A DNA stretch of 64,000 bases from Actinomycetales bacterium JB111 (GTDB lineage: Bacteria > Actinomycetota > Actinomycetes > Actinomycetales > Actinomycetaceae): positions 1 to 64,000 of the forward strand of contig FUHX01000043.1 in NCBI GenBank assembly GCA_900163555.1, in the 5' to 3' direction. The position numbers and the translations under genes were made by a program. The notes under the pieces are model-generated. The model ran no database searches. It was not told the DNA's origin and saw nothing but the letters and a program-made list of their open reading frames with translations. Shown here in pieces: positions 1-64,000 of the stretch. Positions within the stretch are counted from its first letter, which is position 1. The number at the start of each line of letters is the position of its first letter.

Positions 1-902
1 GCGGGACGGCGCCCGTCCCGTGTTGTCCGTCCCTGCCGCGCCGGGCGCCGTCCCGCCGGTCCGCCACCCCTCCGACCACCAGCCCTCCGACCGCCACCCG
101 CCCGTCCGCCACCGGTCCGGTCTCGCCGGACGGGCGCGTGCGTCGTCGCCTCCCGCAGCGCGCTCTCGCGCAGGAGCGCGGTCGCCATGTCCGCGCTGTC
201 CGGCAGCCGCACGCTCGATCGCCTGCCGAGCTCCGCGGCACGCGCGGCCAGTGCGCGTGCGGTCGGCCGCCTGCCGGGATCGTCGTCCAGCGCGTCGCGC
301 GTGAGCTGCTCGACCTGCTCGTCACCGCCGGCGAGCTCCCGCACCATCGCCGCCAGCGCCCAGACGTCGGATGCCGCGGACGCGGGTCCCCCGTCGACCC
401 GCTCGGGCGCCGTGAATCCGGGCGTCCCCGTCTCGATCCGGACGTCCCCCACGAGATCCACGAGCACCACCTCCCCCACCAGGTCGACGATGACGTTCGC
501 CGGCGAGACGTCCCCGTGCACCACCCCACGCGCGGCCAGGTGAGCGAGCGCGTCGCCGACGTCCGCGAGGATGCTCGCCGCCTCGGGCACGGTGAGGCCC
601 CCTCGCGCCGTACGGATCGAGGAGAGCGTCGCGCCCGGCACGAGGTCGGTGATGACGGCGAGCAACCCGCCCTCCAGCTCCACCACGTCGACCACCCGGG
701 CGAGATGGCGGTGCGGCGCCGTCAGGAGGGAGTTCAGGCGCCGCAGCATCGGATCCGCAACCGCAGCCTCTCCCCCGCGCGACTCGAGGAGCGAGCAGAT
801 GACGGCCCGCCCGGTCTCCTCCGCCGTCGCGCTGTAGACGCGCCCAGATCCTCCCGGCAGCCGCCGCGAGAGCCGGTAGCCGGGCACCGTGGGCGTGCGC
901 AC
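1..902 (-). CDS. Serine/threonine protein kinase, 3' part off the window
   Basis: Reading the minus strand from a GTG at 902 gives an open frame to the window edge with a small eukaryotic-type kinase fold. The order is a glycine loop (LPGGSGRVY, about residue 12), the hinge region, a catalytic loop HGDVSPANVIVD, a DFG-like VDLVGDV and GTPGFTAPE of the activation loop. After the kinase lobe comes a Gly/Arg/Pro-rich stretch with no transmembrane segment before the edge. The catalytic loop has HGD where canonical kinases have HRD, and the metal-binding DFG is DLVG, so activity could be weak. It likely signals by protein phosphorylation; the substrate is unknown. The gene lies 91 bases downstream of the MMPL gene on the same strand, so they may share a transcript. 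The start is uncertain because no good ribosome site precedes 902. Confidence 0.8.
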   Translation of the reverse strand, partial: MRTPTVPGYRLSRRLPGGSGRVYSATAEETGRAVICSLLESRGGEAAVADPMLRRLNSLLTAPHRHLARVVDVVELEGGLLAVITDLVPGATLSSIRTARGGLTVPEAASILADVGDALAHLAARGVVHGDVSPANVIVDLVGEVVLVDLVGDVRIETGTPGFTAPERVDGGPASAASDVWALAAMVRELAGGDEQVEQLTRDALDDDPGRRPTARALAARAAELGRRSSVRLPDSADMATALLRESALREATTHAPVRRDRTGGGRAGGGRRAGGRRGGGPAGRRPARQGRTTRDGRRP

Positions 903-993
903 GCCCGCTCGATCACGCCCGGCCGCTCCCCCGGAGCCACGTGCGGCCCGTCCGTCCGGACCGCCCGCACGCCGCGCCGCGGACCGCGTCCCG

Positions 994-3363
994 TCAGCGG
1001 TCCCCGTCCTCCACCGTCGTCGTCGACCCATCCCTCGAGCCAACCAGGCTCGAACGGTCCGCGTGCGACTCATCCACAGCCCGCGGGCCGTCGTCGGGCC
1101 GTCCACGGTGCGCAGGCCACCACACGGCGTTCCCGATGTCGTGCACGAGCGCGGGCACGAGCAGGCTGCGCACCACGAGCGTGTCGATGAGGACGCCGAG
1201 GGACACGATGATCGCGAGCTGCAGGAGGAAGAGCAGCGGAACCACCCCGAGCGCCGCGAAGGTCGCGGCCAGCACCACGCCGGCGGACGTGATGACCCCG
1301 CCCGTCACGGCCAGGGCCCTGCGCACGCCGCGTCTGGTCCCGAGACTGCGGGCCTCCTCGCGGGTGCGGGTCATGAGGAAGATCGTGTAGTCGATCCCGA
1401 GCGCCACGAGGAACACGAAGCCGAAGAGCGGCACGGTCGGATCCGCTCCCGGCAGGCGCAGGACGTGGTTGAACACGACCGCGACCAGACCCATCGCCGT
1501 GGCGAAGCTCAGCACGTTGGCGGCCAGCAGGAGGACCGGGGCGAGCACGGAGCGCAGGAGCACCATGAGCGTGAGCAGGATGACCACGAGCACCGCCGGG
1601 ATGACGACCCGCAGGTCCCGCTCGGCGCTCAGTCTCGTGTCCAGCGTCTCGGCCGCCGCCCCGCCGACCAGCGCGTCCGGATCGGCGTCGTGCACGGCGT
1701 CGCGCAGCCGCTCCACCGTCTCCACGGCCTCGTCCGTGTCCGCGGGCCCCTCCGTGGTCGCCGACAGGAGGACCCGGCCCCCGACGTCGTCGCTCGCCTC
1801 TCCGGGTCCGTCACCACCGGGCACGGCAGAGTCGGACTCGCCCGGCTCCCCCTCCCCGCCCCCGGGCCCGCCGGGCGCGCCGCCTGGCCCTCCCTCCGAC
1901 GCGGGATCGACCTGCGTCACGCCGTCGACGTCCTGGGCGGCCGTGATGACGTCGGCCGCCCGCTGCTCCGTCGTCACGATCGACACGGGCTGCACGGCGC
2001 CGGCCGGGAAGTGCTCGGCGAGGATCGCCTCGCCGTCGACCGCCTCGCTCTGCGCGAGGAAGACGTCGGACTGGCTCGTCCCGGTCGCCCGCAGGGTCGG
2101 CACGAGCGACGCGCCCGCCATGAGCGCGACGGCGGTGATCACCCAGACCCGGCGCGGACGACGGCCGATGAGCCGGGCGACGCGTCCCCACAGCCCGGGA
2201 CCGTCCTCCGCCCCCATGCTCTCGCCCGGTACGTCCCTGCCCTCGCCGCTCACCCGCGGCACCCGGGGCCAGTACATGACCCGCGCACGCCTGCCGCCGA
2301 TGAGGAGCATCGCGGGCAGGACGGTGAGCGCGGCGATGAGCGCGCTCGCGATGCCGATGGCGGCGATCGGGCCGAGCGAGGAGTTCGAGCCGAGGTCCGA
2401 CAGCAGGAGGCAGAGCAGCCCGAGCGCGACCGTCCCGGCGGATGCGGCGATCGGCGGCAGAGACGCACGCCACGCGGCGCGCATGGCCCGGTACGGACTC
2501 TCGTGGACCGCGAGCTCCTCGCGCTGCCGGGCAACCAGCAGCAGGCCGTAGTCGGTGGCCGCGCCGATCACGAGGATCGACATGATGCCCTGCGACTGGC
2601 CGCTCAGCTGGATGAGTCCCGCGTCCGCCAGGTGGTAGACCACCAGCCCGCTCAGCGAGAGCGCGAGCACGGACGTGAGCAGCACCGTGAACGGAAGGAT
2701 CGGCGACCGGTAGACGACGAGCAGGATGACGAGCACCACGCCGAGCGCGACCAGGAGGAGGAGCACGTCGATCGACCCGAACGCGTCGGTGAGGTCGGCG
2801 ACGAAGCCGGCCGGGCCGGTCAGCGCGGAGGTGAGCCCGGCGTCGGCGACGGGATCCGCGACGGCCGCCCGGGCGGCCTCCACCACGGCCCCGACGACGG
2901 ACTCGCCATCCGCGAGCGGCTCCTCGGTCAGCTCGGCGTCGATCGGGAGGATCACCATCGCCGCCTCGCCGTCCTCGGCGGGCACGACCACCGGGTCGGA
3001 GCCGAGCACGTCGGCAACCGTGAGGCCGCCCGGTAGGGCGGCATCCGCCGCCGCCTGCCCGAGCCCGTCGACGACGGCGAGGTCCTCGCCCGTGAGGGCT
3101 CCGCCGTCGGGCCGGGTGACGACGAGCAGCGCGGGGAGCGTGGACTGCGGGGAGATCTCGGCCTCCGCGGCGGCCGCGCGGACGGACTCCGCCCCGTCGG
3201 GCAGGAACTGCGCCGAGTCGTTGGTCTGGACCTCGCTCAGCTTCCCCATGGCCGGACCGCCGATGCCCGCGATCCCCACCCACGCCACGAGCACGAGGGC
3301 GACGATCACCGCGCGCAGCCAGCCGGGGATCCTTCGGGTTCTCGGGGATGTCTGTGCGGTCAC
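994..3363 (-). CDS. MMPL/RND-family membrane transporter
   Basis: This 789-residue protein has the layout of MMPL exporters: one N-terminal membrane helix (about 15-36), a large extracytoplasmic loop, a block of five helices (about 195-345), another helix near 405, a second loop and a last block of five helices (about 590-745). The second loop contains a Gly/Pro/Asp/Glu-rich low-complexity insert (GGPGGAPGGPGGGEGEPGES). Family members move lipids, glycolipids or small molecules out of the cell using the proton gradient; the substrate here cannot be told. The start is a GTG (MTAQTSP). It is divergent from the DUF4191 gene and upstream of the kinase gene on the same strand. Confidence 0.9.
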   Translation of the reverse strand: MTAQTSPRTRRIPGWLRAVIVALVLVAWVGIAGIGGPAMGKLSEVQTNDSAQFLPDGAESVRAAAAEAEISPQSTLPALLVVTRPDGGALTGEDLAVVDGLGQAAADAALPGGLTVADVLGSDPVVVPAEDGEAAMVILPIDAELTEEPLADGESVVGAVVEAARAAVADPVADAGLTSALTGPAGFVADLTDAFGSIDVLLLLVALGVVLVILLVVYRSPILPFTVLLTSVLALSLSGLVVYHLADAGLIQLSGQSQGIMSILVIGAATDYGLLLVARQREELAVHESPYRAMRAAWRASLPPIAASAGTVALGLLCLLLSDLGSNSSLGPIAAIGIASALIAALTVLPAMLLIGGRRARVMYWPRVPRVSGEGRDVPGESMGAEDGPGLWGRVARLIGRRPRRVWVITAVALMAGASLVPTLRATGTSQSDVFLAQSEAVDGEAILAEHFPAGAVQPVSIVTTEQRAADVITAAQDVDGVTQVDPASEGGPGGAPGGPGGGEGEPGESDSAVPGGDGPGEASDDVGGRVLLSATTEGPADTDEAVETVERLRDAVHDADPDALVGGAAAETLDTRLSAERDLRVVIPAVLVVILLTLMVLLRSVLAPVLLLAANVLSFATAMGLVAVVFNHVLRLPGADPTVPLFGFVFLVALGIDYTIFLMTRTREEARSLGTRRGVRRALAVTGGVITSAGVVLAATFAALGVVPLLFLLQLAIIVSLGVLIDTLVVRSLLVPALVHDIGNAVWWPAHRGRPDDGPRAVDESHADRSSLVGSRDGSTTTVEDGDR

Positions 3364-3524
3364 GGCGGGCTCACGTCCTCACGGTCGATGCTGGGCGTCC
3401 GCGGGTGCGGGCGGCGCGCATTGTGCCCAGCGTGCCACGGACCGACACGGCCGAACTGCAGCGCGGGTCGGCGGGATCCGCTCACGGCGTAGCGGCCGGG
3501 TGCGGCGCGCGCCGGACGGGCCGG

Positions 3525-3530
3525 TATCCT
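3525..3530 (+). promoter_or_regulatory. -10 box TATCCT, leaderless-type start
   Basis: TATCCT ends 9 bases before the ATG of the DUF4191 gene and no Shine-Dalgarno sequence lies between, so transcription probably begins at or next to the start codon. This is one of a series of such sites in the window. Confidence 0.45.
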
Positions 3531-3539
3531 GGCCGCATC

Positions 3540-4268
3540 ATGGCCCGCACCCCGAAGAACGCCGACGACGGCGAGAAGCAGAAGAAGCCCAAGAAGAAGC
3601 GCTGGTACCACCAGTTCGTCGAGGCTTACCAGATCACTGCCGAGCACAAGCCGGCGACCCCGTGGATCCTCGCCGGCACGTTCGTGGCGATCCTCGGCGT
3701 CGGTATCGGCCTCGGGTTCGTCGCGAACCACCCGATCTACTACGGCATCATCGCGTTCTTCGTCGCGCTCATCGCCGTGCTGTTCATCCTGGGCCGCATG
3801 ACCCGCACGGCCGCGTACGCGCGCGTCGAGGGACAGCTCGGTGCGGCGTCGGCGGCGCTCGGGCAGCTGGGCCGCGGCTGGTACGTCGAGGACGAGCCGT
3901 GCGCGTTCAGCCCCAAGCACCAGGACCTCGTCTTCCGCGCGGTCGGCAAGCCGGGCATCGTCCTCGTCTCGGAGGGGCCGTCGCACCGCGTGCAGCGCCT
4001 GCTCTCGGAGCAGAAGAAGAAGGCCGCGAACGTGCTCCCGGGCATCGAGGTGCACACGATCGAGGTCGGCCGCGACGAGGGGCAGGTTCCCCTGCCGAAC
4101 CTCGTCCCGAAGGTCAAGCGCCTGCGGGCCGAGCGCAAGCTGAGCTCCGCGGAGATCGCGACCGTGACGAAGCGCCTGCGCACGCTGCCCGGCATCCGCC
4201 AGGCCGTGCCGAAGGGCGTGGACCCGAACCGCGCCCGGCCGGACCGCAAGGGGATGCGCGGACGCTGA
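3540..4268 (+). CDS. DUF4191 family membrane protein
   Basis: 242 residues. A lysine-rich cytoplasmic N-terminus (KNADDGEKQKKPKKKRW) is followed by two adjacent membrane helices (about 42-64 and 68-88) and a basic, soluble C-terminal half. The composition and the position directly before an RDD protein and glnA match the actinobacterial DUF4191 family (Rv2219 in M. tuberculosis). Its molecular role is not established. The ATG at 3540 is chosen because the conserved Lys-rich start follows it and a -10 box sits 9 bases upstream; a longer frame upstream shows no conserved content. It is convergent with the RDD gene, with a strong hairpin between them. Confidence 0.9.
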   Translation: MARTPKNADDGEKQKKPKKKRWYHQFVEAYQITAEHKPATPWILAGTFVAILGVGIGLGFVANHPIYYGIIAFFVALIAVLFILGRMTRTAAYARVEGQLGAASAALGQLGRGWYVEDEPCAFSPKHQDLVFRAVGKPGIVLVSEGPSHRVQRLLSEQKKKAANVLPGIEVHTIEVGRDEGQVPLPNLVPKVKRLRAERKLSSAEIATVTKRLRTLPGIRQAVPKGVDPNRARPDRKGMRGR

Positions 4269-4326
4269 CCGCGTCGTCGGGCCGGTGACGCCGGATGGTT
4301 CATCCGCCGGCGGCGTGCCGTCGGAC

Positions 4327-4348
4327 CCGGGCGGGCGGTCCCGCCCGG
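4327..4348. terminator. Hairpin between convergent genes
   Basis: Perfect 9-bp arms CCGGGCGGG / CCCGCCCGG around CGGT, placed between the ends of the DUF4191 and RDD genes. There is no T-tract, as is common in actinomycetes. It can serve both directions. Confidence 0.6.
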
Positions 4349-4358
4349 ACGGTCCCGA

Positions 4359-4787
4359 CTACCTGGCCCGGGCCCGGACGAGGCGCGTGCGGGCGAGGTC
4401 GTCGTGCAGGGGAACGCCCGCGACCGTGCGCCACAGCGGCGGGAGCACGAGGCAGGTGAGGACCGTCCGCAGGACGATCGAGGGGAACGACGCGCGTCCC
4501 CGGCTGAGGCTCACGACGCGCAGGCCGAGCAGGAAGTGGCCGATCGACGAGCCCAGGAATCCGCCGACCAGGATCCGCTGCAGCGCGAAGATCCCGAGGA
4601 TGACGAACGGCTCGCCGTCGAAGAATCCGTAGGTGATGGCCATGGCGATGGCCCAGTCGATGGCGAGGGCGGCAAGCCTGCGGCCGAACGGTGCGCGCTC
4701 CTCGGGCCGGATCCGGTCGCGGTTCCGCGCGCCGGCACCTGCGCCGCCCGTCGGACGGCGGTCGGCTGGGGTCTTGGGGTTCGGCAC
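4359..4787 (-). CDS. RDD family membrane protein
   Basis: 142 residues. A charged N-terminus is followed by the RDD signature region (FGRRLAALAIDWAIA, about 34-48, with the R and D pair inside the first helix), then two more hydrophobic segments (about 57-83 and 107-125). RDD proteins are small membrane proteins, and some are linked to Na+/H+ antiport or stress; no function can be assigned here. Start GTG at 4787, with TAGACT ending 6 bases upstream (leaderless type). The same neighbour pair, DUF4191 plus RDD before glnA, is found in mycobacteria. Confidence 0.88.
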   Translation of the reverse strand: MPNPKTPADRRPTGGAGAGARNRDRIRPEERAPFGRRLAALAIDWAIAMAITYGFFDGEPFVILGIFALQRILVGGFLGSSIGHFLLGLRVVSLSRGRASFPSIVLRTVLTCLVLPPLWRTVAGVPLHDDLARTRLVRARAR

Positions 4788-4897
4788 CCGACAAGTCTAG
4801 GCGCCGGACGCGCTGCCGACCCGCGCGGGGTCGCCGGCCCGGTGGCGACGTGGGCGCCGCCTCACCGGACCCCCCGCAATCGCAGTCTCACCGCCAC

Positions 4898-4913
4898 GTA
4901 ACATGGCTGATAC
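4898..4913 (+). promoter_or_regulatory. Candidate GlnR box upstream of glnA
   Basis: GTAAC, six bases, then GATAC. This is one base away from the published GlnR pattern gTnAC-n6-GaAAC of actinomycetes and sits about 90 bp before the glnA start. No glnR gene is in the window, so this rests on the motif and the target gene only. Confidence 0.35.
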
Positions 4914-5000
4914 ATACGGGAGACGGCGGGGAAACGCTTCGTCGCTATCGTCGTCGCAACCGAGCCGGTCCCAGCCGGTCCACCCAACGAGGAGCCGCGG

Positions 5001-6425
5001 ATGTTTTCCAGCCCCGAAGAGGCCATCGCCTTCACCCGCAATGAGGGCGTCGAGTTCGTCGACGTCCGATTCTGCGACCTGCCGGGGGTGATGCAGCACT
5101 TCAGCATCCCGGTGAGCGGGTTCGACGAGTCGGCGTTCACCGACGGCCTGATGTTCGACGGATCCTCCATCCGCGGCTTCACGGCCATCCACGAGTCCGA
5201 CATGAAGCTCGTGCCGGACGTCTCCTCGGCATACGTCGACCCCTTCCGCAAGGCCAAGACGCTCGTCGTCAACTTCTCGGTCGTCGACCCCTTCACCTCG
5301 CAGCCGTACGACCGTGACCCCCGCATGGTCGCCGCGAAGGCCGAGTCGTACCTGAAGTCGACCGGCATCGCGGACACCGTCTTCTTCGGCGCCGAGGCCG
5401 AGTTCTACCTCTTCGACTCGATCCGCTACGACTCCAGCTCCTCCGAGAGCTACTACCACATCGACTCCGTCGAGGCCGCGTGGAACACCGGCCGCGAGGA
5501 GGAGGGCGGGAACCTCGGGTACAAGACCCGCTACAAGGGTGGCTACTTCCCCGTCTCCCCCAACGACCACTTCGCCGACCTGCGCGACGACATGGTCAAG
5601 ATCATGAGCCAGGTCGGCCTCGACGTCGAGCGCGCGCACCACGAGGTGGGCACCGCCGGCCAGCAGGAGATCAACTACCGGTTCGACTCGCTGCGCAACG
5701 CGGCCGACGACGTCATGAAGTTCAAGTACGTCATCAAGAACGTGGCGTGGGAGAACGGCAAGTCGGCCACCTTCATGCCGAAGCCGCTGTTCGGCGACAA
5801 CGGCTCGGGCATGCACTGCCACCAGTCGCTGTGGAAGAACGGTGAGCCGCTGTTCTACGACGAGCAGGGATACGGCGGCCTGTCCGACATCGCGCGCTGG
5901 TACGTGGGCGGACTTCTCCACCACGCGCCCTCGCTGCTGGCCTTCACGAACCCGACGCTGAACTCGTTCCACCGTCTCGTGCCCGGCTTCGAGGCCCCCG
6001 TCAACCTCGTGTACTCGGCACGCAACCGCTCCGCCTGCATCCGCATCCCGGTCACGGGCTCCTCCGCGAAGGCGAAGCGCATCGAGTTCCGCGTGCCGGA
6101 CCCGAGCTCGAACCCGTACCTCGCGTTCTCGGCCATGCTCATGGCCGGCCTCGACGGCATCAAGAACCGCATCGAGCCGCCGGAGCCGATCGACAAGGAC
6201 CTCTACGAGCTCCCGCCGGAGGAGCACGCCCAGATCGAGCAGGTCCCGGACTCGCTCGAGGGTGCGCTCAAGGCGCTCGAGGAGGACAACGACTACCTCA
6301 CCGAGGGTGACGTCTTCACGCCGGGCCTCATCGAGGCGTGGATCGACTACAAGCGCACCAACGAGATCGACCCGATCCGTCAGCGCCCCCACCCGTATGA
6401 GTTCGCCCTGTACTACGACATCTGA
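5001..6425 (+). CDS. glnA: Glutamine synthetase type I
   Basis: 474 residues, the normal length for a dodecameric bacterial GSI. It makes glutamine from glutamate, ammonia and ATP in the cytoplasm. The latch and beta-grasp N-terminal domain runs to about residue 105. The catalytic domain has the metal and substrate motifs [35 protein letters not shown], the ATP motif [12 protein letters not shown] and NRSACIRIP. The sequence [10 protein letters not shown] carries the tyrosine (Tyr402) that GlnE adenylylates, so it belongs to the regulated GSI-beta type like M. tuberculosis GlnA1. GAGGAG lies 8 bases before the ATG. The adenylyltransferase GlnE and a second synthetase are encoded 8-13 kb downstream. 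A hairpin follows the stop. Confidence 0.98.
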
Positions 6426-6426
6426 T

Positions 6427-6446
6427 CCGAGGGTCTGCACCCTCGG
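6427..6446 (+). terminator. Hairpin after glnA
   Basis: 8-bp arms CCGAGGGT / ACCCTCGG with loop CTGC, beginning one base after the glnA stop. No T-tract. Confidence 0.65.
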
Positions 6447-6459
6447 CTGGTAGGCGCCA

Positions 6460-6518
6460 CGAACGGCGGCCGACCTGCGGAAGCGTCCGACGACGATTCC
6501 CGGGTCGGTCGCCGTTCG
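6460..6518. repeat. Imperfect inverted repeat, 15-bp arms
   Basis: CGAACGGCGGCCGAC (6460-6474) pairs with GTCGGTCGCCGTTCG (6504-6518) with one mismatch that becomes a G-U pair in RNA; the loop is 29 bases. It lies between the end of glnA and the end of a convergent small gene and may act as a second, bidirectional terminator. Confidence 0.45.
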
Positions 6519-6535
6519 TCGCGTTGGGGCGTGGC

Positions 6536-6661
6536 TCAGGTCGACCGGTCGGCGGTCACGCGGTCGAGGAGGTCGCCAGATGCGTCGTCCGACATCCGGA
6601 CGTACGTCTGGTCCCGGGTCCCGTCGGGTTTCTCGCGCCATGCCACGACGCCGTCGCTCAT
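6536..6661 (-). CDS. Small hypothetical protein, 41 residues, overlaps upstream ORF
   Basis: Starts MSDGVVAWREKPDG and ends DLLDRVTADRST. It begins with ATGA overlapping the stop codon of the ORF at 6658-6879, and GAGCGGGGG precedes the ATG, so it looks translationally coupled to that ORF. I do not recognise it; there is no membrane segment or known motif. It could instead be the natural continuation of the upstream ORF after a frameshift, since the two together would make one protein of about 115 residues. Confidence 0.4.
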   Translation of the reverse strand: MSDGVVAWREKPDGTRDQTYVRMSDDASGDLLDRVTADRST

Positions 6662-6879
6662 CCCCCGCTCGAGCCGAGGCGCACGCGCCAGGACCGACGG
6701 CGGAGCAGCAGCTCCCACACGTCCATCTGCTCCGGTCCCCGGCAGGAGACGACCTGCCAGCCCGAGTCGATCAGCCGCCGGGCGAACTCGGCAGCGTGCG
6801 GGTCTCTAGGTTCGAGGTGTGCGAGGAACGGGGCTGTCGACCGGTCGCGACCGGGTCCCGGACGTCCTGCTCGTGTCAT
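6658..6879 (-). CDS. Small hypothetical protein, 73 residues
   Basis: Arg-rich N-terminus followed by HAAEFARRLIDSGWQVVS and QMDVWELLLRRR, which reads like an alpha/beta segment. No family recognised. Start ATG 6879 is supported by CAGAGT ending 6 bases upstream, the same leaderless spacing seen at many genes here. It lies downstream of the PfkB kinase gene on the same strand. A longer version could start at 6993, three bases after the kinase stop. Confidence 0.4.
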   Translation of the reverse strand: MTRAGRPGPGRDRSTAPFLAHLEPRDPHAAEFARRLIDSGWQVVSCRGPEQMDVWELLLRRRSWRVRLGSSGG

Positions 6880-6996
6880 CCGCACACTCTGCCAGCCAGG
6901 CGTCCAGGACCCGTCGCCGCCCCTCGCCTGCACGAGGCACCTTCCCTGCGGCCGGCCGCAGACCAATCTCGCCCGCGGCCGGCCATCACCCATGCC

Positions 6997-7947
6997 TCAG
7001 GCAGCCGGGATGCTGCTCCGGAACTCGTTCGCCTGCTCGTAGGACTCCAGTCCGGCGTCGGAGCCGAGCCCGGTCGCCACGAGCGACCCACACGCCATGC
7101 CGAGACGCGCGGCTTCCTCGACGGACTCGCCGTCGAGCAACCCGCGGATCAGGCCGGAGGCGAAGGCGTCGCCGCAGCCGGTCGTGTCGACGACGTCGAC
7201 CGCGACGGTCGGCATGCGGGCGTCGATGCTGTCCTTCGTGCTGATGGAGACACCCTCCGCCCCCAGGGTGATGATCGCGGTCCCCACCCCGCGGTCGAGG
7301 AACCACCGTGCGGCGTCGGCGTAGTTGTCGGCGCCCGTGAGGAGCAGGGAGTCGGCGTCGGACGGGAGGATGTAGTCGATGAGCGGCAGGATCGGGTCGA
7401 GCGCGGCGTGGTCCGACTCGCCGCCGTCGGTCGGCAGCAGGTCGACCGTCACCGTGATGCCGCGCTCCTTGACCCGCGTGAGGAACTCGACACTCGGGGC
7501 GCCGTCGATCCCCGGCATGAGGCCGACGCCGCCCAGGTGGATGTGCTCGATCCCCTCGAGCGCCTCGTCGCCGAGGTCCTGCGGGGCGATGAGCCCGTTG
7601 GCGCCGACGACGTGCAGCGCCGGACGGGAGCCGTCCCTGCGGATGTTGAGCATGGACGCCGAGGTCGGTCCGGCCGGGTCGGTGCGCAGTCCCGAGACCT
7701 CGACGCCCTCGCGGGTCATCTGGTCCCGGACGAACTGCCCGAGCGCGTCGTCGCCGACGACGCCGGTCGTCACCACCGGCACGCCGAGCCGCGCAAGGTT
7801 CACGGCCGGTGCGGCCGCCGTGCCGGCGACGGTCAGCTTGATCTCGTCGAGCAGGGTGAGCCCCTGCCCCTCGGGGATCGCGTCGACGTAGCGTCCCAGG
7901 ACGTCAGCGATGTGCAGGCCGATGGTGCGAACTCGAGCAGTGGTCAC
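6997..7947 (-). CDS. PfkB-family carbohydrate kinase
   Basis: 316 residues, the usual length of ribokinase/PfkB enzymes. The N-terminal half has the substrate-binding lid (VAGTAAAPAVNLARLGV). The C-terminal PfkB signature DTTGCGDAFASGL (about 258-270) includes the catalytic Asp and the anion hole. Such kinases phosphorylate sugars, nucleosides or related alcohols with ATP; the substrate cannot be assigned. AGGAGAC precedes the GTG start, and a TTGCCA/TAGACT promoter is visible upstream. The two small ORFs downstream may be co-transcribed. Confidence 0.9.
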   Translation of the reverse strand: MTTARVRTIGLHIADVLGRYVDAIPEGQGLTLLDEIKLTVAGTAAAPAVNLARLGVPVVTTGVVGDDALGQFVRDQMTREGVEVSGLRTDPAGPTSASMLNIRRDGSRPALHVVGANGLIAPQDLGDEALEGIEHIHLGGVGLMPGIDGAPSVEFLTRVKERGITVTVDLLPTDGGESDHAALDPILPLIDYILPSDADSLLLTGADNYADAARWFLDRGVGTAIITLGAEGVSISTKDSIDARMPTVAVDVVDTTGCGDAFASGLIRGLLDGESVEEAARLGMACGSLVATGLGSDAGLESYEQANEFRSSIPAA

Positions 7948-8003
7948 GGTGTCTCCTGTGCCTCGTCGGTGATGGTCAGCAGTCCGATGTGGACGTCACA
8001 GGA

Positions 8004-8031
8004 AGTCTAGACGTGATATGACATGTGGCAA
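8004..8031 (-). promoter_or_regulatory. Promoter of the PfkB kinase gene
   Basis: On the minus strand TTGCCA (8031-8026), a 16-base spacer and TAGACT (8009-8004). The spacer is unusually AT-rich for this genome and contains ATGTCATATCAC, which could be an operator. Confidence 0.5.
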
Positions 8032-8048
8032 CGGTCGCCGGCGACCCG

Positions 8049-8588
8049 CTACTCCCCCACGCGCCCGTCGATCGACTCCCGCAGCAGGTCGGCGTGCCCG
8101 TTGTGCCGGGAGTACTCCTCGACCATGTGGGTGAGGATCCAACGCAGGCTCATCGCCCGGCCGTCCGGGTAGGGACGCTTCATCAGCGAGCCGAGCCCCT
8201 CGGTCTCGTACACCCGCCGGGATGCCTCGCGCGCACGCGACGCCGACGTCTCCCACAGCGTGCGCACGTCGGCCGGATCGTCGGTCAGCGCGGTCTCCCA
8301 CTCCCAGTCGGGGGTCGCCTTCCAGTCGACGCCCGACCACGGCTCCCGCTCCGGCTCGTTGCCCAGGCAGTACCCGAACCAGTCGTCCTCGACCAGTGCA
8401 AGGTGCTTCATCATGCCGACGAGGGTCATCGCGCTCGGCGGGAGGGGTTGTCGCAGCTGCTCTGCGCTCAGGCCCGCGCACTTCCACGCGAACGTCGCCC
8501 GCTGGAAGTCCAGGAACCCGTTCAAGGTCTCCCACTCGCCTGCCGCGTCGGGGGGTTCGGGCCGGTTGTCCTCCAGTTCTGTCGTCAT
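8049..8588 (-). CDS. DinB/DUF664 family protein
   Basis: 179 residues, mostly helical, in the pattern of DinB-like proteins with a DUF664 signature: an N-terminal helix, LVGMMKHLALVEDDWF (first metal-binding His region), and a C-terminal helix WILTHMVEEYSRHNGHADLLRE with the other two His ligands. Relatives include thiol-dependent (mycothiol or bacillithiol) S-transferases and isomerases. The product probably binds a divalent metal and may use mycothiol; the substrate is unknown. Start ATG with TAGGTT ending 6 bases upstream (leaderless type). The methyltransferase gene ends 9 bases upstream, but the local -10 box suggests its own promoter. Confidence 0.85.
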   Translation of the reverse strand: MTTELEDNRPEPPDAAGEWETLNGFLDFQRATFAWKCAGLSAEQLRQPLPPSAMTLVGMMKHLALVEDDWFGYCLGNEPEREPWSGVDWKATPDWEWETALTDDPADVRTLWETSASRAREASRRVYETEGLGSLMKRPYPDGRAMSLRWILTHMVEEYSRHNGHADLLRESIDGRVGE

Positions 8589-8597
8589 CCGCCCAAC

Positions 8598-9389
8598 CTA
8601 GGACCTCCCGACGACGGCCGTCGCCTCCATTTCCTCGTCCCACCGCACGTCGGCCAGCAGTCCCGCCGCCTCGAAGGCGGCGACCGCCTCGCGCGGCTGG
8701 CCCGTCCGCTCGTCCCCCGTCTCGACGACGAGGATCCCGCCCGGCGCGAGCCACTCACCGGCACCGGCCGCCGCGGCGCGCACGAGATCCAACCCGTCCT
8801 GCCCGCCGTCGACCGTCCAGACGGGTTCGAACCGCCGCGAGTCGGTCGGCATGTAGTCCAGACGTTCGCGAGGAACGTAGGGCATGTTGGCGGCGATCGC
8901 GTCCACCCGCCCGCGGAGCTCGCCGGGCAGCGGGTCGTACATGTTGCCCAGGTGCACATGCCCGCCCACCTCGGCCACGTTCCGGGCCGCGCACGCGACG
9001 GCCGCCTCGTCCACGTCGGTCGCGTGCAGCTCGATCCCCCGCACCCGTCGCGCGACGGCCAGTCCGATCGCCCCCGACCCGCAGGCGAGATCCACGACGA
9101 CCGGGGTCCGGCCCAGGCGCGAGCCGGCCACGTGTCCGGCGACCACGTCGACGAGGAGCCCGGTCCGTCGTCGGGGGATGAAGACGCCGGGATCGATACC
9201 TACCCGGCCGCCGTCGAAGTCCACCCGGCCGAGGATGTACTCGAGCGGCTCTCCCGCCTCCCGGCGGGCCACACCCTCCTCGAGAACGTCCGGGTCGCCG
9301 CCGGACCTCTCGAGCAGCAGGCTCGCCTCCTCCTCCGCGAAGACGCAGCCGGCGGCGCGCAACCGCGCCGCGATCCCGGGGTCCGTCAC
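8598..9389 (-). CDS. HemK/PrmC-like protein methyltransferase
   Basis: 263 residues. A helical N-terminal domain precedes a Rossmann-type SAM-binding domain with VVDLACGSGAIGLAVA (motif I, about 118-133). The catalytic motif reads NMPYVP, where PrmC enzymes have NPPY. This fits the actinobacterial 'putative protein N5-glutamine methyltransferase' group rather than true PrmC. It may methylate a glutamine or an amino group in a protein. The GTG at 9389 is preferred because TACCGT ends exactly 6 bases before it; upstream in-frame codons have no conserved content. It is divergent from the alcohol dehydrogenase gene. Confidence 0.85.
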   Translation of the reverse strand: MTDPGIAARLRAAGCVFAEEEASLLLERSGGDPDVLEEGVARREAGEPLEYILGRVDFDGGRVGIDPGVFIPRRRTGLLVDVVAGHVAGSRLGRTPVVVDLACGSGAIGLAVARRVRGIELHATDVDEAAVACAARNVAEVGGHVHLGNMYDPLPGELRGRVDAIAANMPYVPRERLDYMPTDSRRFEPVWTVDGGQDGLDLVRAAAAGAGEWLAPGGILVVETGDERTGQPREAVAAFEAAGLLADVRWDEEMEATAVVGRS

Positions 9390-9417
9390 GCCCCCACGGT
9401 AGGCCGTGAGGAACGTG

Positions 9418-9446
9418 TTGCAGGACACATTCGCGCGGCGTACTTT
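9418..9446 (+). promoter_or_regulatory. Promoter of the alcohol dehydrogenase gene
   Basis: TTGCAG (9418-9423), 17-base spacer, TACTTT (9441-9446). The start codon follows 43 bases later with a ribosome site, so this gene has a normal leader. Confidence 0.45.
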
Positions 9447-9489
9447 GACAATGCACGACCCCGTCAACGTCGACGAAAGGTTGATCACC

Positions 9490-10521
9490 ATGAAGGCAGT
9501 GCGCGTGCACGCGTACGAGGAGATGCCGAAGCTGGATGACGTTCCGGAGCCCGAGATCACGGGACCCTGGGACGTCATCGTCAAGATCGGGGCGGCCGGA
9601 CTGTGCCGCACCGACCTGCACATCATCGAGGGCCAGTGGGACCCGATCCAGAACCCCACGCTGCCGTACACGATCGGTCACGAGAACTCGGGCTGGGTCC
9701 ACGCCGTCGGGTCGGCGGTGTCGAACGTGGCCGTGGGCGACACGGTCATCATGCACCCGCTCGTCACGTGCGGGCTGTGCCCCGAGTGCCGCCGCGGGAA
9801 CGACTCGCACTGTGCGAACGCCTCGTTCCCGGGCCTGAACGCCGAGGGCGGCATGGCCGAGTACATGAAGACGAACGCGCGGGCAGTCGTCAAGCTCGAC
9901 CCGTCGCTGCAGCCGAGGGACATCGCCGCGCTCGCGGACGCGGGGCTGACCGCCTACCACGCGGTCCGCAAGGCTGCCCCGCGCCTGCACCCGGGCACGC
10001 ACGTGGTCGTCATCGGGTCCGGCGGTCTCGGGCACATCGGCATCCAGTCGCTCGTCGCGCTCACGGCTGCCGAGATCACGGTCCTCGACCGGTCCGAGAA
10101 GGCGCTCGAGCTCGCCACGTCCATCGGCGCGCACCACACGGTGCTCGCCACGAACGACATCGAGGCCGTCACCAAGCAGATCCACGACATCACCGGGGGC
10201 GGCGCGCACGTCGTGCTGGACTTCGTCGGCGAGCAGGGGATGGAGCTGCTCGGCCCCAACCTCATCCGCAACCAGGGCGACTACTACGTCATCGGCTACG
10301 GCGGCATGGTCAAGCTCGAGACGATCGGCATCATCTCGCGCGAGATCAACGTCATCGGCAACCTCGTCGGAACCTACGAGGACCTCGACCAGCTGATGAT
10401 CCTCACCGCCCAGGGCAAGATCTCCCTGCACACGGCGGTGTACGACCTCGCCGACTACGCCACCGCGATCGACGACCTTGACAACGGCCGCCTGGTCGGC
10501 CGCGGGATCCTCGTTCCGTAG
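9490..10521 (+). CDS. Zinc-dependent NAD(P)-linked alcohol dehydrogenase
   Basis: 343 residues, medium-chain dehydrogenase family. The catalytic zinc site is formed by Cys39 (in LCRTDLH) and His64-Glu65 (GHEN). The structural zinc site is Cys94, Cys97, Cys100 and Cys108. The Rossmann motif GSGGLGHIGIQ is near 174, with an acidic residue at the end of the second strand (VLDRS), which favours NAD over NADP. It oxidises alcohols or reduces aldehydes; the physiological substrate is unknown. GAAAGG lies 10 bases before the ATG at 9490; the longer upstream frame lacks conserved residues. Two strong hairpins follow the stop. Confidence 0.93.
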   Translation: MKAVRVHAYEEMPKLDDVPEPEITGPWDVIVKIGAAGLCRTDLHIIEGQWDPIQNPTLPYTIGHENSGWVHAVGSAVSNVAVGDTVIMHPLVTCGLCPECRRGNDSHCANASFPGLNAEGGMAEYMKTNARAVVKLDPSLQPRDIAALADAGLTAYHAVRKAAPRLHPGTHVVVIGSGGLGHIGIQSLVALTAAEITVLDRSEKALELATSIGAHHTVLATNDIEAVTKQIHDITGGGAHVVLDFVGEQGMELLGPNLIRNQGDYYVIGYGGMVKLETIGIISREINVIGNLVGTYEDLDQLMILTAQGKISLHTAVYDLADYATAIDDLDNGRLVGRGILVP

Positions 10522-10539
10522 CGCCCCCGAACCACCACA

Positions 10540-10563
10540 GCCGGTCCCGCACGCGGGACCGGC
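10540..10563 (+). terminator. Hairpin after the alcohol dehydrogenase gene
   Basis: 11-bp arms GCCGGTCCCGC / GCGGGACCGGC separated by AC, starting 18 bases after the stop codon. Confidence 0.7.
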
Positions 10564-10570
10564 TACCCGC

Positions 10571-10606
10571 CCGACGGCGGAGCCCTGGCCAGGGCTCCGC
10601 CGTCGG
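10571..10606. terminator. Perfect 18-bp palindrome, second hairpin
   Basis: The two 18-base halves (10571-10588 and 10589-10606) are exact reverse complements with no spacer. It follows the first hairpin by 7 bases. It is probably part of a tandem terminator, and may extrude as a cruciform. Confidence 0.6.
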
Positions 10607-10797
10607 CGCGTGTGCGGGGGCGGCCGCCCTGCGTGGCCGCCGCGCACTCGTGCATGACGTCCCCGATACGGACCAGACCGGTCGGGAATATTGCCCATCT
10701 CCCGTCGTTCTCCTGGTGGGGAGCCGTACCACTCCCCCGTCGCGCGACCGCTTCCGGGCGCGTGGCGGAACATCCGAACAGCAGAAAGGTGGGCGGC

Positions 10798-11499
10798 ATG
10801 GTCGTCTACAACGAGCTCATCGCCATCACGGCGGGGGCGGGCCTCATCGGGTTCGCCCTGTTCCTGGGCAACCTCCTCCGTCGCAGGACGATCGACAGCG
10901 AGGGGTGGGCCGCATTCTTCGGCGTCACCGGCCTCCTGCTACTCGCGACCGGCCTACACACGACCCTGACCTGGCCCTACGAGGCGCCGGGCTTCGAGTA
11001 CTACAACATCGCATTCGGCCAGCCTGCCGCCGGGTTCGGCGCCCTGCTGCTCTTCGCCACGATCTACCTCTGGCGCCACCGCACCGCCCTCGAGGTGGGG
11101 ACCGAGGGGGAGATCGAGTCGGCGACCGAGGCCACGCTGCGCGGCCTGAAGCCGGCCAGCATCTTCGTCGGGGCGCTCGGACTCGGTATGGCCGCGCTCG
11201 CCGTGACGTTCGTGCGCTTCCAGCTCGGAGCCGCTCCGCCGGAGGAGCCGATCACGGGCCGCTTCGGCCACCTCCCGGTCCTCGAGGCGCTGTTCCTGGG
11301 CGGGCTGTGGGGCATCATCGCCGTCGGTGCCCTGCTCTTCGCCATCTCGTTCTGGGCCCGGAAGCCTGGCCTGCTCCGGTGGTCGTACTGGGCGTTCCTG
11401 CTCGGCGGCATCGCACTCCTGCTGTTCGGCGCGATGAACTTCTACACCCACATCGGGATGTACACGAACTTCGCGTACGACACGAACTACCGCTGGTGA
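10798..11499 (+). CDS. Seven-helix membrane protein, DUF981-like
   Basis: 233 residues with about seven hydrophobic segments, a Trp/Tyr-containing motif TLTWPYEAPGFEYYNI after the second helix, and a C-terminal FYTHIGMYTNFAYDTNYRW. It resembles the DUF981 family of predicted membrane proteins; the function is unknown. GAAAGG precedes the ATG at 10798 by about 9 bases, which settles the start against longer frames. It has its own terminator pair upstream and a long hairpin downstream, so it looks monocistronic. Confidence 0.75.
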   Translation: MVVYNELIAITAGAGLIGFALFLGNLLRRRTIDSEGWAAFFGVTGLLLLATGLHTTLTWPYEAPGFEYYNIAFGQPAAGFGALLLFATIYLWRHRTALEVGTEGEIESATEATLRGLKPASIFVGALGLGMAALAVTFVRFQLGAAPPEEPITGRFGHLPVLEALFLGGLWGIIAVGALLFAISFWARKPGLLRWSYWAFLLGGIALLLFGAMNFYTHIGMYTNFAYDTNYRW

Positions 11500-11530
11500 C
11501 CGGCCCGTCGGACGCTTGGCGCTGACCGAT

Positions 11531-11580
11531 CGTCGTGCCCGGTCCGGACTCCCTCGCGGGGTCACGGACCGGGCACGACG
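11531..11580. terminator. Long hairpin between convergent genes
   Basis: Perfect 16-bp arms (11531-11546 and 11565-11580) with an 18-base centre that can itself pair partly (GACTCC/GGGGTC). It is placed between the DUF981-like gene and the MerR gene. Confidence 0.7.
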
Positions 11581-11611
11581 GAACTGCGTCAGTCAGTCTG
11601 GACGGCCAAAC

Positions 11612-12373
11612 CTACGCCAGGTTCCTGGCCGCGTAGGCCGCCATGACGTCCCGGACGAACGTCGCGAACGCGACGCCGTCCCGCGTGTACGTCGCACCGA
11701 ACCGGGGGTCGTCGACGTACATCTGCCCGAGGCCCGTGAACGCCTCGGCACTCGGAGCGCTTCCGCCCCAGCCGGCGCGGACCCACTCGTACTGGCGGCG
11801 ACCGAGCGCGTCGGCCTCCTCTCCGTCCGGGTCGACACCGCGGGCGGCGGCGTCCGCGAAGGCTGCGACGAGCGCGTCCAGCTCCTCCCGGAAGGCCTGC
11901 CTGTCGTCGTCGGACAGGGCCGTCCACCACGCGTTGCTGCGCCGGTACGACTCGGCGCCCCAGCGCTGGACGACCTCGTCCTTGTGCTGCGTATGGTCAA
12001 ATCCGTCGAACATCGTCTCCGGCATGAGTTCACCTCCGTGATCGATCATCTCGATCGTCGATCGCACCGACGCGGCCATGGTGGCAAGGCGCGCCCGCTG
12101 GTCCTCCAGGTCGGCCACGTGCCTGAGCAGCGCCTCGCGTTCGGGCACCTCCCCGTCGAGCACGGGACGGATCTCCCTGAGACCCAGCCCGAGCTCGCGC
12201 AGCACGAGGATGCGCTGGAGCCGCAGGAGACCGGCCTGGTCGAAGTACCGGAGGCCGCCGTGGCCCGTCCTCGACGGCGCCAGCAGCCCGGTACTCTCGT
12301 AGTGCCGGATCGAGCGGCTGGTCGCGCCCGAGACCTTGACGATCTCCTGCATCGACCACTCCTGCGCCCTCAT
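11612..12373 (-). CDS. MerR-family regulator with TipAS domain
   Basis: 253 residues. The N-terminal winged helix MerR domain (MQEIVKVSGATSRSIRHYE, RYFDQAGLLRLQRI, about 8-75) is followed by a coiled coil and a helical C-terminal domain of the TipAS type (about 130-253, with WWTALSDDDRQAF and QMYVDDPRF). TipAS proteins bind thiopeptide or other ligands and switch on promoters with a long spacer. ACGAGGC is adjacent to the ATG at 12373; another ATG lies 33 bases upstream. A perfect 21-bp palindrome sits 61-81 bases upstream and is the likely operator, shared with the divergent gene. Confidence 0.9.
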   Translation of the reverse strand: MRAQEWSMQEIVKVSGATSRSIRHYESTGLLAPSRTGHGGLRYFDQAGLLRLQRILVLRELGLGLREIRPVLDGEVPEREALLRHVADLEDQRARLATMAASVRSTIEMIDHGGELMPETMFDGFDHTQHKDEVVQRWGAESYRRSNAWWTALSDDDRQAFREELDALVAAFADAAARGVDPDGEEADALGRRQYEWVRAGWGGSAPSAEAFTGLGQMYVDDPRFGATYTRDGVAFATFVRDVMAAYAARNLA

Positions 12374-12433
12374 GCCTCGTCTCTCTGTCGCCTCTGGTGC
12401 GTGCACCGACCATCGGTGCTCGCACCACCGTTC

Positions 12434-12454
12434 CGGTTGACGTTACGTCAACCG
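12434..12454. promoter_or_regulatory. Palindromic MerR-type operator
   Basis: CGGTTGACGT, T, ACGTCAACCG: exact 10-bp arms around one base. It contains TTGAC of a possible -35 element and lies in the divergent interval before the MerR-TipAS gene. The shape matches operators of MerR regulators; binding itself is inferred. Confidence 0.6.
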
Positions 12455-12563
12455 CAAGCGCGTGTGGCGCAGGTCTCGACGGCGCCAGCCCGGTCCCGTG
12501 GCAGGGACAGTCCTCCCCCACGACGACGGCTCTCCCCCGTCGCCCGCCCACTACCGTCCGACC

Positions 12564-13349
12564 ATGGACGAGACCTCGAGGCCAGGTGCGCCCGTGGTGG
12601 CCGCACCCGGCACGGCCCGTCACGGTCGGCGCCTGCTCCGGACCGTCGGACGCGTCGTGCTCGTCCTGGTGGCGGTCGTCGTCGGGGCGCTGCTCGTCCG
12701 GTTCGGCCTCCAGGCCGTCCGCGAGTGGCGTGCACCCGGAGCGATCAGGGACTCCCTCGGTGCGGCGGTCGAGGAGGAGCGGGCCGCGTTCGCCTCCGAC
12801 CGGGACACCGCCCGACCGGAGATCCTGGACCAGTTCACGGCACGGCTGGACGAGCCCGTGACCTCCGCCCTCGGCTACACGTGCGAGCTGAGGTCGATCG
12901 ACCAGGGGTGGATCGTCGCCGACTGGCAACAGACCTGCGAGTGGTGGACCATCGACTACTACGTCGTCACGGACGCGGGAGTCGATCCGGTGCTCCCGGA
13001 GGACGCTCGGCGCTACGGCGCCCCGTGCTCACCCGTCTCGCTCGACTCGGCGCACGGGCGCGAGGATGAGATGGCGATCGACGTCGTCGAGGTGTCTCCT
13101 GGACAGACCGACGACGACGGCGAGCCGTGCGCCCTGCCCCGCCCGGGCGAGGCGAACTCCTCCCGCGAGCGCGGGGTGACGCTCGAGCCCGCCGACGAGA
13201 CGGCGATCGGACTGGCCGACCTCGGTCCCGAGGACCGCGTGGTCGCCGTCAGCTACTCGCGCGAGTTCTACGCCGAACAGCTCGACTGCGGGATCGGGCT
13301 GCTGTTCTGCAACAGCCCGGTCGACGGACCCGTAGTGCTCGAGCCGTAG
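12564..13349 (+). CDS. Hypothetical membrane-anchored protein
   Basis: 261 residues with one membrane helix near the N-terminus (VGRVVLVLVAVVVGALLV, about 28-45) and an extracytoplasmic remainder with several cysteines (CELRS, QTCEWW, APCSPV, EPCALP, LDCGIG, LFCNSP) that could form disulfides. No family recognised. TACCGT ends 6 bases before the ATG at 12564, supporting this start over longer frames. It is divergent from the MerR-TipAS gene and may be its target, since the palindromic operator lies 110 bases upstream. Confidence 0.7.
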   Translation: MDETSRPGAPVVAAPGTARHGRRLLRTVGRVVLVLVAVVVGALLVRFGLQAVREWRAPGAIRDSLGAAVEEERAAFASDRDTARPEILDQFTARLDEPVTSALGYTCELRSIDQGWIVADWQQTCEWWTIDYYVVTDAGVDPVLPEDARRYGAPCSPVSLDSAHGREDEMAIDVVEVSPGQTDDDGEPCALPRPGEANSSRERGVTLEPADETAIGLADLGPEDRVVAVSYSREFYAEQLDCGIGLLFCNSPVDGPVVLEP

Positions 13350-13361
13350 TCCCGACGACGG

Positions 13362-14069
13362 TCAGGCGTACGACTCCAGGTCCGCCTCGCCGCCGGCGAC
13401 CGCCAGGCCGTGCGGGTGCGCCTCGTCCGGGTAGCCGACGGGACCGTCCCCCTCGATGTCGCTGACCGCCGAGCCGCCGAGCGCATGGGACTCCCACCGC
13501 TCGAGGCGCCAGCCCTCCGCCTGCGAACCCTCGACGATGACGACACCGGTGTTGGAGATGGAGTGGCCGAGGAACTGGGGTGGGACATCGACGGTCGCGG
13601 CCGCCCAGAGCACGATGATCGCCCCGTGGGCGACGAGCATGACCGTCTCGTCCCCGCCGGCGTCGATCTCGTCGACCACCGCGTTGAACCGCGCGAGGGT
13701 CTCGGTGCCGGTCTCGGCGCCGGGCATGCGGATCTCGGGATCCTCCTGCCAGCCGACGATCGTCTGGATGAAGCCGTGGATCGCCTCGTCGTCGGACCGC
13801 ATCTCGTAGTCGCCGGAACGGACCTCGCGCAGGCCCTCGCGCACGTTCGGGGTCAGGCCCCGGGAGGCGGCGATCGGGGCCGCCGTCTGCTGGGTGCGCA
13901 CGAGGTTCGAGACCCAGGTCGAGTCGATCGGCTCGTCGGACAACTCGTCGACGAGCGCCTCGGCCTGCTTCCTCCCCAGGTCGGTCAGGTCAGCCCCGGG
14001 AGCGTCGGAGTCGAGGGCGTTCTTGACGTTGGAGTGGGTCTGACCGTGTCTCACGAGGATGAGGCGCAT
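13362..14069 (-). CDS. Histidine phosphatase family protein
   Basis: 235 residues. It begins with the phosphoglycerate-mutase signature LILVRHGQTHSN (catalytic His8). It has the SNLVRTQQTA helix with the second Arg, the acid residue region LREVRSGDYE, and VAHGAIIVLW with the second catalytic His. Such enzymes are phosphatases or mutases working through a phosphohistidine; the substrate is unknown. The ATG at 14069 is supported by GACAAT ending 6 bases upstream. An acidic C-terminal extension (DIEGDGPVGYPDEAHPHG) follows the domain. It is convergent with the upstream membrane-anchored protein. Confidence 0.9.
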   Translation of the reverse strand: MRLILVRHGQTHSNVKNALDSDAPGADLTDLGRKQAEALVDELSDEPIDSTWVSNLVRTQQTAAPIAASRGLTPNVREGLREVRSGDYEMRSDDEAIHGFIQTIVGWQEDPEIRMPGAETGTETLARFNAVVDEIDAGGDETVMLVAHGAIIVLWAAATVDVPPQFLGHSISNTGVVIVEGSQAEGWRLERWESHALGGSAVSDIEGDGPVGYPDEAHPHGLAVAGGEADLESYA

Positions 14070-14200
14070 GGGCCCATTGTCCCAGGCGACGACGTCGGGG
14101 ACGTCCACTTCCCCCGTCAGCGAACCCCGCCCCACGGGGTCGAGGCCATGCTCGTCCCGTCCGCGTCCCCCTCCCTGGCCGTGAGGTCGGAACGCGGCGT

Positions 14201-14231
14201 GCGAGGTCGGAACCGCGGATTCCGACCTCGC
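14201..14231. terminator. Hairpin downstream of glnE
   Basis: 12-bp arms GCGAGGTCGGAA / TTCCGACCTCGC with a 7-base loop. A third, direct copy of GAGGTCGGAAC lies at 14182-14192. The element sits between glnE and the histidine phosphatase gene, both on the minus strand. Confidence 0.5.
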
Positions 14232-14286
14232 GCTTCCCGTTCCTACCTCGCCAAGGTGGTGGGAAGGCAGGTGGTGGGGTGGGCGG

Positions 14287-17200
14287 TCAGTCGTCCCAGA
14301 AGAGTCGGTCGATGACCGCGCGGGAACGGCGGGCCGCCCGCAGGTAGTCCTCCTCCAGCTCCTGCCGCCCGCCCGGCGGGTAGCCCAGGAGCCGGGCGAC
14401 CGACTCGAGCGGGTCGACCCCGTGGGGCAGCACGTCGATCTTCTGGCCCGACGTCCGGCCACTGACCTGCACGTTGGCGTCCCTGATCTTGCCGGCGAGC
14501 TCCCACGCCTGCCGCATCGTGGCGGCGTCCCCGGCCTGGATGTACCCGCCGGCCTCCAGCGAGGCCAGCCCCTCGGCGGTACCCGTCACGCGGAGCGACG
14601 GGTCGTCGCCGGCGTGCCGGAGCTGCCACAGCTGGACGGTCCACTCCACGTCCGCGAGCGCCCCGGGCCCGAGCTTGAGGTGCCGGTTCGCGGGCACCCC
14701 GCGCGGGATGCGCTCCTGCTCGACCCTGCCCTTGATCCGCCGGATCTCCCGCTCGCCCGCCTCGCCGATGCCGCCGGGCGCGTACCGGATCGGGTCGATG
14801 ACGGCGAGGAACTTCTCCCCCAGCACCGGGTCCCCGGCCGCGACGCGTGCGCGGATCAGCGCCTGGCGCTCCCAGACCTCCGACCACCGCTCGTAGTACT
14901 CGGCGTAGGAGGCCAGCGACCGCACGAGCGGGCCGGACCGCCCCTCGGGCCGCAGGTCGGCGTCGACGGGCAGGACGGGCTCGTCGGTCACGGAGCCGAG
15001 CAGGTCCTTGACCATGCGGGCGACCGCGAGCGACCAGTCCGCCACCACGGCCTCGTCCGCGCCGGGAAGCGGGTCGTGCACGAACAGGACGTCGGCGTCG
15101 GAGGAGTAGCCGACCTCCCGGCCACCGAGGCGGCCCATGGCCACCACGAGGAACCGCGCCGGCATCTGCTCGAGCCCTTGGTCCCGGGTGACGATCTGGG
15201 TGGCGATGCGGACGGCGGCCTCGAGCGCGAGGTCCGCCACGTCCGCCAGCTCGGACCGCAGCTCGCGTGGCTGCGTGCGCAGCACGTGGGAGATCGCCAC
15301 GCGCGTGGTCTCCCGACGCCGGATGTAGCGGGCGCGGCCGATGGCCACGTCCGGGTCGTCCTGCCGCTTGAGCAGCGCGTCCAGCTCGGCGGCGAGCTCC
15401 TCCCGCGTCCGCGGGGTGAGTCCGCTCGCCGAGTCGAGCCACTTGACGGCCTCGGGGAGCTGGAGCAGGAGGTCCCCGACGTACCGGGAGCTCGCGAGGA
15501 GGGTCGCCAACGACTCCGCCGCGAGCGCCGAGTCCCGCAGCAGCCCGAGGTACCAGTGGCTCGTCCCGATCGACTCGGACAGGCGACGGAAGGCGAGCAG
15601 CCCGACGTCGGGCATCGGGGCGTCCGCGAACCACCCGATCATCACCGGCAGCAGCTGACGCTGGATCGTGGCCCGCCGCGAGAGGCCCTCCGTGAGGGCG
15701 GAGATGTGCTGCAGGGATCCCTTGGGATCCTTGAAGCCGATCACCTCCATCCGCGCGGCGGCCGCCTCGGGCGCGAGCGTGGCCTCCTCGGGCGAGAGAC
15801 GGGCGGTCGCCGGCAGGAGCGGCCGGTAGTAGATCTCCTCGTGCAGGCGTCGCACCTCGGAGCGGACCCGCCGCCATGCCTTCTCCAGGCCGGGGCCGTC
15901 GGTGATCCCGTCGACCCCCATCACGCGGCCGAGCACCTCCAGATCCGCCTCGCCCGAGGGGACCACCTGTGTGCGCCGGAGCCGCCACAGCTGCATGCGG
16001 TGCTCGAGGACCCTCAGGAAGCGGTAGTCCCTGTCCAGGGCGGCCGCGGAGTCCCGCCCCACGTAGCCCCCCGCCGCGAGGGCGGCGAGCGCCTCGAGCG
16101 TGGTCCTGGAGCGCAGCGTCTCGTCCGTCCGTCCGTGCACGAGCTGGAGGAGCTGGACGGTGAACTCGACGTCCCGCAGTCCCCCCTTGCCGAGCTTCAG
16201 CTGCCGGTCGGCGTCCTTCTTCGGGACGGTGTCCTCGACCCGGCGGCGCATAGCCTGCGCGTCCTCGACGAAGTTCTCCCGGCCCGCCGCTCCCCAGATC
16301 TTCGGGGCGACCGCCTCGCAGTAGGCCGCGCCGAGCTCGGCGTCGCCGGCGAGGGGTCGCGCCTTGAGCAGCGCCTGGAACTCCCAGCCCTTCGCCCACT
16401 TGTCGTAGTACGCGACGTGGCTGGCCAGCGTGCGCACGAGGGGCCCGTCCGCACCCTCGGGGCGGAGGTTCGCGTCGAGCGGCCATAGGGCCGGCTCGGT
16501 CCCCACACCCCCGACGGCGTGGGCCAGGGACTCGGCCAGCCGCGTCGCCACCTCGAGGGCCGCGTGCTCGTCGGCGACGGGCTCGCCGTCCTCCCCCAGG
16601 GCCGGCTCGGCCACGTACACGACGTCGACGTCGGAGATGTAGTTGATCTCCTTGCCGCCGGTCTTGCCCATGCCGAGGACGGCGAGGCGCACGCCCGCCC
16701 CGTGGTCCGGCAGGTCCGCGCGGGCCACGGCGAGCGCGGCGTCCAGCGCGGCACCGACGATGTCCGCGATCGACGAGGCGACGGCCGTGAAGTCGGCGAG
16801 CGGGTCCGGCGAGGTGAGGTCCGCGGCGGCGATCGCCAGCAGCCGACGACGGTACGCGCGGCGCAGCGCGCCGATGCCCTCCTCGCCGCTCAGGCTCGCG
16901 ACAGGATTGGGGTCGGCGGGGTCGGCGCCCACCGCCTCCAGGGCGCCCCGCCGCTCGGCGGCCGCGCCCCGGCCGAGGGCCGGGGGCGCCTCGTCCCGGT
17001 CGAGGAGCGCGACGACGTCGGTCGGGTGGCCGACCAGGCCGTCACCAAGGGCGCGGGACGCTCCGGTGACGGCGATCAGCCGGGCGAGCGCGACGTCGTC
17101 GGAGGCGAGCTCGTCCACGAGCGCGGGCTCGTTCAGCTCGGCCGCCCGCTCGGCCATGCGCACGAGCGTGAGCAGCGCGTGGTCGGGGTCACCGGCCCTG

Positions 17201-17352
17201 CGCAGGGCGAGCAGGAGCCGGTCCTTCAGCTCCCCGGCGAGGTACGGGGCGAGTACGGGCTCGTCGAGCAGCTTCCCCGCGCGGGCAGGGTCGTGCACCC
17301 CCGCGCGCCGAAGCAGGGTGGTGCGCGAGACCGTCCGTCCGTTCCTCGTCAC
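14287..17352 (-). CDS. glnE: Bifunctional glutamine synthetase adenylyltransferase/adenylyl-removing enzyme
   Basis: 1021 residues with two nucleotidyltransferase domains in tandem, as in GlnE. The N-terminal domain carries GMGKTGGKEINYISDVDVVY (about 227-246; removes AMP). The C-terminal domain carries MGRLGGREVGYSSDADVLFV (about 738-757; adds AMP). Each is followed by a helical GlnD-like region. It acts on the tyrosine of GlnA (Tyr402 here) to tune glutamine synthesis to nitrogen state. The start is placed at GTG 17352, 23 bases after the glnA2 stop; a second GTG seven codons later is possible. It is in an operon with glnA2, as in mycobacteria. Confidence 0.96.
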   Translation of the reverse strand: MTRNGRTVSRTTLLRRAGVHDPARAGKLLDEPVLAPYLAGELKDRLLLALRRAGDPDHALLTLVRMAERAAELNEPALVDELASDDVALARLIAVTGASRALGDGLVGHPTDVVALLDRDEAPPALGRGAAAERRGALEAVGADPADPNPVASLSGEEGIGALRRAYRRRLLAIAAADLTSPDPLADFTAVASSIADIVGAALDAALAVARADLPDHGAGVRLAVLGMGKTGGKEINYISDVDVVYVAEPALGEDGEPVADEHAALEVATRLAESLAHAVGGVGTEPALWPLDANLRPEGADGPLVRTLASHVAYYDKWAKGWEFQALLKARPLAGDAELGAAYCEAVAPKIWGAAGRENFVEDAQAMRRRVEDTVPKKDADRQLKLGKGGLRDVEFTVQLLQLVHGRTDETLRSRTTLEALAALAAGGYVGRDSAAALDRDYRFLRVLEHRMQLWRLRRTQVVPSGEADLEVLGRVMGVDGITDGPGLEKAWRRVRSEVRRLHEEIYYRPLLPATARLSPEEATLAPEAAAARMEVIGFKDPKGSLQHISALTEGLSRRATIQRQLLPVMIGWFADAPMPDVGLLAFRRLSESIGTSHWYLGLLRDSALAAESLATLLASSRYVGDLLLQLPEAVKWLDSASGLTPRTREELAAELDALLKRQDDPDVAIGRARYIRRRETTRVAISHVLRTQPRELRSELADVADLALEAAVRIATQIVTRDQGLEQMPARFLVVAMGRLGGREVGYSSDADVLFVHDPLPGADEAVVADWSLAVARMVKDLLGSVTDEPVLPVDADLRPEGRSGPLVRSLASYAEYYERWSEVWERQALIRARVAAGDPVLGEKFLAVIDPIRYAPGGIGEAGEREIRRIKGRVEQERIPRGVPANRHLKLGPGALADVEWTVQLWQLRHAGDDPSLRVTGTAEGLASLEAGGYIQAGDAATMRQAWELAGKIRDANVQVSGRTSGQKIDVLPHGVDPLESVARLLGYPPGGRQELEEDYLRAARRSRAVIDRLFWDD

Positions 17353-17375
17353 GGCTGTCGACCAGATCGAGCGCG

Positions 17376-18713
17376 TCAGTGCGACGGGATGAACTGCGCG
17401 AGCTCGAAGGGCGTGACCTGGTCCCGGTAGGCCTGCCACTCCTCGTGCTTGTTGCGCACGACGAAGTCGAAGGTCTCCTCCCCGAGGGTCTCGGCCACGA
17501 GCTCGGACTCCTCCATGACGTCGATCGCGTCGGCGAGCGAGGACGGCAGGGACTTGATCCCGAGCGCCCGGCGCTCCCCGCGGGTCATGAGCGAGATGTC
17601 CGTGTCCGCGGGGTCGGGCAGCTCGTACTGCTCCTCGATGCCCTTGAGCCCCGCGCGGATGATGATCGCGAACGCGAGGTAGGGGTTCGTGGCCGCGTCG
17701 AGCGCGCGGAACTCCACGCGGGTCGACTGGGACTTGCCAGGCTTGTACCCGGGCACCCGCACGAGCGCCGAGCGGTTGTTGTGGCCCCAGCTGACGTAGC
17801 TGGGCGCCTCGTCCCCGCCCCACAGCCGCTTGTAGGAGTTGACGTACTGGTTCGTGATCGCCGTGATCTCCTGGGCGTGCCGGAGGATGCCGGCGATGAA
17901 GTGCCGCCCCGTGGAGGAGAGCTGGTACTCGGCGCCCGGGTCGTGGAACGCGTTCGTGTCGCCCTCGAACAGGGAGAAGTGCGTGTGCATGCCCGAGCCC
18001 GGGTAGCCGGGCATGGGCTTCGGCATGAACGTGGCGGTCAGACCTTGCCGAAGCGCAACCTCCTTGACCACGGTGCGGAAGGTCTGGACGTTGTCCGCCA
18101 TCGACAGCGCGTCCGCGAAGCGCAGGTCGATCTCGTTCTGCCCCGGGCCACCCTCGTGGTGGGAGAACTCCACCGGGATGCCCATCTCCTCCAGGGTGGT
18201 GATCGCCTCCCGGCGGAAGTCGTGGCTCGATCCGCGGGCCACGTGGTCGAAGTACCCGGCGCGGTCGGTGGGCACGAGCGGCTGTGCCGGGTCGTGCACC
18301 TCCTTGAACAGGTAGAACTCGATCTCCGGGTGCACGTAGGGCGTGAAGCCGGCGCGCGCCGCGTGCTCGAGGGTGCGGCTGAGGACGTTGCGGGGGTCGG
18401 ACCGGGACGGCTCGCCGCCGGGCGTGAGCACGTCGCAGAACATGCGCGCGACACCGTGGTGCTCCGAGCGCCACGGGAGCACCTGGAACGTCGAGGGGTC
18501 GGGGCGGACGAGCATGTCCGACTCGAACACGCGCGTCAGCCCCTCGATCGCGGAACCGTCGAACCCGATGCCCTCGGAGAAGGCCGCCTCGAGCTCGGCC
18601 GGGGCGATGGCCACCGACTTCAGGGTGCCGAGGACGTCCGTGAACCACAGGCGGATGAACCGGATGTCCCGCTCCTCCACGGTCCGGAGTACGAATTCCT
18701 GCTGACGGTCCAT
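17376..18713 (-). CDS. glnA2: Second glutamine synthetase (GlnA2 type)
   Basis: 445 residues. It keeps the GS motifs (GFDGSAIEGL, HPEIEFYLF, HHEGGPGQNEIDLRF, KPMPGYPGSGMHTH, NNRSALVRVP). The C-terminal regulatory loop reads DTDISLMTRGER, so the adenylylated Tyr of GlnA is missing and GlnE should not modify it. It is shorter than GlnA, in line with GSI-alpha-like GlnA2 of actinomycetes. Related GlnA2 to GlnA4 proteins can act on polyamines or other amines, so a role outside bulk ammonia assimilation is possible. AAGGAG lies 6 bases before the ATG at 18713. It precedes glnE in the same operon. Confidence 0.93.
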   Translation of the reverse strand: MDRQQEFVLRTVEERDIRFIRLWFTDVLGTLKSVAIAPAELEAAFSEGIGFDGSAIEGLTRVFESDMLVRPDPSTFQVLPWRSEHHGVARMFCDVLTPGGEPSRSDPRNVLSRTLEHAARAGFTPYVHPEIEFYLFKEVHDPAQPLVPTDRAGYFDHVARGSSHDFRREAITTLEEMGIPVEFSHHEGGPGQNEIDLRFADALSMADNVQTFRTVVKEVALRQGLTATFMPKPMPGYPGSGMHTHFSLFEGDTNAFHDPGAEYQLSSTGRHFIAGILRHAQEITAITNQYVNSYKRLWGGDEAPSYVSWGHNNRSALVRVPGYKPGKSQSTRVEFRALDAATNPYLAFAIIIRAGLKGIEEQYELPDPADTDISLMTRGERRALGIKSLPSSLADAIDVMEESELVAETLGEETFDFVVRNKHEEWQAYRDQVTPFELAQFIPSH

Positions 18714-18824
18714 CCCATCTCCTTCACGTCTTGGCTCTCGGTCAAGCCCGGGTATGCGACACCTATTGTGACGCACGTCGGCGGCGGCGTGCAGCGACGG
18801 GCCGGGAGCGACCTCGAGCCCGCG

Positions 18825-18830
18825 TAGGGT
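18825..18830 (+). promoter_or_regulatory. -10 box TAGGGT of nadE, leaderless type
   Basis: TAGGGT ends 7 bases before the ATG at 18838. The interval is too short for a leader. The divergent glnA2 promoter must lie in the same 124-base interval. Confidence 0.45.
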
Positions 18831-18837
18831 GGGCCGC

Positions 18838-20478
18838 ATGCCGCTGTCGATAGCGATTGCCCAGGTGGACCCGTGCGCCGGCGACCTCGCCGGCAACAGC
18901 TCGCTCGTCGCCGATGCGGTGCGCGACGCCGCAGCGTCAGGCGCCCGCCTCGTCCTCCTTCCCGAGATGGTCCTCGCCGGCTACCCGATCGAGGACCTCG
19001 CGCTGCGGGGGTCGTTCCGCGCGGCCGCTGCCCAGGCGCTCACGGACCTGGCGACCGCCCTGGAGGCGGACGGCCTCGGCGGGGTGACCGTCGTCGTCGG
19101 GACCCTGGGGACGTCCGCCGACGGGCGTCCACAGAACGCGGCGGCGGTCCTGCACGGCGGCACGGTCACGGACACCTACGTCAAGCACCACCTGCCGACC
19201 TACGGCGTGTTCGACGAGTTCCGCATCTTCGCCGCCGGCGACGACACGACCGTCATCTCGGTCGACGGCCACCGCCTCGGCCTTGCGATCTGCGAGGACA
19301 TCTGGCGCGACGGCGGTCCCGTCAGCCGGTACGAGGGCGAGGACCTCGACGCCCTGCTCGTCCTCAACGGCTCGCCGTTCGAGGCCGGCAAGGGGCAGGT
19401 GCGCGAGGACCTCGCCGCCACCCTCGCCGCGCGCCTGCGCTGCCCCGTCCTGTACGCGAACCTCGTCGGCGGCCAGGACGACCTCGTCTTCGACGGCCAG
19501 TCCTTCGCCACGGACGCGGTCGGCCGCGTCGTGGCGCGCGCCGCGGGGTTCACGGCGGACCGGTTGCTCGTCACCCTCGGGGACGAGCGCGCGCTGACCG
19601 CCGCCGAGGACGCGCTCGCGGAGCCGCTGGACACGATCGGCCAGATGTACTCGGCGTGCGTGCTCGGCCTCAAGGGCTACATGACGAAGAACGGCTTCAC
19701 CTCCGCGATCCTCGGCCTGTCCGGCGGCATCGACTCCGCGCTGTGCGCCGCCATCGCGGCCGACGCGGTCGGGGGCGAGAACGTCGTCGGCATCTCCATG
19801 CCGTCGTCGTACTCCTCCCAGCACTCGAAGGACGACGCCGCGGACACCGCCGCCGCGATCGGTCTCGACTACCGCACCATCCCCATCGCGCCGATGGTGG
19901 AGACGTTCAAGCAGAACGTCGAGCTCACGGGCGTGGCCGAGGAGAACCTCCAGGCCCGGGTGCGCGGGGTGACCCTCATGGGCATCTCCAACATGGAGGG
20001 TCACCTCGTGCTCGCCACGGGCAACAAGTCCGAGCTCGCGGTCGGCTACTCGACGATCTACGGCGACGCCGTCGGCGGGTTCGCCCCCATCAAGGACGTC
20101 CTCAAGACGGCCGTCTGGGAGGTCTCCCGGTGGCGCAACGCCCAGGCGGAGGCCGCCGGTCAGCCGCTGCCGATCCCCGTGAACTCGATCGTCAAGCCGC
20201 CCTCGGCCGAGCTGCGGCCCGGGCAGCAGGACTCCGACTCCCTTCCCGAGTACGACCTCCTCGACGCCGTCATCCGCGACCACGTCGAGCACAGCCTCGG
20301 CCGCGCCGACCTCGTGGCCGCTGGGCACGACGCGGAGGTCGTCGACCGCGTGCTCACGCTCGTGGACCGCGCCGAGTGGAAGCGCCGCCAGTACCCCCTC
20401 GGTCCGAAGGTCACCGCGCTCGCCTTCGGCCGCGACCGGCGACTCCCGGTCACCACCCGCTGGCGCGAGACCGCCTGA
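18838..20478 (+). CDS. nadE: Glutamine-dependent NAD+ synthetase
   Basis: 546 residues. The N-terminal nitrilase-fold glutaminase domain (about 1-265) has the Glu-Lys-Cys triad in LLPEMVLAGYP (Glu about 43), KHHLPTYGVFDE and AICEDIW (Cys152). The C-terminal synthetase domain starts at about 275 with the PP-loop SGGIDSA (about 295). It converts deamido-NAD to NAD using glutamine ammonia and ATP. A GTG three codons upstream is also in frame, but it overlaps the -10 box, so ATG 18838 is chosen. panB follows after 21 bases, so the two are probably co-transcribed. Confidence 0.97.
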   Translation: MPLSIAIAQVDPCAGDLAGNSSLVADAVRDAAASGARLVLLPEMVLAGYPIEDLALRGSFRAAAAQALTDLATALEADGLGGVTVVVGTLGTSADGRPQNAAAVLHGGTVTDTYVKHHLPTYGVFDEFRIFAAGDDTTVISVDGHRLGLAICEDIWRDGGPVSRYEGEDLDALLVLNGSPFEAGKGQVREDLAATLAARLRCPVLYANLVGGQDDLVFDGQSFATDAVGRVVARAAGFTADRLLVTLGDERALTAAEDALAEPLDTIGQMYSACVLGLKGYMTKNGFTSAILGLSGGIDSALCAAIAADAVGGENVVGISMPSSYSSQHSKDDAADTAAAIGLDYRTIPIAPMVETFKQNVELTGVAEENLQARVRGVTLMGISNMEGHLVLATGNKSELAVGYSTIYGDAVGGFAPIKDVLKTAVWEVSRWRNAQAEAAGQPLPIPVNSIVKPPSAELRPGQQDSDSLPEYDLLDAVIRDHVEHSLGRADLVAAGHDAEVVDRVLTLVDRAEWKRRQYPLGPKVTALAFGRDRRLPVTTRWRETA

Positions 20479-20499
20479 ACCGACCCGAGGACACCAGAC

Positions 20500-21339
20500 G
20501 TGACTGCTAACCACACCCCGACGACGGCGCCCCGGACCCCGAAGAAGGTCCGCGTCACCCACATGAGGGCCATGCGGGACCGCGGCGAGAAGATCACGAT
20601 GCTCACGGCCTACGACGCCCTGACCGCGAGCCTCGTCGACGCCGCCGGTGTCGACGTCATCCTCGTCGGCGACTCCATCGGCGACAACATGCTGGGCCAC
20701 TCGACGACGCTGCCGGTCACGGTCGACGAGATGGTGGTCGCGGCCCGCGCCGTCGCCTCGGCCACGACGCGGGCACTGGTCGTCGTCGACCTCCCGTTCG
20801 GCTCCTACGAGGTCTCGCCCCGGCAGGCCCTCGAGACCTCGATCCGGATCATGAAGTCCACCGGCGCGGAGGCCGTCAAGCTCGAGGGCGGTGTCACCCG
20901 GGCCGAGCACATCCGGCTCATCACCGAGGCCGGCATCCCGGTCGTCGGCCACGTCGGGTTCACGCCCCAGTCGGAGAACCTGCTCGGCGGCAAGCGCATC
21001 CAGGGCCGCGGCGAGGGGGCGACCGAGCGGCTGCTCGCCGACGTGCGGGCCGTCCAGGACGCGGGCGCGGTCCTCGTGGTTCTCGAGATGGTGCCCGGAA
21101 CGGTCGCCGCCGAGGTCACCGCCGCCGTCGACATCCCCACCATCGGCATCGGCGCGGGGGCAGGAACCGACGGACAGGTGCTGGTCTGGCTGGACATGGC
21201 CGGCATGACCGACTGGTCACCGAGCTTCGCCCGCCGCTTCGCCGAGATCGGCCGTCAGCTCACCGCGGCCGCCGGCGACTACGTCACCGCCGTCAAGTCC
21301 GGCGAGTTCCCGACGGCGGAGCACACCTTCGACGCGTAG
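20500..21339 (+). CDS. panB: 3-methyl-2-oxobutanoate hydroxymethyltransferase
   Basis: 279 residues, normal PanB length. It makes ketopantoate from 2-oxoisovalerate and methylene-tetrahydrofolate in pantothenate/CoA synthesis. Motifs include MLTAYDALTASLVDAAGVD, LVGDSIGDNMLGH, VKLEGG, GHVGFTPQ and PTIGIGAG, with the Mg-binding Asp and the catalytic Glu in place. Start GTG at 20500 with CCGAGG upstream. It follows nadE by 21 bases. Confidence 0.97.
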   Translation: MTANHTPTTAPRTPKKVRVTHMRAMRDRGEKITMLTAYDALTASLVDAAGVDVILVGDSIGDNMLGHSTTLPVTVDEMVVAARAVASATTRALVVVDLPFGSYEVSPRQALETSIRIMKSTGAEAVKLEGGVTRAEHIRLITEAGIPVVGHVGFTPQSENLLGGKRIQGRGEGATERLLADVRAVQDAGAVLVVLEMVPGTVAAEVTAAVDIPTIGIGAGAGTDGQVLVWLDMAGMTDWSPSFARRFAEIGRQLTAAAGDYVTAVKSGEFPTAEHTFDA

Positions 21340-21478
21340 GTCGCCGTCGGCCTACGGGTACCGGGGCGTCCGTTCACCGCGGTGACCGGACCGCGCCGCC
21401 CGACAGGGCGGTTCGTCGCGGCACCCACCCACCCGGGTGCCGCGCACGCCCGGGCGTGCGTCATCGTCGGGGCGGGAC

Positions 21479-21661
21479 TCAGTCCTCGTCCCACTCCCGG
21501 TCGGCCTCGTCCGCCTCCTCCGTGCGCTCGCGCGCGATCTCGAACGCGTGGGACGCCTCCTCCGCGCTGGCGTACGGGCCCATGCGGTCGGCGCCGGGAG
21601 AGACCTTCCCCTGCTCGACCTGCCGCGTGACCATGTTGAACCAGAACTCACCGGTGCTCAC
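21479..21661 (-). CDS. Small conserved actinobacterial protein (SPOR-like)
   Basis: 60 residues: [20 protein letters not shown] then [20 protein letters not shown] and an acidic tail. This pattern (WFN..TRQVE.G...RMGPYATREEA..A) is that of short actinobacterial proteins often labelled SPOR-domain. The function is unknown. Start GTG at 21661 with GGGGAG about 6 bases upstream. It is divergent from map by 56 bases. Confidence 0.8.
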
Positions 21662-21704
21662 GTGCGCTCCCCATCCGTCTGACGTCCCATCGAATCCGTG
21701 TCCG

Positions 21705-21710
21705 TAAACT
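21705..21710 (+). promoter_or_regulatory. -10 box TAAACT of map, leaderless type
   Basis: TAAACT ends 7 bases before the ATG of map; no ribosome site lies between. Confidence 0.45.
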
Positions 21711-21717
21711 TAGCCGC

Positions 21718-22599
21718 ATGCTCGCCGATCGCGCCCCGCGGGGCACCCTGACCAAGGGGACCGTCTCCCCCGTCCTGACCGTCCCGGACTCGATCGAACG
21801 CCCGGAGTACGTGGGGCGCACCGGCCCCGAGCGGGTGACCGCCGGCGAGGTCAAGGACGCGGGGACGATCGAGCGGATCCGCGTCGCCTCGCGCATCGCC
21901 GCCGAGGCCCTGGAGCTGACGAGCCAGGCCGCGCGACCGGGCGTGACGACCGACGAGATCGACCGGATCGGCCACGAGTTCCTCCTCTCGAAGGGCGCCT
22001 ACCCGTCGACGCTGCACTACCAGGGCTTTCCGAAGTCCCTGTGCACGTCGGTCAACGAGGTGATCTGCCACGGCATCCCCGACACGACCGTGCTCGAGGA
22101 CGGCGACATCCTCAACATCGACATCACCGCCTACATCGGCGGGGTCCACGGGGACGCATCCGTGATGGCGCTCGTCGGGGACGTGGACGAGGAGTCCCGG
22201 CTCCTGGTGGAACGCACGCACGAGGCGATGATGCGCGGGATCAGGGCCGCCCGGCCGGGCCGTCAGGTCAACATCATCGGCCGCGTCATCGAGTCCTACG
22301 CCCGACGCTTCGAGTACGGCGTGGTCCGCGACTACACCGGGCACGGCGTGGGCGAGGCCTTCCACTCGGGCCTCATTATCCCGCACTACGACTCGGCCCC
22401 CCGGTTCGACGACGAGATCGTGCCCGGCATGGTCTTCACAGTCGAGCCGATGCTCACGCTCGGCGAGATCGACGGCGAGCAGTGGGACGACGGATGGACG
22501 GTCGTCACGAAGGACCGCTCGCGCACCGCGCAGTGGGAGCACACGATCCTCATCACGGAGGACGGGCCGGAGATCCTCACCACGACGACGGCCCCCTGA
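21718..22599 (+). CDS. map: Methionine aminopeptidase, type I
   Basis: 293 residues. It removes the initiator methionine from new proteins. The creatinase-fold domain starts after about 45 residues of N-terminal extension. The metal ligands fall in [16 protein letters not shown] (two Asp), TGHGVG (His), FTVEPML (Glu) and QWEHTILI (Glu). The extension (residues 1-45) has no SH3-binding zinc motif. The ATG at 21718 follows a TAAACT box by 7 bases, pointing to a leaderless mRNA. Confidence 0.96.
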
Positions 22600-22672
22600 G
22601 TTATTTCTGACGCTAAAATATCGGGGAGCTTCGCCCCACATCTGACCTCACTTGACGACGAGAAGGACAGTC

Positions 22673-23437
22673 ATGGCCACCCCCACGACCCACGCATTCG
22701 GCATCGACATCGGTGGATCCGGCATCAAGGGCGCCCCGGTCGACCTCGAGACCGGCACGTTCTCCGGAGACCGCGTGCGGATCCCCACCCCGAAGAAGTC
22801 CACGCCGGAGGCCGTCGTCGACGTCATCGGCGAGCTTCTCGAGCAGTTCGACGAGGACCCCTCGATCCCGGTCGGCCTCACCTTCCCGGCCCCGATCGTC
22901 GACGGCGGACTGCCGTTCGTCGCCAACCTCGACCAGTCCTGGGTCGGCGTGGACGTGGCCGAGGTCGTGCACGACCGCCTCGGCCGCAAGGTCGTCGCGC
23001 TCAACGACGCGGACGCCGCCGGCATCGCCGAGGTCCAGTACGGCGCCGCGAAGGGCGTCCCGGGCGTCGTCCTGCTCACCACCCTCGGCACCGGCATCGG
23101 CTCCGCCCTGCTCGTGGACGGCACTCTCGTGCCGAACACCGAGCTCGGGCACCTCGAGATCGACGGGCACGACGCCGAGTCCCGCGCCTCGTCCGCGGTC
23201 AAGGACCGCGAGGACCTCTCCTACAAGGAGTGGGCGACCAAGCGGCTGCAGAAGTACTACGACACGGTCGAGAAGCTCTTCTCCCCCGACCTCATCGTCG
23301 TCGGCGGCGGCGTGAGCAAGGACCACGAGAAGTTCCTCCCGCTGCTGAAGACGCGCGCCCCGATCATCCCGGCCGTGCTCCGCAACAAGGCCGGCATCAT
23401 CGGCGCCGCCTACCGCGCGGGCGAGCGCGCCGAGTAG
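22673..23437 (+). CDS. ppgK: Polyphosphate/ATP glucokinase
   Basis: 254 residues, ROK-family kinase of the PpgK type. The phosphate motif FGIDIGGSGIKGAPVD opens the protein, followed by the catalytic DADAAGIAE and a glycine-rich LTTLGTGIGSALLVDG. The lysine- and tyrosine-rich loop DLSYKEWATKRLQKYYD is typical of polyphosphate users, and the zinc-binding cysteines of other ROK proteins are absent. It phosphorylates glucose with polyphosphate or ATP. GAGAAGGA lies 6 bases before ATG 22673. An AT-rich spot (CTAAAATAT, 22612-22620) upstream may hold its -10 box. Confidence 0.95.
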   Translation: MATPTTHAFGIDIGGSGIKGAPVDLETGTFSGDRVRIPTPKKSTPEAVVDVIGELLEQFDEDPSIPVGLTFPAPIVDGGLPFVANLDQSWVGVDVAEVVHDRLGRKVVALNDADAAGIAEVQYGAAKGVPGVVLLTTLGTGIGSALLVDGTLVPNTELGHLEIDGHDAESRASSAVKDREDLSYKEWATKRLQKYYDTVEKLFSPDLIVVGGGVSKDHEKFLPLLKTRAPIIPAVLRNKAGIIGAAYRAGERAE

Positions 23438-23737
23438 TCGGGAGACTGCCCGCGGGAGTCGCACGCCTGGCCGCGGGAGTCGCGAACCCGTGCGAGCGTA
23501 CGCCGTCCGGTCCCACCTGATGGCGCCCGCGGAGTCCTTCCCCCACCCCCTTTCCCTCGCCCTCGGCGGGTGAACCTCGGCGATGGTGAGGGGGAGCACT
23601 CCCCGAGGCGTTCCGGCGTCCGAGCGGGCGAACCACGTACCCTGAGGCGGTCCCCCGGGCCCGGCTCGCGCGCGCGGAGCCACGGGCTCATCCCCTGCGG
23701 AGCCACGGGCTCCCGCCGAGTCGACGAGGAGCGCTAC
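23438..23737. other. 300-base intergenic stretch with short direct repeats
   Basis: No gene is apparent. CCGCGGGAGTCGC occurs at 23450-23462 and 23471-23483. GCGGAGCCACGGGCTC occurs at 23674-23689 and 23697-23712, the second copy just before the ribosome site of the next gene. A ppgK terminator and the promoter of the next gene must lie here, but neither stands out. Confidence 0.6.
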
Positions 23738-25450
23738 GTGCCCCGGTTCAATCCACCTCCGGGCTGGGACGTCCCGGCGGGCTTCATGCCGCCCGTCGGA
23801 TGGCGCCCGGACCCGCGGTGGCCCGAACCGCCCGCGGGCTGGTCGATGTGGATCGTGGACCCGGTGGAGACGGGGCGCGAGATCGACGCCACCCACCGGG
23901 GCTCCCTCGACGCGACCATCCGACGTCGACCGGGATCGGCGACGAGCGCCTCCCCCGCCGCGTCGTCGCCCATGACGGGCCCGACCATCCCCGGCGCGCC
24001 TCCGCGGTCCGGCCAGTCAGCCGTCCCCGGTCCGGTGGGAGCAGCAGGACAGGTCGGCGCCCACGCGGGCTACGGCGGACCGCAGGCCGGACCCGGCGGC
24101 CCGCAGGCGCCCCCCGGCCACGGGGCCGGCATGTACGGGCCGGGCGGCGGCAACCCGAACCTCCAGTCGCACTCCAGGTTCGCGGGCCCCCAGTCCCCCG
24201 GCGAGGCCGGTCCGATGCAGGCCACGGGTCCCGGGCCCCTGCAGACCACAGGCCCGATGCAGATGACGGGTCCCGGCGCCACCTCCGGCTACCCGGGCCC
24301 CGGCTACGGCGCGACCACGTCCGCCTACGGCCCTGCGGGACCGGGTGCAACAGGACCTGGTGCACCGGGACCGGGCGCGACAGGACCCGGGACGACGGCC
24401 CCGGGCGCGACTGCGCCCGGCCCCCACCACTACTCACCCCAGGGATCGCCCACCTCGTCGGCCTCCCCGGGGGGTCCGGGCTCACCCGGATCGGCTGGTT
24501 CGGCGTCGTCGGCCGGGGCGTTCGGCTACCCGCCCTACGGGTCGGGTCCTTCGGGAGGATCCGGGTCGGGGACCGACGACCGGGGACCCTGGTACACGCG
24601 TCCCGCGCCGGCGGCCATCGCCGCATCGACGTGCGTCGCCGTCGTCGCCCTGTCGATCTGGGGCTTCGTCCTGCGGGACGGCTCGCTCGAGGACCCCCAG
24701 GATCCGGGAAAGTTCGACGTCGACCCGCCGCCGGACCCCGGTGACACCGGGATCGACGGAGCCCAGGGCGTCGACGACGTCGTCGTCGACGGCGCCGAGG
24801 ACGGCGACGGCACGGAGAGCTCGAGCGACCGACAGGGCGAGACAGACTCCGACTCGGCCCTGGCCCCGAGCGGGCTGCGTTCGACCGACAGCTTCCCCCA
24901 GCTGTCGCCGAGCGAGCAGGAGGAGCACCTGGGGGCGGACGGCACCCCGACGAACGTCGAGCCCATCGCAACCTACGACGAGATGGACGTCCTCCTGGAG
25001 GACCGCTTCGCCCACTCCTCGATCATGGGGTGGACCGTGGACGACGGGACGAGCGAGGGTGCGGAGATCCGCGCCCAGTTCGTCGGCCCGACCGACTGGG
25101 ACGCGACGGACGAGGTCATGGGCGCCTCCGCGCAGAACCCCCCGCCGCCCGAGGGGTACGTCTACGTCACGCAGCGGATCTCCGTCTCGATGGAGAACGC
25201 GCCGGAGGGCGACGAGTTCGGCGCGTGGCAGTCGGTCCTCGCCTACTGGGTGACGGAGGACGGCGAGGTGTACGCCGCGACCGCGTCGCTCGCCCCGGAC
25301 GACCTCTACAGCCAGCCCAACGTGACGAACGACGGATCGGTCGAGGGGAACCTCATCTTCTGCCTGCCCGAGGACGCCCTCGACAACGGGTACTGGGCGA
25401 TCTCGCTGTTCCACTCCTCGAACGCGTACCTGCTCACGCCGCAGCGCTGA
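23738..25450 (+). CDS. Pro/Gly-rich single-pass membrane protein
   Basis: 570 residues. The N-terminus (NPPPGWDVPAGFMPPVGWRP and PEPPAGWSMW) has the Pro-Gly-Trp repeats seen at the start of many actinobacterial membrane proteins. Residues about 80-275 are low complexity, rich in Gly, Pro, Ala and Thr with repeated TGP and PGATGPG units. A single membrane helix (AAIAASTCVAVVALSIWGFV, about 289-308) separates it from an acidic linker (about 315-400) and a folded C-terminal domain outside the cell with VYVTQRISVSMENAP and NLIFCLPEDAL. The function is unknown; it looks like a surface or envelope protein with a cytoplasmic disordered arm. Start GTG 23738 follows GAGGAG. Confidence 0.8.
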   Translation: MPRFNPPPGWDVPAGFMPPVGWRPDPRWPEPPAGWSMWIVDPVETGREIDATHRGSLDATIRRRPGSATSASPAASSPMTGPTIPGAPPRSGQSAVPGPVGAAGQVGAHAGYGGPQAGPGGPQAPPGHGAGMYGPGGGNPNLQSHSRFAGPQSPGEAGPMQATGPGPLQTTGPMQMTGPGATSGYPGPGYGATTSAYGPAGPGATGPGAPGPGATGPGTTAPGATAPGPHHYSPQGSPTSSASPGGPGSPGSAGSASSAGAFGYPPYGSGPSGGSGSGTDDRGPWYTRPAPAAIAASTCVAVVALSIWGFVLRDGSLEDPQDPGKFDVDPPPDPGDTGIDGAQGVDDVVVDGAEDGDGTESSSDRQGETDSDSALAPSGLRSTDSFPQLSPSEQEEHLGADGTPTNVEPIATYDEMDVLLEDRFAHSSIMGWTVDDGTSEGAEIRAQFVGPTDWDATDEVMGASAQNPPPPEGYVYVTQRISVSMENAPEGDEFGAWQSVLAYWVTEDGEVYAATASLAPDDLYSQPNVTNDGSVEGNLIFCLPEDALDNGYWAISLFHSSNAYLLTPQR

Positions 25451-25469
25451 GCGCGCGGGAGGGGGTGGG

Positions 25470-25848
<379 letters not shown>

Positions 25849-25898
25849 GCGCCGAGTCTACCGCTCGGACGGACCGGCCGAGCGATGGTCCGCCCGGC

Positions 25899-25904
25899 TA
25901 CTCT
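25899..25904 (+). promoter_or_regulatory. -10 box TACTCT of yaaA, leaderless type
   Basis: TACTCT ends 6 bases before the GTG start at 25911; divergent from rnpB. Confidence 0.4.
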
Positions 25905-25910
25905 CCAGCG

Positions 25911-26753
25911 GTGCTCGTGCTGCTGCCCCCGTCCGAAGGCAAGACCGCTCCGACGTCCGGGGCACCCCTCGACCTGAGCTCGCTCTCGCTCGGCGGGCTG
26001 ACCGACGCGCGGGCCGAGGTGCTCGCGTCACTCGCCGACGTCAGCGCCCGCCCCGACGCCCTGGAGCTGCTCAAGGCGCCCGCGGGCGCGGCCGACGAGG
26101 TGGCCGCCCAGCAGGACATCCACGGCCTGCCCACCGCACGTGCGGACGAGATCTTCACCGGCGTGCTGTTCGACCGGGCCGGCCTCGCGTCGATGTCCGA
26201 CGAGGCGAAGGCCCGCGCCGAGGCCGAGATCCTCGTGATGTCGGCCGCCTTCGGCGCGCTCTCGCTCTCGGACCGCATCCCGGCCTACCGGCTCGGCGCG
26301 AGCGCGTCGCTCCCGGGCCTGCCCACCATCGGCGCGTACTGGCGCCCGCACCTGTCCCGCGAGCTCGACGCCCGCGTGGACGGCGAGCTCGTGGTCGACT
26401 GCCGGTCGGGCGGCTACCGCTCGATGTGGAAGGTCCCCCCGACGGCGGAGCTCGTCTCGGTCAGTGCCGTCACCGTCCGAGACGGCAAGCGTTCCGTCGT
26501 CTCGCACGACGCCAAGTACTTCCGGGGCCTCCTGGTCGGTCACCTCATGCGTCGCCCGGCCCCCTCCCCGACGTCGGGGGCGAGCCTCGTCGAGGCCGCG
26601 CACGAGCTGGTGGGCAGCGTTCGGTACGCGGCCGTGCCGGGCCGCGGAGGGAAGCCTCGCACCACGTGGACGCTCACGGGCGTGACGATGGAGCCCGCGC
26701 CGCGGCCGGGCGCCGCGAAGGAGCTCACCCTCGTCCTCACGCAGGAGCCCTGA
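25911..26753 (+). CDS. yaaA: Peroxide stress protein YaaA (DUF328)
   Basis: 280 residues. The family hallmarks are the N-terminal LLPPSEGKTAP, the central YRLGASASLPGLPTIGAYWRPHLS, VVDCRSGGY and a C-terminal SHDAKYFRGLLVGH. In E. coli YaaA lowers free iron under hydrogen peroxide stress and binds DNA; the family fold has helix-hairpin-helix features. Start GTG 25911 with a -10 box 6 bases upstream. It is divergent from rnpB and convergent with the RNase H/phosphatase gene. Confidence 0.92.
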   Translation: MLVLLPPSEGKTAPTSGAPLDLSSLSLGGLTDARAEVLASLADVSARPDALELLKAPAGAADEVAAQQDIHGLPTARADEIFTGVLFDRAGLASMSDEAKARAEAEILVMSAAFGALSLSDRIPAYRLGASASLPGLPTIGAYWRPHLSRELDARVDGELVVDCRSGGYRSMWKVPPTAELVSVSAVTVRDGKRSVVSHDAKYFRGLLVGHLMRRPAPSPTSGASLVEAAHELVGSVRYAAVPGRGGKPRTTWTLTGVTMEPAPRPGAAKELTLVLTQEP

Positions 26754-26810
26754 CCGGGAAGGACCCGGCACAGCCTCCGCGCACCGGGCCGCGCCAGCGC
26801 CCCCACATCC

Positions 26811-26875
26811 CGTCGAGACGCCTCGAATCGGGACGCAGAACGTCGATCTGGGTCGGGAACCGAGGTGTCTCGACG
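26811..26875. terminator. Inverted repeat between convergent genes
   Basis: CGTCGAGACGCCTCG (26811-26825) pairs with CGAGGTGTCTCGACG (26861-26875) with a single G-U position; the loop is 35 bases. It lies between the ends of yaaA and the RNase H/phosphatase gene. Confidence 0.5.
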
Positions 26876-26917
26876 CAGGTTCAGGCGCCGGGTAGGTCGG
26901 CGAGCGAGACCGGCGGT

Positions 26918-28213
26918 TCAGCCGTCGACGGCCTCGCCCGGCGCGCCCACGTAGTTGACCTGACCGGTGAACCGGCCCTCGGGGTCCAGGCCGGAGACGC
27001 TGAGCATCGTCACCGATCCCGGTCGCACCCGCACGCGCCCCCATGCGCGCGGGTCGATGCCACCCACCAGGGCGACCGCCGTGCGCACGACCACCGCGTG
27101 CGCCACGAGGATGATCGTGCGTCCCTCGTCGCCCATGAAGTCACGCAGGACCTGGGCCACCCGGGCGCCGACCTGCCGGTGCGACTCCCCGCCCGGCGGC
27201 TGGTGGTCGATGTCCGCGCGGAACTCGGCGAACCCCCCGGGCCACCCGGCGTTGATCTCCTGCTCGGTCAGCCCGTTCCACTCCCCGAACGTGACCTCGC
27301 GGAGACGGTCGTCGATCGTGGCGGCACCGGTGCCGAGGATCGCGGTGATCTCCTCCGCGGTCTGCCGGGTGCGGACCATGGGCGAGGCCAGCACGTCGAC
27401 CTGGGTCAGGTCGACGCCGTCGCTCGGCGCCAGGGCCTTGATGAGGCGCCCCGCGTTGCGCGCGTGCTGCCGCCCCTCCTCGGTGAGGTCCGGTCCCGGG
27501 GTGTCCGAGCCGGAGTTCTTGCCCGCCACGGTCCAGGGCGTCACGCCGTGCCGCACCAGGTAGATCTTGTTGGCCGTCCCCAGTCGCATCGCCTGCTCGC
27601 TCGACTGCGCCCTTGGCGTCGCATCGGAGGTCGCGGTGTCTGACGACCCGGTGTCGAACGAGTCGTCGTCGAAGAGCGAGGCCGGCTCGACCGGCACGGA
27701 AGCGCCCGACGACGACGCTCCCCCGCCCGAGGCGCCCCCGGCGGCCGGGCCGGGCTCCGTCGTCGGGGAATCTGCGGCTGACCCGCGCCACTCGTCGGTG
27801 TGCGCATCGGCCTTGGAGTCCATCGCCTTGTTGGCGAGGGCGTCGGCGAGCGTGTTCCTCGCGCGCGGCACCCAGGTGTAGGTCACGCGCGCGGGGTCGA
27901 CGACGCCGCGGACCTCGGCGGCGAGGCGACGCATGTCGTCGTGCTTGATCTTCCACCGGCCGCTCATCTGCTCGACGACCAACTTGGAGTCCGCGCGGAC
28001 CTCGATGACCGAGTCCGGGTCGATGAGGTCCGCGGCGCGCAGGCCCTCGACGACGGCCGTGTACTCGGCGACGTTGTTCGTCGTCCGCCCGAGGTAGCCC
28101 GAGCGGGTGGCGAGGACCTCGCCGGTGTCGGCATCGGCCAGGTGCGACCCGTAGCCGGCGATGCCCGGGTTGCCGCGGGAGCCGCCGTCGGTGTGGATGA
28201 CGATGCGCCTCAT
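26918..28213 (-). CDS. Bifunctional RNase H / histidine phosphatase
   Basis: 431 residues made of two enzymes. Residues 1-133 are RNase HI with HTDGGSRGNPG, NNVAEYTAVVEGL, RADSKLVVEQM and RNTLADALANKAMD, giving the DEDD metal site. Residues about 218-431 are a phosphoglycerate-mutase-fold phosphatase with YLVRHGVTPW, MVRTRQTAEE, REVTFGEWNG and LVAHAVVVR. A Ser/Ala/Gly/Asp-rich linker of about 80 residues joins them, longer than in the mycobacterial homologue. The matching protein Rv2228c has RNase H plus acid phosphatase (CobC-like) activity. It overlaps the upstream coiled-coil gene by 4 bases (ATGA), so translation is coupled. Confidence 0.95.
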   Translation of the reverse strand: MRRIVIHTDGGSRGNPGIAGYGSHLADADTGEVLATRSGYLGRTTNNVAEYTAVVEGLRAADLIDPDSVIEVRADSKLVVEQMSGRWKIKHDDMRRLAAEVRGVVDPARVTYTWVPRARNTLADALANKAMDSKADAHTDEWRGSAADSPTTEPGPAAGGASGGGASSSGASVPVEPASLFDDDSFDTGSSDTATSDATPRAQSSEQAMRLGTANKIYLVRHGVTPWTVAGKNSGSDTPGPDLTEEGRQHARNAGRLIKALAPSDGVDLTQVDVLASPMVRTRQTAEEITAILGTGAATIDDRLREVTFGEWNGLTEQEINAGWPGGFAEFRADIDHQPPGGESHRQVGARVAQVLRDFMGDEGRTIILVAHAVVVRTAVALVGGIDPRAWGRVRVRPGSVTMLSVSGLDPEGRFTGQVNYVGAPGEAVDG

Positions 28214-28950
28214 CGACGGTCTCCGACCCGCACGAGGATGAACCCGTGGTCCTCGCTCACGATGACCTCGTCCTCCGGGGCGGTCTCGATGCGGGACTGC
28301 TCGGCGAGCGTGAAGTCGACCTGCACGCCCTCGGTGCGCGCGCCGCGGACGGCGACGGCGCCCAGCCCCCCGGTCTGGCGCCGCGCGTACTCGTACTCCT
28401 CCAGCAGCTTCGGCGGGATCGTCGCCGCGAACGCGTCGCGCTCGGCCTGCTTGGCGACGATGTCGGCATCGATCCGCGAGACGGCGGCGTCCCGCTCGGT
28501 GCCGAGAGAGGCGAGGTCGGCGGCGACGGACTCCTTCTGGGCCGTGAGGGCGGCGACCTTGTTGTCCGCCTCCTCCGCGACCTCCATCGCCTCCAGCTCG
28601 ATCTCCTCGAGGGTCTGCTGGCGCCCGGCGAGGTGGGCGAGCTCCTCCTGGAGGGCGACCAGCTCGCGGGACAGCCCCTCGCCCGAGTCGAGCCGGGCCT
28701 GGTCGCGCGCGGCGCGCTCGCGCACCTGGGCGACGTCGGCCTCCGCCTTGTTCAGGGCGCGGCGGGCGTCGCCGGCGGCGGAGGTCGCGAGCACGAGCTC
28801 GTCGTGCAGGTCGGACTCCCGGCCGGTGAGGGACTCGATGTGGGCGAGCACCGGAAGGGAGCGGCGCTCGTGCGCGGCCTTCGCGAGTGCCGTGTCGATC
28901 TCCTGGAGGTCGAGCAGGCGGAGCTGGTCGACGAGGTGTGCGGTGGCCAC
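28210..28950 (-). CDS. CT398-like coiled-coil protein, zinc ribbon lost
   Basis: 246 residues. A long antiparallel coiled coil (about 5-185) is followed by the family's C-terminal module. In relatives that module is a four-cysteine zinc ribbon (CxxC ... CxxC). Here the same place reads RTEGVQVDF ... IVSEDHGFILVR, and none of the four cysteines remains. The role in bacteria is not firmly known; genomic pairing with Nif3-like and RNase H-PGM proteins is conserved from mycobacteria (Rv2229c). Start GTG 28950, one base after the Nif3-like stop. The stop overlaps the next start by 4 bases. Confidence 0.92.
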   Translation of the reverse strand: MATAHLVDQLRLLDLQEIDTALAKAAHERRSLPVLAHIESLTGRESDLHDELVLATSAAGDARRALNKAEADVAQVRERAARDQARLDSGEGLSRELVALQEELAHLAGRQQTLEEIELEAMEVAEEADNKVAALTAQKESVAADLASLGTERDAAVSRIDADIVAKQAERDAFAATIPPKLLEEYEYARRQTGGLGAVAVRGARTEGVQVDFTLAEQSRIETAPEDEVIVSEDHGFILVRVGDRR

Positions 28951-28951
28951 G

Positions 28952-30205
28952 TCAGTTCCCTTCGGCGGGGCGATCGGATGGGGTGGGCGGCAGCTGGTCG
29001 GCCTCGGCCGACGGGGCCGGGGCTGCAGAGGCGCCGAGACGGCGGACCCAGGGGTCCGTCACGACGTCGGAGACGGTCACGTCGAGCGGGGCGCCGGCGG
29101 CCGACGCGTCCTCCCGCAGGCGCTCTGCGGCGACGTCGAGCCACGGGCGCTCGGTCGCCCAGTGCGTGGCGCCGATCAGATACGGCGTGCCGCCCGCGAG
29201 GTGCTCGGAGGCGGGGTGGTGCCGCAGGTCCGCGGTGACGTAGGCGTCCGCGCCGGCGCGGCGGGCGTCGGCGAGGAACGCGTCGCCGGATCCTCCGGAG
29301 ACGGCGACCGTCCTGACGGGCGCGTCGAGGTCGCCGCCGACCGTGATACCGGCGGGCGTGGCCGGGAGTCGGTCCGCGACGAGCCGGGCGAACTCGCCCA
29401 GGGCGACCGGCTCGGGAAGGACGCCGATGCGGCCGTGGCCGGTTCCGGCGTCGGGGGTGGACGCGGGGTCGGCCGGGGCGGTCTCGTGGCGCAGCAGGGA
29501 GAAGGACGGTTCCTCGTACGGGTGAGCGGCGCGCAGCGCCGCGACGACGACCTCCTCGCTGCCTGCCGGGACGAGGAGCTCGAGGCGGTCCTCGACCACG
29601 CGCTCGACCGAGCCGATCTCACCGATGGCCGGCCGGGCGCCGTCGAGCGGGCGGAAGGTGCCGGTACCCGTCACCGAGAAGGCTGCGCGCTCGTAGTCGC
29701 CCTGGCGGCCCGCTCCCGCCGCGGCGAGGGCGTCGATCAGGGACTCGGTGTGGGTGGTGGGCACGTGGACGACGAGCGTGGCGGGCGCGGCCGCGTCCCC
29801 CGACGCGCCGGATCCGGACGGCACCAGCGGGCGCTGGTCGGTCAGCCCGAGGAGGTCGGCGAGCGCCTGGGAGACGCCGTCGACCGCGATGTCCGCGTTC
29901 GTGTGCGAGGTCAGCAGCGCACATCCGCCGGCGATGAGGCGGTGGACGATGCGGCCCTTGTCCGTGTCCGCGGCGACCGTGGTGGTGCCGCGCAGGAACA
30001 GCGGGTGGTGGACCCAGAGCAGGTCCGCCCCCAGCTCGAGCGCCTCGGCCACGACCTCCGCCGTGGGGTCGACGGCCAGGTGGACGCGACGGATCTCGGT
30101 GAGCGGGTCGCCCACCACGAGGCCGACCGCGTCCCAGCTCTCGGCCGTGGCCGGCGGGTAGCGCCGGTGGACCGCGTCGACGAGGTCACGAAGGGCGAGC
30201 GGCAT
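28952..30205 (-). CDS. Nif3-like dinuclear metal center protein
   Basis: 417 residues with the NIF3/DUF34 fold split by an inserted PII-like domain (about 145-265), which explains the length. Metal-binding motifs are DLLWVHHPLFLRG (near 60), SHTNAD and, at the C-terminal end, GATHWATERPWL. The family has been linked to metal insertion and to GTP cyclohydrolase-like activity, but its physiological role is open. Start ATG 30205 follows TACGAT by 7 bases (leaderless type). It is first in the three-gene operon with the coiled-coil and RNase H-phosphatase genes. Confidence 0.94.
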   Translation of the reverse strand: MPLALRDLVDAVHRRYPPATAESWDAVGLVVGDPLTEIRRVHLAVDPTAEVVAEALELGADLLWVHHPLFLRGTTTVAADTDKGRIVHRLIAGGCALLTSHTNADIAVDGVSQALADLLGLTDQRPLVPSGSGASGDAAAPATLVVHVPTTHTESLIDALAAAGAGRQGDYERAAFSVTGTGTFRPLDGARPAIGEIGSVERVVEDRLELLVPAGSEEVVVAALRAAHPYEEPSFSLLRHETAPADPASTPDAGTGHGRIGVLPEPVALGEFARLVADRLPATPAGITVGGDLDAPVRTVAVSGGSGDAFLADARRAGADAYVTADLRHHPASEHLAGGTPYLIGATHWATERPWLDVAAERLREDASAAGAPLDVTVSDVVTDPWVRRLGASAAPAPSAEADQLPPTPSDRPAEGN

Positions 30206-30392
30206 GGGGACGATCGTACGTGGCGGCGGGCGGGTCGTGCGGCGCCGCCCGCCGGCCGCCGGCCGCGGTCGACCGGCGGCCCGGGCGGTGACAATCGACA
30301 GCGGCACCGCCGTCGCACCCCCGTCGCACTCCCTCGCGCCGGCCGCGGCGTGGCACCCGCGTGCCCGCGGGGCCCTGACGGACCATGGCGAG

Positions 30393-31655
30393 GTGCACCT
30401 CCATGCTCCGCTGACCGGCCGGGACGACGGCGGCGAGACCGCCCGCCTCCCCGGTTCCCGCCGCATCCGCGTCATCCTCACGGCGATCGTCGCGCCGCTG
30501 GTGCTGGCCACCCTCGTCGGGCTGATCGCGCTGTGGCCGAGCGGCGACAGCCCGATCGGCGAGACCGAGCTCGTCGGGGACGGGCAGGCGCTCGTCGACG
30601 CCGTCGTCACGCAGCCCCCCGACCTCTCCGACCTCGCCACCGCGGAGATCGGCGTGGAGCTGACCGGCGGCAGCCACGACGGCCTCGAGACGACCGTCCT
30701 CGCGCCCCACCCGTCGGTGGCTGAGCAGATCGACGCCGGCGACCGCGTCCAGCTCCTCTACATGCCGCAGAACATCGGCACCGGCACCCTGTACTCGTTC
30801 TGGGACTTCGACCGCACCGCGCCGGTGGGGTGGCTCGCCGTGCTCTACCTCGTGGCGGTGCTCGCCGTCGCACGGCTCAAGGGACTCGCCGCGGTCCTCG
30901 GGCTCACGGCCTCCCTCGCCGTCGTCGCGTTCTTCATGCTCCCGGGACTGATGGAGGGCACGTCGCCCCTCCTGGTGGCCCTCGTGGGCTGCTCGGCCAT
31001 GATGTTCCCGGCCGTCTACCTCGCCCACGGCGTCTCGGTCCGCACGACCACCGCGCTGCTCGGCACGTTCGGCGGCCTCGCGATCACGGTCGTCCTCGCC
31101 GTGTGGGGCACCGGCGCCGCGAACCTCACCGGCTCCAGCGAGAACGGCATCACGCTCTACCAGTACTTCCCCGGCCTGTCCCTGTCCGACCTGCTCATGT
31201 GCGGCATCGTCATCGCCGGCCTCGGCGCACTCAACGACGTCACCATCACCCAGGCCTCCGCCGTGTGGGAGCTCGGCGCCGCGAACCCGTCGACCCCGAG
31301 GCGCACGCTCTTCCTCCAGGGCATGCGCATCGGCCGCGACCACATCGCCTCGACCGTCTACACGCTCGCGTTCGCGTACGTCGGCACGTCGCTGCCGCTC
31401 ATCATGCTGGCCTCGCTCGCGGACCGGCCGCTCACCGACACCCTGCTGTCGGCCGAGATCGCCGAGGAGGTGGTGCGCACGCTCGTCTCCTCGATCGGCC
31501 TCGTCCTCGCGATCCCGTTGACGACCGCGATCGCGGCCGTCCTCGTCCGGTCCGGCGGCACGAGGCCGGCCGTCACGGAGTCCTCCGCCGCGAGCCCCGC
31601 GGACTCCCCCGACGACGGCGCCCCGGCAGACGTCGTCGGCGCACCTTCGGTCTGA
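30393..31655 (+). CDS. YibE/F-like membrane protein
   Basis: 420 residues from the GTG at 30393. One N-terminal membrane helix is followed by an extracytoplasmic domain (about 50-135), then about seven helices with GLAAVLGLTASLAVVAFFML, YLAHGVSVRTTTALLGTFG and GLGALNDVTITQASAVWEL. This is the YibE/YibF family, of unknown function, suspected in transport. Longer frames exist (GTG 30288 or ATG 30204, the latter overlapping the Nif3 gene). I prefer 30393 because a His-containing short N-terminus (VHLHAPL) is usual for this family and GACCAT ends 6 bases upstream. The divergent neighbour is the Nif3-like gene. Confidence 0.85.
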   Translation: MHLHAPLTGRDDGGETARLPGSRRIRVILTAIVAPLVLATLVGLIALWPSGDSPIGETELVGDGQALVDAVVTQPPDLSDLATAEIGVELTGGSHDGLETTVLAPHPSVAEQIDAGDRVQLLYMPQNIGTGTLYSFWDFDRTAPVGWLAVLYLVAVLAVARLKGLAAVLGLTASLAVVAFFMLPGLMEGTSPLLVALVGCSAMMFPAVYLAHGVSVRTTTALLGTFGGLAITVVLAVWGTGAANLTGSSENGITLYQYFPGLSLSDLLMCGIVIAGLGALNDVTITQASAVWELGAANPSTPRRTLFLQGMRIGRDHIASTVYTLAFAYVGTSLPLIMLASLADRPLTDTLLSAEIAEEVVRTLVSSIGLVLAIPLTTAIAAVLVRSGGTRPAVTESSAASPADSPDDGAPADVVGAPSV

Positions 31656-31664
31656 CGCACCTCG

Positions 31665-31682
31665 GGCGGGTAGTCACCCGCC
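31665..31682. terminator. Short hairpin between convergent genes
   Basis: 7-bp arms GGCGGGT / ACCCGCC with loop AGTC, 9 bases after the YibE/F stop and upstream of the IclR gene's end. Confidence 0.4.
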
Positions 31683-31710
31683 GCAGCCACGGCCGGCAGC
31701 TGACCGGCCC

Positions 31711-32484
31711 TCACGCCGCCCGCCTGCGGCGCATCGCCTTGCGCTCGCGCCTGAGGATGCGGGCGAGATCGACGATGCGCTCGCGGGGCATGCGCGTGGT
31801 CGGGCCCGAGATCGACATGCCCATGCGCTGCTCGTTCGGACCGCTCACGGCGATGGCCAGCGAGGTCACGCCCTGCTCGACGTCGCCGTGGTTCTCCGAC
31901 CACCCCCGCCTCCGGTCGGCGTCGAGCACCTCGACGAGCCGAGTGCGCGTGTAGCTCGCGCCGCTCGGGAGGGCGGGAAGCTCCTCGGACGGATACATGG
32001 CGGCCAGCTCCGCGGGCTCGAGATCGCCGAGCAGCGCGCGCCCGAGCGACGTGCCGTGCGCGGGTCGCCTGCTGCGCTCGCGGCTGCTCACGCGGAGCAC
32101 CGCCGGGGACTCGATCGCGCCGGAGTACAGGACCTCCGCCCCGACGAGTGCGCCGACCTGGACCGTCTCCCCGCACGACTCCGAGACCCGCTCCATCATC
32201 ACCTGCAGGTGGGGCGGCGTGGACTGGCCGAGGACGGCGTCGTGCACGAGTCCACCGAAGGCGGGCCCCACCCGGTACCGCGAGCCGGCCGTCCGCTCCG
32301 CGTACCCGTGGAACACGAGCATCGCGAGGAGTCGATGGGCGGTCGATGCGCCGACGCCCAGCTCGTCGCTCAGGTCCGCGACCGAGACGGCGTCGCGGCT
32401 GACGAGGAGCTCGAGGGCGCGGAGCGTCCGCGACACCCCGGCCACCGGATAGTTCGGGACGTGATGTCCCGCCGCGTCGGTCAC
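31711..32484 (-). CDS. IclR-family transcriptional regulator (module A)
   Basis: 257 residues. The N-terminal winged helix (about 15-75, VADLSDELGVGASTAHRLLAMLVFHGYAER) is followed by the IclR effector-binding domain (about 85-250, with HGTSLGRALLGDL and SLAIAVSGPN). Such proteins bind small acids or aromatics and control a neighbouring catabolic unit. AGGGAG lies 6 bases before the GTG start. It is divergent from the class II aldolase gene by 239 bases, so that gene and the following solute-binding protein are the likely targets. Confidence 0.92.
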   Translation of the reverse strand: MTDAAGHHVPNYPVAGVSRTLRALELLVSRDAVSVADLSDELGVGASTAHRLLAMLVFHGYAERTAGSRYRVGPAFGGLVHDAVLGQSTPPHLQVMMERVSESCGETVQVGALVGAEVLYSGAIESPAVLRVSSRERSRRPAHGTSLGRALLGDLEPAELAAMYPSEELPALPSGASYTRTRLVEVLDADRRRGWSENHGDVEQGVTSLAIAVSGPNEQRMGMSISGPTTRMPRERIVDLARILRRERKAMRRRRAA

Positions 32485-32590
32485 ATCGGCTCCCTGTCTC
32501 CTCGTCGAGATCCGCCCGGCAGGCCCGCTGGGTCACAGGTCCCGCCACCCCACACCCTTGCCCTGACAGGCGGCGGGCGCCCGCCCGGGA

Positions 32591-32605
32591 TTCTCCCTGG
32601 AAGAA
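32591..32605. promoter_or_regulatory. Candidate IclR operator
   Basis: TTCTCCCTGGAAGAA is a near-palindrome (12 of 15 positions) in the interval between the IclR gene and the divergent aldolase gene. The position and symmetry suit an IclR site, but no family consensus was tested. Confidence 0.3.
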
Positions 32606-32723
32606 CGGATTGCTCGCCCCGGGCGTGCGCCCCACCCTAGGTTCGCTGCCATCCGACGTCGACGTCGCACCGCGGCCACCCGCCGCACACCGCACCACCC
32701 ACGCCTGCCAAGGAGCACCCGCC

Positions 32724-33425
32724 ATGCCGGACCAGTCGGCCGATCTCTCGGACCTGCGCGACCAGCTCGTCGCGGCCAACCACATCCTCGTGGCCCACAG
32801 GGTGCTCGACGCCTTCGGCCACGTCTCCGCCCGCGTGGACGAGGACTCCTTCCTCATCTCCCGCAACCTCGCGCCCGGCAGCGTCACCGCCGACGACCTG
32901 CAGCTGCACCACCTGGCCGGCGGCGTCGACTCCGCCGAGCGGCCGTACCTCGAGACCCACATCCACGCCGAGATCTACCGGGCCCGGCCGGACGTGCGAG
33001 CGATCGTCCACTCGCACTCCGCCTCGATCCTCCCGTTCGGCCTCACCGACACCGCGTTCGTCCCGGTCATGCACATGGCGAGCTTCCTCGGCGACGCCGT
33101 CCCCGTCTACGACCAGCGGGACGCGGTCGGCGACGGGACCGACCTCCTCGTCACCGACGAGGCACGCGGCCGGGCTCTCGCCACGACGCTCGGCGACCGC
33201 ACGCTCGTCCTCATGCGCGGCCACGGCTCGACCGCCGTCGGGGGATCCATCCCCGAGGTGACGTTCCGCGCGATCTACGCCGAGACCAACGCCTCGGTCC
33301 TCCTCGCCACCCTCCCCCTCGGCTCGCCGGTCGCCCTGTCCCCCGCCGAGTCCTCCACCGCCACGGCCTCCATCGGCGGGCAGATCGCCCGCGCGTGGAA
33401 CGTCTGGCGATCCGCGATCGACTGA
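32724..33425 (+). CDS. Class II aldolase/adducin family protein
   Basis: 233 residues with the zinc-dependent aldolase fold: ILVAHRVLDAFGHVSARVD at the start, YLETHIHAEIY with a catalytic-type acid and a His, HSHSASILPF (two zinc His) and the later RGHGSTAVGGSIPEVTFRAI (third zinc His). Related enzymes cleave fuculose- or ribulose-phosphates or decarboxylate aromatic and sugar acids. The VGGSIPEVTFRAIYAETNA end is closer, by eye, to the decarboxylase-type members than to FucA. AAGGAG lies 8 bases before ATG 32724. It is followed by an orphan solute-binding protein, with a divergent IclR regulator. Confidence 0.88.
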   Translation: MPDQSADLSDLRDQLVAANHILVAHRVLDAFGHVSARVDEDSFLISRNLAPGSVTADDLQLHHLAGGVDSAERPYLETHIHAEIYRARPDVRAIVHSHSASILPFGLTDTAFVPVMHMASFLGDAVPVYDQRDAVGDGTDLLVTDEARGRALATTLGDRTLVLMRGHGSTAVGGSIPEVTFRAIYAETNASVLLATLPLGSPVALSPAESSTATASIGGQIARAWNVWRSAID

Positions 33426-33540
33426 CACCGCGCCCGCCGACGCCGACCCGCACCATCCATTTCCCACCCACCGAGCACCCGCTCGGGCCCACCGGCGCAC
33501 CGCCGCACCGGCCGGGCCACGACCCCGAAGGGGACCCGAC

Positions 33541-34515
33541 ATGCGCACCACCCACCGACCCGCCGTCCCGGCCCTGCTTGCGGCCACCCTCCTCACCGTC
33601 GCCGCCTGCTCCGGGGACGACGACGACGCCTCCGGCGAGAGCTCCACCGACGAGAACGGACTGACCCCGGTCACCATCTCGACCCAGCCGATCGTCGACT
33701 CCGCGCCGCTCTACCTCGGCGTCGACCAGGGCTTCTACGAGGAGGAGGGCATCGACCTCACGATCGAGAACGCGAGCGGCGGCGCGGCCGTCATCCCGTC
33801 GGTCGTCTCCGGCGAGCACCAGTTCGGCCGCGGGAACCTCCTGTCCACGATGATCGCCCGGGACCAGGGCCTGGACCTGGAGTGCATCGCGAACGCGAAC
33901 TCCGCCCAGGGCGTCCCGGACTTCTCCGCGATCCTCACCGCGCCGGACTCCGGCATCGAGTCGCCCGCCGACCTCGAGGGGCACACCGTCTCGATCAACA
34001 ACCTCAACAACATCGGCGAGGCCATCATCCGCACCGCGATCGAGCGGGACGGCGGCGACCCGAGCCTCGTCGACTTCGTCGAGCTCGGCTTCGCCGAGGT
34101 CCCGCAGGCCATCGAGAGCGGCCAGATCGAGGCCGGCTGGGCAGTCGAGCCCTTCGTCACCGAGGCGCTCGACCTGGGCCAGGTCGCGATCTCCTGGCCG
34201 TTCTACGAGTTCCACGAGGACCTCGACGTCTCGTGCGTCTTCACCTCCGGGCAGGTCCTCGAGGAGGACCCGGAGCTCGTCGCCGCGTTCCAGCGCGCCA
34301 CCGACCGGGCGCTCGAGTTCGCCGACGAGAACCCGGACGAGGTCCGGCGCATCACCGGCACCTACACCGAGATCGACGAGAGCGTGCTGGAGCGGATGGT
34401 CCTCCCCCGGTTCACGCCCGAGATGAGCCGCGAGGCCGCCGAGTTCCTCGCCGAGAAGGCGCTCGAGTACGGGATGCTCACGAACGAGCCCGACCTCGAC
34501 GCCCTCCTCCCGTAG
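33541..34515 (+). CDS. NMT1/THI5-type ABC solute-binding lipoprotein (module A)
   Basis: 324 residues. A lipoprotein signal (LLAATLLTVAAC, Cys about 21) leads an acidic linker and an NMT1/SsuA-like periplasmic-binding fold: APLYLGVDQGFYEEEGIDL, GEHQFGRGNLLS, LEGHTVSINNLNNIGE and IEAGWAVEPFVTEAL. Such proteins deliver thiamine precursors, sulfonates, nitrate or aromatic acids to an ABC importer. No permease or ATPase gene is next to it, so the partner must lie elsewhere. GAAGGGG precedes the ATG. It is 115 bases after the aldolase gene and probably co-regulated by the IclR protein. Confidence 0.88.
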   Translation: MRTTHRPAVPALLAATLLTVAACSGDDDDASGESSTDENGLTPVTISTQPIVDSAPLYLGVDQGFYEEEGIDLTIENASGGAAVIPSVVSGEHQFGRGNLLSTMIARDQGLDLECIANANSAQGVPDFSAILTAPDSGIESPADLEGHTVSINNLNNIGEAIIRTAIERDGGDPSLVDFVELGFAEVPQAIESGQIEAGWAVEPFVTEALDLGQVAISWPFYEFHEDLDVSCVFTSGQVLEEDPELVAAFQRATDRALEFADENPDEVRRITGTYTEIDESVLERMVLPRFTPEMSREAAEFLAEKALEYGMLTNEPDLDALLP

Positions 34516-34701
34516 CCCGTCGCGCCCGCCGCGAGGTGGGTGATCCCCGACGCCGATGGTGACGTGGATGGCCACGTCACCACCGGCGTCGGGCGTCTCG
34601 GGCACAATGTGGGTGACGCGGCCGGTCGAGGCGACCCTCGCCGTCGGGGAGGTAGGACCGCTCCCCTTCCGCTCGCGCCGGACCGATCCCGGGAGGATCC
34701 C

Positions 34702-35421
34702 ATGGCCCACACGTTCAGCATCATCAAGACCGTCACCCTGCCGGCCCCGCCTGAGCAGGTCTGGCATGCGGTGGCGACCCGCGAGGGACAGCGGGCGTGG
34801 TCGCCGGACCCGGATGCCGCGGAGGCGCCGGGGATGCAGGTCGAGCGCGAGGAGAACCGCCGCTTCGCGGTCCGGACGCCGACCGAGGCGAACGGGGCGT
34901 TCCATGCCTTCGAGTACCTCGTCCAGCCGCAGGCGGACGGCACCAGCGTGCTGCGCTTCGAGCACTCCGGGGACCTCGGGGAGGACTGGGAGGCACCGTA
35001 CGACTACGAGGCCGCGACGTCGGGCGGCTGGGACATGTACCTGCACACGCTGACCCAGTACCTCACGTACTTCGCCGGCAGGCCCGCCACCCTCGTGCAC
35101 GCCCAGGGGCCCGACGTCTCGTCGGCACCGGAGGCGTGGCCGCGGCTGCTCGCGGCCCTCGGTCTGAGCGCCCGGCCCGCGGTCGGCACGGAGGTGGTCC
35201 TCAGGCCCGAGGGGCTCGACGAGCTGCGCGGGGTGGTGGACTTCGAGGTGCCGGACGACATCGACTTCCTCGCGGTCCGCACGGATCTCGGCCTGTTCCG
35301 CTTCCACGGGATGGCGATCATGGGGCTCCCGGTCGCGGTCGGCCACTACATCTACGCCGACGCGGACGCCGACGCGCTCGGGGCCGCCTGGGAGGCGTGG
35401 CTGGCCGGCGTGTACGCCTAA
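34702..35421 (+). CDS. SRPBCC (START/AHSA1-like) domain protein
   Basis: 239 residues. The N-terminal 145 residues have the helix-grip fold signature of AHSA1/polyketide-cyclase-like proteins (IIKTVTLPAPPEQVWHAVAT, then FEYLVQP...TSVLRFEHSG and a C-terminal helix WDMYLHTLTQYLTYFAG). A further 90 residues form a second, similar half (VVLRPEGLDELRG, LFRFHGMAIMG). It probably binds a hydrophobic ligand; no function is assigned. GGGAGGA sits 4-5 bases before ATG 34702. A very strong hairpin follows the stop. Confidence 0.82.
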   Translation: MAHTFSIIKTVTLPAPPEQVWHAVATREGQRAWSPDPDAAEAPGMQVEREENRRFAVRTPTEANGAFHAFEYLVQPQADGTSVLRFEHSGDLGEDWEAPYDYEAATSGGWDMYLHTLTQYLTYFAGRPATLVHAQGPDVSSAPEAWPRLLAALGLSARPAVGTEVVLRPEGLDELRGVVDFEVPDDIDFLAVRTDLGLFRFHGMAIMGLPVAVGHYIYADADADALGAAWEAWLAGVYA

Positions 35422-35428
35422 GGTCCGC

Positions 35429-35473
35429 ACGACGACGGCCCGCCCGGGAGCAAGCCGGGCGGGCCGTCGTCGT
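35429..35473. terminator. Perfect 19-bp hairpin between convergent genes
   Basis: Arms 35429-35447 and 35455-35473 match exactly, with a 7-base loop GAGCAAG. It separates the SRPBCC gene from the RuBisCO-like gene and marks the left edge of the GntR-linked island. Confidence 0.8.
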
Positions 35474-35503
35474 CCGCGGTGGACGCGGAGCAGAGTGGGC
35501 GGA

Positions 35504-36754
35504 CTACAGGACGCCCCAGCGGTCGATCGCGACCGCGAGCTCCTCGCTGTCCTTCGCCGCCTCCTTCACGGGCGTGCCTGAGACGGCGGCCTCGATCGCC
35601 GCGTGCATCGCCCGTACGCCGGCGCCCGCGCCCCCGGGGTGGCCCTGGATCGCGCCGCCGACGCCGAGGATGACCTCGGGGCCGATCTCGCTCAGGTAGC
35701 GCTCGACCGTGCCCGGGTGGACGCCGCCGCCGATGATCGGGGCGGTGGCCCTGAGTGCGAGCGACCCGGTGACGAGCGCGTTCGCGGTCTGGCGGTAGGA
35801 CGCGGGGCTCATCGGGTACCCGCCGTAGGGCGTGTTGACGAGGGCGAGGTCGGCGCCGGCGAGGCGCGCGAGGGTGCCGTTCGTCAGGGCGGCCGACATG
35901 CCCGTCGTCGGGTTCTCGTAGTACGGGGCCGAGCCGGCGAAGTGGCCGAGGATCGGCACGTCGACCGCCTCGGACAGCGCCTGCATCGAGCCGTACCCGA
36001 CGTTCGCGTAGGCCACCATGAGGCCCTCGGCGCCGGCGTCGACGGCCCGGCGGGCGGTGTCGAGCATCCGGTCGGGACGGTCGGTGATGTTGACGAAGTA
36101 CAGCGCGCGCCGCCCCGTCTCCTGGGCAGCCCGGTCGACGGCGTCGCGGTAGGCGCGCACGCGGTCCACCACCGGGGAGAAGGACGTGTTGCCGAGGAGC
36201 TCGTCGTCCTTGATGAGGTCCACCCCGCCGAGAGCCGTCTGGTAGACGATCTCGGCGCCCGCCTCCGGCGTCAGGCCCGTGCAGGGCTTGACCATGTTGA
36301 GCAGCAGCGGCCGGTCGGTCACGCCGACGAGCTCGCGCAGTCCGGCGGCGCCGAAACGGGGTCCCGCGAACTGCTCCACGAGGGGGTCGGGCAGCGTGAG
36401 CTTCACGAGCTTCGCCTGGACGGACGTCGACGCGTCGTTCCCGATGACCGTGGTCAACAGCTGCGGGATCGAGTCGCCGACGTTGACGGCGGGGATCGCG
36501 ATCGTCGCGAGGTACCAGGTGGCCGGGGCGTCGTCGACGAGGTCGGAGCCCGGGATCGGCTGGACGTCCACGACGCGGGCCTCGTGCCCCGCGCGCAGCT
36601 CGTCGGTGAGACCCGGCACCGGCAGCCACGTGCCGGTGGACTGGCCGACGGCGAACTTGCGCACGATCTCGTGGGCGTCCGCGCCCGCGCCGATCTGCAG
36701 CACGTAGGAGGCGAGGATGGCGTCGTCGGTGGGAAGTGCCGGAGGTGTGCTCAC
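35504..36754 (-). CDS. RuBisCO-like protein (form IV)
   Basis: 416 residues, the length of RuBisCO large-subunit-like proteins. The N-terminal alpha/beta domain (1-130) precedes a TIM barrel. The barrel keeps KPCTGLTPEAG (Lys156, the place of RuBisCO Lys175) and GGVDLIKDDEL (Lys182, Asp184 and Glu185: the carbamylated-Lys and metal-ligand site). It also keeps the phosphate-binding GGGVHPGTV and GVGGAIQGHPGGAGAG. The second Lys of KPK is Cys, and the loop-6 lysine is missing (ALVNTPYGGYP), so it should not fix CO2. Form IV proteins enolise or isomerise phosphorylated sugars, or act as transcarboxylase/hydrolase in apionate pathways. GAAGGAGC precedes GTG 36754. The HAD gene upstream is on the same strand. 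Confidence 0.93.
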   Translation of the reverse strand: MSTPPALPTDDAILASYVLQIGAGADAHEIVRKFAVGQSTGTWLPVPGLTDELRAGHEARVVDVQPIPGSDLVDDAPATWYLATIAIPAVNVGDSIPQLLTTVIGNDASTSVQAKLVKLTLPDPLVEQFAGPRFGAAGLRELVGVTDRPLLLNMVKPCTGLTPEAGAEIVYQTALGGVDLIKDDELLGNTSFSPVVDRVRAYRDAVDRAAQETGRRALYFVNITDRPDRMLDTARRAVDAGAEGLMVAYANVGYGSMQALSEAVDVPILGHFAGSAPYYENPTTGMSAALTNGTLARLAGADLALVNTPYGGYPMSPASYRQTANALVTGSLALRATAPIIGGGVHPGTVERYLSEIGPEVILGVGGAIQGHPGGAGAGVRAMHAAIEAAVSGTPVKEAAKDSEELAVAIDRWGVL

Positions 36755-36852
36755 GTCGTCGTGCTCCTTCGTGGGGTGACTGCTGCGTGGGGCGGCGCGA
36801 TCGCGCGCCGGCGGGATGCGGCCGGGCCCTCGGCCGCATCCCGGGGTGCGTG

Positions 36853-37671
36853 CTAGGCGGCGCTCTCGTGGGCGTCGGCAAGCTGCTCGAGGACGACGGC
36901 GACGCCGTCCTCCTCGTTGCTCGGGGCCACGGCCTTCGCGACGGCCTTGACCGAGTCGCGGGCGTTGCCCATGGCGACCGGGACGCCGATGCGGCTGAGG
37001 AACGGGACGTCGTTGCCGCCGTCGCCCATGCCGAGGACGGACTCCGGCGCGATCGAGTACCGCTCGAGCAGGTCGCTCAGCGCGTTCCACTTGTTCGAGC
37101 CCTCGGCGACGAACTCGTAGAAGCAGTACATCGAGCGCGCGGCCTCGGGGAACTTCTCGAGAACCGTCGACCGGTGCGTGTCAAGCAGGTCCTTGGTGCC
37201 GAACAGCATGACCTTCGTGACGTCGTCGGGCAGGTTCGTCGAGTCGCCGACGAGGATGTCGGTCTCGTTGAGGTCGGTGAGCATGTCCGAAATCGGGCCG
37301 TGGTGCTCCACGTAGATGTCGTGCTCCGTCCACCACGTGACGTCCATGCCGAGCTCGTGGCCGAGGTCGACGATGCCGCGGACCATGTCGTGGTTCATCG
37401 GGCGGAGGACGACGTTCTTGTCCTCGACCGGGTCGAAGGTGATCGCCCCGTTGTTGCTCACCACGAGGTTCGTCAGGCCGATCTCGCGGGCGAGGTCCAG
37501 GACGTTGCGGCGGGCGCGGCCGGTGAGGAGGAAGACCGGGAGCCCGAGCTCGGACACGCGGCGCAGCGCGAGGATCGTCCGCTCCGGGATGACGTGGTCG
37601 TCGTGGGAGAGCGTGCCGTCGACGTCGAGCCCGACCGCTCGCACGGTCCGCAGGGTCTCAGGGGTGAGCAT
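36853..37671 (-). CDS. HAD-superfamily phosphatase, Cof type
   Basis: 272 residues, HAD subfamily IIB. Motif I is GLDVDGTLS (Asp16 nucleophile, Asp18). Motif II is FLLTGR, the C2 cap occupies about 85-195, and the last motifs are SNKWNALSDLL and MGDGGNDVPFL. Cof-type enzymes dephosphorylate sugar phosphates or related compounds. It lies 98 bases upstream of the RuBisCO-like gene on the same strand and is divergent from the glycerol-kinase-like gene, so it is probably the first gene of the RuBisCO-like transcript. Confidence 0.9.
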   Translation of the reverse strand: MLTPETLRTVRAVGLDVDGTLSHDDHVIPERTILALRRVSELGLPVFLLTGRARRNVLDLAREIGLTNLVVSNNGAITFDPVEDKNVVLRPMNHDMVRGIVDLGHELGMDVTWWTEHDIYVEHHGPISDMLTDLNETDILVGDSTNLPDDVTKVMLFGTKDLLDTHRSTVLEKFPEAARSMYCFYEFVAEGSNKWNALSDLLERYSIAPESVLGMGDGGNDVPFLSRIGVPVAMGNARDSVKAVAKAVAPSNEEDGVAVVLEQLADAHESAA

Positions 37672-37803
37672 GGGGTCCCAATCTTCGCTGGACGAGCCCG
37701 ATTTCTCGGCGGGCTTTCTGTCTCCGGTGCGGGATGGACGTGCACGTTCGTGCGCCCATCCGCCCGTTTCGCACGGGATCAGGTTACCCCGACGGCGACG
37801 CGC

Positions 37804-37854
37804 CTAGACAACCCCGGACAAGCATTGACAGGTGCACCCCAGGTCACCTAGTTT
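37804..37854 (+). promoter_or_regulatory. Promoter of the glycerol-kinase-like gene with possible GntR half-site
   Basis: TTGACA (37825-37830), an 18-base spacer and TAGTTT (37849-37854), one of the clearest promoters in the window. CTAGACAA at 37804-37811, just upstream, resembles half of the GntR-associated motif (TATAGACAAGT) found elsewhere in the island. Confidence 0.6.
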
Positions 37855-37906
37855 CCGAGCGCATGGCACCCCCGTGCCGACTTCAACGGAGAGGTAAGGA
37901 CTTCAC

Positions 37907-39403
37907 ATGACTAGGTACATCCTGGGTATCGACGAGGGCACCACCAGCGCCCGTGCATTCGTCATCGACGAGGACACCAACGTCGTCGGCTTCGGACAGG
38001 CGGAACTGACTCAGCACTACCCCCAGCCCGGCTGGATCGAGCACAACCCCAAGGAGATCCTGGCGACCCAGCTCGAGGTCATCCGCGCCGCCCTGCGCGA
38101 CGCGAACATCCAGCCGAGCGACCTCTCCACCATCGGTCTCACCAACCAGCGCGAGACCGCGCTCGTGTGGGACAAGGAGACCGGCGAGCCGATCTACAAC
38201 GCGGTCGTCTGGGCGTCCCGCCACTCGACCCCCGTGGTGGAGAAGTGGGTGGCCGAGGGCCTCGGCGACCTCATCCAGGAGCGCACGGGCCTCATCCCGG
38301 ACGCCTACTACTCGGGCTCGAAGATCCGCTGGATCCTCGACAAGGTCCCGGGCGCGCAGGCGCGGGCCGAGGCCGGCGAGCTCCTCGCGGGCACCATCGA
38401 CACGTGGCTGATCTGGAACCTCACGGGCCGCACCCGGTTCGTCACCGAGGTCTCCAACGGCTCGCGCACGATGATGATGAACATCAACACGCTCGACTGG
38501 GACGACGAGCTCCTCGGCCACTACGGCATCCCCCGCCGCATGCTGCCCGAGATCATCGAGTCCAACGGCGACTTCGGCTCGGTCGAGGCCACCTTCGGCT
38601 CCGACGTGCGGATCACCGGCGTCCTCGGCGACCAGCAGGCCGGGCTCTTCGGCCAGGCCGCGTACCGCAAGGGCCTGTCGAAGATGACGTACGGCACCGC
38701 CGGTGTCCTCAACATCAACTCTGGATCCGAGGTGCAGCCGATCCCCGGCATCACCCCCTCCGTCGGCTGGAAGGTCAACGGTGAGGTCTCCTACGAGGTC
38801 GAGGGCGTCCTGTTCTCGCAGGGCAAGACGATGCAGTGGCTGCGCGACGATCTGCAGCTCATCCACGCCGCCCCGGACTCCGAGTGGTACGCCGGCCAGG
38901 TGCCGAGCACCGACGGCGTGTATCTCGTCCCGGCCTTCACCGGCCTCGCGGCCCCGCACTGGGACCCGCACGCCCGTGCCGCCATCATCGGCATGAGCAA
39001 CGCAACCTCGCGCCTGCACGTGATCCGCGCGGGCGTGGAGTCGATGGTCTACCAGACCCGCGACATGGTCGAGGCCGCCTACGACCACGGCAACGGTGTC
39101 TCGCTCGACGAGCTCCGCGTCGACGGTGGTGCCGTGAAGAACAACCTCCTGTGCCAGCTGCAGGCGGACATCCTCGGCATCCCGGTCGTGCGTCCGAAGA
39201 ACTCCGAGGCCACGATCTTCGGCGCCATGCTCCTCGCGGGCCTCGGCTCCGGGATCTACGCCAGCTTCGACGAGCTCGAGGCCAAGTGGGCCGTCGACCG
39301 CGTGTTCGAGCCCGACATGGACCGCGCGCAGGCCGACGAGATGTACGACGGCTGGCTGCGCGCCGTCGAGCTCACGAAGGGCTGGGCGAAGCCGAAGGCC
39401 TGA
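37907..39403 (+). CDS. Glycerol-kinase-like FGGY carbohydrate kinase
   Basis: 498 residues, closest by eye to GlpK. It has GIDEGTTSARAFVID, LTNQRETALVWDKETG (the Arg-Glu pair that holds glycerol), VVWASRH, DAYYSGSKIRWILD, VLGDQQAGLFGQ (catalytic Asp) and VDGGAVKNNLLCQLQADIL. Differences from GlpK in the pocket region (VVWASRHST for VVWQCRRT, MSNATSRLHVI) suggest a related polyol or ketose may be used instead of glycerol. AAGGA sits 7 bases before the ATG. It is divergent from the HAD and RuBisCO-like genes and ends at a textbook terminator. Confidence 0.92.
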   Translation: MTRYILGIDEGTTSARAFVIDEDTNVVGFGQAELTQHYPQPGWIEHNPKEILATQLEVIRAALRDANIQPSDLSTIGLTNQRETALVWDKETGEPIYNAVVWASRHSTPVVEKWVAEGLGDLIQERTGLIPDAYYSGSKIRWILDKVPGAQARAEAGELLAGTIDTWLIWNLTGRTRFVTEVSNGSRTMMMNINTLDWDDELLGHYGIPRRMLPEIIESNGDFGSVEATFGSDVRITGVLGDQQAGLFGQAAYRKGLSKMTYGTAGVLNINSGSEVQPIPGITPSVGWKVNGEVSYEVEGVLFSQGKTMQWLRDDLQLIHAAPDSEWYAGQVPSTDGVYLVPAFTGLAAPHWDPHARAAIIGMSNATSRLHVIRAGVESMVYQTRDMVEAAYDHGNGVSLDELRVDGGAVKNNLLCQLQADILGIPVVRPKNSEATIFGAMLLAGLGSGIYASFDELEAKWAVDRVFEPDMDRAQADEMYDGWLRAVELTKGWAKPKA

Positions 39404-39430
39404 GCCCTCCCGCGCCCATGACAGAGGGGT

Positions 39431-39470
39431 GGATCCCCGGCACGCACCGTGCCGGGGATCCCCCCTTTTT
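39431..39470 (+). terminator. Rho-independent terminator with T-tract
   Basis: Perfect 14-bp arms (39431-39444 and 39448-39461) around CAC, followed by CCCCTTTTT. It is the only terminator in the window with a clear T run. Confidence 0.9.
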
Positions 39471-39725
39471 CGTACCCTCCGCCTCCGCGCCACCGTCCCC
39501 GCCTCCGCCTCCGCCACCGGTTCCGTGACGTAGGAACGGAGCACGCCAGGGAGGAACGAAATGTTCCGACGTCGCGGGCCCAGTTTCTCCCTCACCGGCC
39601 CTCCCTCTCCCCCTGCCCCGGCGCGACTGGTGGGACCCATCTGGCACGTTTCCGGCGCAGAGCGCGCCGATTGGGTCCCACCAGTAGGGGTTCGGGCAGG
39701 GCGGAGCGGGACAGATCCAGGAACG
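39471..39725. other. Intergenic stretch with nested inverted repeats
   Basis: No gene seen. ACTGGTGGGACCCA (39624-39637) pairs exactly with TGGGTCCCACCAGT (39670-39683), and CGGCGC/GCGCCG (39651-39656, 39662-39667) pairs inside it. A smaller GGAACGAAATGTTCC-like hairpin lies near 39552. The function is unknown; it could be an RNA structure, a cruciform or a protein-binding site. Confidence 0.55.
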
Positions 39726-39766
39726 ACGAAGCCCCCGAGCCGCTTCCGCGGCGCCGGGGGCTTCGT
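39726..39766 (-). terminator. Hairpin downstream of the E2 gene
   Basis: 12-bp arms ACGAAGCCCCCG / CGGGGGCTTCGT (39726-39737, 39755-39766), 8 bases beyond the E2 stop on the minus strand. Confidence 0.65.
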
Positions 39767-39774
39767 GGATCCGA

Positions 39775-41064
39775 TCAGGCGAGGATCTGCGTGGGGTTCT
39801 CGATGATCTCGCGCAGCCGCTTGAAGAACGTCGCGGCGAGCGCGCCGTCCACCGGGCGGTGGTCGACCGACAGCGTGAGCGACACGACCGAGGCCGCACG
39901 GACCTCGCCGTCGTCGTCGATCACGGCGACCTTGCGGGCCGCACCGACGGCGAGGATGCCGGCCTGCGGCGGGTTGAGGATGGCCGAGAACTCGTCCACC
40001 CCGAACATGCCCAGGTTCGTGACCGTGAACGACCCGCCCACGAGCTCGTCCTGCTTGAGCCCGCTGCCGCTCGCCCGCTCGGCGAAGTCCTTGATCTCCT
40101 TCGAGATCGAGGTCAGCGAGCGCTCGTCCGCGTTCCGGACGACCGGCGTGACCAGGCCCTTCTCCGAGGCGATCGCCACGGCGACGTCGGAGCGCTCGTA
40201 CCGGCGCACGAAGTCGTCCGACCACGTCACGTTCATCTCGGGCACGTCCTGCAGCGCGCGGGCCACGGCCCGCACGAAGAAGTCGTTGACCGAGACGCGC
40301 GTGGGTGCGCCCTCGTTGATCTCCTTGCGCAGCGCGAGCAGGCGGTCGACCTGCACGTCACCCTTGAGGTAGAAGTGCGGGGCCAGCTGCTTGCTCTCCT
40401 GCAGGCGCGAGGCCACGAACCGCCGGATCTTGCTGTGCGGGACGTCCTCGTAGCCCCCCGACGACGGCGCGGGCGCCGGTGAGGCGGGCACCGTCACCGG
40501 TGCGGCGGGAGCCGCCGCGGCCGGGGCCGCCGCCTGGGCGCCGCCGGCGGCGATGGCCGCCTCGACGTCCTTGCGGACGATGCGCCCGTTCGGGCCGCTG
40601 CCCGTGAGGGTGGCGATGTCGAGGTTGTTCTCGCGCGCGATCTTCCGTGCGATCGGGCTGGAGAAGATGCGTCCGCCGTGGGCGGCCGACGACGTAGCGG
40701 ACTCGCTCGCCGCCGCGGGGGCGGGCGCGGCCGGCGCTGCCGGCTCAGCCGGAGCGGCGGGTGCCGGTGCCGCCGGGGCGCCCCCGAGCTGGGCGACGAG
40801 GTCGTCGCCTGCGGCGGCGTCGTCGCCCTCCTCGAGGAGCACGGCGATCGGGTCGGACACGCCGACCGTCGCCCCGTCCTCGACGAGGAGCGCGTGGACG
40901 ACCGCGTCGGAGTCCACCTCGATGTCGACGACAGCCTTCTCGGTCTCGACCTCGGCGACGGCGTCGCCGGCGGAGACCGAGGCGCCCGCCTCGACGGACC
41001 ACTGGCTGAGGATCGCTGTGTCCGCGTCGGCGGAGACGCTGGGCATCCGGAGGAATTTAGCCAT
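39775..41064 (-). CDS. 2-oxoacid/acetoin dehydrogenase E2 acyltransferase
   Basis: 429 residues in E2 order. A lipoyl domain has the lipoylated lysine in EVETEKAVVDIE (Lys43). An Ala/Pro linker (about 93-130) leads to a subunit-binding domain SSPIARKIARENNLD ... GRIVRKDV (about 134-168), then a second Ala/Pro linker and the catalytic domain, which ends with SVDHRPVDGALAATFF (His402, Asp406). It moves an acyl group from E1-lipoate to CoA. One lipoyl domain is typical of acetoin or branched-chain complexes. AGAGGT precedes the ATG. It lies 32 bases after the E1 gene; no E3 gene is in the window, so a housekeeping lipoamide dehydrogenase probably serves. Confidence 0.93.
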   Translation of the reverse strand: MAKFLRMPSVSADADTAILSQWSVEAGASVSAGDAVAEVETEKAVVDIEVDSDAVVHALLVEDGATVGVSDPIAVLLEEGDDAAAGDDLVAQLGGAPAAPAPAAPAEPAAPAAPAPAAASESATSSAAHGGRIFSSPIARKIARENNLDIATLTGSGPNGRIVRKDVEAAIAAGGAQAAAPAAAAPAAPVTVPASPAPAPSSGGYEDVPHSKIRRFVASRLQESKQLAPHFYLKGDVQVDRLLALRKEINEGAPTRVSVNDFFVRAVARALQDVPEMNVTWSDDFVRRYERSDVAVAIASEKGLVTPVVRNADERSLTSISKEIKDFAERASGSGLKQDELVGGSFTVTNLGMFGVDEFSAILNPPQAGILAVGAARKVAVIDDDGEVRAASVVSLTLSVDHRPVDGALAATFFKRLREIIENPTQILA

Positions 41065-41096
41065 CTGTCATGACCTCTCTAAGTCCGTGCGATCGA

Positions 41097-43268
41097 TCAG
41101 AGGGACCGCAGGGCGGCCACGATGTCATCGGTCTTCGCAAGCGCGGCAGCCTCGAGCACGCGGGAGATGCTCGGGGACGCCTCGCCGCCGTGGACGCGCT
41201 CGATCGGCGCGTCCAGCCAGTCGAAGAACCGACGCTGGATCTCGTCGGCGAGCCAGCCGCCGTACGAGGTGCCGAGCGAACCCTGCTCGACGATGAGGAC
41301 CTTGTTGGTCTTGCGGATCGACTCACCGATCGTGTCCCAGTCGATGCTGGCCATGTCGAGCCAGCGCAGGTCGATGACCTCGCCGTCGACGCCGGCCTCC
41401 TCGACCGCCTCGAGGGCGCGGTGGACCATCGACAGGTAGCTGATGACCGTGACGTCGGAGCCGGCGCGACGGATGGCCGCCTGGCCGACGGGCAGGCAGA
41501 AGTCGAAGTCCTCCTTCGGCGCCGTCATCGTCTCCTTGTACAGGTCGGAGTCGTGCTCGAGCACCGCGACCGGGTCCTTCAGGCGCATCGCGGCGTTGAG
41601 CAGGCCGACGTACTCCAGCGGGGAGGACGGGGCGATGATGCGCCAGCCGACGGACGTGGCGAGGATGCCCGCCGGGTCCATCGAGTGCTGCGAGCCGTAG
41701 CCGGTCTTCGTGCCGATCTTGATGCGCATGGCCATCGCCATGTCGTGGTCGCCACCGAACATGTGGCGGGCCTTGGCGATCTGGTTGAAGATCTGGTCGG
41801 CCGCGACCCAGATGAAGTCCGCGTACATGAGCTCGACGACCGGGTAGTAGCGGCCGTCCAGGGCAACGCCGCCGCCGAGACCGGTGAACGCGGCCTCCGA
41901 GATCGGGGTGCCGAGCGTGCGGTCCGGGAAGTCCACCGCGAGGCTCTTGGTCGCGCCGCGGGATCCGCCGTTGAGCTTGTGGACGTCCTCACCGAGAACC
42001 ATGATCGAGTCGTCCTCGGACATGCGGCGGTGCATCGTCTCCGCGACGACCTCGACGAACTTGCGCTCCTCGAGCTCGTCCGGCGCGAAGTCCGCGATCT
42101 CGCGGACCTTCGCGTCGCCGAGGTCCTCGGGGCCGCGGATGCCGACGTCGATGAAGCCCGGGTCCGGCCACAGCTCGGGACGGATGCGGTTGGTGCCCGG
42201 CTTGCCCTCGGGGTCCGGCTCGACGAGCTCGGCGGCCACCTCGGCCATGACCTTCTTCGAGGTCTTGCGCAGGCCGGCGATCTCCTCGTCCGTCAGCAGG
42301 CCGCGGCGCTTCAGCTGCGCGTCCATCTGCGCGATCGGGTCGCGGTCCTTCCAGGACTGCTCCTCGTCCTTCGTGCGGTAGCCGAAGGCGCTGCCCGGGA
42401 ACGGGCCGTTCTGGTGGAAGTGACGGTAGGTGTCGACCTCGATGACGGTCGGGCCACCACCGGAGCGCATGACCTCGAGGGCCTCCTGCATCGCCAGGTA
42501 GACGGCGACGGTGTCCATGCCGTCGACTTTCCAGGACGGGATGCCGAAGCCCGGACCACGACCGGACAGGCGGCTCTCGCCGGTGGCCTCGGTGTCCGTG
42601 GTGGACACGGCGTAGTGGTTGTTCTCGATGAAGAAGCAGACCGGGAGCTTCCAGGCGGCCGCGAGGTTCATCGTCTCGAGGACGGAACCGATGTTGACGG
42701 CGCCGTCGCCGAAGTAGGTCACCGACACGTTGTCCGTGCCGGCGTGCTTGGCGGACCAGCCGAAGCCGGACGCGAACGGGACGGCACCGCCGACGATCGC
42801 GTTGGTGCCCATGGCACCGGCTTCCTTCCACTGCAGGTGCATCGACCCGCCGCGGCCGCGGCAGTAGCCCTGCGCGAGGCCGGCGATCTCCGCGAGGCTG
42901 CGGCGCAGCACCGTGCGGATCTCGTCCGACACGCCGCCGAGGATGTCGAAGCCGCCCGGGGCCACGTAGCCGAAGGCCTTCGCGAGGAACTGGTGGTGGC
43001 CGCGGTGCGATCCGTTGACGAAGTCTCCGCCCACGAGCGGGAAGCCCGAACCGACGGCTCCACCCTCCTGGCCGATGCTGGAGTGCGCGGGACCGTTGAT
43101 GAGCTTCTGCCCGGCGAGGTCCAGCACCTCCTCCTCGAAGGCGCGGATCAGGTGAAGCTGCGTCGCCATCGCGACGAGCGTCTCCTTGTCGATCGCGTCC
43201 CAGTCCTCATCGGTCGTGGTCAGCTCAACCCAGGGGGCTGAAGCCTCGAGAGCCGTCTTCTTTGCCAT
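41097..43268 (-). CDS. Fused E1 alpha/beta subunit of a thiamine-dependent dehydrogenase
   Basis: 723 residues. Residues about 30-340 are E1-alpha with RGRGGSMHLQWKEAG and the thiamine-diphosphate motif GDGAVNIGSVLETMNLA (about 186-202). Residues about 385-723 are E1-beta with VLGEDVHKLNGGSRGATKSL, GTPISEAAFTGLGGGVAL, ADFIWVAADQIFNQIAKARH and VEQGSLGTSYGGWLADEI. Separate genes are usual; fusion is less common. The substrate could be a 2-oxoacid or, as in acetoin dehydrogenase, a hydroxyketone that is cleaved. Start ATG 43268 (MAKKTALE). It is divergent from the GntR gene, with a shared operator-like motif between. Confidence 0.93.
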   Translation of the reverse strand: MAKKTALEASAPWVELTTTDEDWDAIDKETLVAMATQLHLIRAFEEEVLDLAGQKLINGPAHSSIGQEGGAVGSGFPLVGGDFVNGSHRGHHQFLAKAFGYVAPGGFDILGGVSDEIRTVLRRSLAEIAGLAQGYCRGRGGSMHLQWKEAGAMGTNAIVGGAVPFASGFGWSAKHAGTDNVSVTYFGDGAVNIGSVLETMNLAAAWKLPVCFFIENNHYAVSTTDTEATGESRLSGRGPGFGIPSWKVDGMDTVAVYLAMQEALEVMRSGGGPTVIEVDTYRHFHQNGPFPGSAFGYRTKDEEQSWKDRDPIAQMDAQLKRRGLLTDEEIAGLRKTSKKVMAEVAAELVEPDPEGKPGTNRIRPELWPDPGFIDVGIRGPEDLGDAKVREIADFAPDELEERKFVEVVAETMHRRMSEDDSIMVLGEDVHKLNGGSRGATKSLAVDFPDRTLGTPISEAAFTGLGGGVALDGRYYPVVELMYADFIWVAADQIFNQIAKARHMFGGDHDMAMAMRIKIGTKTGYGSQHSMDPAGILATSVGWRIIAPSSPLEYVGLLNAAMRLKDPVAVLEHDSDLYKETMTAPKEDFDFCLPVGQAAIRRAGSDVTVISYLSMVHRALEAVEEAGVDGEVIDLRWLDMASIDWDTIGESIRKTNKVLIVEQGSLGTSYGGWLADEIQRRFFDWLDAPIERVHGGEASPSISRVLEAAALAKTDDIVAALRSL

Positions 43269-43406
43269 TTTGCGCCCATCTCGATCTGGTCGTGGTGCCG
43301 TCATTGGCCGTTAGCACACTGCGTGACGTGTCCGCGCGCGGGGAGGGCATCTCGCCGTGCGGGGGGTTCCGCCGGGCAGGCCCGACGGCGTCTCGACGTG
43401 CTCGCG

Positions 43407-43438
43407 ACACTACCCGCACTATACATCTATAGACAAGT
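43407..43438 (-). promoter_or_regulatory. E1 promoter with GntR-type operator motif
   Basis: On the minus strand TTGTCT (43436-43431), 18 bases, TAGTGT (43412-43407). The motif ACTTGTCTATAGATGTATAG (43438-43419, then T) overlaps the -35 region and spacer. It matches 15 of 21 positions of the motif before the aldolase gene, and its first ten bases recur before the FGGY kinase gene. It lies between E1 and the divergent GntR gene, so auto-control is likely. Confidence 0.6.
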
Positions 43439-43541
43439 GAAGATCTGTCCGTCCGACGCTAGGATGTTCGGACACAACACCACGTCGGGGGCGACGCAGC
43501 TCCCGTCGCAGGCTACCGCGCAACCGACCGAGGACACATCG

Positions 43542-44276
43542 ATGACCGAGACGCTCTCTCGCACCGGCCCCACTCCCATGTACGTGCAGCTGACGAACAT
43601 CCTGCGCGACAAGATCGAGGCCGGCGAGTGGTCTGTCAACGAGAAGATCCCTTCCGAGAACGCGCTCAACCAGATGTACGGCATCTCCCGCATGACCGCC
43701 CGTCAGGTGCTGGCACAGCTCGTCAACGAGGGGCTTCTCTTCCGCGTGCAGGGCAAGGGCACGTTCGTGGCGCCCAGGAAGATCGCCACGCGCTCCCCCT
43801 CCTACAAGGGCATCCGCGAGCAGCTGGAGCAGATGGGCTACCAGACCGCGACCGAGCTCCTCAGCGAGGAGGTCATCGTGGCGGACCGCCATCTGTCCGC
43901 CCGTCTCGCGCTGCCCGAGGACGAGCCGGTGCACAAGATCCGCCGCCTGCGCACGGTGGACGGGGAGCCGATCAGCCTGCACGAGTCCTACATCCCGCAG
44001 CGCCTCGCGCCCGGCCTGTTCGAGCACGACGCCGCGAGCCAGCAGCTCTGCGTGATCCTCGAGCGGGAGTTCGACCTCGAGATGGGTCACATCATCGAGA
44101 CGCTCGAGTCCGCCTCGCCGACCAACGAGGACGCCAAGCTGCTCGGCGTGCACCGCAGCACTCCCCTGCTCGTCCTGCGCCAGGAGATCTCCAGCCCCAC
44201 GGGTCAGCGCTTCGAGTACTCGAAGATCACGTTCCGCGGCGACAAGGTCCGTCTCACCTTCGAGTACGACCAGTAG
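43542..44276 (+). CDS. GntR-family regulator, HutC subfamily
   Basis: 244 residues. The N-terminal winged helix (about 12-78, YVQLTNILRDKIEAGEWSV, SENALNQMYGISRMTARQVL, GLLFRVQGKGTFVA) is followed by a UTRA ligand domain (about 95-240, with VHKIRRLRTVDGEPISLHES and FRGDKVRLTFEYD). UTRA proteins bind phosphorylated sugars or small acids. GAGGAC precedes ATG 43542; an in-frame ATG at 43464 would add 26 residues. It sits in the middle of the island, divergent from E1/E2, and is the best candidate to control the whole set. Confidence 0.93.
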   Translation: MTETLSRTGPTPMYVQLTNILRDKIEAGEWSVNEKIPSENALNQMYGISRMTARQVLAQLVNEGLLFRVQGKGTFVAPRKIATRSPSYKGIREQLEQMGYQTATELLSEEVIVADRHLSARLALPEDEPVHKIRRLRTVDGEPISLHESYIPQRLAPGLFEHDAASQQLCVILEREFDLEMGHIIETLESASPTNEDAKLLGVHRSTPLLVLRQEISSPTGQRFEYSKITFRGDKVRLTFEYDQ

Positions 44277-44291
44277 CGCGGCCCCGCGCGC

Positions 44292-44852
44292 TCAGCGCGC
44301 GTGGGTGGGAACGTCGTCGGGTGTGGTCGTCCCCCGACGACGATCGGTCGCCTCGGGCGACCGGGTCGCGGATCCCAGGCGTGCGCGCCAGAGGAGGACG
44401 ACCGCGGCGCCCGCGAGGCACAGGCCGACGAAGGTCAGCAGCGCGAGCCCGATGCCGGGGTTCATCCCGTAGCCACGCACGGCGCCGGACGCCCAGAGCA
44501 TCGTCACGATGCCCGCGGCGGCGCCGAGGACGAGGAACGTGGCGGCGGCCGCAAGGTCGGTCTGGGTGCGCCGGTCCGGCCCCGTCTCCCCCGCGTGGTC
44601 CGGAGGGCCGCTGCCGCGTCCGCCGGAAAGAACGTGGTGGAAGGCGAGGCCCGTGAGCGCCGCGGCGATCTCGACCGGCACGAAGCACAGGATCGAGTAC
44701 GCGAGCAGCGTGGTGGCGACGGACTGCAGCTCGGGGTAGTCACCGACAAGCTCCTGCGCGATCCAGGGCAGGCCGACCGCCTGGACCAGCACGCTGAGCG
44801 CGAGCACCGCCCACGCCCCCGCCGCCACGGCGGACGTCGTCATCTGCCTCAT
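44292..44852 (-). CDS. Four-helix membrane protein, DUF2975-like
   Basis: 186 residues with four hydrophobic segments (about 8-28, 45-70, 95-120, 138-160) and a charged tail. The layout resembles DUF2975 membrane proteins of Gram-positives. The function is unknown and it is not obviously part of the sugar pathway. GGGTGAGAG precedes ATG 44852. It is convergent with the GntR gene (15 bases apart). Confidence 0.7.
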   Translation of the reverse strand: MRQMTTSAVAAGAWAVLALSVLVQAVGLPWIAQELVGDYPELQSVATTLLAYSILCFVPVEIAAALTGLAFHHVLSGGRGSGPPDHAGETGPDRRTQTDLAAAATFLVLGAAAGIVTMLWASGAVRGYGMNPGIGLALLTFVGLCLAGAAVVLLWRARLGSATRSPEATDRRRGTTTPDDVPTHAR

Positions 44853-44974
44853 CGCTCTCACCCTCGCCTTGTGGCTGCACCGGAAGCTCATCGTCCCAGG
44901 GGCTCGCGGAAACGTCCATCGGTCGGCGCCGGTTGAGCGGCCCTGCGCGGCGGGACGCACGGTCGACGCACAAC

Positions 44975-45011
44975 GCGCCGTGCCCCGCTCGTCATGAGCG
45001 GGGCACGGCGC
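44975..45011. terminator. Perfect 16-bp hairpin
   Basis: Arms 44975-44990 and 44996-45011 match exactly with loop GTCAT. It lies downstream of the CbbY-like gene on the minus strand and upstream of the DUF2975-like gene. Confidence 0.75.
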
Positions 45012-45034
45012 GGGTGGAGGAGAGAGTCGGCCGG

Positions 45035-45796
45035 TCAGGCCGCGAGGAGCTTCGTCAGCGACTCGCGGTCGATCACGCCGTTCGAGCGCACGTCGTCGCC
45101 GGCGCGAACCTCGGCCGGGTTGTCGGCCTCGCCCAGGTGCGACACCACGATGGCCGCGTCCGGGAACGGGTCGTTCTGCGTGAAGTGGCTGAGGGTCACG
45201 ACGTGCGTGATCCCCGCCGCCGCGGCGGCCTTCGCGCCCGACTCGGAGTCCTCGACCACGACCGCGTCGGCCTTGTCGATGCCGAGCTCGGCCACGGCCA
45301 GGTTGTAGATGTCGGGCGCGGGCTTCTTGGCCGGGACGACGTCGCCGGCCCAGACGCCGGAGACGCGGGCGTAGAGGTCCTCGCCGATCACGTTGCGCAA
45401 CACGGCGCGCACGGAACGCTCGGCGGACGTCGAGGCGACGGCGACCTTCCAGCCGGCGTCGAGGACCTCCGCGATGATGCGGCGGACGCCGGGGCGACCC
45501 GGCAGCTTGCCGGCCTCGACGAGCTCCACGTAGATCTCGCTCTTGCGCTTGTGGGTCTCCGCGACCTTCTCGTCCAGGTCCGGGGCCGAGGCGAGCTCGA
45601 GCTCCGGGTGCTGGCCGAGGTAGTGCCGCATGCGCTCCTTGCCGCCGCCGACCTTGAGCAGGTCGGAGTACTCCTCGGCGGTCCAGCGGAACGGGAAGCC
45701 GAGCTCCTCGAACGTCTGGTTGAAGGCCACGAGGTGGCCGTCGAGCTCGGTGTCCGCGAGGACGCCGTCGCAGTCGAAGATCAGTGCGTTGGTCAT
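45035..45796 (-). CDS. CbbY-like HAD phosphatase
   Basis: 253 residues. HAD motif I IFDCDGVLADTELDGH is followed by a helical cap with AFNQTFEELG and LLKVGGGKERMRHYL, motif II VAVASTSAERSV, VWAGDVVPAKKPAPDIYNLA and motif IV VVVEDSESGAKAA. The VGGGKERM cap motif and DTELDGH are close to CbbY proteins, which dephosphorylate the RuBisCO by-product xylulose-1,5-bisphosphate; I recognise plant and bacterial CbbY by these segments. With a RuBisCO-like protein 9 kb away, a ketopentose- or ketotetrose-bisphosphate is a reasonable substrate, but this is inference. The start codon shares one base with the aldolase stop (TGATG), so the two are coupled. Confidence 0.88.
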   Translation of the reverse strand: MTNALIFDCDGVLADTELDGHLVAFNQTFEELGFPFRWTAEEYSDLLKVGGGKERMRHYLGQHPELELASAPDLDEKVAETHKRKSEIYVELVEAGKLPGRPGVRRIIAEVLDAGWKVAVASTSAERSVRAVLRNVIGEDLYARVSGVWAGDVVPAKKPAPDIYNLAVAELGIDKADAVVVEDSESGAKAAAAAGITHVVTLSHFTQNDPFPDAAIVVSHLGEADNPAEVRAGDDVRSNGVIDRESLTKLLAA

Positions 45797-46656
45797 CAGG
45801 CGCCCTTTCCAGCGGAACGGAAGATCTCAAAGTTCTCGCCGATGACGGTGGCGACGTTGGCCTCGATCGCGTTGAACAGCTTGACCGGGTCCCACTTGTC
45901 GTTGGCCTCGCACTCCTTGAGGTGCGCGAGGGATCCCTGCATGTAGGCGTACTTCAGGGCGGTGGAGATGTTGATCTTCGCGATGCCCGCGTCGATGAAG
46001 CTGTGGAAGTCCTCCGCCGCGAGGCCGGTGCCGCCGTGCAGGACGACCGGCAGGTCCGTCTTGGCGGCGAACTCGGCGGCGCGGTCCTGGCGCAGGACCG
46101 GGGTGGACTTGTACTGGCCGTGGGCGGTGCCGAGCTGCGGGGCGATCATGTCGGTGCCGGTGTCCACGGCGACCTCGATGAGCTTGTCCACCGAGTACGA
46201 GTGCACGGCCACGTCGGAGCCGACGCCGTCCTCGACGCCGATGATGTTCTCGATCTCGGACTCGACGGCCACGCCGGCGGCGTGCGCCTCGGCGACGACC
46301 TCACGGGTCTCGGCCCAGGCGGTGTCGAGGTCGCGGTCGGAGGCGTCGAAGAGGACGGAGTCCCAGCCGTGCTTGATGACCTCGGTGATCACGGCGCGGT
46401 CCGGGCAGTGGTCGAGGTGCAGGGAGACCGGGGCGCTCGACTGAGCTGCCGAGTAGCGGTAGGCGGCCGCGAGGACCTCGGCGCCGAGCATCTTCACGGT
46501 CTTCACCGACGTCTGGAGGATGACCGGCGAGTTCGCCTTCTCGGCGGCGGACACGACCGCGCGGATCGAGTGCGCGTCGACGATGTTGACGGCGGGGACC
46601 GCGTACCCGTTGCCGCGAGCGGCCTGTACGAGATCAAGAGTCTTGGCGATGGTCAT
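45796..46656 (-). CDS. Class II ketose-bisphosphate aldolase
   Basis: 286 residues, GatY/FbaA type. Zinc ligands fall in SLHLDHCPD (His), VHSYSVD region, APQLGTAHGQY (His) and VLHGGTGL (His). SVLFDASDRDLDTAWAETREVV is the usual helix, and the phosphate loop has KINISTALKYAYMQG. The short length fits tagatose/fructose-bisphosphate or sedoheptulose-bisphosphate aldolases. It condenses or splits dihydroxyacetone phosphate with an aldehyde phosphate. GAGGTACCTCC precedes ATG 46656. The gene has its own promoter region with the GntR-type motif 80-100 bases upstream and is coupled to the CbbY-like gene. Confidence 0.92.
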   Translation of the reverse strand: MTIAKTLDLVQAARGNGYAVPAVNIVDAHSIRAVVSAAEKANSPVILQTSVKTVKMLGAEVLAAAYRYSAAQSSAPVSLHLDHCPDRAVITEVIKHGWDSVLFDASDRDLDTAWAETREVVAEAHAAGVAVESEIENIIGVEDGVGSDVAVHSYSVDKLIEVAVDTGTDMIAPQLGTAHGQYKSTPVLRQDRAAEFAAKTDLPVVLHGGTGLAAEDFHSFIDAGIAKINISTALKYAYMQGSLAHLKECEANDKWDPVKLFNAIEANVATVIGENFEIFRSAGKGA

Positions 46657-46734
46657 TGGAGGTACCTCTTCCCGGGTGGGCACGGAACTGGTGCGGCATC
46701 GAACCGCCCTCGATGGGGCGTCCGCCCACCGTCG

Positions 46735-46755
46735 ACTATACATGTTAGTACAACT
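46735..46755 (-). promoter_or_regulatory. GntR-type operator motif before the aldolase gene
   Basis: On the minus strand AGTTGTACTAACATGTATAG then T. Compared with the site before E1, both read TTGT, six variable bases, ATGTATAGT. TATAGT at its end is a good -10 box, so binding would block the aldolase promoter. Confidence 0.6.
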
Positions 46756-46844
46756 TGGGTCGAGTGCCCGACGCCGATCGTCCGCACGGCCGTCGACGAA
46801 CCACGAGTCGTCGCTGACTCGCGATCCTCGACGACCCGCGGTGA

Positions 46845-47618
46845 CTACCGCTCGGCGGGCGCGTGCGCGCGGACCTCGTCGACGCTGGCCAGGAAGCGGT
46901 CGGCGTCCAGGCCGCCGCGGCCGAGGAAGATCCCCTCGGGGGTCTGGGCGGCGGACGTCGCCGCGCCCGCAATGTCGGCGTAGGTCCCCGGGACAGCCGA
47001 ACCGCCGTAGACGATCCGGAACTCGGACACCGTGTTCTGAAGGACGCCGCGCAGCGCCTCGACGGTCCGCGCGATGTGCTCCGGCGGCGCGGGCTGCGGC
47101 GCGCCGATCGCCCACGTGGGCTCGTAAGCGGCGATGACCTCGGCTCCCTCGGGCAGCCCGCCGAACGCACGCTCGACCTGCTCGGTGAGGACCGGGACGG
47201 GGTCGTCGTCGGCGGTCGGCTCGCCGCACACGAGGATCGGCACGATCCCGGCGTCGACGGCGGCCTCGATCTTTGCCCGCACGAGTTCGTCCGTCTCCCC
47301 CTGGTACTTCCGACGCTCGGGGTGGCCGACCATCGTGTAGCGCGCGCCGAGGGCGGCCAGCAGCTCGGCGGGGACCTCGCCCGTGTACGCGCCGAGCGGG
47401 TGCGCGGAGAGGTCCTGGACGCCGATCTCGACCCCGAGCGGCCCGAGCGCGGTGACGAATCGGTCCACCAGCGGGAACGGCACGCAGATGTACGCCCCCT
47501 CCCCCTGTCCGGGGCGCTCGGCGAGGCCGGCGGCCACCGTGTCGATCCAGGCGGTCGCCTGGTCGAGGGAGAAGTAGGCCTTCGAGCTGAAGCCGGTCAG
47601 GGCCTGGGGGATCGACAC
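46845..47618 (-). CDS. Divergent triosephosphate isomerase family protein
   Basis: 257 residues of TIM barrel. The usual NWKM start is GFSSKAYFS (lysine kept). The catalytic His is in MVGHPERRKY (Pro replaces the Ser of GHSERR), the catalytic Glu is in AAYEPTWAIG, and the phosphate loop is IVYGGSAVPG. Such changes occur in EryH/LerI-type isomerases that act on erythrulose phosphates, so a tetrulose-phosphate isomerase is more likely than housekeeping TPI. Start GTG 47618 with GAAGGAC 9 bases upstream; a hydrophilic upstream frame is not conserved. It is downstream of the dihydroxyacetone kinase gene. Confidence 0.88.
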   Translation of the reverse strand: MSIPQALTGFSSKAYFSLDQATAWIDTVAAGLAERPGQGEGAYICVPFPLVDRFVTALGPLGVEIGVQDLSAHPLGAYTGEVPAELLAALGARYTMVGHPERRKYQGETDELVRAKIEAAVDAGIVPILVCGEPTADDDPVPVLTEQVERAFGGLPEGAEVIAAYEPTWAIGAPQPAPPEHIARTVEALRGVLQNTVSEFRIVYGGSAVPGTYADIAGAATSAAQTPEGIFLGRGGLDADRFLASVDEVRAHAPAER

Positions 47619-47815
47619 GCGATCACGTCCTTCGCTGGTGCGGGTGGAGGGGAAGTTGGGGAACGGAGGAGGGTGCGGCCTGACGCGCCGGCGGGGTGCC
47701 GCGTCCCTCGCCCGGCCGGTGCGGTGCACCGGTAGGGAGGAGGTCGCGACACCCCGCCGTCACGTGCCCGGACCCGGCTCACGCGCGTTGCGCGCGGGCG
47801 GCCCCGTGGGCCAGT

Positions 47816-47850
47816 CGGTGGCCGGCCGGATCTCGTCCCGCCGGCCACCG
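47816..47850 (-). terminator. Hairpin after the dihydroxyacetone kinase gene
   Basis: 11-bp arms CGGTGGCCGGC / GCCGGCCACCG (47816-47826, 47840-47850), 12 bases beyond the kinase stop. The 243-base gap to the isomerase gene holds no ORF I can support. Confidence 0.55.
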
Positions 47851-47861
47851 CGGTCGGCCTG

Positions 47862-49550
47862 TCAGCCGATGAGGTTCGCGATGACCTCGATGATGCTTCC
47901 GGCGGAGACCGCACCCGGGTCCGGGTGACCGACGGACTTCTCCGCCAGCGGGCGGGAGCGGCCGATCTTCGGGCTGAGCGGGGCGGTGTCCTGCGCGAGC
48001 TTCGGCGCGGAGGACGCGGCGTCGGCCCAGGAGCCGTTCGCCTCGAGCTCGTTCACGACCGGCACGATGACGTCGACCATGGTCTTGTCACCGAGCTCGG
48101 CGCCGCCGACCTTGACGAGGGCGTCGCGACCGGCGACGAACGCGGCGACCGCGTCGTCGTTGGTCGGGGTGCCCGTGTCGGACAGCGAGCCGCCGACGGC
48201 GAGGATGATCGCGCCCCAGAGCGCGCCGGAGGTGCCGCCCGCGTCGTCGGACCAGGCCTGACCCGCGCGGGTGAGCGTGGTGCCGAGGCCGGCGCCGGCC
48301 TCGACGGCGGCCTTCGCCTCGCGGAGGGCCGAGGTGGCGCCGCGGACCATGCCGATGCCGTGGTCGCCGTCGCCGGCGAACGCGTCGAGGTTGCCGAGCT
48401 CCTCCTCCTGCTCCTTCAGGCGCGCGAGGATCTTTTCGATGCCGTCGACGGCCTGGGCCGCGGCGGCGCGCGAGGCGTCGTCGGACTCGGGGATCTCACC
48501 CTTGGTGTCCTCGGCGATGACCGCGTCCGCCTCGGAGATCGGGGCGACGTCGCCGATCGCACCGCGCTTGAAGGCCGGGGTGTCGACCGGGTCGAGCCAG
48601 AGCTTCTCCAGCTCGTCGTCGAGCCACACGAGGGACAGCGAGAGGCCGCCCATGTCCAGGGAAGTCACGAGCTCGTCGGCGACCGAGTCGACGATGGTCA
48701 CGCCGGCCTCCTCGAGCGCCGCGTGGACGGACTTGAAGACGACGAAGAGCTCCTCGTACTTCGTGGTGCCGAGGCCGTTGAGCAGGGCGACGACGCGGCC
48801 GTCCGCGTTCGCCGGGCGCTCCTCGAGGAGCTTGCCCACGAGCAGGCGGGCGACCTCGTCGGCGGTGCCGAGGTCCATCTCGTCGATGCCGGGCTCGCCG
48901 TGCACGCCGAGGCCGAGGGACAGGCGCCCCTCCGGAACGGTGAACAGCGGCTGGGCGGCGCCAGGGAGGGTGCAGCCCGAGTATGCGACGCCGAGCGTGA
49001 AGGTCGCGTCGTTCGCCTTGGCGTTGACGCGGAGGACCTCGTCGAAGTCGTAGCCGGCCTCGGCCGCGGCGCCGGTGATCTTGAAGACCGGCACGAAGCC
49101 CGAGATGCCGCGGCGCTTCTCCGGGGTCTCCGGCGGGGCGGAGGCGATGTCGTCGGTGAGGACGAGGACCGAGGCCTTCTGGCCCTCGGCCTTCAGCTGC
49201 TCGACGGCCGCACCGAAGTGGAGGACGTCACCGGCGTAGTTGCCGAAGCAGATCACGGTGCCGCCGCCCTGGTCGGCGGCCTTCGCGACGGAGACCGCCT
49301 CGGTCGCGGACGGGGACGAGAAGATGTTGCCACAGACGGCGCCGTCGGCCATGCCCGGCCCGACCCAGCCCATGAAGGCCGGGTAGTGGCCGGTGCCGCC
49401 ACCGACGAGGACGGATACCTTTCCCTGCCGCTTCGCGGTGTTGCGGGCAACGCCGCCCGGGACGCGGCGGACGTGCCGGCCGTTCGCGGCGACGAAGCCG
49501 TCGACGAGCTCCTTGGGGAAGTCGTCAGGGTTGTTCCAGAGCTTGGTCAT
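47862..49550 (-). CDS. One-piece ATP-dependent dihydroxyacetone/erythrulose kinase (DhaK-DhaL)
   Basis: 562 residues. The DhaK domain (1-330) has VGGGTGHYPAFMGWVG and the covalent substrate His217 in GLGVHGEPGID. The DhaL domain (about 365-562) has the Mg-binding AFAGDGDHGIGMVRG and AGGTSGALWGAIIL. Fusion of both domains means ATP, not PEP, is the donor. Enzymes of this layout include L-erythrulose kinase (LerK) of the mycobacterial erythritol/threitol pathways. GAGGATTA precedes the ATG. It lies 108 bases after the AraM-like gene, in the same direction. Confidence 0.93.
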   Translation of the reverse strand: MTKLWNNPDDFPKELVDGFVAANGRHVRRVPGGVARNTAKRQGKVSVLVGGGTGHYPAFMGWVGPGMADGAVCGNIFSSPSATEAVSVAKAADQGGGTVICFGNYAGDVLHFGAAVEQLKAEGQKASVLVLTDDIASAPPETPEKRRGISGFVPVFKITGAAAEAGYDFDEVLRVNAKANDATFTLGVAYSGCTLPGAAQPLFTVPEGRLSLGLGVHGEPGIDEMDLGTADEVARLLVGKLLEERPANADGRVVALLNGLGTTKYEELFVVFKSVHAALEEAGVTIVDSVADELVTSLDMGGLSLSLVWLDDELEKLWLDPVDTPAFKRGAIGDVAPISEADAVIAEDTKGEIPESDDASRAAAAQAVDGIEKILARLKEQEEELGNLDAFAGDGDHGIGMVRGATSALREAKAAVEAGAGLGTTLTRAGQAWSDDAGGTSGALWGAIILAVGGSLSDTGTPTNDDAVAAFVAGRDALVKVGGAELGDKTMVDVIVPVVNELEANGSWADAASSAPKLAQDTAPLSPKIGRSRPLAEKSVGHPDPGAVSAGSIIEVIANLIG

Positions 49551-49658
49551 CGTTAATCCTCAGTGATCGTGATGAATGGGGGGCGCCCGCCGGGGGCGAG
49601 CTGACATCGTGCCGGGCGCCTGTCGACCGGCACGGGCGATTGTGTAACAGCAGGCGGC

Positions 49659-50999
49659 CTACGCACCACCTCCGGCCGCAGCGGCGCGTGCGAACACGGC
49701 GTCGATCAGCTCGTCGTCCCACGCCCCGTTCATGACGAGCAGATCGGCAAGAGTGACGCGATTCCGCATGAACGGCAGGGCGGAGAGCACCCACTTGGCG
49801 CGCTCCTCGCTGATCGCGGGGGTCAGGTCGGAAAAGGTCAGCGGGGCGCCCCACTGGGAAAGCGTGCGCGAGACGTACTGCGGCGCGGCAAGAAGTCCAC
49901 GCAGTCGGTCGATGAGCTCGGCGTCGATCGTGGGTCGGGTCGCCGCGGTCTCCTGCCAGACTGCGATCTTCTGGGCGACGTTCGCCTGGCACGTCTCGGA
50001 CAGCCGCCCGCTCGGGTCGACGACCCGCCACGTGGTGTCCACGCGGTCGAGCGTGTCCTCCGGGTAGGTGGTGCCGGCGTCGATGCGCACGAGGTCCCGC
50101 TCGAGGGCGATCTCCCACAGCGCGGTGCTGAGCACGGTCGCCACGCCGACCTGTCGGCCGTGGAGGTCGTGCTCCGTGCCCTCGGCGATGGCCGCCATGT
50201 CGAGGATGTGGCTGGTGAGGTGCTCGCACCCGGACAGCGGGGCGGTGCTGCCCACCACGCCGATCGACAGACCGCCGTAGGTGAGCGCGTCCACGAGCGC
50301 GGGCATCGCGCCGTCGGCCTCCCGGCCGTCGTGCAGCCGCCCGACGGCGTCCATCAGGTCGGTCAGGACGGCCGGGTCCGCCTCGGCTCCCGTCAGGTGA
50401 GAGGCAAGGACCCAGTCCGCGATCGAGGAGCCGATCGCGACCGCGTCCCCGACGCCGGAGCCCACGAGCGTGTCCGGCGACCGCTCGAGCGCATCCGACT
50501 CGATGAGGATGGCGCTCGGCCACCTGGTCGGCCGCGTCGACTTCGCCCCTGCGTTGATGAGGACGCTCATCGCGTCCGCATACCCATTGACCGAGGCCGC
50601 CGACTGGACGGCGACAAGCGGGACACCCTCGGCCGTGGCGGCCTTCCCCAGGTCCGTGATCGTCCCGGAACCCACCGACACGACTCCCCCGGCGGCCGCG
50701 AGGCGGTCGGCGGAGTCCTGCACGGTGCGCTCGTCGAGGACCAGCCCGTGGTCGTCGATCAGCGGGGTGACGATCTCGGTGGCGAAGCCGCTCGCCTCGA
50801 TCGAGGCGACGACCTTCGCGAGGAGGTCGCCGTCGTCGACGGGCTTGGCGACGCCGTCGGACAGGATCGCGATCGGTGAGCGCGCTCCCAGCCTGGTGAG
50901 GGTCTCCCCCGCCCGGGCCGCGGCCCCGGCGGAGTAGTCGATCTGGTCGAGGTGTCCGTTGGAGGCCGCGAGGGCGGCCTCGGTCAGATGAGTGGTCAT
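49659..50999 (-). CDS. AraM/glycerol-1-phosphate dehydrogenase-like protein
   Basis: 446 residues, iron-containing-alcohol-dehydrogenase fold of the EgsA/AraM type. It has an NAD-binding VSVGSGTITDLGKAAT (about 107-122) and metal ligands in VAIGSSIADWVLASH (Asp), SGCEHLTSHILDM (His) and LHGRQVGVATVL (His). AraM enzymes interconvert sn-glycerol-1-phosphate and dihydroxyacetone phosphate. Next to an EryA-like kinase it may oxidise a tetritol phosphate to a tetrulose phosphate, the step done by the flavoprotein EryB elsewhere; this is inference. The start immediately follows the FGGY kinase stop (TAAATG). Confidence 0.88.
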   Translation of the reverse strand: MTTHLTEAALAASNGHLDQIDYSAGAAARAGETLTRLGARSPIAILSDGVAKPVDDGDLLAKVVASIEASGFATEIVTPLIDDHGLVLDERTVQDSADRLAAAGGVVSVGSGTITDLGKAATAEGVPLVAVQSAASVNGYADAMSVLINAGAKSTRPTRWPSAILIESDALERSPDTLVGSGVGDAVAIGSSIADWVLASHLTGAEADPAVLTDLMDAVGRLHDGREADGAMPALVDALTYGGLSIGVVGSTAPLSGCEHLTSHILDMAAIAEGTEHDLHGRQVGVATVLSTALWEIALERDLVRIDAGTTYPEDTLDRVDTTWRVVDPSGRLSETCQANVAQKIAVWQETAATRPTIDAELIDRLRGLLAAPQYVSRTLSQWGAPLTFSDLTPAISEERAKWVLSALPFMRNRVTLADLLVMNGAWDDELIDAVFARAAAAGGGA

Positions 51000-52541
51000 T
51001 TAGACAGTGAGCTCCGATGCTTCCGCGAGGTCGTTCCACAGCGGCTGCATCGCCTCACGGGTGCGGCGGTACAGCTCGAAGTAGCGGGTGTAGACGGCGG
51101 TCTTGTCCAGGTTGGGCTCGTACTCGCGCACGATGGTGACCGTCCGCTCGACGCCGTCCTTGTGGGAGGCGAAGACTCCGGCGCCCACGCCCGCGACGAT
51201 CGCTGCGCCCTTGGCGCCGAACTCGGAGCCGGCCGGGACGATGATCTTGCGGCCGAGGACGTCCGCGAAGATCTGGCACCAGACCTCCGAGTTCGCGCCA
51301 CCGCCGGCCATGCGGACCGTCCTGACCTCCGTGGGGATGGAGTCGAGGCAGTCGCGGATGCCGTAGGCGACGCCCTCGTAGACGGCGCGCAGCATGTCGT
51401 GGGTCGTGTGGTGGCCGCGGATGCCGGTGAAGGAGCCGCGGGCCGACGGCTTGACGAAGGGCGCGCGCTCGCCGCCGGGGGCGAGGTAGCCGTGGTAGAT
51501 CAGGCCGCGGGCGCCGACCGGCACGGACGCGAGGACCTCGTCGATGTACTCCCACGAGTTGACGTCCTTGGCGGCGGCCTCGTCACGGATCGAGTTGCCG
51601 GGGCCGTCGAGGAACCAGTCCACGTTCGGGGTGCAGAAGTTCATGCCCATGGCGCGGATCCAGGTGTCCGGGCTGTGGGGGATGACCCAGCCGGAGTCCT
51701 GCGGGTCCAGCCCGCCGTCGAGGGAGTTCGTACAGACCGTGACGATGCCGGCCGTGCCGATGACCGCCATGCAGTCGCCGGGCTCGGCCACGCCGACGCC
51801 GAGGGACGACGCCGTGATGTCCATCTGGCCCTTGTAGACCGGGGTGCCGGCCTTGAGACCGGTCTGGCCCGCGGCGATCTCGGTGACCTCGCCCGCGAGG
51901 TCCGTGGACTCCTTGATGGGCGGGAGGACGTGCTTGATGTCCTTGATGCCGAAGGTCTCGAGCACCGAGTCGTCCCACTGGCGCGTGCGGACGTCGATGC
52001 CGGCGAGGGAGGCGTCGGAGCCGTCGGTGGAGATGTCGTCGGTGAGGTTGTAGGAGATCCAGTCCTTGGCCCACAGCTGCGTGGCGCCCGCGAGGTTCTC
52101 GGGCTGGTTGTCCTTGCGCCAGCGCAGGACGGCCGAGGCGGTGCCGGCGTACGGGCCGAGGCCCGACGTCTTGAACTGCTTGGAGATCGTGCCGTCCTCG
52201 TACCACTGGTCGATGATCTTGCCGGTGCGACCGTCGGTCCAGAGGATCGCGTTGCCCTTGGGCTTGCCGTTCTCGTCGATGAGCCAGCTGCCGTCGCCCT
52301 GGCCGGTGACGGAGACGGCAACGATCTCGGAGGGGCGGACGGACGATCCGACGATGGCCTCGCGGATGGCGGTGGCCGCGGCGGACCACACGCGGTTCAT
52401 GTCTTCCTCGGCCTCGTTCGGCGAGGGGTTGATGATCGGGACGGTGCCGGCGCCGCGGCTCATCTCCGTACCGGTCTCGGAGAATACGGCGGCCTTGATG
52501 ACCGATGTCCCGGCGTCGATGCCGAGCAGATACTTCGTCAT
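51000..52541 (-). CDS. FGGY carbohydrate kinase, EryA-like
   Basis: 513 residues. The FGGY kinase begins LGIDAGTSVIKAAVFSETG, has NEAEEDMNRVWSAA and VSVTGQGDGSWLID in the N-lobe, YKGQMDITASSLGVG (catalytic Asp) and, in the C-lobe, YEGVAYGIRDCLD and VRMAGGGANSEVWCQIFADV with GSEFGAKGAAIVA. The N-terminal segment and NEAEEDMN region recall erythritol kinase (EryA), though xylulokinase-like activity cannot be excluded. GAGGAG precedes ATG 52541. It is the first gene of a minus-strand run with the AraM-like and dihydroxyacetone kinase genes. Confidence 0.88.
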   Translation of the reverse strand: MTKYLLGIDAGTSVIKAAVFSETGTEMSRGAGTVPIINPSPNEAEEDMNRVWSAAATAIREAIVGSSVRPSEIVAVSVTGQGDGSWLIDENGKPKGNAILWTDGRTGKIIDQWYEDGTISKQFKTSGLGPYAGTASAVLRWRKDNQPENLAGATQLWAKDWISYNLTDDISTDGSDASLAGIDVRTRQWDDSVLETFGIKDIKHVLPPIKESTDLAGEVTEIAAGQTGLKAGTPVYKGQMDITASSLGVGVAEPGDCMAVIGTAGIVTVCTNSLDGGLDPQDSGWVIPHSPDTWIRAMGMNFCTPNVDWFLDGPGNSIRDEAAAKDVNSWEYIDEVLASVPVGARGLIYHGYLAPGGERAPFVKPSARGSFTGIRGHHTTHDMLRAVYEGVAYGIRDCLDSIPTEVRTVRMAGGGANSEVWCQIFADVLGRKIIVPAGSEFGAKGAAIVAGVGAGVFASHKDGVERTVTIVREYEPNLDKTAVYTRYFELYRRTREAMQPLWNDLAEASELTV

Positions 52542-52606
52542 GGAACTCCTCGTTGAGTACACGAACGACTCTCGCCCGCACGTCGAGCCTAGCCACCGCT
52601 GTCCGT

Positions 52607-52616
52607 ACTTGTCTAT
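52607..52616. promoter_or_regulatory. Half-copy of the GntR-type motif before the FGGY kinase gene
   Basis: ACTTGTCTAT is identical to the first ten bases of the E1/GntR site. On the minus strand TAGACA here could be the -35 element, with TAGGCT about 18 bases downstream as the -10. Confidence 0.45.
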
Positions 52617-52742
52617 GCAGGGCCACGGGGGTCTGGGCACCCGAAACCCGCCCCCGCCTCGCGCGTGGCGCGCGGGGCGGGGGCGGGCGTCGGGACCCGT
52701 CCCGGGGGTCGTCGTCGGGACCGCACGGAAGCCTCCGACGAG

Positions 52743-53786
52743 CTACCCGACGTCGACGATGAGGCTGTCGAGATCGACCGGCGCCGAGATGATGTCGTAG
52801 CGCAGCAGGAGGTCGTTGACGATCGACAGGTCGGCGAGGTCGTTGCCCTGCGCGTAGCCCACCGGGCCGAGGGAGGCGGCGAGCTCGGGCGTCATCTCCG
52901 TGTAGGTGGGGATGATCTCCGCGACCGCGTCGGGCTCGTCGTGGACGATCGCCATCGCCTCGTCGATCGCGGCGGAGAACGCCGCCAGCATCTCCGGGTC
53001 CGACTCGGCGACGTCCGCGGTCGTGGCCCACCCGGCCACCGGCGAGTCCTGGCTCGGTCCCTCGAACGCGCTGACCACCATCCGCACGTCCTGCTCGGAC
53101 TGACCGAGGGTGGCGAACGGCTCCACGAGCCACGCGGCGTCGACCTGGCCCTGCTCGAGCGCCTGCAGCATGGTGGGCGGGGCGAGCTCGACGAACTCGA
53201 TCGAGTCGAGGTCGACCCCGTGGTGCTCGAGGACGGCCCGCGAGGTGATCTCCATGACGTTGCCGAGTCCGCTGACGGCGATGGACGCGCCCTCGAAGTC
53301 CTCGGGGTCGGTGATGTCGCTGTCCGGCATGACGTACAGGCCCTGGACCCCCGGTCGGTCGTTCTCGCGGAAGACACGCACCGGGAGGCCCTGGTCGGCC
53401 GCGGTCAGGAGGCTGAAGTAGTTGGAGTACACGATCGGCAGCTCGCCGGCGACCATCGCCGTGATGAGCTCCGCGCCCTGCGAGGCGGGTTGCACGGTCA
53501 CCTCGAGCCCGTGCTCCTCGAACAGTCCGCGCTCCTGCGCGATGTAGAGCGGGGCGAGCTCCGCGAAGGGCTGGACCCCGACGGTGATCGCCGTCAGGCC
53601 GTCGCCGTTGTCGGATCCGGACTCGCCCGAGGGCTCGTCCGCTCCCCCGCCGCAGCCGGCGAGCGCGAGGGCGAGCCCGGCCGCGACGACGGCCGCGCGG
53701 CGCCCGGACGGACCTGTGCCGGTGGAGCCCGCGTCCGCGGAACCCGGGGCGGCAGGGGTAAAAGGTATGGGTGAAGTCGTCGTCAT
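52743..53786 (-). CDS. NMT1/THI5-type ABC solute-binding lipoprotein (module B)
   Basis: 347 residues. An N-terminal RR-containing stretch and lipoprotein signal (AAGLALALAGC, Cys about 45) precede an NMT1-like fold: APLYIAQERGLFEEHGLEV, ELPIVYSNYFSLLTA, FEGASIAVSGLGN and VDAAWLVEPFATLGQ. It resembles the module A binding protein in segment order. No permease or ATPase lies beside it. It is 33 bases downstream of the Baeyer-Villiger monooxygenase gene, so the two are probably co-transcribed. The ligand may be the monooxygenase substrate. Confidence 0.88.
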   Translation of the reverse strand: MTTTSPIPFTPAAPGSADAGSTGTGPSGRRAAVVAAGLALALAGCGGGADEPSGESGSDNGDGLTAITVGVQPFAELAPLYIAQERGLFEEHGLEVTVQPASQGAELITAMVAGELPIVYSNYFSLLTAADQGLPVRVFRENDRPGVQGLYVMPDSDITDPEDFEGASIAVSGLGNVMEITSRAVLEHHGVDLDSIEFVELAPPTMLQALEQGQVDAAWLVEPFATLGQSEQDVRMVVSAFEGPSQDSPVAGWATTADVAESDPEMLAAFSAAIDEAMAIVHDEPDAVAEIIPTYTEMTPELAASLGPVGYAQGNDLADLSIVNDLLLRYDIISAPVDLDSLIVDVG

Positions 53787-53819
53787 CGTCGTCTCCGTCG
53801 GTCGGGGTGGGCCGGTCGC

Positions 53820-55577
53820 TCAGGCGAGCGTCGGCGTCGGCTGGGTGCGGGCGAAACCCGCGTAGTCCTGGTCGGCGGCGGTCGTGATCGCCTCGAGGTA
53901 GCGGGCGATGCCGCCGATGTAGGGGGTGAAGACCTGGGCCTTGCCCGGCGTGTTGGCACCCCAGAACCATGAGTTGCGAGAGGTCGCGTAGAGCGTCTGC
54001 TCGGCCTCCGCAGTGACGTGGTCGACCCAGGCGTCCTCGGCGTCGACGGACGCCTCGATGGTGCCAAGGCCCGCCTCCCGCAGGTCGCGGATCGCGCGCG
54101 TCACCCACTCCACGTGGATCTCGGCCTGGGTGACCATGTTGCTGAAGACCGAGGGGGTCTGCGGGCCCGCCATGAGGAAGAGGTTCGGGAACCCGGCGGA
54201 CATGACGCCGAGGTGGGTGCGGGGTCCGTCGCGCCACTTCTCGCGCAGCGTGAGGCCGTCGCGGCCGGTGACATCGATCCGCACGTAGCTGCCGGTCATG
54301 GCGTCGAACCCGGTGGCGAGGACGAGCGTGTCGAGCTCGTGCAGGCCGCCGGGCTCGTCCCCCGCGGCCGCCTGCGCGGCCGGGGCGCCCTCTCCGACGC
54401 CGGAGCGCCGGGTCCGCACACCGCCCGCCTCGATCCGGTCGATCGGCGTGCGTCGCAGGTTGACGAGGCGGACATCGTCCCGGTTGTACGTCTCGTAGTA
54501 GTTCGTCCCCGAGCACAGGCGCTTCGTCCCGATGGCGAGATCGCGGGGCGGAAGGAGGTCCGCGGCTGTCCGCGGGTCGTCGACGATGTTCCGGATCTTC
54601 TCCCGGACGAAGTCGGCGGCCTCGGCGTTGACGTACGGGTCGGTGAGGATGTCGGCGAACGCCCGCATCATGTACAGCCCGCCGGAGGACCACCGGCTCT
54701 CGAGCTCCGCATGGCGCTCGGCGGTCGTGAGGTCGCGCCCGCGCAGCGGGTTGCTCGCCTGGTTGTGCCCGTTGCGGCTGCGGCGAGCGAAGGCCCTGCG
54801 CTCGGGGTAGTGCGCCTTCCACTCGTCGACGACGCTCTCGCCGAGCGGGTGGTTCTGCGCGGGCATGACGAAGTTCGGGGTGCGCTGGAAGACCGTGAGC
54901 CGCGCCGCCCGCTCCGCCACGAGCGGGATGAGCTGGGTGGCCGAGGACCCGGTGCCGATGACGCCGACCCGTTTGCCGTTGATGGCCTCCCGGTCCGCGG
55001 CGTTCGCGGCGTCGGGGGTTCCGTCGGGCCAGTCGGCCGTGTGGACGAGAGTGCCCTCGAAGGACTCCAGGCCCGGGATCTGCGGGGACTGGGCGGCCGA
55101 GAGGACGCCCGTGGCGAGCACGAGATGCTGCGCGGTGTAGCTCCGCCCGGCATCCGTCCCCACGGACCACCGGCCGGACGCCTCGTCCCAGGTCGCTGAC
55201 GTCACCCTCACGTGGAGGTCGACGTGGCGGCGCAGGTCGAGGCGGTCGGCGACGTGGCGGATGTAGGCGAGGATCTCGGGCTGGCTCGCGTAGCGCTCCG
55301 TCCACGTCCACTCCTGCTGGATGTCGTGGTCGAAGGAGTACGAGTAGTCCAGGGACTCGATGTCGCACCGCGCCCCCGGATACCGGTTGTGGTACCAGGT
55401 CCCGCCGACGTCGCCCCCCGACTCGACGACCCGGACGTCCAGCCCGATCCCCCGCAGGCTGTGGAGCGCGTACACGCCCGAAAATCCCGCGCCGACGACG
55501 ACGGCGTCGAGGTCGGTCGTGGTTCCGTCCTCGTCGTCGGGTGCGGGACCGGGGGCATGGGCCGAGGGTGAGGTCAC
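53820..55577 (-). CDS. Baeyer-Villiger flavin monooxygenase
   Basis: 585 residues. The FAD-binding GAGFSG (about 26-31) and GGTWYHNRYPGARCD are followed by the type I Baeyer-Villiger fingerprint FEGTLVHTADWP (about 173-184) and the NADPH-binding GTGSSATQLIP. It inserts oxygen next to a ketone to give an ester or lactone. A Gly/Ala-rich insert (GVGEGAPAAQAAAGDEPGG) interrupts the FAD domain before LATGFDAMTGSY. GTG 55577 is chosen because AAGGAG lies 9 bases upstream; a Pro-rich upstream frame to ATG 55673 is less likely. It is divergent from an IclR gene and followed by the module B binding protein. Confidence 0.92.
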   Translation of the reverse strand: MTSPSAHAPGPAPDDEDGTTTDLDAVVVGAGFSGVYALHSLRGIGLDVRVVESGGDVGGTWYHNRYPGARCDIESLDYSYSFDHDIQQEWTWTERYASQPEILAYIRHVADRLDLRRHVDLHVRVTSATWDEASGRWSVGTDAGRSYTAQHLVLATGVLSAAQSPQIPGLESFEGTLVHTADWPDGTPDAANAADREAINGKRVGVIGTGSSATQLIPLVAERAARLTVFQRTPNFVMPAQNHPLGESVVDEWKAHYPERRAFARRSRNGHNQASNPLRGRDLTTAERHAELESRWSSGGLYMMRAFADILTDPYVNAEAADFVREKIRNIVDDPRTAADLLPPRDLAIGTKRLCSGTNYYETYNRDDVRLVNLRRTPIDRIEAGGVRTRRSGVGEGAPAAQAAAGDEPGGLHELDTLVLATGFDAMTGSYVRIDVTGRDGLTLREKWRDGPRTHLGVMSAGFPNLFLMAGPQTPSVFSNMVTQAEIHVEWVTRAIRDLREAGLGTIEASVDAEDAWVDHVTAEAEQTLYATSRNSWFWGANTPGKAQVFTPYIGGIARYLEAITTAADQDYAGFARTQPTPTLA

Positions 55578-55810
55578 TGCGGGTGGCTCCTTCGCTGCTG
55601 CGTCCGGCACGGGTGCCGGCACCGGGGTCGGTTCGGGATGGCGCCGTCCGGACGTCGTCGTCCGGCCGTGCATCGCAGGACCGATCGTGGACCCCGTCGG
55701 GGCCGGACGGGCGCTCGAATCCCACTCAGCGGGAGATCGGTCATCCGTAGACGCGGTCCAGCGACCCGACTGCGGCAGACTTACCACTGACCGAGAAGAA
55801 GGAAGGCATC

Positions 55811-56653
55811 GTGGCCGAACCTGGTGAGTCCGTGATCTCCCGCGTGGTGCGCGTGCTGGCGGCGTTCCGCGGCGGCGAGGCCGAGCTGACCGTCGCGGCG
55901 ATCGCGCGAGCGACTGACCTGCCGATGGCAAGCGCCCACCGACTGGTCGGGGAGCTGGTGCGGTGGCAGCTGCTCGAGCGCACGGCGAACCGTCGCATCC
56001 GGGTGGGGCTCCGGCTCTGGGAACTCGCCGTGCGCAACTCCCCGCAGATGGTGCTGCGCGACCGGGCGCTGCCGATCCTCGAGGGGCTGCGCGCCGCGAT
56101 CCGTCAGCACACCCAGCTGGGCGTCATCTCGGGGACGGACGTCGTCTACCTGGAGAACCTGTCCACCCGGCACTCCCCCGCGGTCACCATCATCAAGGTC
56201 GCCGGCCGGCTGCCTGCTGCCTTCACCTCGATCGGCATGGTGTACGCCGCGTTCGGACCGCCCGAGGTCCGTGCGGCGATCGAGGAGACGATCCCGACCG
56301 CGGTGACGGCGGACGGTCCGCGGAGCCCGGCGGACCTTCTCCCCGTCATCAACCGCACCAGGTCGACCGGTGTCGCCGTCGTCGAGGGCTCGGTCCACAC
56401 AGACGTCACGGGCATCTCGGCGCCGGTGCGGGACCCGGACGGCGACGTCGTGGCCGCGGTGTCGATCCTCGTCGAGCGCGGCAGCCCGATGGTCGAGTCG
56501 ACGATCCCGGCGGTCCGCGCGGCGGCCCATGCGATCGGTCGCGCACTCGGCGAGGAGACCACCCGCGACCCCCAGCTCGCCCTCCTGGAGTACATGGTCC
56601 GCCAGGGAACCGCCGAGGGGCATCCGGCCGCGCCCCTCCACACGGGACCGTGA
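55811..56653 (+). CDS. IclR-family transcriptional regulator (module B)
   Basis: 280 residues. The winged helix (about 5-68, VISRVVRVLAAFRGGEAELT, ATDLPMASAHRLVGELVRW) is followed by an IclR ligand domain (about 80-255, TSIGMVYAAFGPPEVRA, GISAPVRDPDGDVVAAVSIL). It probably controls the divergent monooxygenase and solute-binding protein genes. GAAGGAAGG precedes the GTG. It is not closely similar to the module A IclR by eye. Confidence 0.92.
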   Translation: MAEPGESVISRVVRVLAAFRGGEAELTVAAIARATDLPMASAHRLVGELVRWQLLERTANRRIRVGLRLWELAVRNSPQMVLRDRALPILEGLRAAIRQHTQLGVISGTDVVYLENLSTRHSPAVTIIKVAGRLPAAFTSIGMVYAAFGPPEVRAAIEETIPTAVTADGPRSPADLLPVINRTRSTGVAVVEGSVHTDVTGISAPVRDPDGDVVAAVSILVERGSPMVESTIPAVRAAAHAIGRALGEETTRDPQLALLEYMVRQGTAEGHPAAPLHTGP

Positions 56654-56679
56654 GCGGCGCCGACGCCCCTCCCCCACGC

Positions 56680-56685
56680 CATAAT
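56680..56685 (+). promoter_or_regulatory. -10 box CATAAT of the AraC gene, leaderless type
   Basis: CATAAT ends 6 bases before the GTG at 56692, so the mRNA probably starts with the start codon. Confidence 0.45.
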
Positions 56686-56691
56686 CGACGC

Positions 56692-57138
56692 GTGCCCATC
56701 GACCCCGACCGCCTGCGCGACCTCGCCCGCCTGCGGCGCGTGCGCGACCGGATCGACCGCGAGTTCGCCCAGCCGCTGTCCGTCGAGGACCTCGCGCGCG
56801 GCGCCCACGTCTCCGCCGGCCACCTGAGCCGACGGTTCCGTGAGGCGTACGGGGAGTCGCCCTACAGCTACCTCATGACGCGCCGGATCGAGCGGGCGAT
56901 GACGCTCCTGCGCCGGGGCGAGCTGAGCGTGACGGAGGTGTGCTTCGCCGTCGGTTTCTCCTCGCTCGGCACGTTCAGCACGCGCTTCACCGAGCTCGTC
57001 GGCGTCTCTCCGAGCCGCTACCGGGCCGAGCCGGACTCCGGGCTGGGGCTCATCCCGCCGTGCATGGCGTCCCGGGTCGGCAGGCCCGTGCGCGCATCGG
57101 TCAGGAATCGAGAAGCGGGCGGGTCACCCACGCCCTAG
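56692..57138 (+). CDS. Small AraC-family regulator
   Basis: 148 residues made almost only of the AraC DNA-binding domain, with two helix-turn-helix units (LSVEDLARGAHVSAGHLSRR and VTEVCFAVGFSSLGTFSTRF). No effector domain is present. A VOC-domain gene follows 9 bases later. This AraC-plus-VOC pair is common in actinomycetes, where the regulator controls the small ligand-binding or glyoxalase-like protein. Start GTG 56692 is fixed by the -10 box 6 bases upstream. Confidence 0.9.
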   Translation: MPIDPDRLRDLARLRRVRDRIDREFAQPLSVEDLARGAHVSAGHLSRRFREAYGESPYSYLMTRRIERAMTLLRRGELSVTEVCFAVGFSSLGTFSTRFTELVGVSPSRYRAEPDSGLGLIPPCMASRVGRPVRASVRNREAGGSPTP

Positions 57139-57147
57139 CGTCGAGTC

Positions 57148-57558
57148 ATGGACATCTCGATCAACGCCAGCTTCCTGCCCCACCTCAGCGCGGACGACTC
57201 CCTCGCGTTCTACCGCGACGCCCTCGGCTTCGAGCTCCGCAAGGACGTCGGCTACGCCGACATGCGGTGGCTCACCGTGGGCCCGGCCGGCCAGCCGGAT
57301 GTCAACGTCGTCCTCTACCCGCCGACCGCCGACCCGAACATCACCGAGGCCGAGGGCACGGTCATCACCGAGATGATGGCGAAGGGGACGTTCGCCACGC
57401 TCATGCTCGCCACCCCCGACGTCGACGCGGCCTTCGCCCGTATCCAGGCCACGGGCGTGGACGTGCTGCAGGAGCCCACCGACCAGGACTGGGGCATGCG
57501 CGACTGCGCGTTCCGGGACCCCGCCGGCAACACGATCCGCATGCAGCAGATGCCCTGA
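57148..57558 (+). CDS. VOC-superfamily (glyoxalase-like) protein
   Basis: 136 residues with two beta-alpha-beta-beta-beta modules: SADDSLAFYRDALGFELRKD in the first and VDAAFARIQATGVDVLQEP with DCAFRDPAGNTIRMQQ in the second. Members include glyoxalases, fosfomycin-resistance enzymes and dioxygenases, or simple binding proteins; the substrate is unknown. TAGCGT ends 6 bases before the ATG, so it may have its own leaderless transcript besides read-through from the AraC gene. Confidence 0.9.
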   Translation: MDISINASFLPHLSADDSLAFYRDALGFELRKDVGYADMRWLTVGPAGQPDVNVVLYPPTADPNITEAEGTVITEMMAKGTFATLMLATPDVDAAFARIQATGVDVLQEPTDQDWGMRDCAFRDPAGNTIRMQQMP

Positions 57559-57563
57559 CCCGG

Positions 57564-57782
57564 CTACGCCCGCCCGACGATCCGCCGCAGCTGCGCCTGG
57601 ACGATCGCGCCCACCTGGGCGGCGACGAATCCCAGGGGGCGCCGACGGCGGATCGCCCGCGTCATGCGCGAGGCGTGGCCGTGGGTCGGCGAACCGGGGT
57701 AGGTGAGGACGAGCAGGACGGACAGCAGCCGCGGCACGTCGGGCCCGCGCCATCGGACGGGCCGGGTGCATCTCGCGCGCAC
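57564..57782 (-). CDS. Small basic hypothetical protein, 72 residues, leaderless start
   Basis: The minus strand from GTG 57782 gives a 72-residue Arg-rich protein (PRLLSVLLVLTYPGSPTHGH, TRAIRRRRPLGFVAAQVGAI). TACGTT ends exactly 6 bases before the GTG, the same spacing as many real genes here, and the frame fills part of an otherwise empty 386-base gap. No family recognised; it may be an amphipathic or membrane-attached peptide. It ends 5 bases from the end of the VOC gene on the other strand. Confidence 0.4.
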   Translation of the reverse strand: MRARCTRPVRWRGPDVPRLLSVLLVLTYPGSPTHGHASRMTRAIRRRRPLGFVAAQVGAIVQAQLRRIVGRA

Positions 57783-57944
57783 GCCGCGAACGTAGCCCCG
57801 CCCGATGTCCCCGCCGTGAACGCGCCGTGCACGGGCGCCGGCGCGCCGGGAACGGCCGCCCGACGTCGGCGGCGCACCGTTCGCATGCCGGTCACGTGGG
57901 CGTCCGCCAGCCGGCCCGCCACCCGGGAGGGCTAGCGTCGGGGC

Positions 57945-58544
57945 ATGCGCATCGTCGTCGTGGGTGCCTCGGGCACCGTCGGACAGGCAGTCGTCGACCT
58001 CCTGCGGTCGCGAGGGCACGAGGTCGTCACGGTCGGCAGGTCGAGCGGGGACGTCCGCGCCGACATCTCGACCGCCGACGGCCTGACGCACCTCTGGGAG
58101 CAGGTCGGCGAGGTCGACGCGGTCGCGTGCGCCGCCGGCGAGGTGCCCTTCGCGCCCGTCACGGACCTGACCTCCGCCGACTACTCCTCCGCGTGGGAGA
58201 AGAAGGCGCTCGCCCAGATCAACCTCGTGCGCACGGGCCTCGACCACGTGGCGCCGACGGGATCCTTCACCCTCATCAGCGGCATCGTGTCCCGGGACCC
58301 GATCCGGACCGGCGCCGCGGCGTCGGCGGTGAACGGCGCGATCGAGGCGTTCGTCCGCGCGGCGGCCGTCGAGATCGCGCCGCGCCGCATCAACGCCGTC
58401 AGCCCCTCCGTGCTCACCGAGTCCCTAGACGTCTTCGACGCCTTCTTCCCCGGCTTCCCGCCGGTCGACGCGGCCGACGTCGCGCGCGGCTTCGTCAAGG
58501 CGATCGAGGGCGCGGGAACGGGCCGGACGATCGAGCTGCCGTAG
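57945..58544 (+). CDS. Short-chain dehydrogenase-like protein lacking Tyr-Lys pair
   Basis: 199 residues with an NAD(P)-binding VVVGASGTVGQAVVDLL start and a catalytic-type Ser in FTLISGIVS. Where SDR enzymes have YxxxK, this one reads AASAVNGAIEAF, so the usual proton-relay Tyr and Lys are missing. This is a known short SDR subgroup; it may bind nucleotide without normal dehydrogenase activity. TAGCGT ends 6 bases before ATG 57945. Confidence 0.85.
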   Translation: MRIVVVGASGTVGQAVVDLLRSRGHEVVTVGRSSGDVRADISTADGLTHLWEQVGEVDAVACAAGEVPFAPVTDLTSADYSSAWEKKALAQINLVRTGLDHVAPTGSFTLISGIVSRDPIRTGAAASAVNGAIEAFVRAAAVEIAPRRINAVSPSVLTESLDVFDAFFPGFPPVDAADVARGFVKAIEGAGTGRTIELP

Positions 58545-58586
58545 GGAGATCCCGCGCCGGCCCTGCCCCTGCATAGACTCAACGTT

Positions 58587-59219
58587 GTGACCGACACCGC
58601 CGGATCGTCCGCGTTCGCCTCCGCCCTCGACCTCCCGGACGGCCTCACCGTCCCGGACGAGCTCGCCCGCGCGTGGTCCTGGATGGAGCAGCAGGGCTTC
58701 CTCCTGGAGCCGGGCGATCCCGCCGGCCGCACCTCCCTCACGCCGTACGCGGACGAGCGCCAGCTCGGTGTCGTGTTCGACACCGGCGCCACCCTCAATG
58801 GCTGGTTCGGGGACGACGAGATCGAGGCGCGGGTCGCCCGTCACGTCCGCCCGATCGCGGAGATCTCCGGCGACGGCGGCTTCGCCGCCCTCTGGCTCGA
58901 CGACGGCACGGTCCGCTTCGTCGCGATGTCCTCCGACGGCGAGGCCTACGTGCTCGCCGACACGGCGCTCGACTTCCTCAGGCTCATCGCCATCGGCTAC
59001 GACGAGCTCTCGTCGTTCGCCATCGGCCAGGACGTCTCGGACCTCGACCCGGACGAGGACGAGTTCCTCCTGGAGTGCGTGGCCGCCCTCGGCCCGTTCC
59101 GGGCGTGGGTCGAGCAGGAGTTCGACACCACGGTGCCGACGAGCTGGCACGAGGTCGACCCGGACGACAACGACTTCGCGCGGTGGATCAACCAGCAGAC
59201 CGCGAACCCCGGCTCCTGA
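58587..59219 (+). CDS. Hypothetical protein, possible SMI1/KNR4 (SUKH) fold
   Basis: 210 residues, acidic, no membrane segment. VPDELARAWSWMEQQGFLLE at the start and LADTALDFLRLIAIGYDEL in the middle recall SUKH-type immunity or regulatory proteins, but the match is loose. GTG 58587 follows TAGACT by 7 bases. Its last 32 bases overlap the end of the convergent carrier gene. No toxin gene is adjacent. Confidence 0.65.
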   Translation: MTDTAGSSAFASALDLPDGLTVPDELARAWSWMEQQGFLLEPGDPAGRTSLTPYADERQLGVVFDTGATLNGWFGDDEIEARVARHVRPIAEISGDGGFAALWLDDGTVRFVAMSSDGEAYVLADTALDFLRLIAIGYDELSSFAIGQDVSDLDPDEDEFLLECVAALGPFRAWVEQEFDTTVPTSWHEVDPDDNDFARWINQQTANPGS

Positions 59220-60162
59220 GCGGGACCAGCCGCGGCACCGCGGCGACGAGCACGACCATGACGATCAGCTCGACCAGGGTCTGCGCGACCACGGCGACCG
59301 CCGCGAGGCCCTGTCCGCCCGGCAGCGCGAGGGCGAGCGGCAGCACCACGAGGGAGTTGCGCGTGACGCCGCTGAAGGTCGCCGCCCGCCCCTCGGGCGC
59401 CTCGAGCCGGAGGAGCCGGGTCGCGGCGACGCCGATCGCGGTCATCGCGGCTGCGAACAGGATGTAGACGGGCGCCAGCCACGCCACCTCCGCGGCCCGG
59501 CCCACCACCGCGTCGATCTGCGAGCACACGACGACGGCGAGCGTCACCATCATCACCGGCACCATCGCGGTGCCGGCCGCGCCCGCGAACCGGCGGGCGC
59601 GTCGCGACCGGCGCGCGACGATCTGCGTGAGCCACGCAAGGGCGAACGGCACGACGATGAGCCAGACGAACGCCTCGAGGAACGTACGGATCTCGATCGC
59701 GCCCGCGGCCTCCGCCCCGGCGAACAGGCGCAGGTACACCGGCACGAGCAGCACCTGCCCGAGCATGAGGAGCGGCGTGGCGGCGAGCAGCCTGCGGCTC
59801 GCGCCGCCCGCGAGCCCCGCGAAGACGACCACGTAGTCGACGCACGGGGCCAGCAGCACGAGCAGCGCGCCGATCTCGAGCGACGCGTCGAAGGCCACCA
59901 GTCGCGTGAGACCGAAGGCGACCAGCGGCGCGGCCACCGCGTTCAGGCTGACGAGCGCGAGTAGGAACCGCGGGTCCGGACTCCCCCGCCGCCCTCCGAC
60001 CAACGGGATCCCGAGGAAGGTGAGGTACAGCAGGACGGCGAGCACCGGCGTCGTGGACGACGCGGCCGGACCGCGGAGGGCCGGCACCGCGAGCCCGGCA
60101 GCCGCCCCGACGGCGAGCGCCACCAGGTAGCACGCCACCTGGTTGCGCTCGAGCCACGTCAC
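59188..60162 (-). CDS. ACR3/bile-acid-symporter-like membrane carrier
   Basis: 324 residues with about ten helices. It opens with LERNQVACYLVALAVG and PVLAVLLYLTFLGIPLVG, as in ArsB/ACR3 and bile acid:sodium symporter proteins, and has LLAPCVDYVVVFAGLAGG (a Cys in the place of the ACR3 APC motif) and TFSGVTRNSLVVLPLALALP. It may export arsenite or move an organic anion. No arsR or arsC gene is near, so an arsenic role is uncertain. It lies downstream of the VanY-like gene on the same strand, 96 bases apart. Confidence 0.8.
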   Translation of the reverse strand: MTWLERNQVACYLVALAVGAAAGLAVPALRGPAASSTTPVLAVLLYLTFLGIPLVGGRRGSPDPRFLLALVSLNAVAAPLVAFGLTRLVAFDASLEIGALLVLLAPCVDYVVVFAGLAGGASRRLLAATPLLMLGQVLLVPVYLRLFAGAEAAGAIEIRTFLEAFVWLIVVPFALAWLTQIVARRSRRARRFAGAAGTAMVPVMMVTLAVVVCSQIDAVVGRAAEVAWLAPVYILFAAAMTAIGVAATRLLRLEAPEGRAATFSGVTRNSLVVLPLALALPGGQGLAAVAVVAQTLVELIVMVVLVAAVPRLVPLRSRGSRSAG

Positions 60163-60258
60163 TCCCCCATCCTCCCCGACGTCGGCGCTCGCCTGCGCGC
60201 TGCCGCCTCCCCGGCCGGTGACGGACGGAGGTCCGGGTCCACTCGTCGGGGGGACGGC

Positions 60259-60888
60259 CTACTGGCGCGGGTCCGAGGATGCGTCCGCGAGGGGCTCCGG
60301 GCAGCCGTTCTGGGCCGCCCCGTCACGCAGCTCGTAGTGCCAGGACTCGTTCGCGTACGTGCGGCACAGTCCGTACGCCGCTCCGTGGCGTGAGAGCCAG
60401 TCGGCGGCGTCGAACTGGAGGTCGACGGCGTCGCCCGAGACGTGGGCAGAGCCGGACGGTGTGGCGACCCACCGGGAGGCCTCCTCCGCGGAGCCGTACG
60501 TGTCGATCGCGTCCTGGAGCAACCACGCCTGGTAGCGCTCGGACCGCCATCCCGTGGTGATGACGAACTCCATGCCGTAGTCGGACGACGCCTCGCGAAG
60601 CGCGTCGGCGAGCGAGGCATCGAGCCGGGCGATCCCGGGGAGGTTCGTGTCGTCGAGCGTCGTGCCGCCCGGGATCAGCCCGTCGGCCTCCGTGAGGTCG
60701 TCGGCGCTCACGGCGAACGGCTGCCCGTCGGACGTGGTCCCGCCTGCGCCGGACAGACCGGGGACGAGTCCGACGAGCCCCGGCCGCAGGAAGGCGACCG
60801 TGGCGATCGTGGCCACCGCCACGAGCAGGCCGACGAGGAGGAGGGCGAGTCCGGTGGGCAGGCGCCGGGAGGTCGGTGAGGACGTCAT
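60259..60888 (-). CDS. VanY-like D-Ala-D-Ala carboxypeptidase (M15B)
   Basis: 209 residues. An N-terminal membrane anchor (about 11-35) is followed by an M15B peptidase domain outside the cell. Zinc and catalytic motifs are TPSGSAHVSGDAVDL (SxHxxGxAxD) and ESWHYEL (ExxH). It trims the terminal D-Ala from peptidoglycan stem peptides. It is divergent from a VanRS-like two-component system 87 bases away, which suggests control by cell-wall signals. No vanH, vanA or vanX gene is visible. Confidence 0.9.
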   Translation of the reverse strand: MTSSPTSRRLPTGLALLLVGLLVAVATIATVAFLRPGLVGLVPGLSGAGGTTSDGQPFAVSADDLTEADGLIPGGTTLDDTNLPGIARLDASLADALREASSDYGMEFVITTGWRSERYQAWLLQDAIDTYGSAEEASRWVATPSGSAHVSGDAVDLQFDAADWLSRHGAAYGLCRTYANESWHYELRDGAAQNGCPEPLADASSDPRQ

Positions 60889-60962
60889 GCCGCCAGTGAA
60901 CGAGGGCCCGTGTTACGAGGACGTATGAGAATCTCGATACACCCGCGATAGGCATCCTTCCC

Positions 60963-60968
60963 TAGCAT
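60963..60968 (+). promoter_or_regulatory. -10 box TAGCAT of the response regulator gene
   Basis: TAGCAT ends 7 bases before ATG 60976 (leaderless type). Confidence 0.4.
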
Positions 60969-60975
60969 CTGCTGT

Positions 60976-61653
60976 ATGCGCGTACTGGTCGTCGAGGACG
61001 AACCCCACATGGCCGAGGCCCTCCGCGACGGCATGCGGCTCGAGGCGATCGCCGCCGATCTCGCGCACGACGGCGAGAGCGCGCTGGAGATGCTGGCGGT
61101 CAACGACTACGACGTCGCGGTCCTCGACCGGGACATCCCCGGCCCGTCCGGTGACGAGGTCGCGGCGACCATCATCGACTCCGGCAGCGGGCTGCCCGTC
61201 CTCATGCTGACCGCGGCGGACCGGCTCGACGACAAGAAGTCGGGTTTCGCCCTCGGCGTCGACGACTACCTCACGAAGCCCTTCGCCCTCGAGGAGCTGA
61301 TCATGCGACTGCGGGTGCTCCATCGGCGCCGCGGTCACCGACGGCCACCCGTCCTCGAGATCGCCGGCCTGCGCATCGACGGTTTCCGCCGGGAGGTCTA
61401 CCGGGAGGGGATCTACGTGCCGCTGACCCGCAAGCAGTTCGCGGTTCTCGAGGTGCTGGCCGCCGACGGCGGCGTCGTCAGCTCGGAGGAGCTCCTCGAG
61501 AAGGCGTGGGACCAGAATGCGAACCCGTTCACCAACGCCGTGCGCATCACGGTCTCCGCGCTCCGGAAGCGACTCGGCGAACCCTGGGTGATCGCGACGG
61601 TCCCGGGCGTGGGGTACCGCATCGAGGAGGGCGAGGTGAGTCGGGGTGGGTAG
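60976..61653 (+). CDS. OmpR-family response regulator, VanR-like
   Basis: 225 residues. The receiver domain (1-115) has acidic pocket VVEDEP, phosphorylation site Asp51 in AVLDRDIPGPSGDEV, and YLTKPF. The C-terminal winged helix (about 128-220) contains LTRKQFAVLEVLAA and TVPGVGYRIEEG. VLDRDIPG and the neighbouring VanY-like gene point to a VanR-like role in sensing cell-wall stress. It overlaps the kinase gene by 8 bases. Confidence 0.93.
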   Translation: MRVLVVEDEPHMAEALRDGMRLEAIAADLAHDGESALEMLAVNDYDVAVLDRDIPGPSGDEVAATIIDSGSGLPVLMLTAADRLDDKKSGFALGVDDYLTKPFALEELIMRLRVLHRRRGHRRPPVLEIAGLRIDGFRREVYREGIYVPLTRKQFAVLEVLAADGGVVSSEELLEKAWDQNANPFTNAVRITVSALRKRLGEPWVIATVPGVGYRIEEGEVSRGG

Positions 61654-62791
61654 CGGGGTCGTCACGCCCCGGCGCCCCGGGCCGAGCGCGCGGCTCAAGC
61701 TGACGGCCTCTTACGCCGCATTCCTTCTCGTCGCCGGGCTGCTCGTGCTCGCCGTCGTCTGGCGCTTCCTCCTGCACTACGTACCCGAGCGCGCGGGCAC
61801 GGGCGAGGAGGGCTTCATGCCGGGTCGCGCCGATCTCGAACGCGCGTTCGTCCCCGTGGTGAGCTGGGCGCTCGTCCTGCTCGTCGTCGTCGGGGTGGCC
61901 GGCGGATGGATCCTCGCCGGGCGCATGCTCGCGCCGCTCCGCCTGGTCACGACCGCCACGGCGGCCGTCGCGGCCGGCTCGCTCGACCACCGGATCGCCA
62001 TGCCCGGCCGGCGCGACGAGTTCCGGGACCTGGCGGACGGCTTCGACGCGATGGCCGCTCGTCTCGAGGCCCACGTCGCCGAGCAGCAGCGGTTCGCCGC
62101 CAACGCCTCCCACGAACTGCGCACCCCGCTGTCCGTCATGCGTTCGGTGCTCGACACAGCGCGTCGGGATCCCGACCGGGACGTCGACGAGGTGCTCGCC
62201 CGCCTGGACGCCGCGAGCTCCCGGGCGATCGAGCTCACCGAGGCCCTCCTCGTTCTTGGCCGCGCGGACCGCCACTCCTTCACGCCCGAGGCGGTCGACC
62301 TCTCGCTCGCCGCGGAGGAGGTCGCCGAGGAGATGCTGCCGCTCGCCGAGGACCGCGGGATCTCCCTCGAGGTCGACGCCGGTGCCGCGGCCACGGTCGG
62401 TTCCCGCGCCCTGATCCAGCAGCTCATGACGAACCTGGTCCACAACGGGATCGTCCACAACCTGCCCGACGGCGGAGCAGTCTCGTTTCGCACGACCACC
62501 GCGGGGCGACCCGCGGGCCCGCCGGTCAATGTCCGCACCGACCGCCGGCACGCGCGCATCGTCGTCGAGAACTCCGGCCCCCTGGTGGACCCGGCGATCG
62601 TCCCCACGCTCACCGAGAGGTTTCAACGCGGATCCACCCGCGTGCACTCGGGGCATCACGGCACCGGGCTCGGGCTTGCCATCGTCGCGAGCATCGCCGC
62701 CGCGCACGGTGCTCGCCTCTCGATCGAGCCCCGCCCCGATGGCGGGCTGCGCGTCGTCGTCGACCTCCCGCCCATGGCACCCGGCTCGTGA
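61646..62791 (+). CDS. Sensor histidine kinase, VanS-like
   Basis: 381 residues. Two membrane helices (about 21-45 and 70-92) flank a short outer loop of about 25 residues. A HAMP linker (about 93-145), an H-box NASHELRTPLSVMR (His156) and an ATPase domain (NLVHNGIVHN, LTERFQRGSTR, HHGTGLGLAIV) follow. The short sensor loop suggests detection of a signal in or at the membrane. GTG 61646 overlaps the response regulator end by 8 bases, so the two are coupled. Confidence 0.93.
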   Translation: MGSGVVTPRRPGPSARLKLTASYAAFLLVAGLLVLAVVWRFLLHYVPERAGTGEEGFMPGRADLERAFVPVVSWALVLLVVVGVAGGWILAGRMLAPLRLVTTATAAVAAGSLDHRIAMPGRRDEFRDLADGFDAMAARLEAHVAEQQRFAANASHELRTPLSVMRSVLDTARRDPDRDVDEVLARLDAASSRAIELTEALLVLGRADRHSFTPEAVDLSLAAEEVAEEMLPLAEDRGISLEVDAGAAATVGSRALIQQLMTNLVHNGIVHNLPDGGAVSFRTTTAGRPAGPPVNVRTDRRHARIVVENSGPLVDPAIVPTLTERFQRGSTRVHSGHHGTGLGLAIVASIAAAHGARLSIEPRPDGGLRVVVDLPPMAPGS

Positions 62792-62841
62792 TGCGGACGG
62801 AGGCGCGGCCGCCCAGCGTCGGGCACGTGGACAATGGGCGC

Positions 62842-63693
62842 ATGCCCCGCACCCGCCCGTTCGCCCAGGTCGACGTCTTCTCCGCGACCCCGTACGGGGG
62901 CAACCCGGTCGCGGTCGTCCTCGACGCCGAGGGCATCGAGGAGTCGGACATGGCGCGCATCGCGCGCTGGACGAACCTCTCGGAGACCACCTTCGTCCTC
63001 CCGCCCGCCTCCCCCGACGCCGACTACCGGCTGCGCATCTTCACCCCCACCGGGGAGCTCCCCTTCGCGGGACACCCCACCCTCGGGTCCGCCCGGGCAT
63101 GGCTGACCGCCGGTGGCGCGCCGGCGCGGGAGGGAGCGCTCGTGCAGGAGTGCGGCGCCGGCCTCGTCACCCTGCGCCAGGACGGCGACGCCCTCTTCTT
63201 CGCCGCGCCCCCGACCATCCGCTCGGGCGATCTGCCGCCCGAGTACCTCGATCACCTGGTGACCGGACTCGGGATCGGGACGGGCGGCGTCGGGCAGGGG
63301 GCGATCGGCAGCCAGTGGGTCGACAACGGGCCGGGCTGGGCCGTCGTCGAGGTGGCCTCGGCCGCCGAGGTGCTCGCGCTTACGCCGGACCTCGCGCGGA
63401 TCCCGGACGCCAAGGTCGGCGTCATCGGGGCGTACCCGGAGGGCGCGGAGTGCGCGTTCGAGATCCGCGCGTTCGCACCGGGCGTCGGCGTGGCGGAGGA
63501 CCCGGTCACCGGCAGCCTCAACGCCTCGGTCGCGCAGTGGATGATCGCGGCCGGGCGGGCGCCGAGCCGGTACACGGTCGCCCAGGGGACCGCCCTCGGT
63601 CGGTCGGGCCGCGTCCGCATCGAGGCGGCCGACGGCGAGGTGTGGGTCGGGGGCGGGACCACCGTCTGCTTCACGGGCACCGCCTGGGCCTGA
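62842..63693 (+). CDS. PhzF-family isomerase/epimerase
   Basis: 283 residues in two matching halves. FAQVDVFSATPYGGNPVAVV opens the protein, the catalytic Glu is in NLSETTFVLPP, GHPTLGSARAW follows, and AEDPVTGSLNASVAQWMI marks the second half. The PhzF fold covers phenazine-pathway isomerases and diaminopimelate-epimerase relatives; no phenazine genes are here, so the substrate is unknown. ATG 62842 follows GACAAT by 6 bases. Confidence 0.92.
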   Translation: MPRTRPFAQVDVFSATPYGGNPVAVVLDAEGIEESDMARIARWTNLSETTFVLPPASPDADYRLRIFTPTGELPFAGHPTLGSARAWLTAGGAPAREGALVQECGAGLVTLRQDGDALFFAAPPTIRSGDLPPEYLDHLVTGLGIGTGGVGQGAIGSQWVDNGPGWAVVEVASAAEVLALTPDLARIPDAKVGVIGAYPEGAECAFEIRAFAPGVGVAEDPVTGSLNASVAQWMIAAGRAPSRYTVAQGTALGRSGRVRIEAADGEVWVGGGTTVCFTGTAWA

Positions 63694-63733
63694 GGGCTGT
63701 CCACCGCTCACCATGGGCGGCGAGGGCCGGGGC

Positions 63734-64000
63734 CTACACCGTCGGGCCGGGGTCCCGGCGCCGGTGGTGCCCCCGGCGCGCGTCCCGGTCGAAGATCCCG
63801 AGCACCTCGCACACGCCCGACGCGGCGCCGATGCCGTGCGGCATCATCGTGGGGAACTCCGCCGCCTGGTTGACCTCGAGCGTGTACGACTGCCCGCCGA
63901 GCTTGAGGATCGCGGTGCCCGAGAGGACGACGAGCCACTCGCGGCCGGAGTGGGCGCGCAGGCGGGACGGCGCCGCGGGCGGCGGCTCGGTGTACCGCTG
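63734..64000 (-). CDS. Cupin-domain protein (probable XRE-cupin regulator), partial
   Basis: The last 88 residues of a protein whose start lies beyond the right edge. The segment is a cupin_2 barrel: SGREWLVVLSGTAILKLGGQ, YTLEVNQAAEFPTMMPHGIG and CEVLGIFDRDARR, then a basic tail and TAG. In actinomycetes such a cupin commonly follows an XRE helix-turn-helix domain, but that part is outside the window, so the regulator call is inference. Confidence 0.75.
   Translation of the reverse strand, partial: QRYTEPPPAAPSRLRAHSGREWLVVLSGTAILKLGGQSYTLEVNQAAEFPTMMPHGIGAASGVCEVLGIFDRDARRGHHRRRDPGPTV

What the first reader, a model, noticed from the sequence alone, without database searches (positions are those of the whole stretch)
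43418..52616. Shared 21-bp motif defining a GntR regulon
The E1/GntR interval and the aldolase promoter share TTGT-N6-ATGTATAGT (15 of 21 positions identical). ACTTGTCTAT recurs before the FGGY kinase at 52607, and CTAGACAA lies upstream of the glycerol-kinase-like promoter at 37804. In this GC-rich genome such AT-rich matches are unlikely by chance. They tie at least three transcription units to the GntR protein.
Basis: seen in the sequence. Interest (0 to 1): 0.55.

Follow-up and report, generated by a model that had tools for sequence, protein, structure and literature searches.

The report
Tandem 10-bp GntR operator and regulon
A short DNA sign, built from a 10-letter unit repeated two to four times in a row, sits in front of the gene groups of one sugar or polyol breakdown cluster and very probably is where one regulator protein sits to switch them together; the kind of switch is known, the repeated layout for this sort of regulator is less usual.

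Summary
The 21-mer is two copies of a 10-bp unit (TATACAWGnn) spaced one helical turn. A degenerate pattern derived from these four sites matches nowhere else in the 3.26-Mb assembly (4 matches, reversed control 0). In the intervals before GntR of 15 cluster loci, the window included, 13 have a strong array (likelihood ratio 223.8 against at most 73.6 in 8 shuffled sets). A matrix from those intervals alone finds it again before aldolase, kinase, RuBisCO-like and phosphofructokinase genes of relatives. The regulator is a HutC-type GntR, and neighbouring units can form the HutC core GT-N4-AC. Most likely it is a local repressor of a carbohydrate-phosphate pathway of unknown substrate, binding as dimers on overlapping half-sites. 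Against: the aldolase, glpK and FGGY sites are weak alone, two cluster loci lack a site, and the proposed base-reading residue does not explain a second group of loci. Binding, repression and inducer are inferred. Interest is moderate.

The parts
43420..43439 (+). Operator in the GntR/E1 divergent interval: two 10-bp units TATACATCTA TAGACAAGTG
   Evidence: 34.7 bits with the window left out of the matrix; only genome hit up to E 10, E 0.015
46737..46756 (+). Operator before the aldolase-HAD genes: units TATACATGTT AGTACAACTT; overlaps a promoter-like TCGACC-17-TATAGT
   Evidence: (15.6 bits); weak (E 3.6)
37805..37834 (+). Operator between glpK and the divergent Cof and RuBisCO-like genes: units TAGACAACCC CGGACAAGCA TTGACAGGTG
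   Evidence: 13.2 and 9.8 bits; identity at lag 10 is 0.65; weak (E 0.89)
52596..52615 (-). Operator before the FGGY genes, read as units TAGACAAGTA CGGACAGCGG; the matrix hit reads the same place on the plus strand, one unit over (CGTACTTGTC TATGCAGGGC)
   Evidence: (9.1 bits, under the 12-bit line); weak (E 1.3)
43542..44276 (+). GntR regulator, HutC type with UTRA domain (244 aa)
41097..43268 (-). 2-oxoacid dehydrogenase E1, alpha and beta parts fused (723 aa)
39775..41064 (-). E2-like protein beside E1; name from its place and sequence read by eye
   Evidence: kept beside E1 in relatives; no family search was run on it
45796..46656 (-). class II ketose-bisphosphate aldolase
45035..45796 (-). 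HAD phosphatase, beta-phosphoglucomutase-like
51000..52541 (-). FGGY kinase, first gene of the run FGGY, G1PDH-like, DAK, TIM-like
49659..50999 (-). iron-ADH / glycerol-1-phosphate-dehydrogenase-like protein
47862..49550 (-). dihydroxyacetone-kinase-family protein
46845..47621 (-). triosephosphate-isomerase-like protein (start uncertain)
37907..39403 (+). glycerol-kinase-like protein GlpK
36853..37671 (-). Cof-type HAD phosphatase, divergent from glpK
35504..36754 (-). RuBisCO-like protein, below the curated cut-off of all 6 families it matched (OiaX 204.5 of 700); start uncertain

Best explanation
The shared motif is the operator of the HutC-type GntR protein encoded at 43542-44276. The operator is a row of 10-bp half-sites (TATACAWGnn; two to four units in the relatives, two or three here), one per helical turn. 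Because the half-site core ACAWGT is nearly self-complementary, two neighbouring units can form a HutC operator (GT-N4-AC), so a dimer could sit on any adjacent pair, and three or four units offer overlapping dimer sites on one DNA face. Here the sites would control GntR itself, E1-E2, aldolase-HAD, the FGGY run and the glpK/Cof-RuBisCO-like interval. The protein most likely represses by covering the promoter and lets go when a phosphorylated intermediate binds its UTRA domain. Shown: the sites, the 10-bp period, conservation, near-confinement to this cluster. Inferred: binding by this GntR, repression, inducer, dimers on overlapping pairs.
For: Motif before GntR in 15 cluster loci, window included: LLR 223.8 (40 starts) against 60.9-73.6 in 8 letter-shuffled sets (12 starts each); 13 of 15 strong. 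Leave-one-out matrix from GntR/E1 intervals only: all 7 hits above 9 bits in the window lie in the four promoter regions, 1.4 expected. At 12 bits over 16 loci: E1 14 of 15, GntR 14 of 17 (same intervals as E1, not independent), aldolase 8 of 13, GlpK 8 of 15, FGGY 4 of 7, RuBisCO-like 4 of 5; elsewhere 5 hits in 313,983 bases, 4 of them before a phosphofructokinase-type gene. Own genome: one hit of the window-free model, at GntR/E1; four hits of the derived pattern, all here. Seven genomes of cluster owners, 29 Mb: 22 hits (20 places) at E up to 1, 21 of them inside the fetched 20-kb loci or within 4 kb of their edges; many are training sites. Identity at lag 10 is 0.55 for 13 sites (2000 shuffles, largest 0.36) and 0.54 for 11 sites of a second group of loci with GntR, HAD and aldolase but no E1-E2, which points to GntR as the common factor; that group's own motif has LLR 227.2 against 63.8-66.0 in 3 shuffles, site found in 15 of 18 loci. 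NagR Arg38 aligns with Asn40 and Arg48 with Arg50; NagR reads G-5 and G-4 with these (PMC4333415, passages), and the base next to the conserved AC is A in unit 1 of all 22 and in unit 2 of 20 of 22 sites, which I had picked by the motif.
Against: The aldolase, glpK and FGGY sites of this window score low in the window-free model (E 0.89-3.6 for 64 kb) and rest on position, on promoters of relatives and on a post-hoc pattern. The FGGY site is under the 12-bit line (9.1). Two cluster loci, L030 and L097, have no good site in spite of a like recognition region; there E1 and E2 run in the direction of GntR, upstream of it. The residue argument fails in the second group: those proteins also have Asn at this position, yet several of their units read ACCTG or ACCGG, and L018 and L034 have His with A. 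The shared TATAGT may in part be a -10 element. In one search inverted overlays of the matrix score as high as the direct 10-bp shift (39.5 against 34.8), so direct and inverted readings cannot be told apart. No binding or expression data.
Confidence: 0.82

Rival explanations
1. The match is mainly a shared promoter element: TATAGT/TATACA as -10 and TTGT as chance or a -35-like part, without a specific regulator.
For: A TCGACC-17-TATAGT promoter-like match lies on the aldolase site; TATAGT recurs at the GntR/E1 site.
Against: No promoter-like match in the other three intervals. A -10 element would be expected to recur widely, but the two-unit pattern occurs only four times. Conservation covers about 24-28 bp with a 10-bp period.
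Confidence: 0.08
2. The sites are real operators but of another regulator, for example the LacI-like gene beside the phosphofructokinase in Microbacterium, or a global regulator.
For: A LacI-like ORF lies beside the phosphofructokinase-side site in L023-L025 (read by eye).
Against: A strong site lies in the GntR/E1 interval in 13 of 15 loci; a second group of GntR loci without E1-E2 keeps the 10-bp period. Of 119 genomes (own included) only the own one and G050 have a hit (strict filters; G050 was in the training set); these are the two in which I found this GntR beside E1. A global regulator would give many unrelated targets.
Confidence: 0.08
3. Only the GntR/E1 site, perhaps with the aldolase site, is real; the glpK and FGGY matches are chance.
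For: Low scores in this genome; the 10-mer alone is not rare.
Against: Arrays before GlpK or FGGY in several relatives with a matrix that never saw such promoters; the pattern is confined to the four promoters (post hoc).
Confidence: 0.17

Closest known systems
HutC-subfamily operators (NagR/YvoA dre sites; DasR)
   Same: GntR protein with UTRA domain; GT-N4-AC core (PMC4494728, passages); natural NagR sites are imperfect palindromes (PMC4333415, passages).
   Different: Half-site mostly CTTGT/CATGT instead of TGGT; two to four half-sites in a row at 10 bp instead of one pair.
E. coli NanR on its (GGTATA)3 operator
   Same: GntR-family repressor, three repeats, several promoters of one catabolic pathway (PMC8012715, passages).
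   Different: NanR is placed in the FadR subfamily (PMC4494728, passages), binds as three dimers, and its cooperativity needs a 32-residue N-terminal extension; the protein here is HutC type with about 12 residues before the HTH domain.
FarR and NagQ, HutC members with direct-repeat sites
   Same: HutC subfamily and direct repeats (FarR TGTATTAWTT, NagQ TGGTATT, as listed in PMC4494728, section 11).
   Different: Other repeat sequence; in that survey they were set aside as not alignable, whereas neighbouring units here can form the HutC core.

Membership tests
GntR family, HutC subfamily | N-terminal GntR winged helix plus C-terminal UTRA domain | tested here: met
   PF00392 68.8 bits (cut-off 27) and PF07702 118.6 bits (cut-off 23.8)
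GntR family, HutC subfamily | Operator with GT-N4-AC core | tested here: inconclusive
   Unit junction is GTATATAC or GTCTATAC before GntR in L023, L024, L025 and L027, one base off in several others. In the window GT-N4-AC is present at the aldolase (GT-TAGT-AC) and at FGGY read on the minus strand (GT-ACGG-AC), one base off at GntR/E1 (CT-ATAG-AC), poor at glpK (by eye)
HutC histidine repressor (TIGR02018), PhnF, TreR and other equivalogs | Score above curated cut-off | tested here: not met
   129 of 220 for TIGR02018, 107.1 of 156.8 for PhnF; none of the 20 listed NCBIfam families reached its cut-off
NagR/DasR | Arg at NagR position 38 reading G at -5, site GTGGTCTAGACCAC | tested here: not met
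   Asn40 at that position; base mostly A/T in the sites
Tandem-repeat operators like that of NanR (layout only) | Three or more units with fixed period | tested here: inconclusive
   Relatives show two to four units at 10 bp, read by eye; this window shows two units at three promoters and three at glpK
GntR repressor | DNA binding and release by an effector | not testable with these tools
   needs protein work

The most novel reading that the evidence does not exclude
A group of HutC-type regulators, found with aldolase-HAD clusters in actinobacteria, uses rows of overlapping half-sites at exactly one helical turn, so that dimers load side by side and cooperatively on a lattice of near-palindromic units: a graded switch unlike one dimer per palindrome, and made without the N-terminal extension that NanR needs.
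Probability: 0.3. Interest if true: 0.55.

Novelty: new variant of a known kind. Interest (0 to 1): 0.4.

Why it matters
It gives a testable operator and regulon for an unassigned pathway that includes a RuBisCO-like protein, and links the promoters of about a dozen genes (if the runs of genes are operons), so the regulator could be used to find the inducer and with it the substrate. The row of half-sites is a simple case in which to ask how HutC dimers share overlapping sites.

Tried and rejected
A strict regular expression for the unit (TANACAWG) found 46 units in 25 loci and only 2 pairs at 10 bp, too few to show the period, so aligned sites were used. Motif search in a mixed group of 20 other GntR loci gave a weak result not used (LLR 100.3 against 69.4-73.3). 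The group of 26 mostly Firmicutes loci (119.1 against 71.5-75.4) has some sites close to the HutC palindrome CTTGTATATACAAG; not analysed further. Paper searches for the pathway (listings only) gave nothing that names this cluster; the RuBisCO-like protein is below the OiaX cut-off, so no substrate is proposed.

Weak points: the pattern was made from the four sites. (G050) and 56 include training sites of the model. The model was calibrated in shortened form, so its E-values are rough, and the genome search uses a first look that can lose weak matches. L023-L025 are one genus and L018/L034 have nearly the same interval, so 13 of 15 are not 13 independent lineages. L025 was left out as a near-duplicate. 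In one search the second group has 11 of the 18 loci: L035, L036 and L040 had no site, L046, L048 and L077 are near-duplicates and L052 has its site on the other strand; I left these out. Sites compared at lag 10 had been picked by the motif, and lag 8 is also raised in the 13 sites (0.47). The genome scan kept the best 80 of 273 relatives. No tree of the regulators was built.

Full report
What was checked. The 21-mers agree at 15 of 21 positions. The 10-mer ACTTGTCTAT alone is weak evidence.

Anatomy. The four sites can be written TATACATCTA-TAGACAAGTG (GntR/E1), TATACATGTT-AGTACAACTT (aldolase), TAGACAACCC-CGGACAAGCA-TTGACAGGTG (glpK) and TAGACAAGTA-CGGACAGCGG (FGGY, minus strand). Each is a repeat of a 10-bp unit: identity at lag 10 is 0.50, 0.44, 0.65 and 0.39, the highest of lags 8 to 12 in each (for FGGY lag 12 is nearly equal, 0.38). 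The FGGY site can also be read on the plus strand one unit over, which is how the matrix hit it. The two-unit pattern YTGTN6WTGTMTA occurs four times in the 3.26-Mb assembly, at these four promoters, with no hit of the reversed control. The pattern was made from the four sites.

Genes. GntR is HutC type with a UTRA domain. Around it lie a fused E1 and an E2-like protein, a class II aldolase with a HAD phosphatase, an FGGY kinase followed by a G1PDH-like, a dihydroxyacetone-kinase-like and a triosephosphate-isomerase-like protein, a glycerol-kinase-like protein, a Cof-type phosphatase and a RuBisCO-like protein (E2 was not searched). Two genomes of the same family, G052 and G023, have contigs of the same lengths as contigs of Actinomyces urinae and Gleimia europaea, so the host most likely belongs to the Actinomycetaceae; this is an inference.

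Relatives. A scan of genome contigs with an alignment of five GntR proteins kept the best 80 of 273 relatives. The arrangement E2-E1-GntR-HAD-aldolase with E1 and GntR divergent is kept in L022-L029, L031-L034 and L018; in L030 and L097 E1 and E2 lie upstream of GntR in its direction. A motif search without a given motif, in the regions before GntR of 15 of these loci (window included, near-duplicate L025 left out), gave ACcGTACAAgTCTATACATGTATA with a log-likelihood ratio of 223.8; eight letter-shuffled sets, run with fewer starts (12 against 40), gave 60.9 to 73.6. Thirteen loci have strong sites (28.8-37.2 bits); L030 and L097 have 18.0 and 15.3.

Other promoters. A matrix made only from the GntR/E1 sites, with the tested locus (in one search also its close relatives) left out, was run over every locus. 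In the window the 7 hits above 9 bits all lie in the four promoter regions, 1.4 expected. At 12 bits over 16 loci: E1 14 of 15 (miss: L097), GntR 14 of 17 (misses: L030, L097 and a second GntR in L018), aldolase 8 of 13, GlpK 8 of 15, FGGY 4 of 7 (the window's own, 9.1 bits, is a miss), RuBisCO-like 4 of 5, TIM-like 2 of 5, G1PDH-like 2 of 14, Cof 1 of 7, DAK-like 1 of 7, E2 0 of 5. Divergent genes share a site, so E1 and GntR, and some GlpK, G1PDH-like, TIM-like and RuBisCO-like entries, are not independent; some GlpK entries are second copies inside a run of genes. Outside those promoters there are 5 hits in 313,983 bases; four lie before a phosphofructokinase-type gene (L023, L024, L025, L027; family shown for L027, the others by eye), the fifth in L034.

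Specificity in whole genomes. A sequence-only model of 22 sites without the window's own has one hit in the window's genome up to E 10, at GntR/E1, E 0.015 (the search scores only candidates of a first look). The other three sites are below its reach (E 0.89 to 3.6 for 64 kb). Of 119 genomes, own included, only this one and G050 have a hit at E up to 0.05, both in the GntR/E1 interval (strict filters); G050 was a training genome. In seven whole genomes of cluster owners, 29 Mb together, there are 22 hits at E up to 1 (two of them second readings of a place on the other strand); 21 lie inside the fetched 20-kb loci or within 4 kb of their edges, many being training sites. Two lie beyond the loci that I held: one before a gene that looks by eye like the zinc alcohol dehydrogenases of L028 and L034, and one in G124 whose target I did not settle. 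The one hit elsewhere (G125, E 0.6) lies just downstream of an FGGY-type kinase gene (by eye).

Period and symmetry. Thirteen GntR/E1 sites have an identity of 0.55 at lag 10 (2000 letter shuffles: mean 0.26, largest 0.36); lag 8 is also raised, 0.47. Eleven sites of a second group of loci, with GntR, aldolase, HAD and split DAK-like genes but no E1-E2, have 0.54 (largest shuffle 0.34). In that group the motif search gave LLR 227.2 against 63.8-66.0 in three shuffles, with a site in 15 of 18 loci. By eye, L034 and L018 show four units and L023, L024, L027 and L029 three. The unit core ACAWGT is almost its own reverse complement, so inverted symmetry is present as well (0.60 and 0.62 at two centres), and inverted overlays of the matrix score as high as the direct shift of 10 (39.5 against 34.8). 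Two neighbouring units of the sequence ACAAGT-CTAT-ACAAGT contain GTCTATAC, the HutC core with GT and AC four bases apart (PMC4494728, passages and section 11 read). The row is best seen as a 10-bp lattice of HutC half-sites rather than as purely direct repeats.

Protein side. The best matches among solved structures are NagR/YvoA and DasR. NagR reads G-5 with Arg38 and G-4 with Arg48 (PMC4333415, passages read). In the alignment these are Asn40 and Arg50 of the window's GntR. Loss of Arg38 with Arg48 kept would predict loss of G-5 with G-4 kept, and in the 22 sites the base next to the AC is A in unit 1 of all and in unit 2 of 20. Asn at HTH position 28, which by the Pfam numbering would be Asn40, weakly prefers A/T in the survey of HutC proteins, without statistical significance (PMC4494728, section 11). 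Against this, the second group of loci has Asn there too and yet several units ACCTG or ACCGG, and L018 and L034 have His with A. The residue is therefore at most a hint.

How it most likely works. The protein would be a local repressor that also controls its own gene. At the aldolase the site overlaps a promoter-like TCGACC-17-TATAGT, which would block RNA polymerase; at glpK the third unit contains TTGACA, a possible -35 (by eye; the scan found no promoter there). An intermediate bound by the UTRA domain would release it. Repression and inducer are inferred from the family. The pathway's substrate is open.

Known or new. Direct-repeat sites are known for a few GntR proteins: FarR and NagQ in the HutC group and NanR in the FadR group (PMC4494728, passages); NanR puts three dimers on three repeats, with cooperativity from a 32-residue N-terminal extension (PMC8012715, passages). 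The window's protein has about 12 residues before the HTH domain. The regulon is a new member of an ordinary kind; the 10-bp lattice of HutC half-sites kept over two groups of loci is a variant that I did not see described in the listings or in the passages read, which cover open-licence papers only.

Noticed in passing
window 35504-36754 (-): RuBisCO-like protein in the cluster scores below the cut-off of all 6 families it matched, OiaX included (204.5 of 700); relatives of it recur in the clusters, with an operator array in 4 of 5 tested promoters.
   Followed up: partly
L027:5177-6298; L023, L024, L025 near 3345, 5053, 4984: A phosphofructokinase-type gene beside the cluster carries the array in these relatives; I did not look for one in the window.
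   Followed up: partly
L020 about 9120 and 11466; L019 about 3308: GntR relatives in Gleimia-type loci have repeats such as GGTATAGTC-TGGTATAGTC, and L019 has a DasR-like ACTGGTCTAGACCAC, so the half-site differs within the family (by eye).
   Followed up: partly
window 52743-53786 (-) and 33541-34515 (+): Two NMT1/SsuA-type substrate-binding proteins flank the cluster, one on each side; no matrix hit above 9 bits lies before them.
   Followed up: no
window 44292-44852 (-): An ORF of 186 aa between GntR and HAD, hydrophobic at its start by eye, without a Pfam match and without a hit in the relatives' loci.
   Followed up: no
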